Part shown: positions 1-64,000 of the stretch, one piece after another
Layout of the letters: every line of letters begins with the position of its first letter
How positions within the stretch are numbered: the first letter of the stretch is position 1
Assembly: GCA_002898575.1 (NCBI GenBank)
Contig: BEHT01000010.1
Location: 1 to 64,000 of the forward strand
From: a bacterium HR17
GTDB lineage: Bacteria > Armatimonadota > Fervidibacteria > Fervidibacterales > Fervidibacteraceae
Direction: 5' to 3'
Length of the DNA: 64,000 nt
Made by a program: the position numbers and the translations under genes
The notes under the pieces: model-generated
What the model was told of the DNA's origin: nothing
Databases searched by the model: none
The model's input: only the letters and a program-made list of their open reading frames with translations

Positions 1-489
1 GCTGAAAGTTTGTTCGGAGGGCGGCTCTCTGAACCGCCGCAGAAAGAGCGGCGCGTCAAGAGACGCGCCCTCCGAGGCGCTGAAAGTTTGTTCGGAGGGC
101 GGCTCTCTGAGCCGCCGCAGAAAGAGCGGCGCGCCAAAAGACGCGCCCTCCGAGGTGCTGAAAGTTTGTTCGGAGGGCGGCTCTCTGAGCCGCCGCAGAA
201 AGAGCGGCGCGCCAAAAGACGCGCCCTCCGAGGTGCTGAAAGTTTGTTCGGAGGGCGGCTCTCTGAGCCGCCGCAGAAAGAGCGGCGCGCCAAAAGACGC
301 GCCCTCCGAGGTGCTGAAAGTTTGTTCGGAGGGCGGCTCTCTGAGCCGCCGCAGAAAGAGCGGCGCGCCAAAAGACGCGCCCTCCGAGGCGCTGAAAGTT
401 TGTTCGGAGGGCGGCTCTCTGAGCCGCCGCAGAAAGAGCGGCGCGCCAAAAGACGCGCCCTCCGAGGCGCTGTCAAAAGGAAAATGCAA
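1..489. repeat. Tandem palindromic repeat array, copy 1 (6 x 78 bp)
   Basis: Six contiguous units start at 1, 79, 157, 235, 313 and 391, and the array ends at 468. No spacers separate them. Each unit holds two hairpins: stem GGCGGCTC/GAGCCGCC with loop TCT, and stem GGCGCGTC/GACGCGCC with a 4-nt loop. A third short stem TCGGAG/CTCCGA encloses both, so a unit can fold into a three-way junction. Unit 1 keeps the second stem perfect; units 2-6 share a T-to-C change in it, so they probably spread by tandem duplication of a derived unit. The edge 469-489 (CTGTCAAAAGGAAAA and neighbours) also occurs, reverse-complemented, beside the copy at 58.4 kb, so it belongs to the element. Because 78 is divisible by 3, the array is open in several frames but shows no sign of coding. 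The upstream end lies outside the window. Confidence 0.95.
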
Positions 490-496
490 CGAAACA

Positions 497-1048
497 TCAA
501 CCGCTAACGCCGACCGCGCTGCGGGCTTCAACAAGGGCGTTGATGATCTCGCGCAAAAACGCCGGCAAGTCATCGGGGACGCGGGAGGTGATGATGTTGC
601 CGTCCCGCACGACTTCGCGGTCCACCCAATGGGCGCCAGCGTTCACCATGTCAGTCCTGATGGACCAAAAACTCGTGACGGTGCGTCCCCGCACGATATC
701 GGCTTCCACCAGCATCCAACCGGCATGGCAGATGGCGGCGACGACCTTGCCCTTCTCAAAGGCGTCACGGACCAGTTTGACCATCGCCGCGTGGCGGCGC
801 ATTCGGTCGGGTCCATAGCCGCCAGGCACAATCACGGCGTCAAACTCGTCGGCATTGACCTCGTCAGCGGCACGGTCTGCTTTCGCAGGGTAGCCCTCTT
901 TGCTTCGGTAAGTTTCGCCTGCCTTCGGTCCGACGAGCACCACCTCAGCCCCTTCCTCCCGCAACCGCAGCGTGGGGTACCAAAGCTCCAAGTTTTCGTA
1001 AAGGTCCTCAACGAGCACGGCGACACGACAACCTTTCAACCGTTCCAT
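497..1048 (-). CDS. DJ-1/PfpI family protein
   Basis: A 183-residue class I glutamine-amidotransferase-fold protein of the DJ-1/PfpI family (peptidase- or deglycase-like stress proteins). The nucleophile elbow AAICHAGW carries the expected Cys-His pair, and an acidic residue near the N terminus (VEDLYE) matches the family's active-site Glu. The length is usual for PfpI. An upstream extension to 1159 is possible, but AAGGAGGT at 1057-1064 sits 8 nt before the ATG at 1048, or 5 nt before a GTG at 1051. Its stop lies about 8 nt from the edge of the palindromic repeat array. Whether it is a protease, deglycase or chaperone cannot be told from sequence. Confidence 0.88.
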   Translation of the reverse strand: MERLKGCRVAVLVEDLYENLELWYPTLRLREEGAEVVLVGPKAGETYRSKEGYPAKADRAADEVNADEFDAVIVPGGYGPDRMRRHAAMVKLVRDAFEKGKVVAAICHAGWMLVEADIVRGRTVTSFWSIRTDMVNAGAHWVDREVVRDGNIITSRVPDDLPAFLREIINALVEARSAVGVSG

Positions 1049-1079
1049 CACGGTGCACCTCCTTGAGCGCAGTGCCCTT

Positions 1080-3899
1080 TCACGACCGTAAAAGTTTCCG
1101 CAGGACATAAGGCAAGATGCCACCGTGACAGTAGTAATCCACTTCAACAGGTGTGTCAAGGCGGGCGATAACGGTGAAGGTGATTTCAGTGCCGTCGGGC
1201 TTGCGGGCGCGGACCGTCAGCGGTTTGCGAGGGTGCAACCCTTCAGCGATACCCTCAATGTCAAAGACCTCTTCGCCCGTCAAGCCCAGCGTCTCACGGT
1301 TTTCGCCCTGTTTGAACTGCAGCGGCAAAACACCCATGCCGACGAGGTTGCTGCGATGGATGCGCTCAAAAGTTTCGGCGATAACGGCTTTCACGCCTAA
1401 CAGCGCTGGTCCTTTCGCCGCCCAATCGCGTGAACTGCCGCTACCGTATTCTTTGCCTGCGATGACCAGCAGGGGCACGCCCCGCTCCTTGTAGCGCATT
1501 GCCGCCTCGTAGATCGTCATAATCGCTCGGTCTCGTGTCCCATGCCCCTCGTCTCCGAAGTAAATGGTCCATCCCCCTTCGCGGTCGGGCGTCAGCAGGT
1601 TGCGCAATCGCACATTGGCGAAAGTGCCCCGCATCATCACCTCGTGGTTGCCCCGGCGCGCGCCGTAGGTGTTGAAGTCTTTGGGGTCAACGCCCCGCTC
1701 TATCAAGTAGCGTCCTGCCGGGCTGTCCACGGGGATGCTGCCGGCAGGCGAAATGTGGTCGGTCGTGATGCTGTCGCCCAGCACCGCCAACACGCGGGCA
1801 CCTTTGATGTCCTGCAGCGGGGGCGGTTCAAGGGTGAAGTCGGCAAAGAAGGTGGGCTCTTTGATGTAAGTGGACGCCGGGTCAAAAACAAACAAGTCGC
1901 CTTGGGGCACGGGCAACTTTTGCCACCGCTCATCGCCCTCAAAGACTTTGGCGTAACGGGCGACGAACATCTCAGGTTTGAGGGCTTTGTGAATGGTCTG
2001 ACGGATTTCGTCCATGCTCGGCCAAATGTCCCGCAAGTAAACGGGCTCGCCGTTGGGCGTGAACCCGAGCGGTTCCGTCTCAAAGTCCACATCAATGCGC
2101 CCCGCTAACGCGTAGGCGACGACCAGCATCGGCGACGCCAAATAGTTGGCGCGCACAAGCGGGTGGATGCGCGCCTCAAAGTTGCGGTTGCCGCTGAGCA
2201 CCGCGACCGTGACCAACCCATGCTCTTTGATGGCGTTGGCGATCGGTTCAGGTAACGGACCGCTATTGCCGATGCAAGTCGTGCAGCCGAAGCCGACGAG
2301 GTGAAATCGGAGCGCTTCCAAGTAAGGCAGCAAACCGGCGTTTTCAAGGTAGTCCACGACGACAGCGGAACCGGGCGCCAAACTCGTCTTCACCCACGGC
2401 TTCACTTGTAGCCCTTTTTTGACGGCGTTGCGCGCCAACAATCCCGCGCCGACCATGACCGTCGGGTTGGAGGTGTTGGTGCAACTGGTGATGGCGGCGA
2501 TGACGACGCTACCGTGCTGCAGGGCAAATTGCAGGCTGTCCACACTCACCCAAACTTGGTGGCGCTCCCCTGGGAGGTGTTCAGCGAGACGCTCCGCAGT
2601 TGTGACCGTGGTGCTTTCCGTCTCTAAGCGCTGCAGCGCCGCCTGCAGGTTGGCTGGTGCCTTAGCGGCAGGCGCTGTTACGCCCTTGGGCAGCATCGTC
2701 GGCAGCGCCTCCCAAAATTGCCGCCCGACTTCTTTTAGCCGCACCATGTCGTGCGGGCGGCGCGGTCCCGCTAGCGTCGGCTCCAACTGCGCCAAGTCCA
2801 CTTCCAGCACATCGCTGTAAACCGGCTCAACCGTTTCGTCGTAGAACAAGCCCTGTTCTTTGCAGTAACGCTCCACCAATGCGATGTGGTCTGCCGAGCG
2901 CCCAGTCAGACGCAAATAGGCAAGCGTTTCGTCGTCGACCGGGAAGAAGCCGCAGGTCGCACCGTATTCGGGCGCCATGTTGGCGATGGTGGCACGGTCG
3001 GGCAAACTCAGCCGCTTTAAACTCGGTCCGAAAAACTCTACGAACTTGTCCACGACACCCTTTTTACGCAACAGGTGCGTGACCGTCAAGACCAAATCTG
3101 TCGCCGTCACACCTTCGGGGAATTCGCCGACCAACCGCACGCCGATGACCTCAGGGATGCGCATGTGGTAGGGCTGACCGAGCATGACGGCTTCCGCTTC
3201 AATGCCTCCGACGCCCCAGCCCAAGACCCCTAACCCGTTGACCATCGTCGTATGCGAATCCGTGCCGACCAATGTGTCCGGAAACGCCACGGTTGCGCCA
3301 CTTGTGTCCCGTCGCGTTTGCACGACCTTCGCCAGATACTCCAAGTTGACCTGATGGACGATGCCTGTGCCCGGCGGAACGACCCGGAAATTTTGGAAGG
3401 CTTGTTGTGCCCACCGCAGCAACGCGTAGCGTTCGGCGTTGCGCTCATACTCCTTCGCCACATTGAGTAGGAAAGCGTTTGCCGTCCCAAAATAGTCCAC
3501 TTGCACCGAGTGGTCAATGACCAAATCAACGGGCACGAGCGGGTTAATTTTTCGGGGGTCGCCGCCGAGCCGCGCGACGGCGTTGCGCATCGCCGCCAAG
3601 TCTACGACGCACGGGACACCCGTGAAGTCCTGCAACAAAACGCGGGCGGGCATGAAGGCGATTTCACGGTCAGGCGGCTGCGGTCGCCAGTTCGCCAACA
3701 CCTGAACATCGTCCTCGGTAACGAGGTAGCCGTCACAGTGGCGCAGCAAGTTTTCCAGCAAGACGCGGATAGAATAGGGCAGGCGGGCGATGTCGGCAAC
3801 GCCCAACTCCTGCAAGCGTTGCAGGCGGTAAATCGTCACCGCTGCGCCGTTCACTGTCAGCGTGCCTTTAGCCCCGAAAACATCGCAGTGCGCTGTCAT
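1080..3899 (-). CDS. acnA: Aconitate hydratase A
   Basis: A 939-residue aconitase/IRP1-type enzyme that interconverts citrate and isocitrate through cis-aconitate in the TCA cycle. The three [4Fe-4S] ligands are visible: Cys473 in SCTNTSNP, and Cys539 and Cys542 in CTTCIGNSG. The C-terminal swivelling domain has the GSGSSRDWAAKG substrate-binding motif. It is slightly longer than the usual ~890 residues, with an Ala/Pro-rich linker around 405-420. GGGAGG lies 8-9 nt before the ATG. It probably shares transcription with the DJ-1/PfpI gene 31 bp downstream. Confidence 0.97.
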   Translation of the reverse strand: MTAHCDVFGAKGTLTVNGAAVTIYRLQRLQELGVADIARLPYSIRVLLENLLRHCDGYLVTEDDVQVLANWRPQPPDREIAFMPARVLLQDFTGVPCVVDLAAMRNAVARLGGDPRKINPLVPVDLVIDHSVQVDYFGTANAFLLNVAKEYERNAERYALLRWAQQAFQNFRVVPPGTGIVHQVNLEYLAKVVQTRRDTSGATVAFPDTLVGTDSHTTMVNGLGVLGWGVGGIEAEAVMLGQPYHMRIPEVIGVRLVGEFPEGVTATDLVLTVTHLLRKKGVVDKFVEFFGPSLKRLSLPDRATIANMAPEYGATCGFFPVDDETLAYLRLTGRSADHIALVERYCKEQGLFYDETVEPVYSDVLEVDLAQLEPTLAGPRRPHDMVRLKEVGRQFWEALPTMLPKGVTAPAAKAPANLQAALQRLETESTTVTTAERLAEHLPGERHQVWVSVDSLQFALQHGSVVIAAITSCTNTSNPTVMVGAGLLARNAVKKGLQVKPWVKTSLAPGSAVVVDYLENAGLLPYLEALRFHLVGFGCTTCIGNSGPLPEPIANAIKEHGLVTVAVLSGNRNFEARIHPLVRANYLASPMLVVAYALAGRIDVDFETEPLGFTPNGEPVYLRDIWPSMDEIRQTIHKALKPEMFVARYAKVFEGDERWQKLPVPQGDLFVFDPASTYIKEPTFFADFTLEPPPLQDIKGARVLAVLGDSITTDHISPAGSIPVDSPAGRYLIERGVDPKDFNTYGARRGNHEVMMRGTFANVRLRNLLTPDREGGWTIYFGDEGHGTRDRAIMTIYEAAMRYKERGVPLLVIAGKEYGSGSSRDWAAKGPALLGVKAVIAETFERIHRSNLVGMGVLPLQFKQGENRETLGLTGEEVFDIEGIAEGLHPRKPLTVRARKPDGTEITFTVIARLDTPVEVDYYCHGGILPYVLRKLLRS

Positions 3900-4053
3900 C
3901 GTCGCTTGCCTCCCTTAGGAATCCTCCGTTTGTCCACTCCAAAATTTAGCACGATGTGGCGAATTGTTTGGACAGCAAACGTTCAGTCTTACCGGACGAG
4001 CGGACGCAGAAAGTGGCGCGCCTTTAGCGTTTCGCTCAGGCGCAACGGGGTGC

Positions 4054-4560
4054 TTACAGGTTGTCGCGCAACTTTTTGACCATACGCACCCAAATGCCCC
4101 ATCCTTTGCCGACTTCCTCAAAGCCCAAGCGGCGGTACCACTCGCGGGCTTTCGTGTTGCCCTCACCAACCCACAAACTGGCGTAATCGTCGCCTTGGGC
4201 GCGGGCATAATCCAGCGCTGCCATCATCAAGGCGCGCCCGACACCACGACTTTGCCAATCCTTGCGGACGACTAACTCATGGATTTCAGCGGTGCGTCGT
4301 TGATAGCGGCGATCCCACCAATCGCTGTGGACGCTGACGAAGCCGATCAGTTCGCCGTTCGCTTCCGCTACCCAAAAACCATTGGGGTCACCTTCATAGA
4401 GCCAATTTAAGTAGTCCCGAATGTCGTCATCGTCCGTCTCGGCGTATTCTTCCAACCCTTCGTAGCCCGACCGATAAACCTCTACCAATTGGGAGAGGTC
4501 GTCTCGGCGCCCCACGCGAATAACGAACGGCGGTTCCGTCGTTGCTGCCGCCTTGTCCAT
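4054..4560 (-). CDS. GNAT family N-acetyltransferase
   Basis: A 168-residue GCN5-related acetyltransferase. The acetyl-CoA loop is recognisable in VVRKDWQSRGVGRALM (Q/R-x-x-G-x-G/A type), followed by the usual LGFEEVGKGW segment near the C terminus. GGAGG lies 8 nt upstream of the ATG at 4560, which is preferred over the ATG nine codons further upstream. The substrate is unknown. It is monocistronic, between aconitase and lspA. Confidence 0.88.
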   Translation of the reverse strand: MDKAAATTEPPFVIRVGRRDDLSQLVEVYRSGYEGLEEYAETDDDDIRDYLNWLYEGDPNGFWVAEANGELIGFVSVHSDWWDRRYQRRTAEIHELVVRKDWQSRGVGRALMMAALDYARAQGDDYASLWVGEGNTKAREWYRRLGFEEVGKGWGIWVRMVKKLRDNL

Positions 4561-4651
4561 CGTCGGTCGCCTCCAGACTGCGCACAATCATGGCACGACT
4601 TTACGGCACTGTTGCGACCACTAAGCCAAAATGAAAGAGGAGGTGCTCTCG

Positions 4652-5176
4652 GTGAGTCAGAGGCGCTACCGGTGTTGGTTTCTCGTCACTGCAGCCCTGA
4701 CCTTAGCAGTGGACCAAGCCAGCAAGGTGTTGGTGCGTGCGGCGTTGCCTTTGGGTGCGCAAGTGCCGATCGTGCCCGGCGTGCTGTATTTGACCCACAC
4801 GGAGAACCCCGGCGCCGCGTTTGGACTGTTCCCCAACGCGACGGCGTTTTTGACGGTGACGGCGCTTCTCGCTTGTGCCATTTTTCTCTGGTTGGGCAAG
4901 CGGGGGTTTGACCACCACCGCGTTGCCGTCGCCTTTGGCATGATGTTAGGCGGGGCATTGGGTAACCTGACAGACCGATTGCGCCAGGGCGCTGTGACGG
5001 ATTTCGTTGACCTGAAAGTGTGGCCGGTGTTCAACTTTGCAGATGTCGCCTTGACCGTCGGGGCAGCGTTGGTGCTGTGGTGGAGTTGGCGGAACGACGC
5101 ACCTTCAACGGACGCCGTAACCCTCACACAAGTCGGAGGTAACGCCGATGCGCCGACTCAAGCCGATGACCGTTGA
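4652..5176 (+). CDS. lspA: Lipoprotein signal peptidase (signal peptidase II)
   Basis: An inner-membrane aspartyl protease that removes signal peptides from prolipoproteins. It shows the family boxes VDQASK, HTENPGAAFG, GGALGNLTDR and the two catalytic Asp segments (VTDFVDL and NFADVAL), with about four hydrophobic helices. I prefer the GTG at 4652, because AGAGGAGG at 4636-4643 lies 8 nt upstream. The ATG at 4631 would place that ribosome site inside the gene. The C-terminal tail (about 20 residues) is polar. It overlaps the following arsR gene by 29 bp, so the two are translated from one message. Confidence 0.96.
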   Translation: MSQRRYRCWFLVTAALTLAVDQASKVLVRAALPLGAQVPIVPGVLYLTHTENPGAAFGLFPNATAFLTVTALLACAIFLWLGKRGFDHHRVAVAFGMMLGGALGNLTDRLRQGAVTDFVDLKVWPVFNFADVALTVGAALVLWWSWRNDAPSTDAVTLTQVGGNADAPTQADDR

Positions 5177-5489
5177 CGAATGCGCTGAATTTCTGCGAGC
5201 GCTCAGCGACCGCATTCGGCTCAAAATCATTGCTCTGCTCTTTGACCGCGAATGGAGCGTCACCGAGTTGGCGCACCACTTGGGGTTAAGCCAGCCCCAC
5301 CTGTCGCATCATCTCGGTGTCTTGCGGTCCGTCGGCATCGTGGAAACGCGTCGGGAAGGCAAACGCATCTTTTATCGGCTTAGCCCGACCTTCCGTGAAC
5401 GAGCGGAGAGCGGCGAAGAAATCAACCTCGGTTGCTGTTCCCTGCGCTTCAATCTGCGTGCCCCGGCGCAATGGGTGGAACTGGATTGA
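5148..5489 (+). CDS. ArsR/SmtB family transcriptional regulator
   Basis: A 113-residue winged-helix repressor. The recognition region VTELAHHLGLSQPHLSHHLGVL and the beta-wing TRREGKRIFYRLS are typical of ArsR proteins. A C-terminal GCCSL motif could bind a metal or sense thiols, but the classical alpha3 CVC site is absent. GGAGG sits 8 nt before the ATG, inside the end of lspA. The co-regulated target is unclear; autoregulation with lspA is possible. Confidence 0.9.
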   Translation: MRRLKPMTVDECAEFLRALSDRIRLKIIALLFDREWSVTELAHHLGLSQPHLSHHLGVLRSVGIVETRREGKRIFYRLSPTFRERAESGEEINLGCCSLRFNLRAPAQWVELD

Positions 5490-5533
5490 CATTAGGGGCG
5501 CGTGGCGGTTGCGGACGCTTACCCGCGAGGGCA

Positions 5534-6142
5534 TCACGGCGCCGCTGTAGCGGCGTTGTGGGGTGTGGCAAATAGTTGATCACCTGCTTGCAAATGCCGT
5601 TCGGTGCCGTTGGGCAAGCGGACGACGACGACCCCATGCGCCACTTTCAAGCGTGTCGCACCGTCGGAACGGACATTCACTTCAAATGCCGTGCCGCGCA
5701 CCGCCGCCGTGATGGCAGGCGTTTGCAATTCCAAACGGGATTGAGCAGGTAAGCGGCGCCGCAAGCTAACAAACACCGTCCCCAAGTTGAGCCGGAAAAG
5801 GGCTTCCAGCGATTTGGTGACGCGGTCGTAGGAAGAGCGGGTGACCTTCAGTTGTGTGTTTGGACCGATGCGCACCTCCACCTCGTCCACCCAGCGCAAC
5901 CGCACTTGACCGTTTGGTCCGGTGCGGAGCACCGTTCCCGCCAGCACCAGCATGCCCGGCTTCAACGGGCGGCTCGCTGTCGTTTTACGACCGAAACGCG
6001 GCGGCAACACAGCCACCGCTTCACCTTGCACGGCAACGACTTTGGCAATGCGCGGAGCCAATCGCAAGGTTTCCAACGAGCCGACGATGAGCAGCACAAG
6101 AGCCATCAAACCCAATAGCAACGCTGCGGAGCCTAAGCGCAT
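5534..6142 (-). CDS. FecR domain protein, membrane-anchored
   Basis: About 202 residues: one N-terminal transmembrane helix (about 5-25), then a FecR-type beta domain. The pattern of GMLVLAGTVLRTGPNGQVRL, IGPNTQL, ITAAVRGTAFEV and GVVVVRLPNG is characteristic. FecR domains bind or sense periplasmic ligands and are common beside sigma factors and CHASE2 proteins. The start is ambiguous among GTG 6151, ATG 6148 and ATG 6142. AGGGGAG gives best spacing (8 nt) to 6142. It is divergent from the CHASE2 cyclase, and the ~95-bp gap must hold both promoters. Confidence 0.85.
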   Translation of the reverse strand: MRLGSAALLLGLMALVLLIVGSLETLRLAPRIAKVVAVQGEAVAVLPPRFGRKTTASRPLKPGMLVLAGTVLRTGPNGQVRLRWVDEVEVRIGPNTQLKVTRSSYDRVTKSLEALFRLNLGTVFVSLRRRLPAQSRLELQTPAITAAVRGTAFEVNVRSDGATRLKVAHGVVVVRLPNGTERHLQAGDQLFATPHNAATAAP

Positions 6143-6237
6143 GGGCATCACTCCCCTTTTACGCGCCGCTACCGTTATTATGCCAAATAGAGCCGCCGGT
6201 TATGCCATCCTTTTCGGTCGCAGGGCGGTGACAGTGT

Positions 6238-8073
6238 ATGCACTCGTGGGGCAAGCCGGTGGGGTTGTGCTTAGTAACAGCGGCGCTTTGCTGGATAGCG
6301 CTCACTTTCACGCCTGTTTATTGGCTTAGCGTGCGGGTGACGGACGGGCTCTTGCGCTGGGCGCCGGTGCGTTCCGACCCGCGCATCGTTATCGTCACCA
6401 TAGACGACAGCACCCTGCAAGCGTTGGGGCGGTTCCCGCTTGACCGCAAAGTTTACGCCGCGATGTTGGACCGGTTGCGCCGCGCCGGCGCGAAGGTGGT
6501 CGCCTTTGACATCCTTTTTGTGGAGCCGTCCCCTTCCGACGGCGTGTTAGCAGAGGCGATGCGTCGGTTTGGCAAGGTAGTTTTAGGAGTCGGGTTAACC
6601 GCCAACCGCGACGACACACAACCGTTGCCCCCCCGCTTTTTGCTCTCGGTGACACCTTTGCCTGCAGGGTTACCGATAACGCCCACTGTCGTAATGCCGC
6701 CGTTGGCGTTGGTAAACGCCTGCACCTTGCTGGGGTTCGTAACGCCCTTCCCTGACGCAGATGGCGTCTGCCGTCGTTTTCCTGCCGCCTTGCGATGGAC
6801 GGACAAGGGTCCTCGTGCGCTCCCCTCTTTGGGCGTGGCGACATGGGCGCTATGGAGCGGTAAGTCGCCTGTTCGCTTGCCTGGTGGCACCGCCGGCGGC
6901 GTTACAGTTGTCGTGCCCCGCTCAACAAAACCGGTAGCGTTTCCTGCCCTTCCCCTCATACGCGTCGTGCGAGGCGATTTTGCCCCCCACACCGTGCGGG
7001 ACAAAGTCGTTTTGGTCGGACTGACAGCCGCCGGCCTCTCTGATCGGTTGCCGACAGCCACTGATCCGTTAGCGTTCGGGGTAGAAATCCATGCCGCTGT
7101 TGTCAACACCCTCCTAAGCGGGCGCGCGCTGATCATCGCGGACGAGCCCGTGCAAGCGGTGCTGATGTTGGTCATCGGCGGCGTGTTCGGTTTAGCGGGT
7201 ATCGGTCGCCACCCGCAGCGTTGCCTTTACACCTTCGCCGGTCTCGCTGGGGGTGGGGCGCTGGTCGTCGTCTGCCTGACGCTGCTGGGCATTGTGGTGC
7301 CACCGTTACCGCTGATCGTAGCGACTTGGGGGTGCTTTACCGTCGTCATCGCCTGGCTGGTCACCGAACACTGGCGCGTTTACGAGCACCTTAGCCCTTA
7401 CCTACCCTATCCTTTCGCTGACGCCTTAGCACAAATGCCCGAACAGTTTGCGGCAGGCGAGCGGCGTGAAATTTCCGTTCTCTTTTGCGACATCCGGAAC
7501 TTCACGCGGGTATCGGCAGGGTTGACACCTTACGAAGTCGTGAACCTGCTGGACGCCTACTTCAACCGCATGACAGAGATCGTCAACCTTTACGGGGGCA
7601 TGGTAGACAAGTTTTTGGGCGACGGGATAATGGTGCTCTTTGGCGTGCGCCCTGACCAATTTGACCATGCCGAGCGGGCGGTCGTTTGCGCCTGCCACAT
7701 GTTGGAGGAACTGGACAGCCTCCAGCAGGAGTGGCAACGGGTGACGGGCGAACCCTTGCGCATTGGCATCGGCGTTCACACGGGCGTTGCCATCGTCGGC
7801 GTCATCGGTTCCACACAGCGGAAAGAGTTCACTGCGTTGGGCGCGACAGTTAACCTCGCCCAGCGTTTGGAGCAACTGACAAAGGACCTCAAAGCCGCCC
7901 TAATCGTCAGTGCCGACACTTACCAGCGGGTCGCCGATTTGGTGGACGCCGAGCCCATTTCGGGCGTGACGGTGCGGGGGTTTGAGGACACGCCGATGAT
8001 TGTGTATCGGGTCAGCGGGCTGAAGCCCGAAATGCGTCACTTGCGTGCCCAATTTTGGGTGACGGCGCCATAG
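6238..8073 (+). CDS. CHASE2-domain adenylate cyclase
   Basis: A 611-residue class III nucleotide cyclase. The order is: N-terminal membrane helix (about 7-30); extracytoplasmic CHASE2 sensor (about 35-270, with DPRIVIVTIDDSTL and AFDILFVEPS); two or three transmembrane helices (about 295-385); C-terminal cyclase domain (about 400-590). Catalytic residues appear complete: metal Asp in LFCDIRNFT and FLGDG, purine-selecting Lys in VDKFLGDG with Thr in EFTALG (class IIIb style), and transition-state Asn and Arg in VNLAQRLE. It should therefore make cAMP in response to an external signal. The divergent FecR protein may be its partner. No cAMP effector gene is nearby. Confidence 0.93.
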   Translation: MHSWGKPVGLCLVTAALCWIALTFTPVYWLSVRVTDGLLRWAPVRSDPRIVIVTIDDSTLQALGRFPLDRKVYAAMLDRLRRAGAKVVAFDILFVEPSPSDGVLAEAMRRFGKVVLGVGLTANRDDTQPLPPRFLLSVTPLPAGLPITPTVVMPPLALVNACTLLGFVTPFPDADGVCRRFPAALRWTDKGPRALPSLGVATWALWSGKSPVRLPGGTAGGVTVVVPRSTKPVAFPALPLIRVVRGDFAPHTVRDKVVLVGLTAAGLSDRLPTATDPLAFGVEIHAAVVNTLLSGRALIIADEPVQAVLMLVIGGVFGLAGIGRHPQRCLYTFAGLAGGGALVVVCLTLLGIVVPPLPLIVATWGCFTVVIAWLVTEHWRVYEHLSPYLPYPFADALAQMPEQFAAGERREISVLFCDIRNFTRVSAGLTPYEVVNLLDAYFNRMTEIVNLYGGMVDKFLGDGIMVLFGVRPDQFDHAERAVVCACHMLEELDSLQQEWQRVTGEPLRIGIGVHTGVAIVGVIGSTQRKEFTALGATVNLAQRLEQLTKDLKAALIVSADTYQRVADLVDAEPISGVTVRGFEDTPMIVYRVSGLKPEMRHLRAQFWVTAP

Positions 8074-8078
8074 CGGTG

Positions 8079-8177
8079 TTATCCCCGCCACCAGCGCCAC
8101 AGTTCCCATGCCGTGACGGCGAGCATGAGCAGCGCCCATATGACGATTTGCCACTTTGTCCATTGGTGTTCAGGCAT
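8079..8177 (-). CDS. Small hydrophobic membrane protein (32 aa), candidate
   Basis: A 32-codon frame downstream of gnd on the same strand, with a 23-bp gap. It begins MPEHQWTKWQ, has one hydrophobic stretch of about 11 residues (IVIWALLMLAV), then a Trp-rich tail. The compact single-helix layout with a charged end resembles bacterial small membrane proteins. The ribosome site is weak (GGGTGA about 8-10 nt upstream), so translation is uncertain. No function can be assigned. Confidence 0.4.
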   Translation of the reverse strand: MPEHQWTKWQIVIWALLMLAVTAWELWRWWRG

Positions 8178-8200
8178 CGCGCTGTTCACCCGCTACCAAA

Positions 8201-9157
8201 TCACGAGACTTTAACGACTGCGTGCCCACCAAACTCATTGCGCAGCGCGGCGACGACCTTGCTCGCGAAACTGTCTGGCTGGCGCGACCGATGGCGCAAG
8301 GCGTAACTCATAGCGATGACGATGAAGGGCACTTGGGCGTCCCATGCTTCATCAATCGCCCAGCGCCCCGTTGACCCACCCCCGACGACGCCTCTGATGC
8401 TTTCCAGTCGCGGGTCTTTGGCGAAGGCTTGTGCCGCCAGTTCCATCAGCCAACCCCGAATGACGCTGCCTTTGCACCACAGTTCGGCGACCTGCCGTAG
8501 GTCAAAACGATACAGCGGTTGCCCGTCCTCGCCTTTGCCCCCCTGCGCCAGCAACTCAAAGCCCTCGCCGATGGCTTGTAGCATCGCATACTCAATGGCG
8601 TTATGCACCATCTTGACGAAATGCCCCGCGCCTGCCGGACCGACATGGGCGTAACCGCCCCCGTTGCGGGTGAGCAACTGAAAAAGGGGCTCCGCCAACT
8701 GAAAAGTTTCTGCGTCGCCACCGACCATCAGGCACGGACCGTTGCGCGCCCCTTCCAACCCGCCGCTGGTGCCGCAGTCCAAAAAGCGGATGCCTGCCTC
8801 CTGCAACTTGGCGTGCCTGCGGATGCTGTCGCGGAAATAGGAATTGCCGCCGTCAATCACGATGTCACCTTTGTCAAGATGCGCAATCAACCCGTCGCCG
8901 AACGCGCCGCCACCAAAAAGCGCTTCGTCCACTGGCTTGCCCGCTGTCAGCATCAACCAAACGAGGCGCGGACGCTCCAACGCTGCGACGAATTCCGCCA
9001 ACGAGTAAGCGCCGAGGGCGCCCTCTCGCACCATTTCATCCGTTTTGGCGCGGGTGCGGTTGAACACCACGACCGAAACGCCTTTGCCCAGCAAGTTGCG
9101 CACAATCTCGCTGCCCATGCCGCCTAACCCGATGCAGCCAAACTGCGCTTTCGCCAT
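8201..9157 (-). CDS. gnd: 6-phosphogluconate dehydrogenase, decarboxylating (short form)
   Basis: A 318-residue enzyme oxidising 6-phosphogluconate to ribulose 5-phosphate in the pentose phosphate pathway. The nucleotide loop GLGGMGSEI is at the N terminus. The substrate and catalytic segments IDGGNSYFRDS, DCGTSGGLEG and HFVKMVHNAIEYAMLQ carry the catalytic Lys. The length fits the short GndA/YqeC type, often NAD-dependent, rather than the ~470-residue enzyme. A GGAGAGGTG ribosome site precedes the ATG. Confidence 0.93.
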   Translation of the reverse strand: MAKAQFGCIGLGGMGSEIVRNLLGKGVSVVVFNRTRAKTDEMVREGALGAYSLAEFVAALERPRLVWLMLTAGKPVDEALFGGGAFGDGLIAHLDKGDIVIDGGNSYFRDSIRRHAKLQEAGIRFLDCGTSGGLEGARNGPCLMVGGDAETFQLAEPLFQLLTRNGGGYAHVGPAGAGHFVKMVHNAIEYAMLQAIGEGFELLAQGGKGEDGQPLYRFDLRQVAELWCKGSVIRGWLMELAAQAFAKDPRLESIRGVVGGGSTGRWAIDEAWDAQVPFIVIAMSYALRHRSRQPDSFASKVVAALRNEFGGHAVVKVS

Positions 9158-9266
9158 CGTCGTTCACCTCTCCTTGCCTGTTTGCCGCTGCGTCATTCTC
9201 AATGTTGCCAACGCAGCGCGTTTTCCGCCAATGCCCACTGCAGCGCCGCAAAATGCCGAGGCGGTG

Positions 9267-10328
9267 ATGGCGATGTTTGTCGTCGCTGTGCGGTTGCCTG
9301 AACGGTTGGCGCTGAGCGATGTGGAACGAGCGACGGCGCACTGTTTGGACACGGTGATTGTGCCCGTGCACCCAAACAACTTCCGCACCGTTTTAACAGC
9401 GATGCGAGCCGTTGCCGATCACGGTTGGCAGGTGCGCTTCCTCTTGTGGGCGAAAGGCAACCAGGTCAAAAGCGTCCCGCTGCACCGCTTCGCGCATCAT
9501 CCCGCTTTACTCGGTTGGGTCGTGGAGCAGGTGACCGATGTGCCGCTGATGGCGATGCTGCGGGCAACGACAGCGAGCGGTTTGACCATCGCATGGCAGC
9601 GCCCTATCCCGTTCACTGACGGCACGCTGTCACCGCAACCCGCCGACGACCGCTGGTGGTCCTGGCTGCCGACGCACGACCCTGACGCGCTTTTCCCTGT
9701 CGTTGTCGATGCGCTGCTGCGTGGTGCACGAAGCGTTTGCTTTACAGCGCTGCCGCGCGATAGCGATGCCGTTGAACGCGAGCAGTTGAAAGCGTTGGCG
9801 AGTGTCGCTGTGCAGTTACGGTTGTGGCAACCGCTGTTAGCGGAGCGCGCTGAAAGCGTGGACATCGCTGCCGACAACGCGCAAGGGCGCGGTTGGCGGT
9901 TGCGCGATGGCGAATGGCTGCTGTTGGTCACCCCCCTCGCGCCCGGTGCGTCTGTCGCTTGCGCGTTGCCGTTTCCTGTGCCTGAAGGGGTGCGGGCTTA
10001 CGGCGTGCGTTTTCCCGCCCTCCAGCGGTTTCCTTTGCAACGCAAAGGCAGTGGCACATTCCTGCGCTTGGGCAGGCTCGTTGGCACCGAACTCGTTTGG
10101 CTGACCGGCGACCGCGACCGCACAGCGCGGATGCACCAGCGCGCCGATGAACTGTTGCCCAAAGCGATGCAATTTGCCGTCCAATGGGTGCTGGCACGCA
10201 AGGAGCGCATCGGACAACTTTCAGCAACGCTCTCGCGGCGTTTGTGGCAAATGCTCCAAGCCGCCAAACGCCGTCAGTTCCACCATGCCTACTCGCTCGC
10301 CACCGACCTACTGAGTCAATTGCGGTAG
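9267..10328 (+). CDS. Hypothetical protein (353 aa)
   Basis: I do not recognise a family. The N terminus reads MAMFVVAVRLPERLALSD and is followed by alternating hydrophobic strands and helices (TVIVPVHPNN, GWQVRFLLWAKGN), as in an alpha/beta barrel. The C-terminal third is helical and basic. There is no signal peptide or clear membrane helix. The frame is open further upstream, to 9045, but GAGG at 9258-9261 supports ATG 9267. It is divergent from gnd and converges on the RlmI-like gene. Confidence 0.7.
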   Translation: MAMFVVAVRLPERLALSDVERATAHCLDTVIVPVHPNNFRTVLTAMRAVADHGWQVRFLLWAKGNQVKSVPLHRFAHHPALLGWVVEQVTDVPLMAMLRATTASGLTIAWQRPIPFTDGTLSPQPADDRWWSWLPTHDPDALFPVVVDALLRGARSVCFTALPRDSDAVEREQLKALASVAVQLRLWQPLLAERAESVDIAADNAQGRGWRLRDGEWLLLVTPLAPGASVACALPFPVPEGVRAYGVRFPALQRFPLQRKGSGTFLRLGRLVGTELVWLTGDRDRTARMHQRADELLPKAMQFAVQWVLARKERIGQLSATLSRRLWQMLQAAKRRQFHHAYSLATDLLSQLR

Positions 10329-10335
10329 GGCGCTG

Positions 10336-11508
10336 TCAATCCCGCTGCAGCAGGAGGCAGCGCAGATATTGGCTTTCAGGGAGGTGCAGGCGGACGGGAT
10401 GGTCAAGGGACTGAGTCGTCTGCATCAGCACCCGCAACGGCACGCGACGGTCGGACGCCGCCAATCGCACCGCTTCCATCAGCGTCGTCCAGTCCATGTG
10501 GTAGGTGCAGGTGCAAACGAGCATCCGTCCGCCATCGTTGAGCAGCGGCAGGACGCCATGCACCAACTTCCAAATCGCCCATTTCAGGCTGTCCAATTCT
10601 CGTTTGCTTTTAGCGATAGCGGGCGGGTCAATGACGACGGCGTCAAAGCGAGCCCCTTCGGCGAAAAAGCGGGGCAGTTCGTCAAACACATTGCCGCACC
10701 GGAAAGCGACGGTGACGCCGTTGAAGCGTGCTTGCTCTTGCCCCACAGCGATTGCGGACGGTCGTTGCTCCACCGCAACGCTCTCAGCGCCCGTTTTGGC
10801 GGCGTAAATGGCGAAAGCGCCCGTGTAGGCGAACAAGTCCAAAAACCGTTCACCGGGGCGCACCAGCGTTTGCATCAACTTGCGGTTGTCGCGTTGGTCA
10901 AGGTAAAAGCCCGTCTTCAAGCCGTCCCATACATCCACGAGAAAGCGCAAGCCATGCTCAACGATGTCCACGCGTGGAGGCACTGTGCCGTAGAGCACTT
11001 GCTTGACGGGTGGCAGCCCCTCTTCGCGACGCCCTTCCATGTCGCTGCGTTCCAACACGCCTTGGGGGCGGAACAGCTCAACAAGCGGTTCCAACCAAAG
11101 CGGCTTGAGGCGTTCCATCGCCAGCGTTCGCACCTGCACGACAACGGTATCAGCGTAGCGGTCCACGATCAAACCCGGCAAAAAATCGGCTTCAGCGTGG
11201 ACGACGCGGAAGGCGTTGGTGACCGTCATCAACGGTTGACGGCGTTGCCACGCCGCCTGCAGGCGGGCGACGAAAAAGGCGCGGTCAATCGGTTCGTCGT
11301 TCAGTGTCAAAGTGCGGAAGGCGATACGCGATGTCGCTGAGTAGGTGCCCCACGCGACGAACCGTCCGTCAGTGTCCAGCAACCGCACGAGATCGCCGTC
11401 GTTAACTTGCGGTCCGACGCCCGCGAGTTCGTCGCGGAAAACGAAGGGGTAAAAGTGGCGCACCTTTTTGTCCTTGCCCGGCTGCAGTTTGACCCAGCGC
11501 CCGTCCAT
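10336..11508 (-). CDS. rlmI: Class I SAM-dependent rRNA methyltransferase, RlmI-like
   Basis: 390 residues. An N-terminal PUA RNA-binding domain (about 1-80) precedes a central EEHEE-like domain and a Rossmann methyltransferase. Motif I is FLDLFAYTGAFAIYAA. Motif IV is VIDPPAIAKSKRE, and DQRDNR precedes the fold. This is the architecture of RlmI/YccW, which makes m5C in 23S rRNA. The position specificity is inferred by homology only. The ribosome site is weak. Confidence 0.9.
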   Translation of the reverse strand: MDGRWVKLQPGKDKKVRHFYPFVFRDELAGVGPQVNDGDLVRLLDTDGRFVAWGTYSATSRIAFRTLTLNDEPIDRAFFVARLQAAWQRRQPLMTVTNAFRVVHAEADFLPGLIVDRYADTVVVQVRTLAMERLKPLWLEPLVELFRPQGVLERSDMEGRREEGLPPVKQVLYGTVPPRVDIVEHGLRFLVDVWDGLKTGFYLDQRDNRKLMQTLVRPGERFLDLFAYTGAFAIYAAKTGAESVAVEQRPSAIAVGQEQARFNGVTVAFRCGNVFDELPRFFAEGARFDAVVIDPPAIAKSKRELDSLKWAIWKLVHGVLPLLNDGGRMLVCTCTYHMDWTTLMEAVRLAASDRRVPLRVLMQTTQSLDHPVRLHLPESQYLRCLLLQRD

Positions 11509-11620
11509 CGTTGCCTGTCACCGTCCCAACATTTTGGCTAAGCCGCGCCGCCTTGTGTCGGCGCGCCACAATACCGACAGCCGTCTTTCACCCTTTAACG
11601 CGCGACAGGGGGTGGTGACG

Positions 11621-13462
11621 ATGGCAACGCTAAACCGCACAGAAGTGTGGCGGCGCGTTTACGCCTGTTGGATGGGTAAAAACGCCGGCGGGACTTTGGG
11701 GGCACCCGTTGAGGGACAGCCTGGACCGCACAATTTTGACTGGTATCCGCGTCTACAAGAAGGAGGTATCCCCAACGACGACTTGGAGATGCAACTCGTC
11801 TGGCTAGAGGCGGTCAAGCAGGCACACTGGCAGATAGACGCCCGCGTGTTGGCACAGGCGTGGCTGACGCATATCGGCTACAACTGGAACGAATACGGCT
11901 TTGCCAAACGCAACTTGCGGTGGGGGTTGCTGCCGCCCCTTTCAGGCGCTTACGACAACGACTTTTGGAACGACTGCATGGGTTCGCCCATTCGGTCGGA
12001 GATTTGGGCGTGCCTTGCGCCGGCGTCGCCCCGCCTTGCCGTCCGCTTCGCCTTTGAAGACGCCATCGTAGACCACGCCGGCGGCGAAGGCGTGTGGGGC
12101 GAAATGTTCAACGCAGCGCTGGAAAGCATCGTCTTTGCGGTGCACGATTTAGACACCGCCTTGGATTTGGCGCTGGCGTTCATCCCGCCTGATTGCCAAA
12201 TCGCCCGCGCCGTCACCGACACACGCCAATGGTGGCAGGAGTTGCGGGATTGGCGAAAGGTGCGGGAACGGATTGCGGAAAAGTATTGGCACCGTGAACC
12301 GACCCATGCACCCCAAAATCTCGCCTTCACCGTGTTGGGGTTGCTGGCAAGCGACGGCGATTTCGGCAAAGCCATTACAACCGCAGTCAATTGCGGGCAA
12401 GACACCGATTGCACGGGCGCGACGGCAGGGTCGGTCATGGGCATTTTGCTGGGCGAAGTGCCAAAGAAGTGGGCAGAGCCGCTGGGTGAAACGATTGCGA
12501 CCAATCTGAGTTGGGGCGGCATCCGCAACATCACGCCCTTGCCCGATGTCCGCACTTTGACCGATGAGGTGATGACAGCCGCCCAACGGTTGCTGGCGTG
12601 GCACGGCGCGCCCGTTCAAATCGCGGACGCCCCGACGGACTTGTCCGATTTGCCCGCCGATTGGCTGCGCCCTGACGACGGCGTTTACGAACTGTGGGAG
12701 CGCAATCGCCACCCTTGGCGGGTGAACTTTGACCTGACGGCAGTGCAGGTGGATGTAGATTATCGCGGGTTGCCGACCATCAACCCTGAAGTGGCGAGAA
12801 CGGTGACGGTGTGGCTGCGCAACCGTGAACCTGTTCCTCTGAGCGTGACGCTGGTTTGGGATGCCCCCAGTGATTGGCAGGTAGAGCCGATGCGGTCGTC
12901 AGTGACGCTGCCGGCAAAGGGGCGTGTCGGCATCAACGCCCATATCCACGCACCGATCCGCTTGCCCCAAACGCAAACGCTGTGGTGTCAAGTACGGGTG
13001 CACGAACGCCCAGCGGAAGTCGCAGTGCCCGTGACGCTGATCGGCGAACGGCGTTGGCTCGTGCGGCGCAACGGTGGCGAATGGAAAACGGAGTGGTTGC
13101 CTGACAGCCGGTTGCCACTGGAACATTGGTTAGGCGGGCAAGCGGGCATAGTGGAAGCGCGGTTGTGGCTGTGGTCACCCCGTCGCCAACGCGTCGTCCT
13201 CGGGTTGCCGACCAACGGCGCATTTCAACTAACGCTCAACGGGACACTCCTGCTCAGCGGACATCAACCCGACTATCTCGTGCGCCCTGGGCAACAAGGA
13301 CCACCCAGCCATTACAAAACCGCCGAGTTGGCGTTGGGTTGGAACGAGGTCGATGTGCGCGTGGAGCGCGGTGACCGTTCCATTGACGCCTATTTGCTGG
13401 TCACTGACCCGTCCGATTTGCATCGGCATGTCACTGACCTTGTGATGACGCAAATGCCATAG
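11621..13462 (+). CDS. ADP-ribosylglycohydrolase family protein with beta-rich C-terminal domains
   Basis: A 613-residue protein. Residues ~1-320 form an ADP-ribosyl hydrolase (DraG) domain: MGKNAGGTLGAPVEG at the start, metal ligands in IPNDDLEMQ, and the second metal cluster in GQDTDCTGATAGSVMG. The C-terminal half (~370-613) looks like beta-sandwich modules (one around PEVARTVTVWLRNREPVP) ending with a ligand-binding jelly-roll-like part. No signal peptide is visible. AGGGGGT lies 7 nt before ATG 11621; the frame extends upstream without support. Such fusions may act on ADP-ribosyl or related glycosyl conjugates; the substrate is unknown. Confidence 0.87.
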   Translation: MATLNRTEVWRRVYACWMGKNAGGTLGAPVEGQPGPHNFDWYPRLQEGGIPNDDLEMQLVWLEAVKQAHWQIDARVLAQAWLTHIGYNWNEYGFAKRNLRWGLLPPLSGAYDNDFWNDCMGSPIRSEIWACLAPASPRLAVRFAFEDAIVDHAGGEGVWGEMFNAALESIVFAVHDLDTALDLALAFIPPDCQIARAVTDTRQWWQELRDWRKVRERIAEKYWHREPTHAPQNLAFTVLGLLASDGDFGKAITTAVNCGQDTDCTGATAGSVMGILLGEVPKKWAEPLGETIATNLSWGGIRNITPLPDVRTLTDEVMTAAQRLLAWHGAPVQIADAPTDLSDLPADWLRPDDGVYELWERNRHPWRVNFDLTAVQVDVDYRGLPTINPEVARTVTVWLRNREPVPLSVTLVWDAPSDWQVEPMRSSVTLPAKGRVGINAHIHAPIRLPQTQTLWCQVRVHERPAEVAVPVTLIGERRWLVRRNGGEWKTEWLPDSRLPLEHWLGGQAGIVEARLWLWSPRRQRVVLGLPTNGAFQLTLNGTLLLSGHQPDYLVRPGQQGPPSHYKTAELALGWNEVDVRVERGDRSIDAYLLVTDPSDLHRHVTDLVMTQMP

Positions 13463-13526
13463 CGCGATAAAATTGGGAGCAACCGCAGAAATACCATCAC
13501 CACGCCCACAGCCGGAGGGATGACTG

Positions 13527-14687
13527 TTGGAGACAGAGATCGGCATCGGACGCAAAGCCCGACGGGCTTACAGTTTGGATGAGATCGCATTAGTGCCCGC
13601 CCCCATCGCCGTTGACCCAGACGAAGTGGATGTCTCGTTGTCCGTCGGCAATTTGACCCTTGACATCCCGATTTTGGCGTCGGCGATGGACGCAGCAGTG
13701 GACACGCGCATCGCCATTGAGATGTCGCGGTTGGGCGGGTTGGCGATCTTGAACTTGGAAGGGTTGCATGTCCGCTACGATGACCCAGCACCCGTCATTG
13801 AGCGTATCATCACCGCCCCAAAAGAAGACGCGGTGCGGGTGTTGCAAGAGGCTTATCAAGCGCCCATTCAGACCGCACTCATCCGTCAACGGGTGCAGGA
13901 AGTGAAGCGCGCTGGGGCGCGGTTGGGCGTGGCAGCGACACCGGCGAAAGCGATGGAGTTGCTGCCTATTGCCTTGGAAGAAGGCGCCGATGTCGCTGTC
14001 ATTCAATCCACCGTCACGACCGTGCGATTTTTGTCCACGCGCAAACCGGCGTTGCCGTGGGACCGCCTCCGCCAAGCGATCACCGCTCCCCTGATCGTCG
14101 GCAACTGTGTCAGTTACGAAGCGGCGTGGGAGTTGATGGAGGTCGGCGCCGATGCGGTGTTGGTGGGCGTTGGTCCTGGCGCGGCATGCACGACGCGGCA
14201 AGTCGTTGGCGTCGGTGTCCCGCAGGCGACAGCCATCGCTGATGTCGCCGCCGCGCGCGACGAGTTCTACCGGCGGACGGGCAAATATGTGGCGGTTATT
14301 GCCGACGGTGGAATGCGCACGGGGGCGGACATTTGCAAGGCGATTGCGTGCGGGGCGGACGGCGTGATGGTCGGGTCGCCTATCGCTTCGGCATCGGAAG
14401 CGCCAGGGCGCGGTTACCACTGGGGCATGGCGACGCCCCATCCGGGCTTGCCGCGTGGGACGCGCATTTATGTCGGACAAGTTGCCCCCCTCAAAGTGCT
14501 GCTTACAGGTCCCGCCGTGAAAGATGACGGGACGCAGAATTTAGTCGGAGCGCTGAAGAGCGGGATGGGCATGTGCGGCGCCCGCACCATCAAGGAAATG
14601 CACCGCTGCCACATCGTCATCGCCCCGACGATTGGGACGGAAGGCAAACGGTTGCAGCGTGAACAGGGGGTCGGGCAAGGACGGTGA
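13527..14687 (+). CDS. guaB3: GuaB3 family IMP dehydrogenase-related protein
   Basis: 386 residues of a TIM-barrel IMPDH/GMPR-family enzyme with no CBS (Bateman) insertion. The catalytic loop [17 protein letters not shown] carries the nucleophilic Cys, the phosphate site is [27 protein letters not shown], and a C-terminal flap is present. It should convert IMP to XMP for GMP synthesis; guaA and hpt follow. The start is TTG: GGAGGGA at 13514-13520 is 6 nt upstream, and the overlapping ATG at 13520 is in another frame that soon stops. GuaB3 proteins are best known from actinobacteria and cyanobacteria. Confidence 0.9.
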
Positions 14688-14720
14688 AAAGGGCATCAAT
14701 CTCTGTGTGGGGAGGTGTCA

Positions 14721-15092
14721 GTGGCGATGCCACCCAAAAAGCGCACTGATTTGCCGGACGAAAGGGAATTAGGTGTGCGCCCATCTGTGTGGTTGCGTTG
14801 GTATGAGCAACACCTCCGCCAAGTGTTGCAAGCGTGGGCGAAGTCCAAACGCGTGGATCGGGAGGATTTGGAGTTGTTGCTCTTTGACCGCAGCGATTTA
14901 GAACGCACGCTGCAAGGGTTGCCCCATGCGTTGACACCGGCGGAGCGACGCAAGCTGGAAAGATTAGACGAGGAGTTGCGCAAGTTAGCGCCCGCCATCC
15001 GCGCCACTTTGCCCGACTTGGCGGAAACGCGCGAGGGTTTAGAGATCCCCGCAAGCCACTGGTGGTGGTTCTTAGACCGCGAAAAGAGCTGA
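14721..15092 (+). CDS. Hypothetical helical protein between guaB3 and guaA
   Basis: About 123 residues, strongly charged and mostly helical ([17 protein letters not shown], then [20 protein letters not shown]), with a Trp-rich end (SHWWWFLD). GGGGAGG ends at 14715, which favours GTG 14721 (5-nt gap) over ATG 14727. It lies inside the purine operon, 33 bp after guaB3 and 23 bp before guaA, so it is co-transcribed with them. The family is unrecognised. Confidence 0.72.
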
Positions 15093-15115
15093 GCACGGAG
15101 GGAAAGTTCAGCACG

Positions 15116-16657
15116 ATGCACCGACACCCCAAAGACCTGATCGTCGTGTTGGATTTCGGTGCCCAATATGGGCAACTGATTGCCCGACGGGTGCGAGAGT
15201 GCCGGGTCTACTCTGAACTTTTGCCTTGTGACACGCCGTTGGACAAACTGTTGGCGTTGCGCCCCAAAGGGGTTATCCTGTCGGGCGGACAAGCAAGTGT
15301 TTACGACGCGGACGCATTGACTTACGACCCCCGCTTGTTTGAAAGCGGTATTCCCATCTTGGGCATCTGCTACGGGGCACAGTTGATGGCGCACCTGTTA
15401 GGGGGCAAAGTCGTGCCTGCCGCTAAACCCGAATACGGTCGGACTGAGTTGCGCGTTCTGGACGATAGCGATTTGTTTGCTGGCTTGAACCCACAACTCA
15501 TCTGTTGGATGAGTCACAGCGATGTGATCGTGGAACCGCCTCCCGGATTCAAAGTGACTGCCCGCACGGCTAACACGCCAGTTGCTGCGATGTCCGACCC
15601 GCAGCGGAAACTGTTCGCCGTTCTCTTTCATCCCGAAGTCTCCCACACACCGTGGGGGATTGAGATCATTCGCAATTTCGTGCTGCGTTGGTGCGGGTGC
15701 GCGCCGACATGGACGCCGCAAAACTTCATTGACGCAACGGTAAAATCAATCCGTCAGCAAGTGGGCAAAGACCGCGTGCTGTGTGCGCTGAGCGGTGGTG
15801 TGGATTCAGCGACGACCGCAGCCCTCGTCCACCGTGCGGTCGGCGAGCAACTGGTTTGCATTTTCGTCAACCACGGGTTTTTGCGCAAAGGGGAAGCCGA
15901 ACGCGTCTTGCACACTTTTCGCGAACTGCTCAATGTCAACCTAATTTATGTGGATGCCAGCCAGCGCTTTTTGGCGCGGTTGCGCAATGTGACTGACCCC
16001 GAAGAGAAGCGCAAGGTTATCGGTGAGGAATTTGTGCGGGTGTTTGAAGAGGAAGCCGGTAAATTGGGACACATACGGTTCTTGGCGCAAGGAACGCTGT
16101 ATCCCGATGTCATTGAGAGCGGCACCCGCCATGCCGCCCGCATCAAGACGCATCATAATGTCGGCGGGCTCCCTGCCGATATGCAATTTGAACTGTTGGA
16201 ACCGCTGCGGTTTTTGTTCAAGGACGAGGTGCGCGAAGTGGCGGAAGCGCTGGGGTTACCGCCCGAGATCGCATGGCGCCACCCTTTCCCTGGACCTGGG
16301 CTGGCGATACGCATTCTGGGCGAAGTGACTGAAGAGCGCCTGCACATGGTGCGCGAAGCCGATGACATCGTTATGGAAGAAATTCGCCGCGCAGGGTTGT
16401 ATCGGCACATCTGGCAAGCCTTTGCTGTCCTACTTCCCATCCGAAGCACGGGCGTCAAGGGCGACCGACGCACTTACGGATACACGGTAGCGGTGCGCGC
16501 GGTGACCAGCGAAGACGGAATGACCGCTGATTGGGCGCGTTTGCCTGCCGAGGTGTTAGAGCGCATCGCTAACCGCATCTGCAGCGAAGTCCCAAACATC
16601 AACCGGGTCGTTTACGACATCACTTCAAAACCGCCAGCGACGATTGAATGGGAGTGA
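15116..16657 (+). CDS. guaA: GMP synthase (glutamine-hydrolysing)
   Basis: 513 residues, converting XMP, glutamine and ATP to GMP. The N-terminal class I amidotransferase has Cys85 in GICYGAQ and the His/Glu pair in FHPEVSH. The ATP-pyrophosphatase domain has the PP-loop [13 protein letters not shown]. The dimerisation domain carries [12 protein letters not shown] and [13 protein letters not shown], and ends in the usual [11 protein letters not shown] 15116 begins the conserved region; GGAGG is 13 nt upstream, a somewhat long gap. It overlaps nothing, but hpt starts 5 bp after its stop. Confidence 0.97.
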
Positions 16658-16662
16658 GGGGC

Positions 16663-17220
16663 ATGGTCAGCGCCGACTTGCATCGCGACATTGAAGTCAT
16701 TCTCTTGACGGAAGAGCAAATCCAGCGACGGGTTGCCGAACTGGGCGCGCAGATTTCGGCAGATTACGCCGGCAAAGATCTGCACTTGGTCGGTGTCCTG
16801 CGCGGGGCGGTGATGTTCCTTGCCGATTTGATGCGGCACATCGTCGTCCCCTGTTCCTGCGACTTCATCGCCATCGCCAGTTACGGATTGGACACTAAGT
16901 CGTCCGGGATCGTGCGGATCTTGAAGGATTTAGACGACAGCGTGCAAGGACGCCATGTGTTGGTCGTGGAAGACATCGTGGATACCGGGTTGACGCTCAA
17001 CTACATCCTGAACCTGATTCGGTCGCGCAACCCTGCCAGCGTGCGGGTTTGCGCCTTGCTGGACAAACCTGAACGCCGCGTCGTGGCTGCTGACATTCAC
17101 TACCTGGGCTTCACCATCCCCAATCAGTTCGTGGTCGGTTACGGACTGGATTACGCCCAGCGTTACCGCAACCTGCCTTACATCGGGGTGTTGCGCCCTG
17201 AAATTTACGGCGGTGCGTGA
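16663..17220 (+). CDS. hpt: Hypoxanthine phosphoribosyltransferase
   Basis: A 185-residue purine salvage enzyme that makes IMP/GMP from hypoxanthine/guanine and PRPP. It has the PRPP loop VLVVEDIVDTGLTL, the flexible-loop segment SYGLDTKSSG and the C-terminal VGYGLDYAQRYRNLPYIG. GGGAG 8 nt upstream supports ATG 16663 rather than ATG 16648, which would overlap guaA. With guaB3 and guaA it forms a GMP synthesis/salvage block. Confidence 0.96.
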   Translation: MVSADLHRDIEVILLTEEQIQRRVAELGAQISADYAGKDLHLVGVLRGAVMFLADLMRHIVVPCSCDFIAIASYGLDTKSSGIVRILKDLDDSVQGRHVLVVEDIVDTGLTLNYILNLIRSRNPASVRVCALLDKPERRVVAADIHYLGFTIPNQFVVGYGLDYAQRYRNLPYIGVLRPEIYGGA

Positions 17221-17325
17221 TATTGCCAATGGCGTCAAACTGTGGCATGATTGTAGTGCCGCCACAGACCGCTGTGCAGGGAACCATTACCTTTGGGGCA
17301 AAGTGGGGCAAAGTCCTTTGTCCAT

Positions 17326-17348
17326 GCAAAAGCCGACAAGGCTTTTGC
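17326..17348 (+). promoter_or_regulatory. Hairpin in the rho leader
   Basis: A perfect 9-bp stem, GCAAAAGCC/GGCTTTTGC, encloses a 5-nt loop (GACAA) 40 nt upstream of the rho start, inside a 168-bp gene-free leader. No T-run follows. Rho is autoregulated by attenuation in several bacteria, so a leader structure is plausible here, but the mechanism is inferred. Confidence 0.5.
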
Positions 17349-17388
17349 ACCTCGTAGTCTTCACCCTGCCAAAGGAGGCATTGTCGGT

Positions 17389-18690
17389 ATGACCGAACAA
17401 GAGATCATTACTGCTGCCGAATTTGATCTGGCGGAACTGGAGTCCCGCACGCTGCAAGAACTCCAAGAGATCGCCCGGTCGTTGGAAATTCCGGGGGCAT
17501 ACAAACTCAAGAAACAAGACCTTGTCCGCCGCATTCTGGAAACCTTCGCCGCTCGCAACGGTTATGCCTTACGCGAGGGCATCTTGGAGATCGTAGAGGA
17601 CAAGGAACTGAAGGGTTTCCTGCGGGTGAGCGGTTATGCCCCTTCACCAGAGGATGTCTATGTCAGCGCGACACAAATTCGGCGGTTCGGGCTGCGCAAC
17701 GGCGATGTCGTTATGGGCTATGTCCGCCCCCCTAAGGAAGGGGAACGGTTCTACAGCCTGCTGCGCATTATCGCGGTCAACGGCGAAAACCCTGAAAAAG
17801 CCCGCACCCGCTCGGATTTTGAGAAACTGACCCCGGTTTTCCCCTTTGAGCGGCTGCGCATGGAGCGTGTCGGCGAAAACTCGGCAGAAAACATCACAGC
17901 CCGTATGGTTGACCTTGTCGCGCCTATCGGCAAAGGGCAACGCGGGTTAATCGTGTCTCCCCCTAAAGCGGGTAAGACGACCTTGTTGAAAACCATCGCC
18001 CGCAGCATTGAGCGCAATCATCCTGAATGCTCGGTCATCGTCCTGCTCATTGATGAGCGCCCCGAGGAGGTCACCGACTTTCAGGAGGCTGTCAACTCCG
18101 AAGTCGCTGCAGCGACTTTTGACCAACCCCCAGAGTATCAGATTCAAGTGGCACGGATGGTCTTGGAAAAGGCGAAACGGTTGGTAGAGATGGGTAAAGA
18201 TGTCGTCATCCTACTGGACAGTTTGACCCGTTTGACCCGCCAGTCCAACTTGGTCGTTGAGCCTTCAGGGCGAACGCTGACGGGAGGATTGGACCCAGCG
18301 GCTTTGCGCTTCCCCAAACGGTTCTTCGGCGCCGCCCGTAAATTGCGAGAGGGAGGCTCGTTGACCATCATCGCCACCGCCCTGATTGACACCGGCTCCC
18401 GCATGGACGACCACATCTACGAAGAGTTCAAAGGCACGGGCAACATGGAAATCCACCTTGACCGGCGGCTACAGGAACGCCGTATCTTCCCTGCCATTGA
18501 CATTCAACGCTCCGGCACCCGCCGTGAGGAGTTGCTCTACACAGACCAAGAGCGTGAGGCGATTTACCGGCTGCGCCGCGCGTTATCGCAAGTGGACCCC
18601 CTGACTGCGACGGAACGGTTAATTGACCAATTGCGGAAGACCCGCACCAACGAGGAGTTCTTCCGCATCATCATGCAACAGTGGCGATAA
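17389..18690 (+). CDS. rho: Transcription termination factor Rho
   Basis: A 433-residue hexameric RNA helicase. The N-terminal helical SAP-like domain spans about 15-55. A cold-shock RNA-binding domain (about 57-130; GFLRVSGYAPSPEDVYVS) follows. The ATPase has a P-loop near 191-199 (SPPKAGKTTLLK), Walker B VVILLDSLTRL, the Q-loop and R-loop, and the C-terminal EFKGTGNMEIHLDR. There is no long insertion between the N-terminal helices and the cold-shock domain, unlike many high-GC Gram-positives. AAAGGAGG lies about 10 nt before the ATG. Confidence 0.97.
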   Translation: MTEQEIITAAEFDLAELESRTLQELQEIARSLEIPGAYKLKKQDLVRRILETFAARNGYALREGILEIVEDKELKGFLRVSGYAPSPEDVYVSATQIRRFGLRNGDVVMGYVRPPKEGERFYSLLRIIAVNGENPEKARTRSDFEKLTPVFPFERLRMERVGENSAENITARMVDLVAPIGKGQRGLIVSPPKAGKTTLLKTIARSIERNHPECSVIVLLIDERPEEVTDFQEAVNSEVAAATFDQPPEYQIQVARMVLEKAKRLVEMGKDVVILLDSLTRLTRQSNLVVEPSGRTLTGGLDPAALRFPKRFFGAARKLREGGSLTIIATALIDTGSRMDDHIYEEFKGTGNMEIHLDRRLQERRIFPAIDIQRSGTRREELLYTDQEREAIYRLRRALSQVDPLTATERLIDQLRKTRTNEEFFRIIMQQWR

Positions 18691-18718
18691 CCTTCGGGGC
18701 AAAGGGGTGAACGGCGCC

Positions 18719-19063
18719 ATGGAAAGTTGCGTCTTCTGCCGTATCATCGCGCGCGAAGTACCTAGCGACATCGTCTACGAAGACGCCGATGTGGTCGCTT
18801 TTCGGGACATCAACCCGCAAGCGCCTGTGCATCTTTTGATCGTGCCCCGCAAGCATATCCCGACCTTGAACGAGGCGACAGCAGAAGACCAAGCCGTGTT
18901 AGGTCAACTTTTGCTGGTCGCGCAGGGGTTAGCCCAACGGTTTCAAGTGGCAAACGAGGGTTACCGTTTGGTCTTGAATGTCAACCGCGGAGCGGGACAA
19001 TCCGTTTTCCACATCCATTTACACTTGTTAGGTGGTCGCCCCTTCCATTGGCCGCCCGGTTAG
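18719..19063 (+). CDS. hinT: HIT family nucleotide-binding protein (HinT-like)
   Basis: A 114-residue purine nucleotide phosphoramidase-like protein. The N terminus has the zinc-type SCVFCRIIAREVP with two Cys, and the C terminus has the triad HIHLHLLGG. The length is typical of HinT. AGGGGTG precedes ATG 18719, 28 bp after rho, so it may be in the same transcript. Confidence 0.94.
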   Translation: MESCVFCRIIAREVPSDIVYEDADVVAFRDINPQAPVHLLIVPRKHIPTLNEATAEDQAVLGQLLLVAQGLAQRFQVANEGYRLVLNVNRGAGQSVFHIHLHLLGGRPFHWPPG

Positions 19064-19118
19064 CCTCAACTTTTTGTCAATCGCCCTCTCTGAATTTGTT
19101 CGGGGAGGTCAAGCCAAT

Positions 19119-19742
19119 TCAGCCCTTGATTTTTTGAAAAGCTTGACGGGGCAGGCGCTTTTTAAAGTTGCGCACCAACCGGCGAATTTCGCCGATGGGG
19201 ACCGGCTTGATGAGTAGCGAAATCGCCCCATGCTTCATAGCCTCCCCCACCAGTTCACTGTCTGGGTAACCTGTCATGAGGACGACATGGGCTTCGGGGT
19301 CTATCTTGCGAATTTGGGCGAAGGTTTTCGCACCGTCCATGTCCGGTAACACCAAGTCCAAAAAAATCAGGTCGTAATCGCGCTCCTTAATGCGCTTGAC
19401 GGCGTCTTCGCCCCGTTGGACGACATCCACAGTGCACCGTTCGTGCTGCAAGGCGCGCTTGAAAAGGCGTCCGATGGCAGGGTCGTCGTCAACCACAAGC
19501 ACTAATTTACGACTCCCGCCCGTGTAGTTTTCCAACCACTCGTCCAGTTCCTTTTTGTTTACACGCCATCGTCCCCCGACTTTGCGTGCGGGCAATACGC
19601 CCGATTGCAACATTCGGTAAACTGTCATCATGTGCAGGTTCAGATAACGGGCGACATCCTCCACATCCATCATGCGCTCACCCTCTTCGGCGTTGTTCAT
19701 CTCTATCAGGGGCAAATCCCAACGCCGTTGGCGTGTTGCCAT
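19119..19742 (-). CDS. Excisionase-type HTH / response-regulator receiver fusion
   Basis: 207 residues. Residues ~25-70 form a helix-turn-helix of the excisionase/MerR-like (HTH_17) type: VEDVARYLNLHMMTVYRMLQ, then PARKVGGRWRVNKKELDEWL. Residues ~79-200 are a REC domain with Asp85-87, phospho-acceptor Asp129 (FLDLVLPD), Thr157 (MTGYPD) and Lys179 (IKPVP). DNA-binding first and receiver last is the reverse of ordinary response regulators. AAGGAGTGG supports the ATG at 19742. No histidine kinase is near, so it is an orphan. It probably switches DNA binding on phosphorylation. Confidence 0.9.
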   Translation of the reverse strand: MATRQRRWDLPLIEMNNAEEGERMMDVEDVARYLNLHMMTVYRMLQSGVLPARKVGGRWRVNKKELDEWLENYTGGSRKLVLVVDDDPAIGRLFKRALQHERCTVDVVQRGEDAVKRIKERDYDLIFLDLVLPDMDGAKTFAQIRKIDPEAHVVLMTGYPDSELVGEAMKHGAISLLIKPVPIGEIRRLVRNFKKRLPRQAFQKIKG

Positions 19743-19779
19743 CGGTTTACCACTCCTTCTGCAAAGATTTGCGGCAAAA

Positions 19780-19810
19780 ATTCTAACACCAATCGGTCTT
19801 GACCGGACAA
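19780..19810 (-). promoter_or_regulatory. Possible promoter for the HTH-REC gene
   Basis: On the minus strand, TTGTCC (19810-19805) and TAGAAT (19785-19780) are separated by 19 nt, upstream of the HTH-REC start. The spacing is long and the -35 is weak, so this is a candidate only. Confidence 0.3.
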
Positions 19811-19878
19811 TATTTCGCCATCATTCCATCATGCTTAAGTCGGGTGCGCTATCCTTTTGCTTGTGGAGGTGGATGACG

Positions 19879-20511
19879 ATGCGCATCGGCGTCTTGGGTG
19901 GCACGGGACGCATGGGGCGCGGTCTCGCTAAAGCGTGGGCGAAAGCGGGGCACGAAATCATCCTTGGCAGCCGCGACCCCGACCGTGCCCGGCGAATCGC
20001 TGCCACCATCGCCCAAGAAACAAGTGGTCAAGTGCGTGGCGCCGATTTGGAAACCGCAGCACGCGACGGTGAAGTCGTCGTCTTATCGCTCCCGTATAGA
20101 GCGTGCGCTGATTGGCTGCAACGGTTGCGCGATGCGTTGCGGGGCAAGATCATCGTGGACATCACTAACCCCTTCGCCGCCGTCCCTGCAGGGCAAACCT
20201 CGGGTGTGGAGGAGAACGCCAAAGCCTTAGGCGTTCCCGCCCGCTGGGTCGCCGCCTTTAAGACCAACTTCTGGACGACCCTTGACCAACCCCTCAACAA
20301 AGACGGTATCGTCCGCGACTGCTTTTACTGCGGGGACGACCGCGACGCCAAAAAGGTCGTCGCCGAACTGATCGCGCAAGTCGGCTACCGCCCCGTTGAC
20401 TGTGGCGATTTGACCGCCGCTCGCACACTGGACTTAATGGTGCCGCTCATGATTGACCTTGACCGCCGCTTCGGGGGCAACGCGCAATGCTCGTGGAAGT
20501 TGCTGGATTGA
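19879..20511 (+). CDS. NADP/F420-type oxidoreductase (NpdG-like, Rossmann)
   Basis: 210 residues with a coenzyme-binding loop VLGGTGRMGRGLAKAWAKAG directly at the N terminus, and NADP-preferring GSRDPDRARR after strand 2. The order VVVLSLPYRA, IVDITNPFA, AFKTNFW and CGDDRDAKKVV matches NADPH-dependent F420 reductase-like proteins, which also include F420-independent relatives. GGAGGTG gives correct spacing to ATG 19879 and not to ATG 19873. It overlaps the next gene by 25 bp. F420 biosynthesis genes are not in the window. Confidence 0.85.
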   Translation: MRIGVLGGTGRMGRGLAKAWAKAGHEIILGSRDPDRARRIAATIAQETSGQVRGADLETAARDGEVVVLSLPYRACADWLQRLRDALRGKIIVDITNPFAAVPAGQTSGVEENAKALGVPARWVAAFKTNFWTTLDQPLNKDGIVRDCFYCGDDRDAKKVVAELIAQVGYRPVDCGDLTAARTLDLMVPLMIDLDRRFGGNAQCSWKLLD

Positions 20512-21968
20512 CCCGCATCGGCGCGACTGCAGCCCTCATCACTTTTTTCCTTTGCCCTTCTGCCGCTCAATTTGCGTTGACCGAGGCGATAGCACGACTC
20601 GTTCAGGGTGAAAAAAGCGCCGACGCCATCGCTGTATTGCAAACGGCGGTCCAGCGCTCCCCAAACGCCGCGCGGTGGTGGGCATGGCTCGGTTACGCCT
20701 ATTGCCTGCAAGGTGATTTCGCTGCCGCCCAGCGCGCTTACGCCCAAGCGACGGAGGCACCGGTAGGTTTAGCGTGGTTGCCCCCGCAATTTCCTGTCGC
20801 ATGGTTGGCGCAATGGCGGGCGTTGCAACCTGTCGCGTGGGGCGGGACAACCTTTTGGTGTTCGTTGCCGACTTTGACTGAACCGTTGTCCTTCACCCCC
20901 CCTGAACACGCCGCTCCCTTCCCTTGGCTTATCACCGTCTACGCCGCTGGCGAAGGGGACGGCGGTCCCGTCGCCCGTCAATGGGTGCGTTGGCTCATGC
21001 CGACCGAACATTTGCCCGACCATTTGCACGGTGCGCCCGTCGTGTTCACGGCGGCGTTACACGCTTTCGCCTCGCAGTTTCAAACACCCGTCTCATTGCC
21101 CGTCTGTGTGTGGCTATTTCCTCACGGCGACGGCAGCGCCAAGACGATAACGGGCAACACGCTGTTTTACGGAACGCTCCCGAACGACCGCTGGGGTTGG
21201 TGGCTCAAAATGGCGCACGAAGCAGGGCATCATGCCATCCCCGCTTTCGGTGCCTTTGACGGCTTGCACGAACCTTATGCAGGCGGATTTTTGGGCGAAC
21301 GGTTGTTTGCCCTTTGGCTGTGGGACGGGCAGCAAACGCAACCGCTGCCTGACGACATCGCGCAAGGTATCACCGTTTACTTGCGGTCAACGGTGGTGCC
21401 CGAAATCGTGGCGGGGCAACAATGGCTGTTGCGCAACGATGACGAGGCGCCGCGCATGCCGACCTTCTTGGGTGTTTGCCTTTACTTGGAGCGGTTGGTG
21501 GGGAGCGCTTTTTTGAGCGCTGCGATGAAGCGGGCAAAGGGTGAAAGTTGGCAGGCGTTCGTCAACGGTGTGCAAACCGCCATCGGCGACAGTGTGCGGG
21601 ACGGCTTGACTTTGCGCTTTGCGCTGCCCGATGCCAACACGGCGCCGACGCGTTTTGCCCTTGACCATTTGCGGGATGCCCCAGAACGCCCGACGACCCA
21701 AGTCGCGTGGCATTTGCCCGTCGGCACTTTTCTGGGGCACCTGGAATTGGACGGCGGCGGCGAATTGGTGATGCGATGGGGCGACCGCACAATCGGGCGA
21801 TGGCAATTGGGCATAGCACAGCGCTATCGTCTGCCCCTTCGTTTCAGTGTGGCGGAAACAGGTTGGCAACGGTTGCGCTTTTGGTGGCTCAAAGGCGGCG
21901 GGCGCATCGTCGCGTTGACCGTCCGCCAAGCCGACGAACGCCGACGCAACGCAGGTGAACGCCCGTGA
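20487..21968 (+). CDS. Exported TPR / HExxH metallopeptidase-like protein
   Basis: 493 residues. An N-terminal signal-like segment (IGATAALITFFLCPSAAQ) precedes one or two tetratricopeptide repeats (~45-90; ARWWAWLGYAYCLQGDFAAA). A gluzincin-type zinc motif MAHEAGHH lies at about residue 250, with a downstream Glu in GGFLGERLF as possible third ligand. The C-terminal ~110 residues look like a beta-sandwich. The likely role is an exported peptidase; the substrate is unknown. It is translationally linked to the genes on both sides. Confidence 0.75.
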   Translation: MLVEVAGLTRIGATAALITFFLCPSAAQFALTEAIARLVQGEKSADAIAVLQTAVQRSPNAARWWAWLGYAYCLQGDFAAAQRAYAQATEAPVGLAWLPPQFPVAWLAQWRALQPVAWGGTTFWCSLPTLTEPLSFTPPEHAAPFPWLITVYAAGEGDGGPVARQWVRWLMPTEHLPDHLHGAPVVFTAALHAFASQFQTPVSLPVCVWLFPHGDGSAKTITGNTLFYGTLPNDRWGWWLKMAHEAGHHAIPAFGAFDGLHEPYAGGFLGERLFALWLWDGQQTQPLPDDIAQGITVYLRSTVVPEIVAGQQWLLRNDDEAPRMPTFLGVCLYLERLVGSAFLSAAMKRAKGESWQAFVNGVQTAIGDSVRDGLTLRFALPDANTAPTRFALDHLRDAPERPTTQVAWHLPVGTFLGHLELDGGGELVMRWGDRTIGRWQLGIAQRYRLPLRFSVAETGWQRLRFWWLKGGGRIVALTVRQADERRRNAGERP

Positions 21969-22234
21969 TGTCTGAACGGCGCAAGAAAAACATCCTACGG
22001 CAACTGCAAGCAATGGAGCAAAAACTTCGCCACTTGCAACGGTTACTGGAAAGCGGCGAGTTGGGCGAGCAGCTGCAAACGCTGGCGGATATCGGCGACC
22101 ATTGGCACTTCGTGCGCACGCAATTTGTGCTGGAGTTGTTGGAACGCAGTTTGCTGCGGGCGACCCGCACTGAAGAGATCAGCGACATCGCCGACGAAGT
22201 GTTGTATTGGCTCCAACGCCTGCGCCTCTCGTAG
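21968..22234 (+). CDS. Small helical protein, CsoR/FrmR-like in shape
   Basis: An 88-residue all-helical protein starting at an ATG that overlaps the previous TGA (TGATG), so it is translationally coupled. The helix pattern (ILRQLQAMEQKLRHLQRLLE, then FVRTQFVLELLERSLL) recalls DUF156 metal-sensing repressors. The Cys-His-Cys ligand set is missing: there is no Cys at all. It may therefore be an unrelated coiled-coil helper for the HExxH protein. The assignment is weak. Confidence 0.65.
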   Translation: MSERRKKNILRQLQAMEQKLRHLQRLLESGELGEQLQTLADIGDHWHFVRTQFVLELLERSLLRATRTEEISDIADEVLYWLQRLRLS

Positions 22235-22244
22235 AGCCCATGGG

Positions 22245-23777
22245 TTAATGAGCCCGGTTAGCGGATTTGATCAGCAACACCCAATCTCGCACATCGGGAG
22301 GCGTTAACTCCGCTAACGGTCCGCTGACGGTTTGTTGTAGCGCGTGCCATTTGCCCGTGCGGGGGTTAAACCAACGGGCGACAAATTGGCGGACAGGTAA
22401 AGTGACGCGCACCGCTTGACCGTCGGGCACAAACACCGCGTAAAGGGCGCCGACTTCTGCCAAGCACACTTTTGTGCTTGTCAGTTCGGGATGAGGCGTC
22501 ATGCGCCAAAAGGGCAACGCCCGAAAAAACCGCGCCAGATGCGTCAAAGCGGGGTACAACAACCCTTGCGGTGACATCGCTGTGCCCAACTCGCTGAAAG
22601 TGGTACCGACATCCCCGAGGCGCTGCCACCGACGGGGCGGCACCACCTCATCGGCATAGTTAATTTGCCCGCCACTGAGGGCGATGACCCATGCGGCTTT
22701 GCGCAAGTTGTCCACATCCAACCCCGCTTCCCGCTGGTAAAAGTTGCCTTCCCAAAGGCACTCGTGCGCCAAAATGGGCTTAGGGATACGCCCGAACAAC
22801 TCCGCCAGCCACACATACTTGCCGAAGTTGTGGTCGTTCAGTTTGTCCTGAACCGTGTGGTAACCGAACCACGCGGCTTTTTGCACTGCCTCGGCGTTAG
22901 CGCGTAAACTGTGGACGCTGATGAGAAAACGCCCATGTGTCAACTGATGTAAGCGGTCACCGATGCGCAAAATTTCGTCGAGACTGTAGCCCTCTTCCCA
23001 TTCGCTTGTCGGTTGAAAAGTGGCGTTCCAAAAGCCTTGCCATCGGGCGACCCAATAGCGCAACAGCAAATCCAACGCGTCGGCGGGCGCTTTGGGCAAA
23101 CCGTTAGTGCCCCCGACGATGCTGAAGGGGATGACGACCATTTGCCGTTGCGCCGCCAACTGTAAGGCGCGGTCTAACCCGCGCCACACGGTTAAATTGA
23201 ACCGCTCAAAATCAGGGCGCCCATCCGCTTTTTGCGCCCACGCTGTTCGTTCGGGAAACAGGTGCGGACCGACGATGGCGTTAAAACCCTGCGCCTGCAG
23301 AAAATCCAGCGTTTTTGCCAGCGTCGGTTCAGCCAGCGCATCCAAGTTCCACAGGTGAAAAGCCAGCAAATAGACGGGCGTGCCATCCGCAAAGGTGAAC
23401 CACAGCGGATTTTGCGGGTTCACCCGCAACGGTCCGTGCAGGCGGGACGGTGTGCAAACAAAGTTACCGCTGGCGGACATGTTTTCATCAGGCGGTTCAG
23501 CGCGAATGATCCAGCGCCATCTGCCCACTTCGTCCGGCATAAATCGCACCCGCCACACATTGTCGCCATCGTAAAACCCGCCCACTGTGAAGCGGTTGCC
23601 CGACGGCGCAAAGAAAGTCGCTGTGACGGTCACTTCCGTAAACGGGTTGAGGTAATGACGCCGGCTTTTTAACACCGCTTCCCACATGCCCCAGCGAGGC
23701 ACCGAATGGGGTGCTTGCACTTGGGCTTGTGCTGCTGTCACCGTCAACAACAGCAGGCAAATTAATCCCATCGTCAT
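22245..23777 (-). CDS. Secreted DUF5060/DUF4038 glycoside hydrolase-like protein
   Basis: 510 residues. The signal peptide (LICLLLLTVTAAQA) is followed by an Ig-like DUF5060 domain (~25-115; PRWGMWEAVLKS, GFYDGDNVWRVRFMPDEVGRW). A TIM-barrel DUF4038 apiosidase-like domain comes next (~125-400; PLWFTFADGTPVYLLAFHLWN, ILAHECLWEGN with a candidate acid Glu). The C-terminal beta domain (~415-505) resembles the collagen-binding-like domain usual in this family. It probably acts on plant-type polysaccharides outside the cytoplasm. Start codons GTG/ATG/ATG cluster at 23780-23771 with a weak ribosome site. Confidence 0.85.
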   Translation of the reverse strand: MTMGLICLLLLTVTAAQAQVQAPHSVPRWGMWEAVLKSRRHYLNPFTEVTVTATFFAPSGNRFTVGGFYDGDNVWRVRFMPDEVGRWRWIIRAEPPDENMSASGNFVCTPSRLHGPLRVNPQNPLWFTFADGTPVYLLAFHLWNLDALAEPTLAKTLDFLQAQGFNAIVGPHLFPERTAWAQKADGRPDFERFNLTVWRGLDRALQLAAQRQMVVIPFSIVGGTNGLPKAPADALDLLLRYWVARWQGFWNATFQPTSEWEEGYSLDEILRIGDRLHQLTHGRFLISVHSLRANAEAVQKAAWFGYHTVQDKLNDHNFGKYVWLAELFGRIPKPILAHECLWEGNFYQREAGLDVDNLRKAAWVIALSGGQINYADEVVPPRRWQRLGDVGTTFSELGTAMSPQGLLYPALTHLARFFRALPFWRMTPHPELTSTKVCLAEVGALYAVFVPDGQAVRVTLPVRQFVARWFNPRTGKWHALQQTVSGPLAELTPPDVRDWVLLIKSANRAH

Positions 23778-23993
23778 CACCCGCTCGCGAAAGGGTAAAC
23801 GGACTTCCCAATTGTGTCGCCCAACGCGATGTCAGGGCGCATGTTATTGCGCTTTTGAAGGCAGGCTATTGCCCACCACTCAACTGTAAGGACGCAGCCT
23901 GTCCCACTTTACCGTGACGCACCTACTACAGCATGCGTAGCAGCGCCTGTCACAGTGTAAGGTATCCATCGCTGGCAAAAGGAGGGACGGACA

Positions 23994-24917
23994 GTGCGTC
24001 AGTGTCTCGGATGGCTGCTGTTGGTTGTTACGCTGATGCTAAGCGTTGCGCCGACGGCGGCGCGCAAACTCCGCGTCGTGGCGACGACCAACGATTTGAA
24101 ATGGGCGGCGGAACAAATCGGCGGTGACCGTGTGGAAGTGGTGGCGTTGATGCACCCGCTGCAAAACCCCCACACGGTTCAGCCCCGCCCGTCTTTCATC
24201 GTCCACCTCAACCGCGCCGACTTGTTAGTGCGCATCGGCTTGGACTACGAGGAAGCATGGTTGCCTCCGCTCATTGACGAAGCCCGTAACCCGAGGGTGC
24301 GCCGGGGTGGCGTCGGCTATGTAGATGCTTCCGTCGGCGTTCCGTTGCTGGAAGTGCCCCAAAGTCGGGTCACCCGCGAACAAGGGGAAGTCCACATCTT
24401 CGGTAACCCGCACTATTGGCTGGACCCCGAAAACATGAAAATCATCGCCCGCAACATTGCCGAAGGCTTGCAGCGTCTTGACCCTAACGGGGCGGCGATT
24501 TACGAACGCAATTTGAAGCGGTTGGAACGGGCGATGGATGAGTTGCTGGACGAGACGCAAAAGTTGGCGGCGCCGCTGCGGGGTGAGAAGTTCGTCGCTT
24601 ACCACACGACTTGGAGTTACCTCGCCAACCGCTACGGTTTTCGCATCATCGGCTACCTTGAACCCAAGCCGGGCATTCCGCCATCTGCGTCGCATCTTGC
24701 CGATTTGATTGTCCGCATGCGACAGGAAAGGGTCAAGGTCATCCTTAAAGAACCGTTCTATGAGAACCGCATCCCCAACATGGTCGCGCAACGGACGGGA
24801 GCGAAGGTCGTGGAAGTGTGCCCCACCATCGGCGGCGAACCCGAAACCGAAACTTACCCCAAATTGCTGCGGCGCATTTTGACCAAGTTGGTCGGTGCCA
24901 TTCAAACCGTGAAGTGA
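23994..24917 (+). CDS. znuA: Metal ABC transporter substrate-binding protein (ZnuA-like)
   Basis: A 307-residue cluster A-I binding protein for Zn2+/Mn2+. It has an N-terminal signal peptide (LLLVVTLMLSVAPTAA). Candidate ligands are His in NPHTVQPRPS, His in GNPHYWLDPEN and His in FVAYHTTWSYLANRYG; the Asp/Glu comes later in the C lobe. No His-rich loop is present, so Zn versus Mn is open. The start is GTG with AAAGGAGGG 7 nt upstream. The gene is followed by the ATPase and permease. Confidence 0.9.
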   Translation: MRQCLGWLLLVVTLMLSVAPTAARKLRVVATTNDLKWAAEQIGGDRVEVVALMHPLQNPHTVQPRPSFIVHLNRADLLVRIGLDYEEAWLPPLIDEARNPRVRRGGVGYVDASVGVPLLEVPQSRVTREQGEVHIFGNPHYWLDPENMKIIARNIAEGLQRLDPNGAAIYERNLKRLERAMDELLDETQKLAAPLRGEKFVAYHTTWSYLANRYGFRIIGYLEPKPGIPPSASHLADLIVRMRQERVKVILKEPFYENRIPNMVAQRTGAKVVEVCPTIGGEPETETYPKLLRRILTKLVGAIQTVK

Positions 24918-24963
24918 AGCGGGGTGCGCTGTGTCCTAACGAACGGGCGCAAAATTGATGCCG

Positions 24964-24987
24964 GACGCTTTCGCTGCAAAAAGCGTC
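24964..24987 (+). terminator. Hairpin after znuA
   Basis: An 8-bp stem GACGCTTT/AAAGCGTC with an 8-nt loop lies 46 nt after the znuA stop. No U-tract follows, so it may be a weak terminator or processing site that lowers expression of the ATPase and permease relative to the binding protein. Confidence 0.4.
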
Positions 24988-25038
24988 GGCTAAAGGCGCC
25001 TACAATTTGCGCCGTTTCGGCGACGGAGGCATTTTGCG

Positions 25039-25167
25039 ATGGCGGAGTTGGCGCAGCGGCTTAAGCGCATCCCGATGAGCCGCAAAGAGTTTGAGAAGGG
25101 GTGTCTGACCCATAACGGAAAGGAGCAACGACGATGGGCAAGGCGTTGGTCAGCCTGCAATCGGTGA
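25039..25167 (+). CDS. Small basic ORF (42 aa) between znuA and znuC, candidate
   Basis: A frame beginning MAELAQRLKRIPMSRKEFEK has GGAGG at 25024-25028, 10 nt before its ATG, and a TACAAT box at 25000-25005. It overlaps the first 34 bp of znuC in another frame. The start region looks real, but the tail coincides with znuC. It may be a leader peptide whose translation leads into znuC. No known family. Confidence 0.35.
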   Translation: MAELAQRLKRIPMSRKEFEKGCLTHNGKEQRRWARRWSACNR

Positions 25168-25889
25168 CGCTGGGTTACGGGCGCAAAGTCGTGTTGCGGG
25201 AAGTGACGATGCGATTGGGACAAGGTGAGTTTTGGGGGTTCGTCGGTCCAAACGGGTCGGGCAAGACGACGCTGGTGCGGGCGCTGCTAAGGTTGCTCCG
25301 ACCGCAAAGTGGGCAAATCGTTTGGCATCAACCGGTGCGCATCGGCTATGTTCCTCAACGGGAAGCGTTAGACGATTTGTTGCCGTTGACTGCGTTGGAC
25401 ATCGTGCTGATGGGGCGCATCCGTAAAGGTGGTTTCCTGCATCGTTTTACCGTCACTGACCGCCAAAAAGCCCTGCAAGTGATGGAACAAGTCGGCATCG
25501 CTGCGTTAGCCCCACTGCCTTACCGCGACCTTTCCGGTGGCCAAAAGCAGCGGGTGCTGATTGCCCGTGCTTTAGCGACCGAACCTGATGTCTTGCTCTT
25601 GGACGAACCGACTAACGGGCTGGACCTACCGACAGAACACGCCATCATGGCGCTGTTGCGCCGCATCCACGCGGAACGAGGTGTCACGGTCGTGTTAGTG
25701 ACGCACCTACTGAGTTTAGCGGCGAACGCAGCGACCCATTTGGCGTTGTTCCGCGAGGGGCAGGTCATCGCAGGTCCTGCCCCTGAACTGCTCACCGAGC
25801 GGCGGCTGAGCGCCACCTACCAAGCGCCCATCGTCGTCCACGAGGTCAACGGTTACCGCATCGTGTTGATGGGGGCGGGACAACAGTGA
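25134..25889 (+). CDS. znuC: Metal ABC transporter ATP-binding protein (ZnuC-like)
   Basis: 251 residues with Walker A GPNGSGKTTL, a Q-loop (VPQREALDDLLPLT), signature LSGGQKQR, Walker B VLLLDEPTNGLDLP and the switch His in LVTHLL. It energises the adjacent permease. GGAAAGGAG lies 7 nt before the ATG. Its stop overlaps the start of the permease gene (TGATG). Confidence 0.95.
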   Translation: MGKALVSLQSVTLGYGRKVVLREVTMRLGQGEFWGFVGPNGSGKTTLVRALLRLLRPQSGQIVWHQPVRIGYVPQREALDDLLPLTALDIVLMGRIRKGGFLHRFTVTDRQKALQVMEQVGIAALAPLPYRDLSGGQKQRVLIARALATEPDVLLLDEPTNGLDLPTEHAIMALLRRIHAERGVTVVLVTHLLSLAANAATHLALFREGQVIAGPAPELLTERRLSATYQAPIVVHEVNGYRIVLMGAGQQ

Positions 25890-26746
25890 TGGAACTGCTG
25901 CGGCACGACTTTTTGCGCCATGCGTTGGCGGCGGCAGTTGTGGCGGGGTTATCCCTCTCCTACTTGGGTGTTTATGTCGTGCTGCGACGCATCGTGTTCG
26001 TCGGTGCCGCGCTGGCGCAACTGGGCGCAGCAGGGGTCGGGCTAGCGCTTCTGTTGGAACAGTCGCCACTGGTATGGGGCAGTTTAACGGTGTTAGCGGG
26101 CGTTTTGGGGTTTGCCCTGTTGCCACCGCAGGAGCGGCAAGTGTCCCGCGAAAGTCTGTTGGGCGCCGTCTACGCGTTGGCGTCAGCCCTTGCCCTGTTG
26201 TTCGTCGCCCGAAGCCCTGTCGGCGAAGCCCACATGGTTAGCCTGCTCTTCGGCGATTTGCTGGCAGTAGGGCACGGCGATATGGAGTTGTTGGCGGGCG
26301 CTTGCTTTGCTGTCTTGGCGTTACATTTGGTCGGTTACCATGCGTTCGTCGCAGTCACAGTAGACCCTGCCTTTTCCCACGCTGTCGGTGTGCGGGAACG
26401 AGTGACTAACTTGCTGTTTTACTTGAGTTTGGGTGTGTTAGTTGGAGCATGTATTCGCGCCATCGGTGCTTTAGTTGTGTTTGCCTTCTTGGTGTTGCCG
26501 CCGATCGCAGGGCTGCTCTGGGCGCGCCGATGGCGGCAGGCGTTCACGCTGGCTGCTGTCACCGCAGTGTTGGCGGCGGTTGGAGGGTTGTGGCTCTCGT
26601 TTCACTACGACTTACCCGCTGGTCCCTCCGTCGTGGCGTTGTGCGGGGCGTTGACGGCGTTAGCGGCTTGGGCAAAATGGGTCGTCCAACGGCTCAGCGC
26701 CAGACCGACATTGTCCACCGAGAAAACTTTGCGCCAATCTTTGTGA
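25889..26746 (+). CDS. znuB: Metal ABC transporter permease (ZnuB-like)
   Basis: 285 residues and about eight membrane helices of the ABC-3 family. Typical segments are VVLRRIVFVGAALAQLGAAG near the N terminus and AIGALVVFAFLVLPPIAGLL near the C terminus. ATG 25889 overlaps the znuC stop. It completes a znuACB-type importer for zinc or manganese. No Fur/Zur-like box was recognised in the region before znuA. Confidence 0.93.
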   Translation: MELLRHDFLRHALAAAVVAGLSLSYLGVYVVLRRIVFVGAALAQLGAAGVGLALLLEQSPLVWGSLTVLAGVLGFALLPPQERQVSRESLLGAVYALASALALLFVARSPVGEAHMVSLLFGDLLAVGHGDMELLAGACFAVLALHLVGYHAFVAVTVDPAFSHAVGVRERVTNLLFYLSLGVLVGACIRAIGALVVFAFLVLPPIAGLLWARRWRQAFTLAAVTAVLAAVGGLWLSFHYDLPAGPSVVALCGALTALAAWAKWVVQRLSARPTLSTEKTLRQSL

Positions 26747-26778
26747 TGGTGCACAGTTCGCTCAAGGAGGGATGGGCA

Positions 26779-27429
26779 ATGGCGGTAAAGTGCCCGCACT
26801 GCGGTACAGAAAACTTGGACGGCGCACTGTTTTGTGATGAATGTGGGGCGTCATTGGCGGAAGCGCCTGCGTCTCAGCAGGGCGCAGGGACCGCTGGACA
26901 AGGGACTGTTGACCAACGACCCTCAATCCCCCCGCCTTCTGCACCTGCTGGAGGGGGAACTGTTCAATGCCCCACATGCCACCATGAGAACCCCGCGGAC
27001 GCCCGATTCTGTGAAAACTGTGGGGGAACCCTCACTGCTGCCAGTGTGCCGCCCCCCGAGGCTGTTGGCGCTGCGCCTGGGGCGCCCGCACCGGCTGTGC
27101 CGGTGGCAACGCTTGTTATCGCTGATTCAAACGCCGAGTTACCGTTGGATTTGAGCAAGGGGGAAGCGTTGATCGGGCGCGCCGATCCAGTGAGTCGCGT
27201 TTACCCTGATGTGGATTTGACCCCGCATGGAGGCTACGAGGCGGGTGTGTCGCGCCGCCACTGTCGCATCTTTCGTCAAGGTGACCAATTTTTTGTGGAA
27301 GATTTAGGGAGCACCAACGGAACGAAAGTCAACGGGCAACCGCTGCCGCCCAATCAGCCCCGGGCGTTGTCTGACGGCGATGTTTTGGAACTCGGTTTGC
27401 TGCGGTTGACTTTCAGGGTGAACGCTTAG
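26779..27429 (+). CDS. Double zinc-ribbon / FHA domain protein
   Basis: 216 residues. Two treble zinc ribbons (CPHCGTENLDGALFCDECG near the start and CPTCHHENPADARFCENCG near residue 70) are joined by Pro/Ala-rich linkers to a C-terminal FHA domain (~125-215; GRADPVSRVYPDVDL, VSRRHCRI, DLGSTNGTKVNG). FHA domains bind phosphothreonine; the core Arg, Ser-Arg-Arg-His and Asn are present. AAGGAGG sits 8 nt before ATG 26779. It is the first of three FHA genes in a row. Confidence 0.9.
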   Translation: MAVKCPHCGTENLDGALFCDECGASLAEAPASQQGAGTAGQGTVDQRPSIPPPSAPAGGGTVQCPTCHHENPADARFCENCGGTLTAASVPPPEAVGAAPGAPAPAVPVATLVIADSNAELPLDLSKGEALIGRADPVSRVYPDVDLTPHGGYEAGVSRRHCRIFRQGDQFFVEDLGSTNGTKVNGQPLPPNQPRALSDGDVLELGLLRLTFRVNA

Positions 27430-27453
27430 GGAGGTTGACAGGGGAGTATGAGC

Positions 27454-27876
27454 ATGTTGAACTGGCTCCGTCGGCGCAAGGAGGCGGGAGAACCTAATCC
27501 TGAGGCAGTGCCGTCGCTGACAGGTCCGATAGCTTTGCTACCTGAGCCCCCTCAAACGGGTGACTACCTGATGTTCACGGATACAGATGGGCGGGCTTTA
27601 TATGCCCCGCTGGACCGACCGACGCTGGTGTTGGGCAGTGACCCGCAATGCGACATCGTGCTGGACGCGCGGCTGCCGGGAGCGGGGCGAACGGCGCCCC
27701 ACCACGCGCGGATAGAACGCTGGCATAACCGCTGGGTGCTGGTGCCGTTAAGCTTAGACGCACCCGTCTTCGTCAACGGTAAACGGGCAGGGGAAACCGT
27801 GTTAAAGGATGGGATGACAATCCAGTTGGGGCACGACGGGGTGTGTTGCACTGTCCACATTCGCCCGTCGGAGTGA
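27454..27876 (+). CDS. FHA domain protein
   Basis: About 140 residues. After a short basic N terminus (MLNWLRRRK) comes a divergent FHA domain: VLGSDPQCDIVLDARLPG, APHHARIERWHNRWVLVPLS, and VFVNGKRAGETVLKDGMTIQLG. The usual SxxH is APHHARI, so phosphothreonine binding may be altered. AGGGGAG spacing fits ATG 27454 better than ATG 27448. It is in one operon with the FHA genes before and after it. Confidence 0.85.
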   Translation: MLNWLRRRKEAGEPNPEAVPSLTGPIALLPEPPQTGDYLMFTDTDGRALYAPLDRPTLVLGSDPQCDIVLDARLPGAGRTAPHHARIERWHNRWVLVPLSLDAPVFVNGKRAGETVLKDGMTIQLGHDGVCCTVHIRPSE

Positions 27877-27883
27877 GGGAACG

Positions 27884-28930
27884 ATGCAGCGCCTATCCGG
27901 TCGCGCTTTGGCGCGCGCTGTGTTCGGTGCTATCGGTGGGTTTACGGCGTGGGTGATCGTAGAACCCTTCACTACCGATGTCACATCGGTGCAAGAGTTG
28001 TTCCATGCGTCTGAGGGTCAACCGCCTGTCCCGTTATGGGCGCTTGTGGGGGCATTGATCGGTGTCGCCATTGTCGGTCTGGACGAATGGTTCTGGGGAG
28101 GGCGCAAGAAAGCAGGGCGCGATGCCCTCCTCGCAGGGGTTCTGGGGATGTTGGGAGGTGCGTTAGCCTTCGCCGTGGGAGGGTGGGTGTTTAACGCTTT
28201 CGCCGCGTTGGTGCTGGGCGCTCCGGAAGGTAGCCTCGCTCAACGGCTTTGGCTGATTGTTGCCCGTAGCATCACATGGACCTTGGTCGGCGCTGTTATC
28301 GGTTTCGCGTTGGGTGCTGTCCGACGGTCATGGCGGGGTGCTTATCACGCCGGTTTCGGTGGTGCTCTGGGCGGATGCATCGGTGGTATTTTGTTTGATA
28401 CCATTGCCCCTTTGTTGGGCGCTACTTTAACTTTGGGTTTGGCGGAGCCGGGCTGGGGAAGCCGCCTGATCGGGTTGACCACGATGGGCGCGTTAATTGG
28501 GCTGTTCGGCGCCCTCGCTGAACAGTGGTTCGCACCTGCCATTTTGAAAGTGGTGTCGTCAGGGCGCATGGAAGGGCGCGAATTTGTCGTGGACAAACCG
28601 ATGATATGGATCGGGCGTGACGAACGGTGCGATGTCGCCCTCTACTATGACCGTCAGGTGCAAATGCGCCACGCTGTTTTGCGGTGGGACGGCGTCGGCT
28701 ATGTGATCGCCCCTGAAAACGGCGGGCACATTGCGGTCAACGATGTCCCCGTGCAGCGCCGGCGGTTGGAAGACGGCGATGTGATCACTGTAGGGCAAAC
28801 GCGTCTCTTGTTTCGCAGCCGCCTCCCGACGCCTGCCGCTACAGATCTGGCGAGAAAACTGTGTTCACACTGCGGCGCGTTGAACCGCGCGACAGCGAAA
28901 TTCTGCTATCGGTGTGGAACCGGTCTGTAG
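27884..28930 (+). CDS. Membrane FHA domain protein with C-terminal zinc ribbon
   Basis: 348 residues. Several glycine-rich transmembrane helices fill ~8-220 (ALVGALIGVAIVGL, LLAGVLGMLGGALAFAVGGW). A cytosolic FHA domain follows (~230-310; MIWIGRDERCDVALYYD, QMRHAVLRW). The C terminus is a zinc ribbon (CSHCGALNRATAKFCYRCG). Only 7 bp separate it from the preceding FHA gene. The three genes look like a membrane-tethered phosphopeptide-recognition set; no Ser/Thr kinase is in the window. Confidence 0.87.
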   Translation: MQRLSGRALARAVFGAIGGFTAWVIVEPFTTDVTSVQELFHASEGQPPVPLWALVGALIGVAIVGLDEWFWGGRKKAGRDALLAGVLGMLGGALAFAVGGWVFNAFAALVLGAPEGSLAQRLWLIVARSITWTLVGAVIGFALGAVRRSWRGAYHAGFGGALGGCIGGILFDTIAPLLGATLTLGLAEPGWGSRLIGLTTMGALIGLFGALAEQWFAPAILKVVSSGRMEGREFVVDKPMIWIGRDERCDVALYYDRQVQMRHAVLRWDGVGYVIAPENGGHIAVNDVPVQRRRLEDGDVITVGQTRLLFRSRLPTPAATDLARKLCSHCGALNRATAKFCYRCGTGL

Positions 28931-28945
28931 TGGTTGTTGTGGTTG

Positions 28946-30070
28946 TTACGGTTGAGGCGTCAACAGGACGATCACGGTATCTTTGCCGTCGCTGGTCGGG
29001 GCGATCAAAGCGATGGGTTGCTTGCCGATAGGTGTTTTCCCCTCTTGTTGAACGCGTCGGTCACCTAACTTGCCATTTAGCGTAAGGACGATGCCTGCAG
29101 TATCGGAGCGTGACCGCAATGTCACTTCCACGCTGTCGGTTTTCACCGTGAGGGTGTCTTGAACGGCAGGGCGCCATTGGGTCTCTACGACCCGATGGGC
29201 GCACGGGTAGCCTAAAGTTTGTAGGAGCGTCAGTCGGTCTCTCGGCAACTGTTCCTGCGCGGCGCAAGCGGTCGCGTGGGCACGAAACACTTCAACGCGG
29301 AAAGTGATGGCGGACAGCGGAGATTGTGATTGCGACGGTGCAGCGGTTGGCTTGTCCAATGTGGCGATGAGGTCGCGCAACCGCGATTGTTGGACACCGC
29401 TGGTTGCCAAACTGGGTGCGGACGCAATGAGGATGTCACCCATCCCGACAAATTGCCCGTCAGGGAGAATACCAGAGCGGTTCAGTATTTGTGCGACCTC
29501 GTCCGCTGACCGATGTCGCAGTTGAAAAACCTGCACGCCAGGCTGTAGAAGCGGGTTCTGCCATACTTGCGGTGTTCCGAAGGTAACAACAGGGTCCACC
29601 ACAATCGTCGTCCCCGCCCGGTTGAAGGCAGTTGCGCGATCGGAAAGGGGCGTCGTTTGGTCTATCGCCGTCCCCGGACCGACCAGCGTTGTGCCTGCAC
29701 GCCCGAAAGCCGTCGCGCGGTCAGCGAAAGGCGCCGTGCGGTCTATGAACATGCGCGACGGAAAGCGGAACGGTTGCCCGATGATAACAACGCCCGTTTG
29801 CAGTGGTTCGCACCAAAGGAGCGACAGATTGCCCGTTGCGAATTGGACGCAGAAGAACGGTGCCGGCGTCACCAAAAGGGGTGTCGTCACGAAAGTGCCT
29901 CCGATAACGGGCGCCGTGACAGCGGGAAAACCGCCCCAAAATACCGCAGAGCCGACGAGAGGGCGAACAACAGAGGGCGTGACAATGACGACGCACCGAT
30001 TGCGGTCATGGTCGGCAAGCGCCAACGAGGTCGTCAAGACAGCGGCAGCGCAAACGCTTAGCAAGCGCAT
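28946..30070 (-). CDS. Exported protein with a secretin N-domain-like segment
   Basis: 374 residues with a signal peptide (LLSVCAAAVLTTSLALA). The middle has two near-identical low-complexity stretches (DRTAPFADRATAFGRAGTT and DQTTPLSDRATAFNRAGTT). Residues ~180-240 (VFQLRHRSADEVAQILNRSG, ending DLIATLDKP) match the shape of the secretin/STN N-domain. No secretin pore domain follows. It is last in the minus-strand envelope set. A role in assembly of an envelope structure is inferred. Confidence 0.72.
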   Translation of the reverse strand: MRLLSVCAAAVLTTSLALADHDRNRCVVIVTPSVVRPLVGSAVFWGGFPAVTAPVIGGTFVTTPLLVTPAPFFCVQFATGNLSLLWCEPLQTGVVIIGQPFRFPSRMFIDRTAPFADRATAFGRAGTTLVGPGTAIDQTTPLSDRATAFNRAGTTIVVDPVVTFGTPQVWQNPLLQPGVQVFQLRHRSADEVAQILNRSGILPDGQFVGMGDILIASAPSLATSGVQQSRLRDLIATLDKPTAAPSQSQSPLSAITFRVEVFRAHATACAAQEQLPRDRLTLLQTLGYPCAHRVVETQWRPAVQDTLTVKTDSVEVTLRSRSDTAGIVLTLNGKLGDRRVQQEGKTPIGKQPIALIAPTSDGKDTVIVLLTPQP

Positions 30071-30138
30071 GACGGCGACACCCCCACAGGCGGGATTTTT
30101 GAACCACTCCCCTTGCCACCGCCACCATCATTTTGACG

Positions 30139-30155
30139 CATCAACGCGGTTGATG
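30139..30155 (-). terminator. Hairpin after the TadG-like gene
   Basis: A perfect 7-bp inverted repeat CATCAAC/GTTGATG with a 3-nt loop lies in the 133-bp gap between the TadG-like gene and the secretin-N-like gene. No U-tract follows, so its effect on read-through is uncertain. Confidence 0.35.
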
Positions 30156-30203
30156 AGTGGGAAGGACAGCGCTCACCTAAACAGGCAGTGCGGAGCACCG
30201 TCA

Positions 30204-31478
30204 TCAGTTTTCCAGCGCCAACCCTTGCGCACCGCTGTCAGCGGCGGGCGGTTCTTGGGCGGTCAGGGCGACAACAGCGTTGCCGGACAGTTCCATACGC
30301 CACGCCACGACCATACTCTGTTGAAACATCCCGCTGCCCTCTAAGTGAACGACACCTCGCGGTAAATAGACAGCGCCTTGCAGTTGAAAGCTGGCGTTAC
30401 CAGACAGCCACAACGGGCTAATGTTCGTTGCCGGTTGGAAAACGGTGATGCCAGCGAAAGGTCCGTCGGTCGGCGGCGATAACTGTAACGCACCGTTACC
30501 TTGCACCTCAATCTGCCCGCTCTCGTTGAAAAGTGTCACGCCACTACCAACCAACTGAGCGTTGCCGGAAACTAACAATCCGCTGCGTAAGATGTAAACG
30601 CCAGGCTGCAATGTGACAAAGGCGTTACCTTCCAGACGAATCGGTCCAGTGTAAATGCCGGGCGAAAGGGTTGCTATGCCGTTGATGGTTCTGCCCGTGA
30701 AAACAGGTAGGCTGCTAGGGTTCGGCGGCTGCAACGACGATAACGGGTCAGGCGTTGGCGACTGCCCGACTGCAGGCGTTGGAACCAGCATGGCATTGCC
30801 TTCACGACGGTAATTGCCGGTTACTTGAATTTGTTGAGCGGTCAAAACAGCGTTGCCTTGCGCGAAAAGTGCGTCGGGTGCGGAAGAGTTCACATGCACG
30901 CTGCCGTTGGCAACTGTAAGAGCGGCGTTACCCTGCAACTGCAAGGCGCGTCCTCCACCGTTGTCCAAAATGATGACCCCGCGCGGGAAAACTGACCCGC
31001 TTTTGCGCGCTGTTGATTCCGCGCAAACGCGGCGCGCAACGGTTCCGAGAAGCGGTGCAAAATAGAGCCGCACTTGCCGGCAGGCACGAACATGAATGCG
31101 GTTGGGCGAGGGGGCAGCGTTGTCAGGCGCGTAAGGGGTCGTCACTTGCACTTCGTCGGCACCGATGCGGTAGCAAAGCGTCGTCGGCGACACGGGGTCC
31201 GTGCAAACGATCGGCTGAGGCGTCGGGGGTGTGGGGAGATTGAAGTTATCGGCATAGTTACGGGCGTAGGCTGTGAGGGCACTTTGACGGGCTTGGGCAA
31301 GGTTCGGCAAGTCTTGTGCCCCTGCCAGTGCCGCTGCGTCTACGAAGTTTTGCAGTTGATGCTTTGTGAAGGTCAAAAATCCCCAATCAATCACCCACGC
31401 CGCAACTATCAGCAGCACGAAGAGAGTAGCAGCCACGAAGATCAGCGTCATGCCACGACGACGGGCGTTATCGCGCAT
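30204..31478 (-). CDS. TadG-like exported protein with repeated GNA motifs
   Basis: 424 residues. The N terminus (RRGMTLIFVAATLFVLLIVAAWVIDW, a long transmembrane segment) and KHQLQNFVDAAALAGAQDL fit the TadE/TadG pseudopilin-like family, normally of Flp/Tad pili. From ~170 onward at least eight short strand repeats recur (LQGNAALTV, AQGNAVLTA, EGNAFVTL, SGNAQLVG, VQGNGALQL, SGNASFQL, SGNAVVAL), suggesting a beta-helix. No tadA/B/C genes are present. It lies 87 bp after the giant exported protein. Confidence 0.75.
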   Translation of the reverse strand: MRDNARRRGMTLIFVAATLFVLLIVAAWVIDWGFLTFTKHQLQNFVDAAALAGAQDLPNLAQARQSALTAYARNYADNFNLPTPPTPQPIVCTDPVSPTTLCYRIGADEVQVTTPYAPDNAAPSPNRIHVRACRQVRLYFAPLLGTVARRVCAESTARKSGSVFPRGVIILDNGGGRALQLQGNAALTVANGSVHVNSSAPDALFAQGNAVLTAQQIQVTGNYRREGNAMLVPTPAVGQSPTPDPLSSLQPPNPSSLPVFTGRTINGIATLSPGIYTGPIRLEGNAFVTLQPGVYILRSGLLVSGNAQLVGSGVTLFNESGQIEVQGNGALQLSPPTDGPFAGITVFQPATNISPLWLSGNASFQLQGAVYLPRGVVHLEGSGMFQQSMVVAWRMELSGNAVVALTAQEPPAADSGAQGLALEN

Positions 31479-31565
31479 GGCAGCGAACCCCCTACAGAGC
31501 CGTCACAGGGAATATCGGCAGCCCGTCGCCGTGCGTAAAGAGGGCGTCGCCAACGATCTGGGGCT

Positions 31566-34500
31566 TTACCAGCGTTGGCTTAGGCTGAGGCTGGCTAACC
31601 AGCGATCGTTGACGAAATGGGGGCGCACAAGGGTTGGGTTGTCCAACCAACGGAGGCTAAAAGTGATGAACTGAGCATCGCTAATGCGGTGGGAGTAACT
31701 CAAGCCCAGCAGCGTCGTTGACGCCGTGCGCGTCGCCGTTTCGTCGCGCAAACGCGCCCACTCTAACCGCCATTGAGATGTTTTTGCCGGCGTGATTTCC
31801 AAGGCGAACCGCCAATCATGCGTAATGGGGAGATTGGGCACGCCGATTTGCTCTTGCCAATCACCGACCAAACGCAACTGCGGCGACAGCCGCAAGGTCA
31901 GAGTGGCGCGGTGGGTCTTGTAAGGCGCTAACTGTTGGCGCACTAAAGTGATTTGGGGCGCTAACGCCAAGCCTCCTGGTGCCCGCATCCAGTCAGACTG
32001 GTAAGCCTGTTGGCTCGCCCAATCAGGCGGCATGTTGGTTTGATTGGCAACGACCAATTGGGAGCCATGGCGGTCCAACGGCAAGGTCAATGCAAATTCG
32101 CGCATGGGCAATTCGCCGGCTTGGTCGCGGAAGGTTGCGCCCCCCCACACCAATTTGCCTTTGCCCAACGGCACGACGGCACGCCAGACAGGCACCGCCT
32201 CATCGCTGCCGTCCCACCGTTCCAACTTCCAATAGCCCAGTCGCAGCGCCAACGGGCGGGTCTTGGTCGCTGGCAGTTCAAAATAGAAGCGGTGGTCGCT
32301 GGCTCCTTTTTCACCGCCGACCGCTTGACCGACCTGTGCGCCCAAATGCCATTCGCTCCCTTTCGCCACAACGACCCAGACGGTGCGGTAAAGGTCAGCT
32401 TGAGGCGTGATGATGGAGGCAGGAGGGGTGCCGGCTTGAACGACGGGTTGAGAGGTCGCTTGCGCTGCTTGGGCTAACTGTTGTGCCGTTTGCTGTCGCT
32501 GCGTGGGGTCTAACAGGCTGAGACGCCAATAGCCGATGCGCCAGTTCAGCCCGTTTTGATCGTTACTGGGCAGTTCCAACACGACCTTCTCTTCGCCACC
32601 GTCGCGGTCGTCGCTGCGTTGGAGGCGCGCCCACTGCGCGGTCAAGCACAAACGGTTGGGCACTTGCCATTGCCACACTAACCGCCACCCTTGCACATCA
32701 GGTGCCGTCGGTTGATTGATGGTGAAGCGGGATAACTGCCACAAATGCGCGGGACGCTTAGCGCCACCTGTTTTTACCGTCACTTCGGTTTGGGTGTGTT
32801 CGGACAAGGGTTGTTCGGTCGTGGTCAACTGCGCTGTGATAGAGAAATCAGAGCGGGGTTGGTAGACGAGAGCGTGTTGGCGGGTCTCTACACTGCCGTT
32901 ACCCTGCGGCACTTTGGTCAGTTGCGAGGTCAAGCGCCACGCATCAGAAAAGCGCCAGCCAAGCCGCGCGTTGAGGGTCTCTTTACGGGGTTGGTTTGTT
33001 TCTTCCTTCGTGACCCGTTCTACAAAAAGGTGCAAGGGGGCTTTTTCCGGTGTCTGGATGACAGTGCGAGCATAGCGGTAATCGCGTTCCACACCGCCCT
33101 GCTGGGTCTCACTGAAGTGCCGTTGCAACACGAAGTTTAACCCGCCCAGCAACGGCAAAGTCTGGGCAGTATCCCAGCGCAGATGGCGCTCCGTCACCGG
33201 TTGTGCACCCTGCCCTTTGGGCAACAAGGTCCATCCGCCAAAGGCGAGGGTCGTAGGAGGTAGATTGCTTTTGCCGGCTGGTTTGAAGGTCAGCACGGTT
33301 TCATGCGCGGTGCGCTGTTGGTAGGGTTGAGGGGCGTCAGGTAAGGCGTCAGCGTCGCTGCGGGTGTGGGTCAGCGTTAAAGTCGGTGACAGATGAAAGG
33401 CGAACCGATCGCGCGTTTCACGCCAACCGATGCGGTTTGCTATATCGGTCAACCCCAGCGCTTTAAGTTGCTCGGTGCTTAGCGAGGGCGTGGCTTCATC
33501 CTGCGTGCGTTCCCATGCGACTTTACCGTCGGCGAGATGAAGGGCGTATGTCGTTCGTTCCAACGCTGTGCCGGCGCGCTCATGGCGCGTGCGGTTGAAC
33601 AACAAACGGTCTTTGGGCGTGATTTGCCAAGTGAGTTGCTGCCACATGGATGTCCAACCCAACCGCGTTTTCACCTGTTCCCAGCCGATGGCTTTGAGGA
33701 ATTGCTCATTGACGCCCTCGGATAACCGCTCGCGGCGCTCTTCCCACTGCAAACGCCCTCCAAGGACGCTCAATTGTGTGCCTTCCCGCTCCAACACCGT
33801 TTGGTTGTTCTGGTATCGGTAACGGGTTAAGGCTAACTGGTCTTTGGGGCTGAGTTGCCACCGTAACTCGCGGTCGCGATATGACCAACCGATTTTGGGC
33901 AAATCTTTCTCCAAACCGACGGCTTTCAGGAAATTGGGGTCCACCTGGGCGGTGTTCTCTGTGCGCTCGCGGAAGGTCAGCCGTCCACTTAACAGGCTCA
34001 AGGCTGTTGTGTTGCGGACGATGTCTGTCGTTCCGTTGCTCAGTCGGAACTCTTCCCTGCGGAACGCATCTTTGGGCGAAAACTGCAGCGCCAATAACTC
34101 ACGGCTGGATTGCCAACCGATGCGTGGGATGAACGCAGCCAGCCCTAACGCCTTCAACGCTTCGGGGTTGGTGCCGCGAGCGATAGCGTCGTTTTGCCGC
34201 TGCCAGATGAGCCGTCCACCGCCGAGATCAACCCCGAAACTGCGCTGTCGGATATTGCCGCCGGTGCCTTGGATGTCCAACCGCTCCATCTGGGCGGTGA
34301 CACCCTTGTTGGTGTAACTGGCTTGGAAGCGCTGGCGGTCTAAAACCCGCCACAGTTGCCAATTGCCCAGTTGCACGGGTGTTGCGTTGTTGTTTTCGGT
34401 GAGGGCGCGGCTAACGATTTGTTGCTGGGCTGCTCCGGCTGGTGCCGGCAATTTTTCCGCGTTATCGGCGCGCACGCGGTCCCAACGCAGCGTCCAACGA

Positions 34501-35252
34501 GCGTTCCCCAGACTCACAGCGCGGGTCTCCACGACGCCGCCGCGCTGTCCCGTCGTCGTGTTCGCAAAGGCGCGGACATTGGTTTCTTTGTTCGGTTTCC
34601 ATTCCACTTCAGCTTGACGCGCCGTCACCCCTGCGACAGCGTTCAACGGCATTTGCAACCCAGTTTCGGCGGCAAGTTTCTGAGCAAAATCGGGCGACGC
34701 AGGGCGAAAGTTAGGGTCAGCCTCGGCGTAGTGTAAGGTCGCCCGAAAGCGCCCGTCGTGGCTTTGGTAGCCCACACTCTGGTGGCGAAACGCCCCTTGC
34801 CAGAGGACCAGCGACGCGACGCTATCGGTCTGGAACGCTGACGGCGACCGTAACCGATTGGCGGGCGCGGAGCGCAGCAGTGGTGTCAGCGCATCTTGGG
34901 GCGTGCCAGCAGAGGGAAATGTAGTGGGTATCACAGCACCGCTCTGCAGCACGGTGGACTGTATGTGAAATTCGCCGAGGGACAATCGGGCGCCCCCACC
35001 CACCAACATCCAACCCACCTGCGACTTGGGCTGTTGTAACGATTGACGCGGCGGCGGCGCGTAGTCACGAAACAGGCTTAAAGACAGCGACCGGGCAAAA
35101 GGTAACGATACAGAAACGCTTTGAGCACTTAAATCGGCTGTCGGTCGTGCCGTCAAGTCGTGGGGTGTTTTTTCTTGGTCAGTGCACCAGGAAGGGACGG
35201 CTGCCATTGTCGCGGCGACGATGGCGATGACAAGTAGCCTTGTCATAGGCAT
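31566..35252 (-). CDS. Giant exported repeat protein, probable outer-membrane beta-barrel
   Basis: 1228 residues. The signal peptide (LLVIAIVAATMAAVP) is followed by a long region of alternating aromatic/polar strands, and the protein ends LSLSQRW; a C-terminal aromatic is typical of barrel proteins. Four repeats of about 77 residues start near 366, 442, 519 and 596. Each opens with a LKA(L/V/I)G...(I/L)GW segment and then a strand ending in (S/T)PKD in the first three. The family is not recognised. GGAGGAGGT is ~12 nt upstream. It follows the zf-HC2 gene by 50 bp. The surface-exposed role is inferred. Confidence 0.8.
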   Translation of the reverse strand: MPMTRLLVIAIVAATMAAVPSWCTDQEKTPHDLTARPTADLSAQSVSVSLPFARSLSLSLFRDYAPPPRQSLQQPKSQVGWMLVGGGARLSLGEFHIQSTVLQSGAVIPTTFPSAGTPQDALTPLLRSAPANRLRSPSAFQTDSVASLVLWQGAFRHQSVGYQSHDGRFRATLHYAEADPNFRPASPDFAQKLAAETGLQMPLNAVAGVTARQAEVEWKPNKETNVRAFANTTTGQRGGVVETRAVSLGNARWTLRWDRVRADNAEKLPAPAGAAQQQIVSRALTENNNATPVQLGNWQLWRVLDRQRFQASYTNKGVTAQMERLDIQGTGGNIRQRSFGVDLGGGRLIWQRQNDAIARGTNPEALKALGLAAFIPRIGWQSSRELLALQFSPKDAFRREEFRLSNGTTDIVRNTTALSLLSGRLTFRERTENTAQVDPNFLKAVGLEKDLPKIGWSYRDRELRWQLSPKDQLALTRYRYQNNQTVLEREGTQLSVLGGRLQWEERRERLSEGVNEQFLKAIGWEQVKTRLGWTSMWQQLTWQITPKDRLLFNRTRHERAGTALERTTYALHLADGKVAWERTQDEATPSLSTEQLKALGLTDIANRIGWRETRDRFAFHLSPTLTLTHTRSDADALPDAPQPYQQRTAHETVLTFKPAGKSNLPPTTLAFGGWTLLPKGQGAQPVTERHLRWDTAQTLPLLGGLNFVLQRHFSETQQGGVERDYRYARTVIQTPEKAPLHLFVERVTKEETNQPRKETLNARLGWRFSDAWRLTSQLTKVPQGNGSVETRQHALVYQPRSDFSITAQLTTTEQPLSEHTQTEVTVKTGGAKRPAHLWQLSRFTINQPTAPDVQGWRLVWQWQVPNRLCLTAQWARLQRSDDRDGGEEKVVLELPSNDQNGLNWRIGYWRLSLLDPTQRQQTAQQLAQAAQATSQPVVQAGTPPASIITPQADLYRTVWVVVAKGSEWHLGAQVGQAVGGEKGASDHRFYFELPATKTRPLALRLGYWKLERWDGSDEAVPVWRAVVPLGKGKLVWGGATFRDQAGELPMREFALTLPLDRHGSQLVVANQTNMPPDWASQQAYQSDWMRAPGGLALAPQITLVRQQLAPYKTHRATLTLRLSPQLRLVGDWQEQIGVPNLPITHDWRFALEITPAKTSQWRLEWARLRDETATRTASTTLLGLSYSHRISDAQFITFSLRWLDNPTLVRPHFVNDRWLASLSLSQRW

Positions 35253-35302
35253 GGCAGTCCGTCACCTCCTCCATTCAGTCCTGCCCACTATTGTATCACG
35301 CA

Positions 35303-36667
35303 TCACCAAGAAACGCCCAACCCTGTCAGGGGCACGACCGCCGTGCGACTGCGGTATCGTTCGGCTGCCATCGGAATAGACATTGTGGACGACAAAACGG
35401 GGTTCTCAGGCGGCACCGACGGGCGCTTGTCGTCGTCAACTTTCAAAAACGCCACGCCCGAGCGCTGGTAAAGCCGTTGGGAGGGCGGTAGAGCGCTCAA
35501 CCGCACCCGCGGCGGCGCCAATGGGATATCCCGTTGGATGGTCACTGCCGGCAAAACCGTCAGTTGCCGTTGAGGCGCTGCGGGGGTGGCGAGGTGAGGC
35601 GATGTCTGCGGGGCAGCCACTTGTGGAACCGCTGTTACCAACTGTGACATCGTGTCGGTTGAGGAAATCGGTGGCACGGTCAGAACTGGGCGCTCCACTT
35701 GGGAAGAAGGTGGTGGCGTCGCAGACGGCGTTTGATTTTGCGGGGTTTGTGGAGACGGTTCCAAATGCGTCGCCTCGGTAGGTCGGAACGCCCCTTCAGG
35801 CTGCGGCAGGGATGTTGCGATGCGGTCGGACGGTTGCGTCTCTGCTTTCGGAGCGGCAACTACAATCCGCCATGGTGGCTGTTTGCCCGCTGCTCGTCGT
35901 AATCGCCGGGGTGCGATTGCCGGCTGGGGAGGCGTTGGACGAGTCGCCAACATCGTGCGGAGCGGACGCGGTGCAACCGGGTGCGGTCGCTGACGCAATG
36001 TCCCCGGTTGGGTGGTATTGCCTCTCGGCAGTGTCGGTTTGACCGTGTGGGGCGGTGGTTGTGTCTGGTGCAAAGTTGGTGCGCGGACGATTGTCCTTGC
36101 CCTCGGTGAACCGGGTTGCAGCGTTGCGCGTAACCAAAGCCCTCCCAGCCCCAATGCCAACGCAGCGGCAGCCGGAATGAGGTAACGCCAGAGCGTCCAC
36201 GCCGGTCGGGAGACTGTAGCGCGGAGTCGCCATTTGAGGGCTTCGCGGTCTTCGGCAGGGGCATGGACAGGAGGCAGTTGGGCTAACAACGCCAATGTGC
36301 GTCCCGAAGCCCACAAAACGGATTGACAGGCATCACATTCCGCTACATGGGCGATAAAACTGTAACGGTCCACTGTGCTGAGGTCACCGTCCAGCCACTG
36401 CCAAAGGGCGCGCCGCGCCGTTGCACAATCCCACTCGGCGACGGTGTAACGCGGGAGGGCTCGCAGATCTGCCAACAACCCTGCCTTTGCCGAAGGCGGT
36501 GGGGTGACGGCGGGGAGATGTGCCAGTGCCGAGCGCAATTTTTCCCATTGCTGCCAGCGGTGAGCGCAAGCAGGGCATTGGCGCAAGTGCCCGTGCAATC
36601 GGCGCAACTCTTCGTCTGTCAACCAATCGGCACATACCATGTGGCGGCGAGCCCAGCCGCAAGCCAC
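35303..36667 (-). CDS. Membrane protein with two zf-HC2 anti-sigma-type zinc fingers
   Basis: 454 residues. Two zf-HC2 modules occupy the cytosolic N terminus (VCADWL with HGHLRQCPAC, and DCATARRALWQWLDG with FIAHVAECDAC), each with the full Cys/His/Cys/Cys set. A transmembrane helix (~165-185; LIPAAAALALGLGGLWL) leads to a long Pro/Thr/Gln-rich outside region. This is the layout of zinc-binding anti-sigma factors, but no sigma factor gene adjoins it. The start is GTG 36667, with GGAGGT 8 nt upstream. It heads the minus-strand envelope gene set. Confidence 0.82.
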   Translation of the reverse strand: MACGWARRHMVCADWLTDEELRRLHGHLRQCPACAHRWQQWEKLRSALAHLPAVTPPPSAKAGLLADLRALPRYTVAEWDCATARRALWQWLDGDLSTVDRYSFIAHVAECDACQSVLWASGRTLALLAQLPPVHAPAEDREALKWRLRATVSRPAWTLWRYLIPAAAALALGLGGLWLRATLQPGSPRARTIVRAPTLHQTQPPPHTVKPTLPRGNTTQPGTLRQRPHPVAPRPLRTMLATRPTPPQPAIAPRRLRRAAGKQPPWRIVVAAPKAETQPSDRIATSLPQPEGAFRPTEATHLEPSPQTPQNQTPSATPPPSSQVERPVLTVPPISSTDTMSQLVTAVPQVAAPQTSPHLATPAAPQRQLTVLPAVTIQRDIPLAPPRVRLSALPPSQRLYQRSGVAFLKVDDDKRPSVPPENPVLSSTMSIPMAAERYRSRTAVVPLTGLGVSW

Positions 36668-36740
36668 GCAAGGACACCTCCAAACAGTAAAAGCACCGTC
36701 AATTGTTTGGACACATGGCGTTGAGCAAAGTTACGCTTAA

Positions 36741-37208
36741 TTACTGGACTGGGTTAGCGCGGTTGGATTTGGTCTGTAGCACGCTTTGCCACTGGGCGCT
36801 GGTCTCTTCTGGGGCAGGAACGAGTCGCCCCCACGCGCGGGCGTAAACGATATTGCCGTCGTTGATTTCGCTGGCGACTTCCCAGACATTGCGGCGCTGC
36901 CGCACGACCCAACCGATGATATTGACGGTTGTGCCAGGGCTAAGCGGCTTATTGTAGCGGACGGTTAATTCGCCGGAGACGGCAAGTTGTTTTGAGACGG
37001 CGTAGACCGCCCACACCATCGCTTCGTCCAACAAAGCCGCTAAGATACCGCCGTGAACGGTATCGGGGTAACCGACATGCTTTTCGGTTGGCGTGAAGGT
37101 GGCGCGGACGATGCCGTCCTCGGCGGCTCTGAAACGCACCCCCAACCGCCCTAAGCGGGGTTCACCGCACACGAAACAAAGCCGGTAGTAAGGCAACGGT
37201 TGCTCCAT
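36741..37208 (-). CDS. PaaI-type hotdog thioesterase
   Basis: A 155-residue acyl-CoA thioesterase-like hotdog protein. The helix with the catalytic segment is TVHGGILAALLDEAMVWA. The N terminus has CFVCGEP, as in a subset of these proteins. GGAGG lies 8 nt before ATG 37208; the ATG at 37313 lacks a ribosome site and would run into the tuf promoter. The substrate is unknown. Confidence 0.88.
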   Translation of the reverse strand: MEQPLPYYRLCFVCGEPRLGRLGVRFRAAEDGIVRATFTPTEKHVGYPDTVHGGILAALLDEAMVWAVYAVSKQLAVSGELTVRYNKPLSPGTTVNIIGWVVRQRRNVWEVASEINDGNIVYARAWGRLVPAPEETSAQWQSVLQTKSNRANPVQ

Positions 37209-37268
37209 CACTGCCACCTCCAATTCACCAAAGGATAACGCTGCCAACCGCCGGGATTTAGGTAGACC

Positions 37269-37297
37269 TTGACGCTTGAGATGCGCCTCGTTATAAT
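37269..37297 (+). promoter_or_regulatory. Sigma-70 promoter of tuf
   Basis: TTGACG (37269-37274) and TATAAT (37292-37297) are separated by exactly 17 nt, 83 bp upstream of the tuf start. It is the closest match to consensus that I found in the window, as expected for a highly expressed translation factor. The thioesterase gene diverges from it. Confidence 0.85.
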
Positions 37298-37380
37298 GCC
37301 ACTCGCCGCCCACAAAGTTTGTCGGCGTGGCACAGTGTTTTGGAACGGCAATTCATCTTAGCAAGGAGGAGTGAGTCGGT

Positions 37381-38604
37381 ATGGCGAAGACGAAATTTGA
37401 GCGGGTAAAACCCCACGTCAACATCGGCACGATCGGGCACGTTGACCACGGAAAAACAACGCTCACCAGCGCCATCACTTTGGTGCTCTCTAAACACACT
37501 GACCCCAATACAGGGCGCCCTTTAGCACAGCACCTGCGCTATGAGGACATTGACAAGGCGCCAGAAGAGAAGGCGCGGGGCGTAACGATCAACATCGCCC
37601 ATGTGGAATTTGAGTCGCCCAAACGACACTACGCCCACATTGACTGCCCCGGTCACGCCGACTACATCAAAAACATGATCACCGGCGCCGCTCAAATGGA
37701 TGGGGCGATCTTAGTCGTCAGCGCTCCGGACGGTCCGATGCCCCAGACCCGCGAACACGTTCTATTGGCGCGGCAAGTCGGCGTTCCGGCAATCGTCGTC
37801 TTCATCAACAAGACGGACATGATGGATGACCCTGAACTGATTGACCTTGTGGAACTGGAAGTGCGGGAATTGCTCAGCAAATACGAGTTCCCCGGCGACG
37901 AAGTGCCTGTCATTCGCGGCAGCGCGCTCAAGGTTTTGGAATGCGGCTGCGGACAACGCGATTGCCAATGGTGCGGCGCTATTTGGCAACTGGTTGAAGC
38001 GGTAGACGAATATGTCCCCCTCCCTCAGCGCCCTGCCGACCAACCGTTCCTGATGCCGGTGGAAGATGTTTTCAGCATTCCTGGACGCGGGACAGTTGTA
38101 ACAGGGCGTGTGGAACGCGGCGTCCTGCGCCCCGGCGAAGAAGTGGAAATCGTCGGCTTCTCTCCGGAACCGCGCCGAACGGTCGTGACCTCGGTGGAGA
38201 TGTTCCGCAAACTGTTGGACGAAGCCCAGCCTGGCGACAATGTGGGCTTGCTATTGCGGGGTGTGGACAAGCGAGAGGTGCGGCGCGGGCATGTGATCGC
38301 TAAACCTGGCTCCATTAAACCGCACACAAAGTTCCGCGCCCAAGTGTATGTCTTGAGCAAGGAAGAAGGTGGTCGCCATACGCCGTTCACCTCTGGTTAC
38401 CGCCCGCAGTTTTACTTCCGCACGACCGATGTCACAGGTGTGATTACCCTGCCGCCTGACATTCAGATGGTGATGCCCGGTGACAACGTGGAATTTGATG
38501 TGGAGTTGATTTATCCTGTAGCGCTGGAAGAGGGCTTGCGCTTCGCTATTCGTGAGGGGGGGCGCACTGTCGGCGCCGGCATCATCACGAAAGTTCACGA
38601 TTAA
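37381..38604 (+). CDS. tuf: Elongation factor Tu
   Basis: A 407-residue GTPase delivering aminoacyl-tRNA to the ribosome. G1 is [10 protein letters not shown]3 is DCPGHADY, and G4 is NKTD (usually NKCD). Domains 2 and 3 are complete and the protein ends [10 protein letters not shown]. Residues 188-198, in the G-domain just before IWQLVEAVD, hold an insertion with four cysteines in a C-x-C-x4-C-x2-C pattern, which could bind zinc. AGGAGGAG lies upstream. tuf is not next to fusA or the ribosomal protein operons here. Confidence 0.97.
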
Positions 38605-38630
38605 CAAAGGCCACTGCTTGACGCAAGTGC

Positions 38631-38677
38631 CCCGGCGTAAAGTGCAAAGGCGTTACCCCGCTGCGCTTTACGCCGGG
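38631..38677 (+). terminator. Long hairpin between tuf and nagB
   Basis: A 15-bp stem with one G-U pair (CCCGGCGTAAAGTGC and GCGCTTTACGCCGGG) surrounds a 17-nt loop, in the 104-bp gap. It is too strong to be chance. There is no U-tract, so it may be a Rho-assisted terminator or an mRNA 3'-end stabiliser for tuf. Confidence 0.65.
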
Positions 38678-38708
38678 CATCCCTTCATCGCTAGGGGGCT
38701 TGATAGCT

Positions 38709-39503
38709 ATGGAGGTCATCATCCTCCCAGATGCGGAAAGCGTAGGCAAGGAGGCAGCCTCTCAAATTGCGGCGCTTATTCGCCGTAAACCCAACGCCGT
38801 TCTGGGCTTAGCGACCGGCTCCACGCCTATCCCTTGCTACCGCGAGTTAATTCGTCTACACAAAGAGGAGGGCTTGGACTTTTCCCATGTGACGACCTTC
38901 AACTTGGACGAATACTATCCGATTGACCCCCGCCACCCCACAAGTTACCGCTACTTTATGGACGAGCACCTGTTCAACCACATCAACATTGATAAATCCC
39001 GCACGTTCATCCCTTACGGACTGACCCCCGACCCCTTTGAACACTGCCGATGGTACGAGGAGCAAATCAAAGCCGTCGGCGGGATTGACCTGCAAATCTT
39101 GGGCATCGGGCACAACGGGCACATCGCTTTCAACGAACCAGGCTCGTCGTTGGCGTCGCGCACCCGTGTCAAAACGCTGACGCCTGAGACCATTCAAGCC
39201 AATGCCCGTTTTTTTGACCGCATAGAGGATGTCCCCCGCTACGCCATTACGATGGGCATCGGCACGATTTTGGAAGCCCGCAAGATCATTCTGCTGGCAA
39301 CCGGCGAAAATAAGGCTGATGCGGTCGCGAGGGCTATTGAAGGACCCGTGACAAGCATGTGTCCTGCTTCCGCCTTGCAATTGCATCCCCGTGTCACTTT
39401 CCTGCTGGACGAAGCCGCAGCGTCTAAGTTGCAGCGTAAAGACTACTACCGCTATGTCCACGAGATGGCGGAAGCCTTAAAAAAACAGGTCTTGGGGCGT
39501 TGA
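38709..39503 (+). CDS. nagB: Glucosamine-6-phosphate deaminase
   Basis: A 264-residue enzyme converting glucosamine 6-phosphate to fructose 6-phosphate and ammonia. Motifs are LGLATGSTPIPCYREL (phosphate loop), TFNLDEYYP (catalytic Asp), ILGIGHNGHIAFNEPG, and ATGENKADAVARAIEGPV. The length matches NagB. AGGGGG spacing supports ATG 38709 rather than TTG 38700. Confidence 0.96.
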   Translation: MEVIILPDAESVGKEAASQIAALIRRKPNAVLGLATGSTPIPCYRELIRLHKEEGLDFSHVTTFNLDEYYPIDPRHPTSYRYFMDEHLFNHINIDKSRTFIPYGLTPDPFEHCRWYEEQIKAVGGIDLQILGIGHNGHIAFNEPGSSLASRTRVKTLTPETIQANARFFDRIEDVPRYAITMGIGTILEARKIILLATGENKADAVARAIEGPVTSMCPASALQLHPRVTFLLDEAAASKLQRKDYYRYVHEMAEALKKQVLGR

Positions 39504-39539
39504 AAAAACTATTTGGGACGATTGCGGGGCGAAGGAAGG

Positions 39540-40679
39540 ATGGGCACCGCTTACACGCCGGGCTTGACCATCAGCGCGGACACGGTGGTGCGCAAGGTCC
39601 GTCGCTTGCCGTTAAAAGGGTCGGTGCTGGTGTCCGTCGGGGACTTCGTGACGCCAGAGCAGGTGATCGCCCGCACAGAATTGCCCGGTCCAGTCACGAC
39701 CGTGCGGGTCGCTGACCAATTGGGCATAGAACCGAAAGAAGTGCCCCGCTTTTTAACCAAGCGAGTCGGTGACTTCGTGCAGGCGGGTGAAGCCCTCGCT
39801 GAACGCAAGAGCCTTTGGGGGCTGCTGACGGTGCGCGCGACAGCGCCGATCACGGGCACCATTGAATTTGTTTCGCCGACGACAGGTAACATCGGTATCC
39901 GCCATTTACCTCAACCCGTGGAAGTAACGGCTTACTTGCGCGGCGTCGTCACCGAAGTGTTGCCCGAAGAGGGCGCGGTCGTCGCAACGCGGGGCACTTT
40001 CGTTCAAGGCATTTTCGGGTTGGGCGGAGAACGACATGGTCTCTTAGCCCTCCTCGCCGATGCACCCGATGAGTGCGTGGCGGAGAGTAAAGTCAGCGAC
40101 GAACATCGGGGTAAAATTCTCGTCGCCGGTCAACACGCCCATTGGCGGTTGCTGGAAGCCGCCCAGCAGGTTGGCGCTTTCGCCGTCATCGCCGGCAGCG
40201 TCCTAGACACAGACATCAAACGGTTGCTCGGTTACGAAATCGGCGTCGCCATCACAGGGCATGAACCCTTACCTTTCACGCTGGTCATCACGGAAGGGTT
40301 TGGGCAAGTCCCGATGGCGCGCAAAACTTTTGAGTTGCTCGCGGCGCAAGCGGGGAAACTGGCATCGGTCAACGGGGCGACCCAAATCCGAGCGGGCGTC
40401 ATCCGCCCCGAAGTCATCGTCCCGCACGACATCGTTACCTTAGATAGTGTGCGAGAGCCTGAACGCGAACCGTTGCAAGCGGGTGAATTGCGTATCGGCA
40501 CACCCGTCCGCATCATCCGGGCGCCGTATTTTGGGGCATTGGGGCGGGTCACCGCATTGCCACCAGAACCGCAGGAAATTGAGACCGAGACAAAAACGCG
40601 CGTGCTGGAAGTTGAACTGCTTACGGGCGAACGCCTTGTCATCCCCCGCGCCAATGTGGAAATTTTTCCCCACGCCTAA
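39540..40679 (+). CDS. Barrel-sandwich-hybrid protein of unknown role
   Basis: 379 residues. The N-terminal ~110 residues contain two lipoyl/RnfC-like barrel-sandwich parts (KGSVLVSVGDFVTPEQVIART, FVQAGEALAERKSL, APITGTIEFVSPTTGNIGI). The centre is an alpha/beta domain (HRGKILVAGQHAHWRLLEAA, AFAVIAGSVLDTDIKRLLGYE). The C terminus (~310-370; VRIIRAPYFGALGRVTALP) looks like a KOW/SH3-type strand set. I know no function. GAAGG lies 4 nt before ATG 39540. It is 36 bp after nagB, probably in the same operon. Confidence 0.75.
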   Translation: MGTAYTPGLTISADTVVRKVRRLPLKGSVLVSVGDFVTPEQVIARTELPGPVTTVRVADQLGIEPKEVPRFLTKRVGDFVQAGEALAERKSLWGLLTVRATAPITGTIEFVSPTTGNIGIRHLPQPVEVTAYLRGVVTEVLPEEGAVVATRGTFVQGIFGLGGERHGLLALLADAPDECVAESKVSDEHRGKILVAGQHAHWRLLEAAQQVGAFAVIAGSVLDTDIKRLLGYEIGVAITGHEPLPFTLVITEGFGQVPMARKTFELLAAQAGKLASVNGATQIRAGVIRPEVIVPHDIVTLDSVREPEREPLQAGELRIGTPVRIIRAPYFGALGRVTALPPEPQEIETETKTRVLEVELLTGERLVIPRANVEIFPHA

Positions 40680-40704
40680 CTTGCCGCCGCTTAGCCGCAA
40701 AACC

Positions 40705-42144
40705 TCAAAGCCCCAACTGTTTCCACAGTGTATCTATGTGTGCCTTAACTTCGGGCGTCATCGTCACTTCCTCGGGCCATGGGCGTTCAAAACCTTCTTC
40801 TGCCCACTTACGGGTCGCATCAATGCCCATTTTCGTCCCGTAGCGCCACCGTGGTGCCGCGAAATTCAAATCGTCCACTGGTCCTTCCACGATGACGACA
40901 TCGCGACCAGGGTCGATGAAGTTGAACATGCGCCACAGGACTTCGCTCATCTCGTGCACATCGCAATCGTCGTCCACGACGACCAAGCATTTGGTGAACA
41001 TCATTTGTCCCAAGCCCCAAAGGGCGTGCATGACCTTGCGGGCGTGACCGGGGTAACGCTTACGGATGGACACAATCGCCCAATTGTGGAAAACGCCCTC
41101 AGGCGGAAAATGTATGTCCACGACCTCTGGCAACATCAGCCGAATGAGCGGCAGGAAAATCCGTTCCGTCGCCTTACCTAGCCAGTAATCCTCCTGCAAC
41201 GGTTTGCCGACAATCGTGTGCCAGTAAATTGGGTCGCGGCGGCGGGTGATGGCAGTGACATGGAAGACAGGGTAGTCGCCTTCCTGCGAGTAAACGCCCA
41301 TGTGGTCGCCAAAGGGACCTTCGCGCCGCCGCTCACCTGCCTTGACATAGCCTTCAATCACGATTTCCGCGTGGGCGGGCACTTCCAACGGCACCGTCTC
41401 GCAGGGGACGACCTCAACGGGCTGCTTGCGCAAAAAGCCTGCCAACAGCAGTTCGTCCACATCCTCAGGCAGTGGTGCCGTCGCACAGTAAACCAAAACG
41501 GGGTCGCCCCCGATGGCGACGGCGCACGGCATGTCTTTACCCTGCTTTTCCCAAAGGTCAAAGTGGCGGCGGGCGTCCTTGTGGGTTTGGGCGTGAAAGC
41601 CCAGCGTCCGTTCATCAAACACCTGCAGCCGATAGATCCCCATGTTTTTGCCGCCTTCGGGCGATCGGGTGAAGACCAACCCCATCGTGATGTAGCGCCC
41701 GCCGTCCTTCGGCCAACATTGCGGGATGGGCAAATCCAACAAGTTGGCGCGCTCGCCCCGCAGAACCACTTCCTTGCACGGACCCGTCCGCATTGACTTG
41801 GGCGGAAAGTTCGCCAGTTGTGCTAGTTTCGGAAGCGCTTTGACCTTTTCCCACAGCGTCGCAGGGATTTCAGGTTTTAGTAGCGCTGCGATCTCATGGG
41901 CGATGTCGTCGGGGTCTCCGCCCAAAACCAACTTCACCCGCTCCCATGTCCCGAACAAGTTGGCAGCGACAGGCATGTCGTAACCCTTCACCCGCTCAAA
42001 CAGCAGCGCTGGACCGCCCCGCTTCACCACACGGTCAATGATTTCCGTCATCTCCAAATACCAATCCACTTCCGCACCGATGCGCCGTAGTTCCCCTTGC
42101 CGTTCCAGCGTTTGCAAGTAGTCCCGCAAGTCGCGAAAGGGCAT
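40705..42144 (-). CDS. ubiD: UbiD family decarboxylase
   Basis: 479 residues of a prenylated-FMN-dependent (de)carboxylase, acting on aromatic or alpha,beta-unsaturated acids such as 4-hydroxy-3-polyprenylbenzoate. The hallmark loop REGPFGDHMGVYS is present, as is the metal/prFMN region GIYRLQVFDERTLGFHAQ. GGGAG lies 6 nt before ATG 42144, so the upstream 11 codons are excluded. No ubiX is in the window. A role in menaquinone (futalosine) metabolism is possible, but unproven. Confidence 0.9.
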   Translation of the reverse strand: MPFRDLRDYLQTLERQGELRRIGAEVDWYLEMTEIIDRVVKRGGPALLFERVKGYDMPVAANLFGTWERVKLVLGGDPDDIAHEIAALLKPEIPATLWEKVKALPKLAQLANFPPKSMRTGPCKEVVLRGERANLLDLPIPQCWPKDGGRYITMGLVFTRSPEGGKNMGIYRLQVFDERTLGFHAQTHKDARRHFDLWEKQGKDMPCAVAIGGDPVLVYCATAPLPEDVDELLLAGFLRKQPVEVVPCETVPLEVPAHAEIVIEGYVKAGERRREGPFGDHMGVYSQEGDYPVFHVTAITRRRDPIYWHTIVGKPLQEDYWLGKATERIFLPLIRLMLPEVVDIHFPPEGVFHNWAIVSIRKRYPGHARKVMHALWGLGQMMFTKCLVVVDDDCDVHEMSEVLWRMFNFIDPGRDVVIVEGPVDDLNFAAPRWRYGTKMGIDATRKWAEEGFERPWPEEVTMTPEVKAHIDTLWKQLGL

Positions 42145-42169
42145 CGTCGCTCCCGCACCTTTAAAGCGA

Positions 42170-42196
42170 AGGGGCACAGGTTCACACTGTGCCCCT
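42170..42196 (-). terminator. Terminator-like hairpin between ferredoxin and ubiD
   Basis: A perfect 10-bp inverted repeat AGGGGCACAG/CTGTGCCCCT with a 7-nt loop is followed on the minus strand by TCGCTTT. It sits between the ferredoxin stop and the ubiD start, and probably ends or attenuates the upstream transcript. Confidence 0.6.
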
Positions 42197-42238
42197 CCTC
42201 ATGGATGTATTATCTGCGAACGCGTCGCGGCGATTGAA

Positions 42239-42532
42239 CTACGGACGGCGCCCATACTTGGCTTCAAACTCTTCGGGCGACAGCGTGTAGTAGTCACGGT
42301 TCATCTCAATGAACTGCTTCCACTGGTCGGGCACATCGTCTTCAAAGAAAATCGCATTGACAGGGCAAACAGGTTCACACGCCCCGCAGTCAATGCATTC
42401 ATCCGGGTTGATGTAGAGCATCACTTCGCCTTGGTCTTCGTCCTCACGCGGATGGATGCAGTCAACAGGACAGGCTTCCACGCACGCGCGGTCCTTCGTG
42501 CCGATGCACGGCTCGCAAATGATGTAAGCCAT
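42239..42532 (-). CDS. Ferredoxin with two Fe-S clusters (Thermus/Azotobacter 7Fe or 8Fe type)
   Basis: A 97-residue small electron carrier. One cluster site is CIDCGACEPVCPV (full C-x2-C-x2-C-x3-C). The other is made by Cys6, Cys9, Cys17 and Cys21 in the N-terminal ICEPCIGTKDRACVEACPVDC, with the longer spacing of 7Fe-type ferredoxins. The C-terminal helix (~70-97) is as in thermophile ferredoxins. AAAGGAGGT precedes the ATG. It may serve redox enzymes encoded elsewhere. Confidence 0.92.
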   Translation of the reverse strand: MAYIICEPCIGTKDRACVEACPVDCIHPREDEDQGEVMLYINPDECIDCGACEPVCPVNAIFFEDDVPDQWKQFIEMNRDYYTLSPEEFEAKYGRRP

Positions 42533-42608
42533 CTCAACCGACCTCCTTTGCGCATTCGTGTGCCGCTTTCAGTTTGCGACGACGCGGTGCCAAAAGTTTT
42601 GAGCGGTG

Positions 42609-43409
42609 TCAACTTCGCCACACCGCCGCCATTGGGTTGGCAGGACCATGCCCTTTGCCCAAGGGCAAGCCCTTTTTGATGGCGGCGGTGACGAACTCCT
42701 TGGCGATGGCGACAGCCGTTGGGACATCGTTGCCCGCCGCCAAACTGGCGGCGATCGCCGACGCAAAAATTCACCCTGTCCCGTGCGTGTGATGGGTCTC
42801 AAAACGCGGTGCCCGAAACTCGGTAAAGGTTGTCCCGTCGTAAAGGATGTCCACCGCTTCCGCGCTCCCTTCTAAGTGCCCCCCTTTAACAATGACCCAC
42901 TGCGGACCGAGCATTTTCAACTGCGCTGCGATGTCCCGCATCTCGTCCAGCGATTTCGCCTCTTTGCCTGTCAGCGCTTTTGCCTCGTGGATGTTGGGGG
43001 TGATGACCGTCGCCAACGGGAACAGTTCGCTGACCAACGCATCAACGGCATCAGGCTTCAGCAACGGGGCACCGCTTTTGGCGACCATCACGGGGTCAAC
43101 AACCAACGGGCGCAACCCGAACTTGCGGATTTGCTCGGCGACGGCGCGAATGATGGCAGCGTTTGCCAGCATGCCCGTTTTCACCGCATCACAACCGATG
43201 TCCGTCACGCACACTTCCATTTGCAAAGCGACGAACTCAGGGGTCATCTCAACGACGCCGTAAACGCCCGTCGTGTTTTGTGCCGTCAGCGCCGTGATGG
43301 CGGTCATGCCGAAAGCGCCTAACGCCGACACCGTTTTCAAATCCGCTTGGATACCTGCTCCCCCGCCTGAATCCGAGCCAGCGACGATGAGCACACGGGG
43401 CACACTCAT
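42609..43409 (-). CDS. thiD: Hydroxymethylpyrimidine/phosphomethylpyrimidine kinase with in-frame TGA at the conserved Cys
   Basis: The full frame is 267 codons, matching normal ThiD length (~266 aa). It phosphorylates HMP and HMP-P in thiamine synthesis. Motifs are [29 protein letters not shown] and VIVKGGH. After HTHGTG, codon 213 is TGA (42773-42771) where the family has Cys (HGTGC). Reading on gives [25 protein letters not shown] and a normal stop at 42609, with no other defect in 53 codons. Stopping at TGA would give a 212-residue protein lacking the anion-hole residue and last helices. Options: selenocysteine, a new nonsense mutation, or an error (TGC read as TGA). ATG overlaps the proS stop (ATGA). 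Confidence 0.9.
42735..42753 (-). promoter_or_regulatory. SECIS-like hairpin downstream of the thiD TGA
   Basis: On the thiD message, CGCCGCCA and TGGCGGCG form a perfect 8-bp stem with a 3-nt GUU loop, 25 nt after the TGA. Bacterial SECIS elements have a small apical loop with an early G, roughly 16-37 nt from the UGA. The stem also falls on Ala codons of a GC-rich gene, so chance is a real alternative. Confidence 0.4.
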
Positions 43410-45184
43410 GGGGCGCTTGCCTCCTGCACCGTTTCAGTAGGTGTCAACTCGGCGTAAAGTTGCTGGCGCAACTGCAGCACTGTTTCCGTCACGCGGTCAA
43501 GGGGCACAAACAAGGGCTCCTTGCGGTTGCGGCGCAACCGCACTTCCGCCTCACCCCGCTCCCGCACTGACCGACCGACGACGATCTGGATGGGCACCCC
43601 CACCAAGTCCATGTCCTTGAACTTGACGCCCGCTCGTTCGTCGCGGTCGTCCAGCACGACCTCAACGCCCTCTGCTAGCAACTCGGCGTAGAGGCGTTCG
43701 GCGACATCCCGCAAGTCGCCGTCCGCTTCAATCGGCAAAACCCATGCCTCAAACGGGGCGACACTGATGGGGAAAACGATGCCGTCCTCGTCGTGGCTGA
43801 CCTCCACGACCGTCGCCAAGATGCGGCTGACGCCGATGCCATAGCAGCCCATCACAAAGGGTTTTTCTCTGCCGTCCTCGTCCACGAAAGTCGCCCGCAT
43901 CGGTTCGCTGTAACGCGTGCCGAGTTTGAAGATGTGCCCGACTTCAATGGCGCTGCGCATCTGCAACTTGCCGTCGCAGCGGGCGCAACCGTCGCCGTCT
44001 TCGGCGAAGCGCAAATCGGCGAAGCGGTCAACGGGAAAGTCGCGCCCCCAGTTGGCGTTGACGAAGTGTGTATCGGCTTCATTGGCGCCGATGACGAAAT
44101 CGCGCAACACGGCGATGTCGTAATCCGCCAGCAATAAGACGCCCTTTTCCTTCAGCCCGATGGGACCGCTGAACCCGACGGGCGCGTTGGTCAGCCGCTC
44201 AATGGTAGCGGCGTCCGCCATCCGCACCTTTTTGCCGACCTGTCGCATCAGTTTCGCTTCGTTAAGTTCGTGGTCACCCCGCACCATCGCTGCTACTATC
44301 GTTTCATCCTCAGCGATGTAAAGGAGCGTTTTGACCAGTTGGCTGGGTGGCACCCCCAAAAAGCGCGCCACTTCGTCCACCGTGCGTTGATTGGGCGTGT
44401 GCACTTTTTGCAAGGGCGCTCCGTGCGTTGTCCCGCGCTGAAGGGCCTCCTCAAACCCCTCGGACGGGCGGCGCTCCGCCCGCTCACGGTTGGCGGCGTA
44501 ACCGCATTGCGGACATTGCAGCAAGCGGTCCTCTCCGCTGTCGGCGATAACCATGAACTCCAAATTTTCTGTCCCGCCGATGGCGCCCGCTTCCGCTTCC
44601 ACGATGACGAAAGGCAACCCGCAGCGGGTGAAGATGCGGATGTAGGCTTGACGCATCGCCTCAAAACTTTTGTCCAGCCCCGCTGCGTCGCGGTCAAAAC
44701 TGTAGGCGTCCTTCATGATGAATTCGCGCGCCCGAATGAGCCCGCCGCGCGGGCGCAACTCGTCGCGGAACTTCGTGCCAATTTGGTAAAGGTTCAACGG
44801 CAACTGGCGGTAAGACCGAACCATCTGCCGCACCAAGTCGGTGACGACTTCCTCATGGGTCGGACCGAGACAAAACCATCGCCCTTGCCGGTCGTGCACC
44901 TTCATCAGCAAGTCACCATACTCGTCCCAGCGCCCTGACTCTTGCCAGAGTTCTGCGGGGTGAGCGAACGGCATCAGCAACTCTTGGGCGCCAGCGCGGT
45001 TCATCTCCTCGCGGACGATGGCGATGATTTTCAGCAAACTCCGCCACGCCAGCGGCAGGTAGGTGTAGATACCTGCCGCCAGTTTGCGGATGAAACTCGC
45101 CCGCACCAACAACTGGTGACTGACCAGTTCCGCTTCCGCAGGCACTTCCCGCAGCGTCGTAAAAAGCATTTGGGACAACCGCAC
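43406..45184 (-). CDS. proS: Prolyl-tRNA synthetase (bacterial type)
   Basis: 592 residues. It has the class II core: motif 1 around [16 protein letters not shown], motif 2 in [25 protein letters not shown], and motif 3 in [12 protein letters not shown]. The YbaK-like editing insertion lies between motifs 2 and 3 (~230-390; [15 protein letters not shown]). A C-terminal anticodon-binding domain ([14 protein letters not shown]) follows. The start is GTG, with GAGG 9 nt upstream. The last 4 bp overlap thiD. Confidence 0.97.
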
Positions 45185-45230
45185 ACGACATCACCTCAAA
45201 CCCTCATCTCCGCGACGCAGCATCTGTGGT

Positions 45231-46391
45231 TTACTGTTGCCCCCGCCCGAACAGGACGAAATGCAAATCCTTCAGCGTGATGAACAGGAACAGGGCGACG
45301 ATGAAGGCAAAGCCGATGTAAGTCGCCTTGACCTCCAAGTTGTAGATGCGCCGGCGGCTGACCAGTTCCACCAGCAAAAACAGGATGCGCCCACCGTCCA
45401 AGAGCGGCAAAGGGAAGAGGTTGATGATGGCTAAGGCGAAACTGATGATGGCGAACACACGCACTTGCTCCATGACGCCCCGCCACCGGGACGCGACGAC
45501 TTCGTAAACGATGCGGACAGGCCCTGACACCTCCCGCAACAAAAACGGCTGCGTCAGGGGTAAAGTGACTTGCCGCAGAGCGTCACCCAAGTTCAGCCAA
45601 GTCAGCGGGATCGCCCGCGCTAAGCGGTCCTGCCACGCAAGCCCTGGCTCTGGCTCCAACTTAAAAGCGATGCCGATAAGCCCGATGGTCTGCGGTTCCA
45701 ACCGTCCCAACACGCGCTGTAACCATTGCTGCCAACGGCGCGCGGAGGGGGCAGGACGATGGGTCAAGTAATAAACGGTGCGCTCGTTGGGCACGAGCAC
45801 CACCGCCCACTCGCGAAAATCCCGCCGCACTATCAAGCGGACCGGTTTGCCCGGATGGCTGGCGATGTAGCAACGCACTTCGTTGAGAAAAGTTTCCGAG
45901 TAGGGGACAGACGGTCGCAGGTAGGCGAAACCGACGATTTCGTCGCCGGGGCGCAATCCAGCTTGTGCTGCTGGGCTTCCTTCCACCACCGCACCGATTT
46001 CCGTCGTCGGGCGCAGCCCCGCACTCCATAGACTGTAAACGAACAGCAAGATGACGGCGACGACGATGTTGGTCAGCGGTCCAGCGGCGATAACAGCGAT
46101 GCGGCGCAACAAGTCGCGTGTCGGTCGGGCGAAGGGGCTGCTCGGCTGCTGCGTCAAGTCTTGCTCAATTTCTAAAATCCGCACGAACCCACCAAACAGA
46201 AACAGCAACCGCAAGTGATACTGCACCCCGTCTCTACCTGTCCACTTGAGGAGCGACGGTCCAAAGCCGATGGAGAACTCTTGCACCGTCAACCCCGCGC
46301 GCCGTGCGACCCAAAAGTGCCCCCATTCGTGCACGAGGATGAGCATGCCCAACCCTAAGAGGGCGAGCCCGAAAGCGGTCAACTTATCCAT
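45231..46391 (-). CDS. rseP: Site-2 protease, RseP/M50 family
   Basis: A 386-residue intramembrane zinc protease. The zinc motif HEWGH is in the first transmembrane helix (LILVHEWGHFWVARRAG). A single PDZ domain (~130-200; GSPAAQAGLRPGDEIVGF) follows, and the third ligand is in LFPLPLLDGGRILF near the C terminus. It probably cleaves membrane-bound anti-sigma factors. The double zf-HC2 protein in this window could be a substrate, but that is speculative. It lies between the unidentified membrane protein and proS. Confidence 0.95.
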   Translation of the reverse strand: MDKLTAFGLALLGLGMLILVHEWGHFWVARRAGLTVQEFSIGFGPSLLKWTGRDGVQYHLRLLFLFGGFVRILEIEQDLTQQPSSPFARPTRDLLRRIAVIAAGPLTNIVVAVILLFVYSLWSAGLRPTTEIGAVVEGSPAAQAGLRPGDEIVGFAYLRPSVPYSETFLNEVRCYIASHPGKPVRLIVRRDFREWAVVLVPNERTVYYLTHRPAPSARRWQQWLQRVLGRLEPQTIGLIGIAFKLEPEPGLAWQDRLARAIPLTWLNLGDALRQVTLPLTQPFLLREVSGPVRIVYEVVASRWRGVMEQVRVFAIISFALAIINLFPLPLLDGGRILFLLVELVSRRRIYNLEVKATYIGFAFIVALFLFITLKDLHFVLFGRGQQ

Positions 46392-46433
46392 GTTCGGTCG
46401 CCTCGCTTCGCAAAGGATGACCGCTGGCAGCCA

Positions 46434-47363
46434 TCACCGCAGCCCCCACAGCCATCCTGCCCCGACCACAAAAAATGCTACGACCAAACCGACGAAGCGC
46501 AAGGTGTAAAAGCCCACCCACGGCACATAGAACGGTGCGTCTTTCGGGCGTTGGTGGCGGTGCTCTATCGTTGCGGGGTCGTGCTCTTGGCTTGTGCCTG
46601 CCACCGCACGGAGTGCGAACACGACGACCCAATGGGCAACGGCGATGGCGGCACCAAATAAAGCGGACATTAGGGCGTTCGTCCACGAACTGGTCAGACC
46701 ACCGATAGCGCCTGCCAAGATAAGGGCGGCGCCGACCGCGATGACCGCACGCTGCCACGGCGTCGGCGTAAGCGCGGCACTTCGGACTGCCGCCCACATC
46801 GCGATCCAGGTGGCGATACCGATGCCGGTCCCTTGGGTGCTGACCAGCACCGCCCACGCACCACCTCCTAACCCGACGACGATACCGACGAGCGCACATC
46901 CCACATCCCGCACCAAGAACTCGCGCAACCGCGCGGCAAACGACGCGCGGTGGTCGCGGTCGCCTTGCCAAAGGTAAAGCAGAAGGGTTGTGAACGCTAA
47001 CAGCACCATCATCACCGCTACCGTGAGCGCCAGCAAAACACCGTCGTTGACGATCCACAGCGGCGATGTAAACGCTGCCGCCTGTCCCTGTTCACGAACC
47101 ATTTGGGCGATAGCGCGGTCGCTTTTGCCGATGTAAAAACACAACAGGACGCATGTGAGCGCCAACGAAGCCGTTAATTGATCCGCTGCACCGACCCGGC
47201 GCGGGAAAAGCAGCCGGGGTATTTCCCACGCAATGCCGTAGGCAAGGGCGCACGCGATGACCAGCGCCGGTAGCCCCGCTCGCCACAGGTAACCGTCCAG
47301 CGGCAGCAGCAATAAGCCGACCAGAAAAATGGCTTCCGTTAACCCCCTATCGCGACGCAACAT
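46434..47363 (-). CDS. Polytopic membrane protein in the cdsA position
   Basis: 309 residues with about eight hydrophobic helices. Genomic position (uppS - this - rseP) is where cdsA (CDP-diglyceride synthase) usually sits, but the CdsA C-terminal signature (SPKKT, GDL.ES..KR, PGHGG..DR.DS) is not found. It may be a very divergent CdsA or an unrelated protein. GGAGG 8 nt before ATG 47363 selects this start, which overlaps the uppS end by 17 bp. A polar loop QEHDPATIEHRHQRPKD precedes the last helices. Confidence 0.75.
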   Translation of the reverse strand: MLRRDRGLTEAIFLVGLLLLPLDGYLWRAGLPALVIACALAYGIAWEIPRLLFPRRVGAADQLTASLALTCVLLCFYIGKSDRAIAQMVREQGQAAAFTSPLWIVNDGVLLALTVAVMMVLLAFTTLLLYLWQGDRDHRASFAARLREFLVRDVGCALVGIVVGLGGGAWAVLVSTQGTGIGIATWIAMWAAVRSAALTPTPWQRAVIAVGAALILAGAIGGLTSSWTNALMSALFGAAIAVAHWVVVFALRAVAGTSQEHDPATIEHRHQRPKDAPFYVPWVGFYTLRFVGLVVAFFVVGAGWLWGLR

Positions 47364-48126
47364 GAGAAACCCCTCCGAAACGCCGTTCGCGATGCTGGTA
47401 GTGCAGCAGGGCAATGAAAAACTCGCGACGGTTAAAATCCGGCCACAGCGTCGGCGTCACATAGAACTCAGTGTAAGCAATTTGCCACAACAGGAAGTTG
47501 CTGACGCGTTGTTCGCCCCCCGTGCGGATGAGCAAGTCAGGGTCAGGTTGACCAGCCGTGTCCAAGCAGTTGGCGATCGCTGCTTCATCTATTGCGTCTG
47601 GCGACAACACACCGTCAGCGACCGCATGGGCTAACGCCCGCACCGCCCGCACCAGTTCGTTGCGCCCGCCGTAGTTGATCGCCACATTCAAAGTCAGTGC
47701 TGTGTTGTCGCGGGTCAACGCCTCGCTGTCGCGCAAGGTTTTCACGAGGTTCGCCGGCAGCCCGTCCGTCACGCCGATGTGGCGGATACGCACGCCGTTG
47801 GCGTGCAGTTCAGCGCGCTCGCGCTGCAATGTCGCGTCAATCAAGCGCAAGAGGGCGCGCACCTCCAGCGAGGGGCGACGCCAATTTTCGGTAGAAAAAG
47901 CGTAGAGGGTCAGAAACGGGATACCCAACTGCACGCAGGCTTCCACCACTTGCCGGGTCGCACGGGCACCGGCGCGGTGCCCGTGCAATACAGGTAAACC
48001 TCGCTGGCGTGCCCACCGCCGATTGCCGTCCATGATGATGGCGACATGGCGGGGCAAGCGTTCCATATCCAGTAAGGCGCGCAAGGCGTCCTCGCTGAGT
48101 TCCGCCCACTGCGTGGGATCGGTCAC
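47347..48126 (-). CDS. uppS: Isoprenyl transferase (undecaprenyl diphosphate synthase family)
   Basis: A 259-residue cis-prenyltransferase that makes the lipid carrier for cell wall precursors. It has IMDGNRRWARQRG (catalytic Asp), LYAFSTENWRRP, RIRHIG, and the C-terminal IRTGGEQRVSNFLLWQ. The start is GTG, overlapping the upstream stop by 4 bp (GTGA). It is tightly coupled to the PASTA gene. Confidence 0.96.
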   Translation of the reverse strand: MTDPTQWAELSEDALRALLDMERLPRHVAIIMDGNRRWARQRGLPVLHGHRAGARATRQVVEACVQLGIPFLTLYAFSTENWRRPSLEVRALLRLIDATLQRERAELHANGVRIRHIGVTDGLPANLVKTLRDSEALTRDNTALTLNVAINYGGRNELVRAVRALAHAVADGVLSPDAIDEAAIANCLDTAGQPDPDLLIRTGGEQRVSNFLLWQIAYTEFYVTPTLWPDFNRREFFIALLHYQHRERRFGGVSHVASR

Positions 48127-48374
48127 TCCGTCTCACCCGCTTGCCGGGCGATGTCCTCGGTTTTGTAGGGCAACCACTCCGGCGCCACGATCAACACCAC
48201 TTCATCGTCGTGCTGGCGCACGCAAATGACCCGCCACGCTACAGGCGCACCGCCATGTCGGCTTTTGGGCGGGCGCGTCTGTATGACCCGCACCGTTACG
48301 GCGCCGTCTGTCTTTTCCAACAGTGCCAACGCTTCCGTTTGCCTCAGACCGATGACATCGGGCAACGGCGGCAT
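48123..48374 (-). CDS. Small single-PASTA-domain protein
   Basis: 83 residues with one PASTA-like repeat at the N terminus: PDVIGLRQTEALALLEK matches the P-x-V-x-G...A...L pattern. The C-terminal half has beta strands (VAWRVICVRQHDDEVVLIVAPEW). There is no kinase domain, membrane helix or signal peptide. ATG 48374 overlaps the frr TGA (TGATG), and its end overlaps uppS. Its role in a translation/cell-wall operon is unknown. Confidence 0.75.
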   Translation of the reverse strand: MPPLPDVIGLRQTEALALLEKTDGAVTVRVIQTRPPKSRHGGAPVAWRVICVRQHDDEVVLIVAPEWLPYKTEDIARQAGETE

Positions 48375-48940
48375 CAACTCTCCAAGACCTCCTGCTCTTT
48401 GGCTTTACGCAGTTCATCCACTTTCTGGATATACCGTTCGGTCAACTTGTCTAAGTCCTCGCGCGCTCGGCGCAGGGCGTCTTCTGAGATGCCCGGTTGT
48501 TTGTCCAATTTGCGCAATTCTTCCTGGGCATCCTTACGGATGTTGCGGATGGCGATTTTGCCGTGCTCTGAGCGTTGATTGACCAGTTTCAACAGTTCTC
48601 GGCGCCGCTCTTCCGTAAGCGGTGGTAGGTTGATGCGCAGGACTTTACCGTCGTTGACGGGGTTCAGACTCAACGGCGAATTGGTGATGGCTTTACGGAT
48701 GGGTTCCAACATCTGCTTGTCCCACGGGTCAATGATCAGCGTGCGTGGGTCTGGGACGGTGATGCTTGCCAGTTCACGGATTTCGTAGGGGGCGCCGTAG
48801 TATTCCACGCGAATGCCGTCTAAGATCGCCGGCGACGCCCGTCCCGTCCGCAGGGCTGCCAATTCCTGCGCGGTCACTTCCACGCTCTTCTTCATCCGCT
48901 CTTCCGCGTCAGCGAGGATCTTTTTGATGGGCTCCAGCAT
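48374..48940 (-). CDS. frr: Ribosome recycling factor
   Basis: 188 residues. It splits post-termination ribosomes together with EF-G. The typical opening KILADAEERMKKSVEVTAQELAALRTGRASPAILDGIRVEYYG and the end DKLTERYIQKVDELRKAKEQEVL are clear (given here as family features across ~5-50 and ~165-187). It lies downstream of pyrH. Confidence 0.97.
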   Translation of the reverse strand: MLEPIKKILADAEERMKKSVEVTAQELAALRTGRASPAILDGIRVEYYGAPYEIRELASITVPDPRTLIIDPWDKQMLEPIRKAITNSPLSLNPVNDGKVLRINLPPLTEERRRELLKLVNQRSEHGKIAIRNIRKDAQEELRKLDKQPGISEDALRRAREDLDKLTERYIQKVDELRKAKEQEVLES

Positions 48941-48989
48941 GTGTCTTTCACCTGCCTAGCAAAGGTGGCGTTAAACATCTGTTGCACCT

Positions 48990-49709
48990 TCACATGACGA
49001 TCGTGCCGATCGGCTCCCCACACACGGTGCGCACGAGGTTGCCTGGCACGGTGATGTTGAAGACGACGATGGGGATGTTGCGTTCCCAACTGAGGGAGAA
49101 CGCCGTTGCGTCCATCACGCGCAGGTTCAGTTCCAACGCTTTGGCAAAACTGATCCGTTCAAAGCGCACCGCTGCAGGGTCTTGATGCGGGTCGCGGTCG
49201 TAAACGCCATCTACATCGGTGCCTTTTAAGATGACTTCGGCTTTGATTTGTGCCGCGCGCAAAACGGCTGCGGTGTCGGTGGAAAAAAACGGGTGTCCTG
49301 TGCCGGCGGCGAAGATGACGATGCGCCCCTTTTCCAGGTGGCGGACGGCGCGCCGTTGAATAAACGGTTCACAGACCGCGCGGATCTCAAAGGCGCTCAT
49401 GACCCGTGTCTCCAAGCCGCAGCGCTCCAACGCCTCTTGGAGCGCCAAAGCGTTGATAACGGTCGCCAACATGCCGATATAGTCGGCTGCCACGCGGTCC
49501 ATGCCGCGCATCACAGCCGCTTCCACACCCCGAAAAAAGTTCCCACCGCCGACGACAATGCCGATGTCCACGCCCAAAGCGTGCACCGCGCGAATTTCAT
49601 CGGCGATGCGGTTGACGACGGTGTCATCTAACCCGAAACCGCTGGTTCCACCCAGCACCTCTCCGCTCATCTTCAAAACGATGCGGCGCCACCGAGGTTG
49701 CCCGCTCAT
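48990..49709 (-). CDS. pyrH: Uridylate kinase
   Basis: A 239-residue hexameric UMP kinase of the amino-acid kinase family. The N terminus has RIVLKMSGEVLGG, followed by IGIVVGGGNFFRG, IGMLATVINALALQ, and the nucleotide region GTDVDGVYDRDP. GAGG lies 8 nt upstream of ATG 49709. The open frame continues upstream only as a shadow of tsf. Confidence 0.96.
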   Translation of the reverse strand: MSGQPRWRRIVLKMSGEVLGGTSGFGLDDTVVNRIADEIRAVHALGVDIGIVVGGGNFFRGVEAAVMRGMDRVAADYIGMLATVINALALQEALERCGLETRVMSAFEIRAVCEPFIQRRAVRHLEKGRIVIFAAGTGHPFFSTDTAAVLRAAQIKAEVILKGTDVDGVYDRDPHQDPAAVRFERISFAKALELNLRVMDATAFSLSWERNIPIVVFNITVPGNLVRTVCGEPIGTIVM

Positions 49710-49737
49710 ACCGATCGCCTCACCGGATCGCAAGCGC

Positions 49738-50340
49738 TCAATCCCCGACCGCCATGCGCACGAAGCGGCGGACGACGATGTTTTCGCCGAACAGGGCAAT
49801 CTTTTCGCGGATAAGTTCCCCGACGGTTTTGCTGTCATCGCGGATGCAGGCTTGTTCCAACAGACACACTTCCTCAAAAAACTTGTTGAGCCGTTCCTCC
49901 GCGATGCGTTCGGCGTCCTCGGGCGAGTTGCCGTCAGCGATGGCTTTTTCGTAAAAAAGCCGTCGTTGCTCGGCGACGATGTCCGCCGGCACATCATCGC
50001 GGGAGATGTATTGGGGGTTCATGCCTGCCACTTGCATCGCGATCTCTTGTGCCAGTTGTTGAAACTCGGGGGTGCGGGCGACAAAGTCGCTTTCACAATT
50101 GACCTCCACCATCGCTCCCAAGCGGTTGCCGTGATGGATGTAACAGGCGATCACTCCTTCCCGCGCGACGCGCCCCAATTTCTTCTCTGCCTTTAGCAAA
50201 CCGGCAGCCCGCAACAATTCACGCGCCTTCTCCACATCGCCTTGGGCTTGTTCTAAGGCGCGTTTGCAGTCCATTACGCCAGCGCCAGTTTCTTCCCGCA
50301 GGCGCTTGATATCTTCTACGGACACTTTGCTCGCTGCCAC
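49738..50340 (-). CDS. tsf: Elongation factor Ts (short form)
   Basis: 200 residues. It exchanges GDP on EF-Tu. The N-terminal domain has IKRLREETGAGVMDCKRALEQAQGDVEKA (~10-40) and the core TDF-V equivalent CESDFVARTPEF. It is much shorter than the ~280-residue E. coli protein, as in Thermus. The start is GTG with AAGGAGGG 7-8 nt upstream. It sits in rpsB-tsf-pyrH-frr order. Confidence 0.95.
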   Translation of the reverse strand: MAASKVSVEDIKRLREETGAGVMDCKRALEQAQGDVEKARELLRAAGLLKAEKKLGRVAREGVIACYIHHGNRLGAMVEVNCESDFVARTPEFQQLAQEIAMQVAGMNPQYISRDDVPADIVAEQRRLFYEKAIADGNSPEDAERIAEERLNKFFEEVCLLEQACIRDDSKTVGELIREKIALFGENIVVRRFVRMAVGD

Positions 50341-50364
50341 GCTTTGTCCCTCCTTGCCCAGAGT

Positions 50365-51264
50365 TTACGCTTTCTCTTCAGGCAAATCCGAGTAGGCTTC
50401 ATAGAGGCGCGCCAGTTCTTCAGGCGGGATGTCGCTTTCCTCTGACGAGACGGCGACGACCTCGCGGGGCTCTGCTTCCGTTGCGGCAGCCGGTGCAGGT
50501 GCGGGGACGGGTTCCCCCGCCGGCGCGGTTTCCGCGACAGTCCCCTCTTCCGACGGCGGTTGTTCTTTAGTTGCGGCTTGGCGCAGCGCCAAGCCTTCCC
50601 GCGCCGCTTCGGCGATCTTGCCGGTGATTAATCGGATAGAGCGGATCGCGTCATCGTTGCCGGGGATAGGGATGTCCACTGTATCAGGGTCGCAGTTGGT
50701 GTCCACGATGGCGATGACAGGAATGCCCAACTTGCGGGCTTCTTGGATGGCAATTTCCTCGCGCCGCACATCTACAACATACAGGACATCGGGCAAACGC
50801 TCCATGTTCTCAATGCCTGCCAGCAACTTTTCCAGTTTCGCCAGTTGCTTGCGCAACCGCACACTTTCTTTTTTGGGGAGCACATCCATGAGACCGCTCC
50901 GCTCCATCTCCCGCAATTCGTTGAGGTAGTCAATGCGGGAGCGGATGGTGGAGAAATTGGTCAGTGTGCCGGGCAACCACCGCGTCGTCACATAGAACAT
51001 GCCACAATGTTTGGCGGCTTCCTCAATGGGTTCTTGGGCTTGGCGTTTTGTGCCGACAAACAACACAGTGCCGCCTTGTGCCACTGTGTCCCGCACAAAA
51101 GCGTAGGCTTGCTCCAATTGCGCCAAGGTCTTGTGTAGGTCAATGATGTAAATGTCTTGCCGCTTGCCGAAAATGAAGCGGCGCATGTGCGGATGCCAGC
51201 GTCGCGTCAGGTGACCGAAATGCACCCCGGCTTCCAGAAGTTCACGCATCGTTACGACAGCCAA
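50365..51264 (-). CDS. rpsB: 30S ribosomal protein S2
   Basis: 299 residues. The family start [17 protein letters not shown] follows a TTG codon at 51264, with AGGGGGG about 7 nt upstream, so TTG is the initiator rather than the inner ATG at 51249. The conserved [11 protein letters not shown] and VDTNCDPD motifs are present. The C-terminal ~75 residues are an acidic Pro/Ala-rich extension beyond the core. Confidence 0.96.
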
Positions 51265-51347
51265 AGTAATTCCCCCCTTAACTGGCTTTTGCGGGGCTTG
51301 TGAACGCATGGCAAAGTTTAACGCACGCGTTCAGGAAAGTCCACGCT

Positions 51348-51375
51348 ACGGTGCCGCACAGCGACAGGGCACCGT
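51348..51375. promoter_or_regulatory. Inverted repeat between rpsB and the divergent oxidoreductase gene
   Basis: ACGGTGCC and GGCACCGT form an 8-bp stem with a 12-nt loop, in the 128-bp divergent gap. Both genes then have near-identical AAGGGGGG ribosome sites. It could be an rpsB leader element (S2 operons are autoregulated) or an operator for the oxidoreductase cluster. Confidence 0.35.
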
Positions 51376-51392
51376 TAAGGGGGGCAAGCGCT

Positions 51393-52430
51393 ATGCCTGC
51401 CACCGTCGGCGTCGCGGTCATCGGCTGCGGCGGTATCAGCGGGACGCACCTGCGGACCCTCGTCAGTTTGTCCGGCGTGCAGGTGCAGGTCGTTTGCGAT
51501 GTTGACGAGGGGCGCGCCAAGCAGCGCGCCGAGGAGTTCAGCGTCCCCCACTGGACGACCGACTATCGTGCCGCCCTCGCCGACGACAAGGTGCAAGCGG
51601 TCTTCGTTTTGGTTCCGCAAGGGCATCACGCCGAGGTTGTCCTCGCCGCCGCGCAAGCGGGCAAACACATCTTCTGCGAAAAGCCGATGGCGATGAGCGT
51701 CGCGGAGTGCAAGGCGATGAACGCTGCTGTCAAGGCGGCAGGAGTCATCCTACAAATCGGCTATGTCATGCGGTTCAGCGAAGATGCCCAGAAGATCAAG
51801 GAGTGGCTCAACCGCATCGGTCGTCCTGTCGTGTTCCGAGATGTCTGGGCAGTTGTGCGGGGTTCACCCGCCAAGTGGGTGCACGATGTAAAGATGGGCG
51901 GTGGCACTTTGTGGGAGAACTCCCACTGGCTGGACTTTATGAACTGGCTGTTCGGGCGACCGATTCAAGTTTTCGCCAAATTGCGACGCTTCAAACCCGA
52001 AGACACGACGGCGTGGGACACGACTTTGGTCGTCGTGGATTACGCTGGCGGTGACCTCGCCCTCTGGGGCGAGGCGTGGACGGCGCCGGGATTTGGTTGG
52101 AACTACATTCGCTACCGTTCTGTCCGCCCTCACTTGGACATCATCGGACCTCAAGGTAGCGTTCACTTCCCTGCTCCAGACGGCAGCAGAGTGGCAGCGT
52201 TGTTTTTGAACCGCGCAGGCGATGCCCCTGTGGAAACCCACGAGTGGCAGTCAGATTGGGGTGCGACCGCTGATGGCTACCGACGCGAAGTGGAGCACTT
52301 TTTTGAGTGCGTCCGTGAAGGCAAGCAACCTCTTTGCACGGGTGAGGACGGCGAATGGGCAATTCAAATTGCCGAAGGCGCCGTCCGATCCCACCACCTC
52401 GGTCAACCCGTCCGACTGCCGCTGGAGTGA
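51393..52430 (+). CDS. Gfo/Idh/MocA family oxidoreductase
   Basis: 345 residues. The NAD(P)-binding fold opens VAVIGCGGISGTHLRTL. The family catalytic EKP is in HIFCEKPMAMS, and the C-terminal alpha/beta domain has GGGTLWENSHWLDFMNWLFG. It probably oxidises a sugar or cyclitol. AAGGGGGG supports ATG 51393. It leads a run with oligogalacturonate lyase, a deacetylase and a PhyH protein, suggesting uronate-related carbohydrate use. Confidence 0.92.
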   Translation: MPATVGVAVIGCGGISGTHLRTLVSLSGVQVQVVCDVDEGRAKQRAEEFSVPHWTTDYRAALADDKVQAVFVLVPQGHHAEVVLAAAQAGKHIFCEKPMAMSVAECKAMNAAVKAAGVILQIGYVMRFSEDAQKIKEWLNRIGRPVVFRDVWAVVRGSPAKWVHDVKMGGGTLWENSHWLDFMNWLFGRPIQVFAKLRRFKPEDTTAWDTTLVVVDYAGGDLALWGEAWTAPGFGWNYIRYRSVRPHLDIIGPQGSVHFPAPDGSRVAALFLNRAGDAPVETHEWQSDWGATADGYRREVEHFFECVREGKQPLCTGEDGEWAIQIAEGAVRSHHLGQPVRLPLE

Positions 52431-52477
52431 TTTTCAGGCAGGGTCTCAACGCCGCTGTTTGGGAGGCGATTTGGGCG

Positions 52478-53614
52478 ATGGCTAAAGGTGCAGTGTTTGA
52501 AAGCGAAGCCCGATGGCTGCGGGACGAACGAACGGGCGCGACCATCGTGCAGGTGACGGCACACGCCAGCGTCAACCATCACTTGTATCCCCTGACCTGC
52601 TCCACAACGCCCGACATGAAGTGGCTCATTTTCGCGTCCAACCGCAGCGGCACTTGGCAGTTTTATAAGGCACAGTTTCCGCAAGGCAAAATTGTCCAAC
52701 TGACCGACGACCCACACGGCGTCAACGGCTATTCAGGTCACCTTTCACCTGACGGCACCGAACTGTTTTTCATCGCACACGGCGAGATCCGAGCCGTTCA
52801 CTTGGAGACAATGCAGGAACGCATCATCGCCCGCTGGGACGGTGCGTCGCTAGGGGAAGTGAACCTGAGCAAAAGTGGCGAATGGCTGGTGACGGCGATG
52901 AAGTGGCGCGGACGAAACTACCTCGCCGTCGCCAAAACGGACGGGAGCAAAGCCGACCTGATTTTTGAAAGTGACCGCACCCTCATTCACCCGCAATTTT
53001 GCCCTGTTGACGAGACACTGATTGAGTATGCCCAGGACCCGGCGCCCCGCATGTGGCTCATCCGGCGCGACGGAAGGGGCAACACTTGCCTTTACGAACA
53101 CGGCAACGACGAGTTCGTCGTCCACGAAACTTGGCTGGGTGAGCGGTTGGAGTTAGTGTTTGTGCATTGGCGGTTCGCGCTCAAACGGATGGTGCTGCGC
53201 GCTGCCGAACCTGTCCCCCAACCTGAGGGCGTGACGACCATCGCCGAAATCAACGCATGGCACATCGCCCCCAACCGAGCGGGCACGCACCTCGTTTGCG
53301 ACACCAATCACCCTGACATCGGGTTGCTGGTCGTGGATGTGGCGACGGGTAAGTGGCGAACGCTGTGCTACCCGCAGGCGTCGTGCCAAGGAACTCAGTG
53401 GCGGGAAACTCGCTATGCCACACGGGAAGACTTTGAACGGGCAGGCACGGACGATTGGGCGCTGTCGTGGATGGAAGCGAAAGTGGATACCGTTTACGGT
53501 CCACAGTGGACGCACCCGCATCCGTCATGGAGTGCCGACGAACAGTGGGTCATCTACGACAGCGATGTCAGCGGCACAACGCAAGTTTACGCCTGCCGTT
53601 TGCCGGCGGAGTGA
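52478..53614 (+). CDS. Oligogalacturonate lyase family protein (beta-propeller)
   Basis: 378 residues matching the PL22 oligogalacturonate lyase fold, a seven-bladed propeller. It shows NHHLYPLTCSTTPDMKWLIF, YSGHLSPDGTELFF and WTHPHPSWSADEQWVIYDSD, with His-rich metal/active-site segments. No signal peptide is seen, so it may be cytosolic. GGGAGG is 11 nt before ATG 52478. Related proteins in these lineages may act on other substrates. Confidence 0.87.
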   Translation: MAKGAVFESEARWLRDERTGATIVQVTAHASVNHHLYPLTCSTTPDMKWLIFASNRSGTWQFYKAQFPQGKIVQLTDDPHGVNGYSGHLSPDGTELFFIAHGEIRAVHLETMQERIIARWDGASLGEVNLSKSGEWLVTAMKWRGRNYLAVAKTDGSKADLIFESDRTLIHPQFCPVDETLIEYAQDPAPRMWLIRRDGRGNTCLYEHGNDEFVVHETWLGERLELVFVHWRFALKRMVLRAAEPVPQPEGVTTIAEINAWHIAPNRAGTHLVCDTNHPDIGLLVVDVATGKWRTLCYPQASCQGTQWRETRYATREDFERAGTDDWALSWMEAKVDTVYGPQWTHPHPSWSADEQWVIYDSDVSGTTQVYACRLPAE

Positions 53615-53621
53615 TGACACA

Positions 53622-54374
53622 ATGCGCCGATGGGCGTCGGTGGCAGTCGTTGTCGCGATAGGGTTGCTGTCGGCGGAATGGAAGCACCACCATGCGCAAC
53701 ACCCGTTGCCCAAAGTCGTTGCGCTGACTTTTGACGACGGACCGCATCCGATTTTCACCCCGCAGATTTTGGACATCCTCAAGGGCTACGGTGTGCGGGC
53801 GACCTTTTTTCTCATCGGCGAGCGGGCGGAGCGATATCCCGAATTGGCGCGGCGCATTGTCGCCGAGGGACACGAAATCGGCAATCACACCTATTCACAC
53901 CCCGCTGATTTGCCTCGCAGGGATTGGGAAGCGATTCGGCAGGAAATCGCCAAAGGCGCGGAGGCGATTGAGCGGGTGACGGGCGTTCGCCCCAAACTCT
54001 TCCGACCGCCGCGCGGCTACTTGAACTACCGTGTCCACACGGCGGCGCAACTGGAGGGGCTCACGGTCGTGTTGTGGACGGTGAGTGCCGACCACCACGA
54101 TGCCCCGACGCCCGAAGCGATGGCGCAACGGGTGCTGAAAGCAGTGCACCCTGGCGCCATCATCCTGATGCACGACGGGCGGGTGCCCATCCGCTGGAAA
54201 GATGTCAAAGCCTTACCCCTCATCCTTGACAGGCTGCGCCGGTGCGGCTATCGTTTTGTGACGGTTTCCGAGTTGTTATCGCGCAATCTGTCGCCGGTGC
54301 AAGGGGGGAAGTCAGATGGCGTACCGGGTCATCGCACCGCAGCGCCCCGACCGCTATCGGGTCAGCGTGGATGA
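53622..54374 (+). CDS. Polysaccharide deacetylase (CE4)
   Basis: 250 residues. The N-terminal hydrophobic helix (ASVAVVVAIGLLSA) anchors or exports it. The NodB domain has motif 1 LTFDDGPHP, motif 2 NHTYSH, motif 3 RPPRGYLN, and the late LMHDGR. It likely removes acetyl groups from peptidoglycan or another exopolymer. The last ~20 residues overlap the next gene by 59 bp. Confidence 0.93.
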   Translation: MRRWASVAVVVAIGLLSAEWKHHHAQHPLPKVVALTFDDGPHPIFTPQILDILKGYGVRATFFLIGERAERYPELARRIVAEGHEIGNHTYSHPADLPRRDWEAIRQEIAKGAEAIERVTGVRPKLFRPPRGYLNYRVHTAAQLEGLTVVLWTVSADHHDAPTPEAMAQRVLKAVHPGAIILMHDGRVPIRWKDVKALPLILDRLRRCGYRFVTVSELLSRNLSPVQGGKSDGVPGHRTAAPRPLSGQRG

Positions 54375-55374
54375 ATACCGCCGTTATTGGCGGGAGGGGT
54401 TTATCATCGTCCGCAACTTGGTCTCCCTTGAGGAAGTGGACGAACTGAAGCGCCACGCGATGGATTTGCTTTACGGTCGGGTGCAGATTCCAGGCGTCGC
54501 TCCCCCTCCACCCGACGCCACCCAAGAACAATTACTGAGCCGTTTCACCCGCGTCCACATGCTTCATCGCGCCGACGCCGTTGCCGAGCGCTTTTTACTG
54601 CACCCGCGCATCTTAGATGTGCTGGAAGCCCTCATCGGTCCCGATGTGCTGGCGCTGCAAACGATGCTCTTTTTCAACCCGCCAGGCAAAGGGGGGCAAG
54701 GATGGCACCAAGATGCCTACTACATCACGACCTACCCCGACACCCTCATCGGCGCATGGCTTGCCCTTGACCCCGCCGACGAAGAGAACGGTTGCTTGTG
54801 GATGGCGGTCGGGTCGCATGTGGAGCCGATTTACCCCCCACCCAACGAAGAGCACGGGTTCGTCCATGCCGACGGTGCTTTCGCTGACCTAACCGCCGCC
54901 GAAAATGTCAGCCACTTGGACGACGAAGTCAATACTCTCAGCCATGTTGCTCGCAAGTATGAGTGGGTGCCAGTGATTTTGGAGCCGGGCGATGTCGCTT
55001 TCTTCCACGGGCACATTTTGCACCGCTCCTACCCCAACCGCAGCAAAGACCGTTGGCGCCGCGCTTTTGTCAGCCACTATTGCAACGCCCGCTCGTGGGT
55101 GCCTTGGAATCACGGCATTCCCTACGAGGGTGATAGCGCCAACTACCAGCACATCTTGGCGCGGGGGACGACCCATTTGCCCTTCGCCAAGCCGCGCTTT
55201 GGGACACCTTGCGCCGCTCTGGAGCCCCCCGAAGTGCGGGGCAAAAAGGCTGGCGCCCGTATGATGGGCATGGACGGCGAAATGATGGTGGTCAAGGAAC
55301 CGCCTAAGCCTGTTCAGGAAGTGCGGGCGTGGGACCCAGAGCACGAAGGCGCTTGGGGCGTCCGTAAAAACTGA
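54316..55374 (+). CDS. Phytanoyl-CoA dioxygenase (PhyH) family protein
   Basis: 352 residues of an Fe(II)/2-oxoglutarate-type dioxygenase. The HxD of the facial triad is in GWHQDAYYI and the distal His is in FFHGHILHRSYPNRS; the 2OG-binding Arg follows in WRRAF. AAGGGGGG precedes the ATG. The substrate is unknown. It overlaps the deacetylase gene and ends the plus-strand run. Confidence 0.9.
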   Translation: MAYRVIAPQRPDRYRVSVDEYRRYWREGFIIVRNLVSLEEVDELKRHAMDLLYGRVQIPGVAPPPPDATQEQLLSRFTRVHMLHRADAVAERFLLHPRILDVLEALIGPDVLALQTMLFFNPPGKGGQGWHQDAYYITTYPDTLIGAWLALDPADEENGCLWMAVGSHVEPIYPPPNEEHGFVHADGAFADLTAAENVSHLDDEVNTLSHVARKYEWVPVILEPGDVAFFHGHILHRSYPNRSKDRWRRAFVSHYCNARSWVPWNHGIPYEGDSANYQHILARGTTHLPFAKPRFGTPCAALEPPEVRGKKAGARMMGMDGEMMVVKEPPKPVQEVRAWDPEHEGAWGVRKN

Positions 55375-55394
55375 CCATCCGCCTACCAGGCGCC

Positions 55395-56324
55395 TCAATA
55401 TCCGTCCCTACTGAGGCGCTCCCGCACCGCCGCCACATCCGCCTGCATTTGTGCGATGAGGTCCTCCGTCCGCTCAAAATACTGGTCGGGACGAACGAAG
55501 GACAGCAACTGCACGGTGGCATCTGTGCCCAACGGGATAACGCCGTCAAAGTCCAGCAGGTGGGCTTCCACGACAGGTTGCGTTTCTCCAAAGGTCGGGC
55601 GGGTGCCGATGTAAACGGCGGCACCCCATGTCCCCATCGGGGCAACAAATCGGGCGGCGTAAATGCCATGTCGTGGTAGTAACTTGTTGGCTGGCACACG
55701 CAAGTTAACCGTCGGAAAGCCCAACCTTTTACCCCGTCCCGCGCCGGGCACGACGACCCCTCGTAAGCGGTAAGGGGCACCTAAGAGCGCGTTGGCTGCT
55801 GCTACGGCGCCCACCAAAAGCGACTGGCGGATGCGACTGCTGGAAACAGGTTCGCCGCCTTCCAACACGGTCGGCGCTACCGTTACCTCAAAGCCCAGCA
55901 TCAGCCCCAATTCCTGGAGGCGGGGCACCGTGCCCTCCCGTTGACGCCCCAAAGCGAAATCGTGTCCGACGACCAATAGCCGGCACCCCAACGCGTCCAC
56001 CAGCACCTCGCGACAAAACCGCTCGGCAGAAAACTGCGACAAGTCCCGCGTGAAGGGCAACACCAGCACCTCATCCGCGCCCGTCTCTCGGAGCAGTTCA
56101 AGACGCTCCTCTATTGTTGTCAGCAACGGTGGGGGCGGCGGGTTCAAGACCTCTTGCGGGTGATTGGCAAAGGTGAGCACCAACGCTCGCCACCGGCGCC
56201 GTTCCGTCGCCTCACGCAACACCCGCACCAATTCTCGGTGCCCTCGGTGCACCCCATCAAACACCCCGATGCTGATTCCGCGTTCCGCAGTTGGCACAGC
56301 GCTGAGATCGGTGTAAACCTGCAA
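55395..56324 (-). CDS. ribF: Bifunctional riboflavin kinase/FAD synthetase
   Basis: 309 residues. The adenylyltransferase has GVFDGVHRGHREL (HxGH-type) and GHDFALGRQREG, and the kinase has PGAGRGKRLGFPTVNL. It makes FMN and FAD from riboflavin. The start is TTG 56324, with GGAGG 10 nt upstream. The open frame upstream of it is not conserved. Confidence 0.95.
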   Translation of the reverse strand: MQVYTDLSAVPTAERGISIGVFDGVHRGHRELVRVLREATERRRWRALVLTFANHPQEVLNPPPPPLLTTIEERLELLRETGADEVLVLPFTRDLSQFSAERFCREVLVDALGCRLLVVGHDFALGRQREGTVPRLQELGLMLGFEVTVAPTVLEGGEPVSSSRIRQSLLVGAVAAANALLGAPYRLRGVVVPGAGRGKRLGFPTVNLRVPANKLLPRHGIYAARFVAPMGTWGAAVYIGTRPTFGETQPVVEAHLLDFDGVIPLGTDATVQLLSFVRPDQYFERTEDLIAQMQADVAAVRERLSRDGY

Positions 56325-56421
56325 TCGGCTTCGCCCTCCTACAGCCTTAGCGTTTGACCTCAATAGCAGCAGCATAAGCAATGGTGCCACAATTTGTGGC
56401 TGCTGCGGGAGGCGATGCGTC

Positions 56422-57393
56422 TTGGACGATCTACAGCGTCGCCGACTGAAGGAACGGCTGCAATGGGTGCAGACGCTGGTCGCTGAAAAGCCACGCCACC
56501 CATTTGCCTTTCTGTGGCGCCACCTCAGTTGGGCAGGCATCGCCACTCGTCGCAACCTCATCGGGCTAAACCTCAAACGCGACGAACCGCTCCGTGCGCG
56601 GCTCATTCGCGGCATCCTCAGCGAACAATACCCGCGCGGCGGCTTCCGCAGTTCCATTGGGTGGACAGGTTTGCGTCTGTTGCAACTGGCAGAGCTGGGT
56701 ATCGCTGCCGACCACTCTGCCGTCGCCAAAGCCCTGCAGTGGCTCCGTCAGCGCCAAGACCCCGACGGCTGCTTTCTGGAACTGCCGCATGTCCCGACGA
56801 GTTACCCCGCTGTGTGGGGCGATGAGTTGCGCTTTCCGCCCTTCGCGATGGGGGTGACCGCATTTGTGTTGTGTGGCGTCCTGCGGTTTCAGCGGGACGA
56901 CAGTTGGGTGCACCGCGCGGTGCGATGGGTCGCCCACCAAGTTTTGGAGCGTGACGAGATCTGCTGCCGCAGTTGCGCTATCCACGCCCTACACGCTTTG
57001 TCCCTCAGCCGCAACGAAGGCACTGCTGTGTTAATGGCGACGGAACGGTTGGTCAATTGGTTGCGCGACCACCAGTCGGAACAAGGCGAATGGTTTTTCA
57101 GCCCCGATGCGACTTACGCCGTCTTGTTCGGGTTGAGCCGTTGCCCGTTGCCTGCCGCACGGACGCAAATCGCCAAAGCCTTGCCGCTGCTGGCTGCGTT
57201 GCAATACGCCGATGGCGGTTGGGGACGAACTTTTCGCGCTGAAAAAACTTGGGTCGTCACTGCCGCCTTGCTTTTCCACGAACTTTTGGAAGCCTTCATC
57301 GCCTTGACTGAGCGTTGCCCTTGGCTGGTGCGCCCGCTGGAGTGGCTGGACACTCAACCGCCGTCTTTGGACGAATCGCCCACCACCCCATGA
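56422..57393 (+). CDS. Terpenoid-cyclase-fold (alpha/alpha toroid) protein
   Basis: 323 residues with repeated helix pairs and QW-like motifs (RQDPDGCF and LQYADGGWG), as in squalene/hopene cyclases and protein prenyltransferases. The DxDD catalytic acid motif of squalene cyclases is not seen. The protein is half the usual cyclase length, so enzyme activity is doubtful. The start is TTG, with GGGAGG 10 nt upstream. Confidence 0.72.
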   Translation: MDDLQRRRLKERLQWVQTLVAEKPRHPFAFLWRHLSWAGIATRRNLIGLNLKRDEPLRARLIRGILSEQYPRGGFRSSIGWTGLRLLQLAELGIAADHSAVAKALQWLRQRQDPDGCFLELPHVPTSYPAVWGDELRFPPFAMGVTAFVLCGVLRFQRDDSWVHRAVRWVAHQVLERDEICCRSCAIHALHALSLSRNEGTAVLMATERLVNWLRDHQSEQGEWFFSPDATYAVLFGLSRCPLPAARTQIAKALPLLAALQYADGGWGRTFRAEKTWVVTAALLFHELLEAFIALTERCPWLVRPLEWLDTQPPSLDESPTTP

Positions 57394-57560
57394 AAATGTG
57401 TCAACTCCTCAGCTGCCTCATCGCCTGCGCCTTTTGCCGCCGTTGCACCGAAGGCGCAGGCAACGGTGACCCTCTCAAAGCGCCGAGGAGCAACGGCAAC
57501 AAGGGCGATTACCCCGCTCGCTTCCGCTGCCGAATAACAGGTCAGCGCGAAGGTGCTTTG
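57394..57560. other. Gene-free stretch before repeat copy 2
   Basis: An ATG at 57390 opens a Cys-rich frame (MKMCQLLSCL) that runs into the repeat array. It lacks a ribosome site and conserved features. I see no gene or RNA here; it may be a decayed remnant. Confidence 0.5.
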
Positions 57561-57817
57561 TCGCTGCTCCTTTTCAGCATTCTCTTAGAGGGCGCGTCTT
57601 TTGACGCGCCGCTTTTTTGGCGGCTCAGGAGAGCCGCCCTCCGAACGAACTTTCAACATTCGGAGGGCGCGTCTCCTGACGCGCCGACTTTGCGGCGGCT
57701 CAGAGAGCCGCCCTCCGAACGAACTTTCAGCACCTCGGAGGGCGCGTCTCCTGACGCGCCGACTTTGCGGCGGCTCAGAGAGCCGCCCTCCGAACGAACC
57801 TCGTTATTCAACACAGC
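57561..57817. repeat. Palindromic repeat array, copy 2 (3 units)
   Basis: Three units with a 75-bp period (GAGGGCGCG begins at 57588, 57663 and 57738), reverse-complemented relative to copy 1. Each pairs GGCGCGTC/GACGCGCC and GGCGGCTC/GAGCCGCC. The left edge (CTCCTTTTCAGC) and right edge (CGAACCTCG then TTATTCAACACA) are shared with copy 3. It lies between the convergent ends of the toroid gene and coxG. Confidence 0.93.
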
Positions 57818-57901
57818 GCTTTGTCACGGTCGACGCACCGAGGGCGATTGCCCAGGCAACGGATGCCCGATAGGTTGCCTACGGCGTCTTCAGCCACCGC
57901 T

Positions 57902-58378
57902 TCATTCGCCACCGCCTTCACCCTCGTTCGTTGACGGTGCGCTTTGAACATGCTGGCGCATAGCGTCAAAGAAGTGGTTGAACATCATGTTGGCGGTTGC
58001 CTGAATGAGCCGGCTGCCGACAGACGCCAAAGTGCCGCCGACTTGCACCTCGCCGTCGATGCACACCTGCGTTTGCCCATTTTCCGTCGGCTGCAGCGCG
58101 ACGATACCATCACCTTTGACGAACCCGACAGGGCTTTGCGCTTCTACGATGAGCCGGTAGCGTTCGGGGAATTGCGGGTCGGTCAAGCGGATGGTCGCCG
58201 TAAAACGCCCTTTCACTGACCCGATGCCCACCGTCAGCGTCGCAAGGTAGGTGTCATCACTTTGCGGCTCCATCTTCTCACAGTAGGGGATACATTGCGC
58301 GACGATGTCGGGGTTGGTCAAAGTCTTCCAAACCCTTTCGCGGTCTGCCAAAAACACCCAATTGCCTTGCACCCTCAT
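57902..58378 (-). CDS. coxG: CoxG/SRPBCC family protein
   Basis: 158 residues of a START/SRPBCC-fold CO dehydrogenase subunit G. It has the typical GNWVFLADRERVWKTLTNPDIVAQCIPYCEKME opening and a YxATxxxxxGxxKGxF-type strand (LATLTVGIGSVKGRF). In characterised systems CoxG recruits the enzyme to the membrane or quinone. GAGG lies 8 nt before ATG 58378. A repeat array separates it from coxM. Confidence 0.9.
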   Translation of the reverse strand: MRVQGNWVFLADRERVWKTLTNPDIVAQCIPYCEKMEPQSDDTYLATLTVGIGSVKGRFTATIRLTDPQFPERYRLIVEAQSPVGFVKGDGIVALQPTENGQTQVCIDGEVQVGGTLASVGSRLIQATANMMFNHFFDAMRQHVQSAPSTNEGEGGGE

Positions 58379-58431
58379 CGCCGTCACCTCGGTGGGGGCA
58401 CGGGGCACCCCTTGACACGATAGCCTTGCTT

Positions 58432-58614
58432 TGTTGAATTTTCCTTTTGACAGGGCTCGGAGGGCGCGTCTCCTGACGCGCCGCTTTTTGGCGGCTCAGA
58501 GAGCCGCCCTCCGAACAAACTTTCGGCATTCGGAGGGCGCATCTCCTGACGCGCCGATTGCTTTTCGGCGGCTCAGGAGAGCCGCCCTCCGAACGAACCT
58601 CGGTATTCAACACA
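58432..58614. repeat. Palindromic repeat array, copy 3 (2 units) with terminal inverted repeats
   Basis: Two units (GAGGGCGCG at 58460 and 58533). The edges are TGTTGAAT at 58432-58439 and ATTCAACA at 58605-58612, a perfect 8-bp inverted pair. The left edge TTTTCCTTTTGACAG matches copy 1 exactly. The right inverted repeat supplies the coxM stop codon (TGA in TGTTGAAT). Confidence 0.92.
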
Positions 58615-59482
58615 ACCCCCTTGCTCGCTCCACGGCTTTGAGGAGCGCCCGCTTGGTCAACACTTTCGCCAAATGCGCCCGATAATCGGCATCGGCGTGG
58701 ATGTCGTCTAAGGGCGTGACGCCATCGGCGGCATGGCGTGCTGCCTGTTCAACGGTCGCTGCGTCAGGTGCTTTTCCTTTGAGCGCATGCTCAACGGTGG
58801 TGGCGCGATAGGCTTTGGGGGCGACACCCGTGATGCCCACGCGCACATCTTGAAGGACACCACCATCCAGCGTCACGATCGCTGCCACACCGCACACCGC
58901 AAACCCCGACGCTAATTGCTCCATCTTCAGGTAGGCGCTACCTGTCTTGGGCGCAAAGGCGGGGACGCGAATTTCCGTGATGAGTTCGTCGGGTCGCAAC
59001 GCCGTCGTGAACAGGTCAACAAAAAAGTCGCTGGCTTTAACGGTGCGTTCGTTGCCCGCCGTGTTGACGACCTTGATTTCGGCATCACACGCGAGGATAG
59101 CAGCGGGGTAATCGGCAGCGGGGTCAGCGTGTGCCAGCGAACCACCAACGGTGCCCCGATTGCGCACTTGCACATCGCCGATATGCGCAGCGCATTCGGA
59201 CAGAACAGGGCAACGCCGCCGAAGCAACTCGGAAGTCTCCACATCGTAGTGACGGGTCATCGCCCCGATGGCGATGACATCGCCGTCCTCACGGATGTAA
59301 CGCAAATTGGCGATGCGGTTCAGGTCAATGATGACAGCGGGTGTTGAGAGGCGCAACTTCATCAGCGGCACCAAACTTTGCCCACCCGCCAACACCTTGG
59401 CGTTTCCACCGTGTTGCGCCAACAATTGCAACGCCTCTTGCAGCGTCGCCGGCGCGTGATACTCAAACGGTGCTGGGAACAT
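58607..59482 (-). CDS. coxM: CO dehydrogenase-type FAD subunit
   Basis: 291 residues of a FAD-binding PCMH-type subunit. FAD loops are AGGQSLVPLMKLRL and TVGGSLAHADPAADYPAAIL. The C-terminal CO-dehydrogenase flavoprotein domain follows. AAAGGAGG sits 8 nt before ATG 59482. The last codons and TGA stop come from the end of repeat copy 3, so an insertion has reset its C terminus (about the last two residues). It passes electrons from CoxS to the acceptor. Confidence 0.94.
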   Translation of the reverse strand: MFPAPFEYHAPATLQEALQLLAQHGGNAKVLAGGQSLVPLMKLRLSTPAVIIDLNRIANLRYIREDGDVIAIGAMTRHYDVETSELLRRRCPVLSECAAHIGDVQVRNRGTVGGSLAHADPAADYPAAILACDAEIKVVNTAGNERTVKASDFFVDLFTTALRPDELITEIRVPAFAPKTGSAYLKMEQLASGFAVCGVAAIVTLDGGVLQDVRVGITGVAPKAYRATTVEHALKGKAPDAATVEQAARHAADGVTPLDDIHADADYRAHLAKVLTKRALLKAVERARGLC

Positions 59483-59505
59483 CGTCGCCACCTCCTTTAG
59501 CGCAC

Positions 59506-61842
59506 CTACGGTTGGCGCCCTTGGCGGGCTTGTTGGATGGCTCGCCAGACGCGGGCAGGGGTTAAAGGCATGTCAATGTGCCGAATGCCTAGTGGCTCTA
59601 AGGCGTCGCAAACGGCGTTGATGAAGGCAGGTGTGGCGCCGATAGTGCCTGCTTCGCCGACACCTTTGGCGCCCAGCGGATTAACGGGTGACGGCGTTTC
59701 CACGCGGTCAACGGTGATTTTCGGCGCGTTGTGGGCTTTGGGGATGGGGTAGTCCGTCAGTTCGCCCGTGAGCAACTGCCCGTGCTCGTCGTAAACGCAT
59801 CGCTCCATCATCGCTTGCCCGAAGGCTTGCACGATGCCACCGATAATTTGCCCTTCAACGAGCAGCGGGTTGACGACTTTGCCGCAGTCGTCCACCGCCA
59901 CATAGCGCAGGATTTTCACCTCGCCCGTTTCAATGTCCACTTCGCAGACGCAAATGTGCGTGCCTGACGGAAAAGTGAAGTTGCTCGGCTCGTAGAACGC
60001 CGTCGCCACCAAACCCGGCTCCATGTCGGGCGGATAGTTTTTCGGGTCGTAGGCAGCGGCGGCGACTTGCTGAAAAGTCAGCGTTTTGTTGGGGTCGCGC
60101 TTGCTGACGAATTTGCTGTCCACTTGCTCCACTTCGTCTTCGGCAACCCCCAACAGGAAGGCAGCGACTCGGCGGGCTTTCTCTTTGACGCGTTGCGCCG
60201 CCATGTAAACAGCCGTGCCGCCGACCGCCAAACCACGGCTGCCGAAGATGCCGATGCCATACTGCACGGCTTCCGTGTCACCGTGAATGACTTTCACATC
60301 TTCAGGGTTAACGCCCAACTCTTCGGCGACGATTTGGGTGAAACTTGTCTCTTCGCCTTGCCCGTGTGGGTGCGCGCCGGTCAAAACGATGACTTTGCCC
60401 GATGGCTCAATGCGCACCGTCGCGCTTTCCCATCCGCCAGCGGGCATCGCTTTACTCGGACCCATCCCGCAAATCTCCACATACGACGAGATGCCGATGC
60501 CGATGTAGCGTCCTTGCTTGCGGGCTTCCTGTTGCTCTTTACGCCAGCGGTCATATTCCACCAACGCCAACGCCCGATCAAGCGCCGCTTCGTAGTTGCC
60601 CGAATCGTAGGTGATGCCGTGCGGCGTCGTGTAGGGGAACTCGTGGGGTTGAATGAAGTTTTTGCGTCGGATTTCTGCCGGGTCTATGCCCAACTCTTTT
60701 GCTGCCAAGTCCACCATGCGCTCCAGTAAAAAGGTCGCTTCGGGGCGTCCTGCCCCGCGGTAGGCGTCGGTGCTCATCTTGTTGGTGAAGACGGCTTTTT
60801 TAGTCATGCGGACGGCAGGGAGTTTGTAAGCGCCGCAAAGCATTAACCCTGTAAGGGTCGGGATGGCGGGTGTCAGGAGTTGGTAGTAAGCGCCCATGTC
60901 GGCGACGACTTCATAGCGTAAGCCCAAAATCGTCCCGTCGCGTTGCAACGCCAACTCCATTACGCCCACTTGGTCGCGCCCGTGAATGGACGCTGTAAAG
61001 TTTTCGCGGCGCGTCTCCGTCCATTTGACGGGGCGGTCTAAGTGTATCGCCAGGTAGCCCATGAGCGCCTCTTCCACATACACCTGCAACTTTTGCCCAA
61101 ACCCACCGCCGACATCGGGCGCGATGACGCGCAAATGCGTTTCGGGCAAGTTGAGCATGCCCGCCACCAGCGAACGGACGAGGTGAGGGATTTGCGTGCT
61201 TGTCCACAAGGTTAGCAACTGCTTGCCGGCGTCCCAATGGGCAACCACACAGCGCGGTTCCATCGGGACAGGAATAAGGCGCTGGTTGACAAACCGTTGC
61301 CGCACGATGACCTCGGCTTGGGCGAAGGCTGCGTCCACATCACCGCCCTCAATCTTCCACTCAAACGCCAAGTTAGTGCCCAAGTCCTCGTGGACGATGG
61401 GCGCATCGGGGCGCAACGCCTGCTCAGGGTCAGTTACGGCAGGCAAGGGCTCGTAATCCACTTCAATCAAGTCCAGCGCATCGCGGGCAAGGTAGCGGTC
61501 TTCTGCGACGACGACGGCAACAGGGTGACCGACGAAATAGACCTTGTTGACCGCCAACGCGTAATGCGTCGGTGTCTTCAGTTCAGGCACGGGACGAGCG
61601 GCGCAAGGGAGCGGACCGATCTTGCCCACGATGTCTTTGCCCGTGAGAACGGCGACGACACCGTTTGTTTTTTCGGCTTTGGAAGTGTCAATGCCCCGAA
61701 CGCGGGCGTGGGCGTAAGGGCTGCGCAAGATGGCAGCGTAACACATGCGGGGTAATTGCACATCGTCCACATATTGCCCTTCGCCCGTGATCAAGCGCGG
61801 GTCTTCCACCCGCTTGAACGCTTGCCCGACCAGTTTTGGCAT
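59506..61842 (-). CDS. coxL: Form II CoxL-like molybdenum hydroxylase large subunit
   Basis: 778 residues. Mo-cofactor motifs are DVGGGFGQKLQVY, GAHPHGQGEETSFTQ and GAKGVGEAG (catalytic Glu). The active-site loop is AYRGAGR, which defines form II; form I CO oxidisers have AY-x-CSFR with the Cu-binding Cys. CO oxidation is therefore unproven; aldehyde, purine or another hydroxylation is possible. AAAGGAGG supports ATG 61842. It is in an operon S-L-M-G. Confidence 0.95.
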   Translation of the reverse strand: MPKLVGQAFKRVEDPRLITGEGQYVDDVQLPRMCYAAILRSPYAHARVRGIDTSKAEKTNGVVAVLTGKDIVGKIGPLPCAARPVPELKTPTHYALAVNKVYFVGHPVAVVVAEDRYLARDALDLIEVDYEPLPAVTDPEQALRPDAPIVHEDLGTNLAFEWKIEGGDVDAAFAQAEVIVRQRFVNQRLIPVPMEPRCVVAHWDAGKQLLTLWTSTQIPHLVRSLVAGMLNLPETHLRVIAPDVGGGFGQKLQVYVEEALMGYLAIHLDRPVKWTETRRENFTASIHGRDQVGVMELALQRDGTILGLRYEVVADMGAYYQLLTPAIPTLTGLMLCGAYKLPAVRMTKKAVFTNKMSTDAYRGAGRPEATFLLERMVDLAAKELGIDPAEIRRKNFIQPHEFPYTTPHGITYDSGNYEAALDRALALVEYDRWRKEQQEARKQGRYIGIGISSYVEICGMGPSKAMPAGGWESATVRIEPSGKVIVLTGAHPHGQGEETSFTQIVAEELGVNPEDVKVIHGDTEAVQYGIGIFGSRGLAVGGTAVYMAAQRVKEKARRVAAFLLGVAEDEVEQVDSKFVSKRDPNKTLTFQQVAAAAYDPKNYPPDMEPGLVATAFYEPSNFTFPSGTHICVCEVDIETGEVKILRYVAVDDCGKVVNPLLVEGQIIGGIVQAFGQAMMERCVYDEHGQLLTGELTDYPIPKAHNAPKITVDRVETPSPVNPLGAKGVGEAGTIGATPAFINAVCDALEPLGIRHIDMPLTPARVWRAIQQARQGRQP

Positions 61843-61898
61843 GGCGGCGCACCTCCTTTGCCGCTCCGTTTTGCCCAGTTTCGGGGGGCAAAGCCGCG

Positions 61899-62369
61899 TC
61901 ACATCGCGCCCCGTATTTTCGCTGCCGCCCATTCAACGGCTTCCACGATTTGCTGGTAGCCCGTGCACCGGCACAAGTTGCCGACCAGCGCGTGGCGGAT
62001 GTCCTCTTCTGTTGGGTCGGTGTTGCGTTGCAAGAGTTGCACCGCCGCCAGAATCATGCCCGGCGTGCAGTAGCCGCATTGCAGCCCGTGCTTTTCCCAA
62101 AAACCTTGTTGGACAGGGTGCAGTTTACCGTTTTGCGCCAAGCCCTCAATCGTCGTGATCTCTTGTCCGTCCGCTTGCACGGCGAACAACATACACGATT
62201 TGACCGCCTCACCGTTGAGCAGCACGGTGCACGCCCCGCAAATGCCCGTTTCGCAACCGATGTGGGTGCCCGTCAAGCCGAGGACGTCGCGCAGGTAATG
62301 CACGAGGAGCAGACGCGGCTCAACATCGTGGGAGTAACGCCGCCCGTTCACCGTGACCGTGATGCGCAT
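61899..62369 (-). CDS. coxS: CO dehydrogenase-type [2Fe-2S] subunit
   Basis: 156 residues. The plant-type cluster is CETGICGACTVLLNGEAVKSC, and the helical-bundle cluster is CGYCTPGM...CRCTGY. Both are complete. It moves electrons from the Mo site to FAD. GGAGG is 8 nt before ATG 62369. It is the first gene of the operon. Confidence 0.95.
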   Translation of the reverse strand: MRITVTVNGRRYSHDVEPRLLLVHYLRDVLGLTGTHIGCETGICGACTVLLNGEAVKSCMLFAVQADGQEITTIEGLAQNGKLHPVQQGFWEKHGLQCGYCTPGMILAAVQLLQRNTDPTEEDIRHALVGNLCRCTGYQQIVEAVEWAAAKIRGAM

Positions 62370-62529
62370 CGCCATCACCTCCGTCACTCAAACGCCGTCT
62401 CCGCCTACCGCACCACCGCTTACATGATAGCGCGCAACGACCGTGTCTGACCGACCCGAAAACCGCGTGCTAAATTGGTGGCGGCGTAAACGGCGAAAAC
62501 ATCGCTGCGCGAAGGTGGGTGATTGTGCA

Positions 62530-64000
62530 GTGCGACGCTGGGTTTGGGGGACACTCGCGGCGTGGGTCGCGCTCGCTGCGGCGCAAACGCCGACAGGGTT
62601 GCCGACGCTTCTGCAACAGTTGCAGAGCCCTGATGACGCTGTGCGGTTGCAAGCGATGGAGAAAGCCCCCGCGTGGGGCGCCAGCCTCGTCCTTCATTTG
62701 CCCCCGTTGCTAACCCATCAAGACTGGCGCGTCCAACGCACGGCGCACCTCGTGCTGGAAATGATTGCCGCTCGCACCACGCGAGCGACACCCAAAGAGC
62801 GGCGCGAAGTTGTCAACGCATTGCTGGCGCTGACGAAACCTAACCAACCGTTACCCGTTCGCAAAGCGGCTTTGCAGGCGTTGCGCGTTTGTGGCACGGA
62901 CGAGGCAGTGCCTGCGCTGGCGGCGGCGCTGAACGACGAAGCGGTGCGTGATGACGCATTGGCGGCACTGAAGCAAATTGGCTCGGCGGCAGCTGCGCGG
63001 GCGATTGCCTCGGCGGCTGCCAATGCTAAAGGCGATAGGCTGCGGGCGTTGTTGGCGACACTGGGCGAAATCGGCAGACCTGAGGGCGTGCCCGTGCTTT
63101 TAACGATGCTGCAGACAGGCGACGCCGCGACGAAGGCGGTGGCAGCCGAAGCGTTGGGGCGTATCGGTGACGCCGAAACCGTTCCTGCGTTGGTGAGCGC
63201 GATGCGGCAAGGCGTGCCGACGGCGTTTGATGCCCTTATCCGCGTGGGTGAACGCTTGCTGCAGCGCCGGCAGATCTCGCAAGCCTTCAACGCCTTTGCG
63301 CAAGCCTACCAACTCGCTCGCACCGAACACCAGCGTTGTGCTGCCCTGCTCGGTTTAGGCAAGACCAATGCCGCCAAAGCCCTGCCCATTTTGGTCGGGG
63401 CGTTAGACGCGCCGGAGCCGACCGTCCGCGCCGCGGCGTTGGAAGCGTTAGTCGCTTATCGCCACCCTGATGTGCGGCGCGGTTTGCGGGAAATGTGGCA
63501 GCGTGCCAATCCGGTGCAGCGGGCGATGCTGTTGCGCGCCTTCGTCGCCCGCAATGAGCCAGAGGCTGCCCACTGGTTACGGCAAGCCGCCACCGACCCG
63601 CATCCTGAGTTGCGCCGCACCGCGCTGGAACTTATGGGCGAAGTGGACGACCCGACCGTAGAAGCCATCTTGTGGGACACAGCGACGAAAAGCAGCGATG
63701 AACTGCAGCGCGTCGCCTTCGGCAGTTATTTGCGTCTCGCCGAGCGGCGCGCCCGCAAAGGGCAAACGACAGCGGCGCGAACGATGTTTGAGCGCGCACT
63801 GGTGTTCGCCGAGCAAAACTCCCTCACCGAGTGGCGCGACCGCGCTTTGAATGGGTTAGCGCTTATCGGTGACCCGCAATCGCTGCCGTTATTGGAGCGC
63901 TACTTACAGCAGCCTAACCCGCCGCGCCCGGCGTTGGCTGCTGCCGTCGCCATCGCCCACATGCTGGCTCAACAGGGCAACAAAACCGCAGCGGCACAAT
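62530..64000 (+). CDS. HEAT-repeat protein, exported (partial)
   Basis: The frame is open from GTG 62530 to the window edge, so at least 490 residues. A signal-like N terminus (WGTLAAWVALAAAQTP) precedes many HEAT/PBS-lyase repeats (VRKAALQALRVCGTDEAVPA, AAEALGRIGDAETVPALVSA, VRAAALEALVAY). The region ~230-260 and 395-430 looks TPR-like (FNAFAQAYQLART, TMFERALVF). It is a protein-binding scaffold with unknown partners. Divergent from coxS. Confidence 0.85.
   Translation, partial: MRRWVWGTLAAWVALAAAQTPTGLPTLLQQLQSPDDAVRLQAMEKAPAWGASLVLHLPPLLTHQDWRVQRTAHLVLEMIAARTTRATPKERREVVNALLALTKPNQPLPVRKAALQALRVCGTDEAVPALAAALNDEAVRDDALAALKQIGSAAAARAIASAAANAKGDRLRALLATLGEIGRPEGVPVLLTMLQTGDAATKAVAAEALGRIGDAETVPALVSAMRQGVPTAFDALIRVGERLLQRRQISQAFNAFAQAYQLARTEHQRCAALLGLGKTNAAKALPILVGALDAPEPTVRAAALEALVAYRHPDVRRGLREMWQRANPVQRAMLLRAFVARNEPEAAHWLRQAATDPHPELRRTALELMGEVDDPTVEAILWDTATKSSDELQRVAFGSYLRLAERRARKGQTTAARTMFERALVFAEQNSLTEWRDRALNGLALIGDPQSLPLLERYLQQPNPPRPALAAAVAIAHMLAQQGNKTAAAQ

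Follow-up and report, generated by a model that had tools for sequence, protein, structure and literature searches.

A zf-HC2 protein and a predicted giant outer-membrane beta-barrel form an undescribed two-gene envelope module in Armatimonadota

Gene layout of the locus

The window analysed here is a stretch of 64,000 nucleotides (contig BEHT01000010.1, positions 1 to 64,000) of an Armatimonadota assembly of 3.15 Mb in 75 contigs (GCA_002898575.1; G000). ORF inspection places four minus-strand genes at 28946-36667, separated by 50, 87 and 133 bp, and signal peptides or transmembrane (TM) segments are seen in all four products. The preliminary description of this DNA, which reported four consecutive genes for exported or membrane proteins with these gaps, is borne out by the ORFs, by Pfam and by the signal and TM segments. 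The genes and their features are as follows.

36741..37313, minus strand: 4HBT hotdog thioesterase gene, 73 bp upstream of the zf-HC2 gene (Pfam 4HBT, 1.4e-10; synteny with G003)
36677..36681, minus strand: GGAGG, Shine-Dalgarno sequence of the zf-HC2 gene, 9 nt upstream of its GTG start (from sequence)
35303..36667, minus strand: zf-HC2 connector gene, 454 aa, GTG start
36323..36661, minus strand: paired zf-HC2 (anti-sigma-type) region of the connector, residues 3-115, predicted cytoplasmic (Pfam; invariant Cys/His in alignment A2)
36125..36181, minus strand: predicted TM helix of the connector, residues 163-181 (hydropathy)
35306..35341, minus strand: conserved C-terminal tail of the connector, last 12 residues AVVPLTGLGVSW (tail conservation and controls)
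35264..35270, minus strand: Shine-Dalgarno AGGAGGT of the barrel gene, before the ATG (from sequence)
31566..35252, minus strand: giant barrel-like gene, 1228 aa, ATG start
30204..31478, minus strand: TadG-like gene, 424 aa, loosely linked neighbour (Pfam; unlinked in G002, G001 and G004)
28946..30070, minus strand: Secretin_N-like gene, 374 aa, loosely linked neighbour (partial Pfam match; unlinked in G002 and G004)

Within 24000-42000, ORF inspection finds no ECF sigma gene next to the zf-HC2/barrel pair and, as had been noted before, no gene for an ATPase, a platform or a secretin pore. A promoter and terminator scan returned no more sites than expected by chance. The 424-aa protein, previously called pseudopilin- or TadG-like, matches Pfam Tad/Tad_C (2.4e-10 and 4.7e-6) at its N-terminus and justifies the name to that extent; its C-terminus is a repetitive GNA, beta-helix-like repeat, and nothing in the data suggests that it works with the barrel. 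The 374-aa protein is exported, lacks a pore domain and shows a sub-threshold, partial match to Pfam Secretin_N (1.2e-4, 22 of 69 positions), in agreement with its earlier label as secretin-N-like. Both neighbours resemble Tad and type II secretion systems in carrying short domains of these systems, but the locus differs from them in lacking the ATPase, platform and secretin pore. A search for tad ATPase and secretin genes elsewhere in the genome, which the preliminary description had proposed, yields four secretins, all on contigs other than that of the window, together with a TadE-TadE-TadG-like gene set on another contig (L063) and a GspF/PilC-like ORF assigned by sequence only (L164).

Several further features of the window were observed. 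An EF-Tu gene (37381-38604) carries a cysteine cluster in the G domain, perhaps a zinc-binding insert, and three consecutive plus-strand FHA-domain genes (26449-28930), two of them with zinc ribbons, converge on the Secretin_N-like gene. GC-rich units of 75-78 bp are repeated in tandem at 1-472 and 57588-57799 (6.1 and 2.8 copies), and their consensus units are apparently mutual reverse complements, suggesting a dispersed repeat family.

Gene order among close relatives

In G003, which belongs to another genus of the same family, the order is 4HBT, zf-HC2, barrel, TadG-like, TadG-like and Secretin_N-like, split over two contigs, each of which breaks off within the barrel gene; the 4HBT and EF-Tu neighbourhood of the window is kept. 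In G002, of the same genus, the zf-HC2 gene adjoins the barrel gene, next to which comes a tgt-like gene; the TadG-like and Secretin_N-like genes are each found singly on other contigs. This assembly is 63% complete, and the contig spanning the downstream side of the barrel gene is intact. In G004, of the same order, the zf-HC2 and barrel genes are again adjacent, with the TadG-like and Secretin_N-like genes on other contigs. Since the order is broken in G002 and G004, the zf-HC2 and barrel genes form the core, and the other two are loosely linked. The gene order, whose conservation the preliminary description had asked to test, therefore recurs in G003, where the TadG-like gene is duplicated, and is not kept in G002 or G004; the claim of an undescribed envelope system survives for the pair and not for the four-gene set, which was downgraded as a single machine.

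The giant barrel-like protein

Neither Pfam nor NCBIfam has a model that matches the 1228-aa protein, and no TonB-receptor plug, STN or SprA-type Pfam domain was found in five other members of the family, which ranges from 900 to 1250 residues. Sequence searches of solved structures in the PDB with the barrel and Secretin_N-like profiles gave nothing useful, and SprA was not matched. The window protein begins with a signal peptide and ends in LSLSQRW; the last residue is W in families f1 and f2, as in the connector, and F in 27 of 40 sampled barrels.

The AlphaFold2 model of the family member from G232 (40 sequences; mean pLDDT 84, pTM 0.52) contains about 48 membrane-type strands, preceded by a small N-terminal beta domain, and its first half is made of four-strand repeats joined by short helices. 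The model of the window protein, built for its mature form from 37 sequences (pLDDT 69, pTM 0.48), contains 53 strands, and its first 122 residues are unreliable. The predicted strands are about 11-12 residues long and follow one another in an uninterrupted meander. Foldseek matches include LptD, SprA, TonB receptors, ushers and SlpA, and apoB100 too, all with low TM-scores (below 0.3 against known outer-membrane (OM) barrels), which therefore support the OM-barrel class and no specific fold. Large-hydrophobic residues alternate in the barrel as in Omp85, unlike in soluble controls; this evidence is moderate, because the alternation is seen only with the large-hydrophobic scale, and a per-strand dyad-repeat test of the predicted strands on the water-octanol scale was not significant. 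A signal peptide, amphipathic beta strands, a C-terminal aromatic residue and an OM-type fold are thus all present by prediction, supporting the large protein as a predicted OM beta-barrel, a class to which the earlier term barrel-like had pointed and which the structure prediction strengthens.

With pTM at only about 0.5, the strands may or may not close into one barrel. The protein could instead form two barrels, combine a barrel with a sheet in the periplasm, or be a lipid-binding beta belt. The pTM values of both models, the low TM-scores to OM barrels and the strong Foldseek match to the apoB100 beta belt, which for the G232 member outranks every other match, are consistent with such an architecture, whereas the signal peptide, the OMP-like C-terminus, the unbroken meander of short strands and the Omp85-like alternation argue for one barrel, so that these arrangements together appear unlikely, though with an appreciable chance of being right.

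The zf-HC2 connector protein

The 454-aa connector matches Pfam zf-HC2 above the cut-off (6.8e-11) in two stretches. Matches to NCBIfam anti-sigma models fall below the cut-off, and by its sequence the domain resembles the anti-sigma kind; the earlier term anti-sigma-like thus suits the domain, though the window pair has no sigma gene beside it. The same plan is shared by barrel-adjacent homologues: one or more zf-HC2 fingers, a single TM helix, a disordered-looking periplasmic linker and a conserved tail. Proline, alanine and charged residues are abundant in the linkers that follow the TM helix. In the window connector the linker is Pro-rich and about 273 aa long, within the range of 273-304 residues found in f1 and f2, of the order of the window; outside f1 and f2 it is 165-210 residues in nearly all connectors and 251 in f9, the G081 value being discounted for a mis-set TM call.

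The last ten residues of the tail follow the motif phi-x-phi-x-phi-phi-x-x-[RS]-F, with hydrophobic residues at -10, -8, -6 and -5, R or S at -2 and F or W at -1; the last residue is W in f1 and f2 and mostly F elsewhere. The information content is 4.75 bits at the last residue, a value inflated by the selection of the sequences for an aromatic last residue, 1-2.2 bits at -2, -4 to -6, -8, -10 and -12, and mostly 0.2-0.5 bits further inside. A terminal aromatic residue is found in 25 of 30 barrel-adjacent zf-HC2 proteins versus 2 of 24 non-adjacent ones from the same genomes (Fisher p=4e-8, for related sequences that are not independent). The exceptions include the f32 connectors, which have no tail, and two f33 connectors that end in K. 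The hydrophobic register of the tail (-1, -5, -6, -8, -10) is unlike the classical OMP beta-signal and also unlike the ends of the sampled barrels themselves.

One of the two non-adjacent aromatic-ended proteins is an unpaired second protein of connector design (G038:C45 33574-34779; L202:4575-5780), with the tail VMVELIQTRF, no adjacent barrel gene and an unrelated exported protein encoded downstream.

Distribution of the pair across Armatimonadota

A zf-HC2 gene lies directly upstream of the barrel gene in 14 sampled families (f1, f2, f5, f7, f9, f12, f18, f24, f32, f33, f34, f38, f39 and f40), mostly with gaps of 0-141 bp. Neighbouring genes were called by a simple longest-ORF script, which may mis-set starts and pick the wrong strand in GC-rich DNA (L122, L202), and in the wider pair loci systematic scoring was confined to upstream genes. 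No adjacent zf-HC2 gene is found in any sampled f13 genome or in G055 of f27; the f13 barrels imply that the barrel can work without a connector.

A profile of five f1/f2 barrels found weak relatives in four distant genomes, and in two of these (G232 and G234) a zf-HC2 gene is directly upstream. By hand count, A6, a profile built from three distant barrels, has matches in 169 genomes at E<=1e-30, and A7, a broad profile in which the window protein is included, reaches 177 of 291 genomes in 19 families at E<=1e-50, A7 having been trained on some of the genomes in which it was counted. The window-type and distant-type profiles align at 95% in hhalign (E=3e-8, 258 columns), a score that strand-rich repeats could inflate. 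A phylum-wide count from A6 (254 of 291) was rejected as inflated by matches at about 1e-9 to a second large protein that shares only the N-terminal domain; such matches, left out of the counts, occur in G000, G001, G003, G004 and G035. A search of named genomes with barrel patterns matched only Armatimonadetes SKYB58, the patterns being too specific to test other phyla.

The second large protein of G000 (C1 85516-88455; L164:3517-6456) is exported, 979 aa long and ends in F. A beta domain of the G-x-DY-x-IDY type occurs in it twice and is also present in G001, G003, G004 and G035, and we take the protein to resemble the N-terminal domains of SprA-like proteins.

Most families sampled have no sigma gene beside the pair, and only f18 has one nearby; a sigma match at L148 belongs to a locus without a zf-HC2 pair. 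In f18, an ECF sigma gene stands divergently beside the pair (L205:2107-4150 in G249; L126 in G238), and in G249 it is followed by a gene for a small zf-HC2 protein of its own and then by one for another exported protein. A cognate ECF sigma factor for the connector, suggested by f18, is weakened as a candidate, since the sigma factor there has its own small zf-HC2 partner.

The pair was found described nowhere in the open-access literature searched, Pfam, NCBIfam or the PDB; the zf-HC2 and giant barrel genes are an undescribed two-gene envelope module.

Comparison with known systems

The pair resembles FecR/FecA-type cell-surface signalling systems, including FoxR/FoxA, in its gene arrangement: next to the gene for an OM barrel lies one for an anti-sigma-type protein of the inner membrane whose C-terminal part is periplasmic. 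In these systems the anti-sigma protein touches the OM barrel in the periplasm, and in FoxR/FoxA this contact protects the anti-sigma protein from proteolysis (PMC11637429); by analogy, the pair may work in a similar way. However, the window barrel has no TonB-receptor domains, plug or STN domain, the pair has no partner sigma gene and carries zf-HC2 instead of FecR domains, and the connector tail is a short strand rather than a folded domain. Lacking both receptor domains and sigma gene, the pair is not a member of this group. The connector is also similar to zf-HC2 anti-sigma factors (RsrA, ChrR and the SigE/RseA-type families), with its Cys/His-bearing zinc finger, single TM helix and sub-threshold NCBIfam matches, but its periplasmic part is much longer and ends in an aromatic tail, and its gene is fixed to a barrel gene, with no linked sigma gene.

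Among large barrels, SprA, the translocon of the type IX secretion system (T9SS), is likewise a very large single-chain OM barrel and a Foldseek match; with 36 strands, it was called the largest such barrel in 2020 (PMC7463736). The window barrel differs in being half as long, in its 48-53 predicted strands and in a TM-score of 0.2, and neither the SprA Pfam domain (PF14349) nor a PDB sequence match to SprA was found to place it in the T9SS. LptD, with 26 strands (PMC9581022), is matched by Foldseek through its strand meander, but the barrel has no OstA/LptD Pfam match and a TM-score below 0.3.

Proposed mechanism and alternatives

We tentatively favour, at somewhat below an even chance, a connector that crosses the periplasm with its tail docked at the barrel, its folding machinery or the outer membrane and couples their state to the cytoplasm. 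The observed basis is the pairing, the domain order, the near-constant linker length within lineages, the tail conservation and the barrel-type structure prediction; what we infer is that the tail docks to this particular barrel, that the pair signals and that its target is a sigma factor. The downstream gene would provide a very large OM beta-barrel, and the upstream gene an inner-membrane protein with paired zf-HC2 fingers in the cytoplasm, whose long flexible linker would span the periplasm and whose C-terminal aromatic strand would dock on the barrel or on the barrel-folding machinery. Docking would keep the connector, together with any partner bound by its zinc fingers, in a single state; if the barrel were missing, unfolded or occupied by a signal, docking would be lost, the tail would be exposed and the cytoplasmic output would change. 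Against this reading stand the non-classical register of the tail, the tailless f32 connector and the two K-ended f33 members, the f13 barrels without an adjacent zf-HC2 gene, the window pair without an adjacent sigma gene, and the pTM of only about 0.5 for the barrel models. With a linker across the periplasm as the likeliest arrangement, the connector may signal, tether or do both. It is doubtful, though conceivable, that the module takes its most specific form, a single-chain OM barrel that has about 48-53 strands, more than the 36 of SprA, and that is physically connected to a zinc-finger regulator in the cytoplasm through a linker across the periplasm, the terminal strand of which plugs into the barrel, independently of TonB and STN domains.

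Connectors of the TolA, OmpM and SlpA types join or space the membranes, each in its own way. The connector studied here might similarly only anchor the barrel to the inner membrane or set its distance, with the zinc finger as a leftover or structural cap that passes no signal. A linker of near-constant length with a conserved tail would suit a ruler, and most sampled families lack a sigma gene beside the pair; however, the Cys/His residues are kept across families, often in two fingers, for which a purely structural anchor would have no use, and f13 does without a connector, leaving a purely mechanical role rather unlikely.

DegS reads OMP ends, and the tail could in a comparable manner mimic the C-terminus of an unfolded OMP, to be read by BAM or a PDZ protease and so to report on OM assembly in general, the barrel gene being adjacent only as that of a main client. 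The terminal F or W, as in OMPs, on a zf-HC2 anti-sigma-like protein would agree with such a stress sensor, as would the matching W of connector and barrel in f1 and f2 and the prevalence of F on both proteins elsewhere. The conservation of the tail nevertheless extends over 10-12 residues, beyond what a PDZ ligand needs, and its register is unlike that of the barrels' own ends, which makes a sensor of this kind improbable.

A four- or five-gene envelope machine, in which the TadG-like and Secretin_N-like proteins would work together with the pair, is very improbable, for although the whole order occurs in G000 and, allowing for the contig break and the duplicated TadG-like gene, in G003, and a TadG-like relative is present in all five genomes of the order, these genes are unlinked in G002, of the same genus, and in G004, and no such neighbours were noted among the mainly upstream genes scored in the wider pair loci.

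Implications for the Armatimonadota envelope

The Armatimonadota are poorly studied bacteria. They have Omp85, which is also encoded by the host genome of the window, and therefore presumably possess an outer membrane. The occurrence of the giant barrel in many families, usually with a dedicated inner-membrane connector, points to a core envelope function for which no annotated family offers a counterpart. A closed barrel would be larger than any single-chain outer-membrane barrel known so far, and if the tail docks, the pair would represent a new route by which the state of the outer membrane is passed to the cytoplasm.
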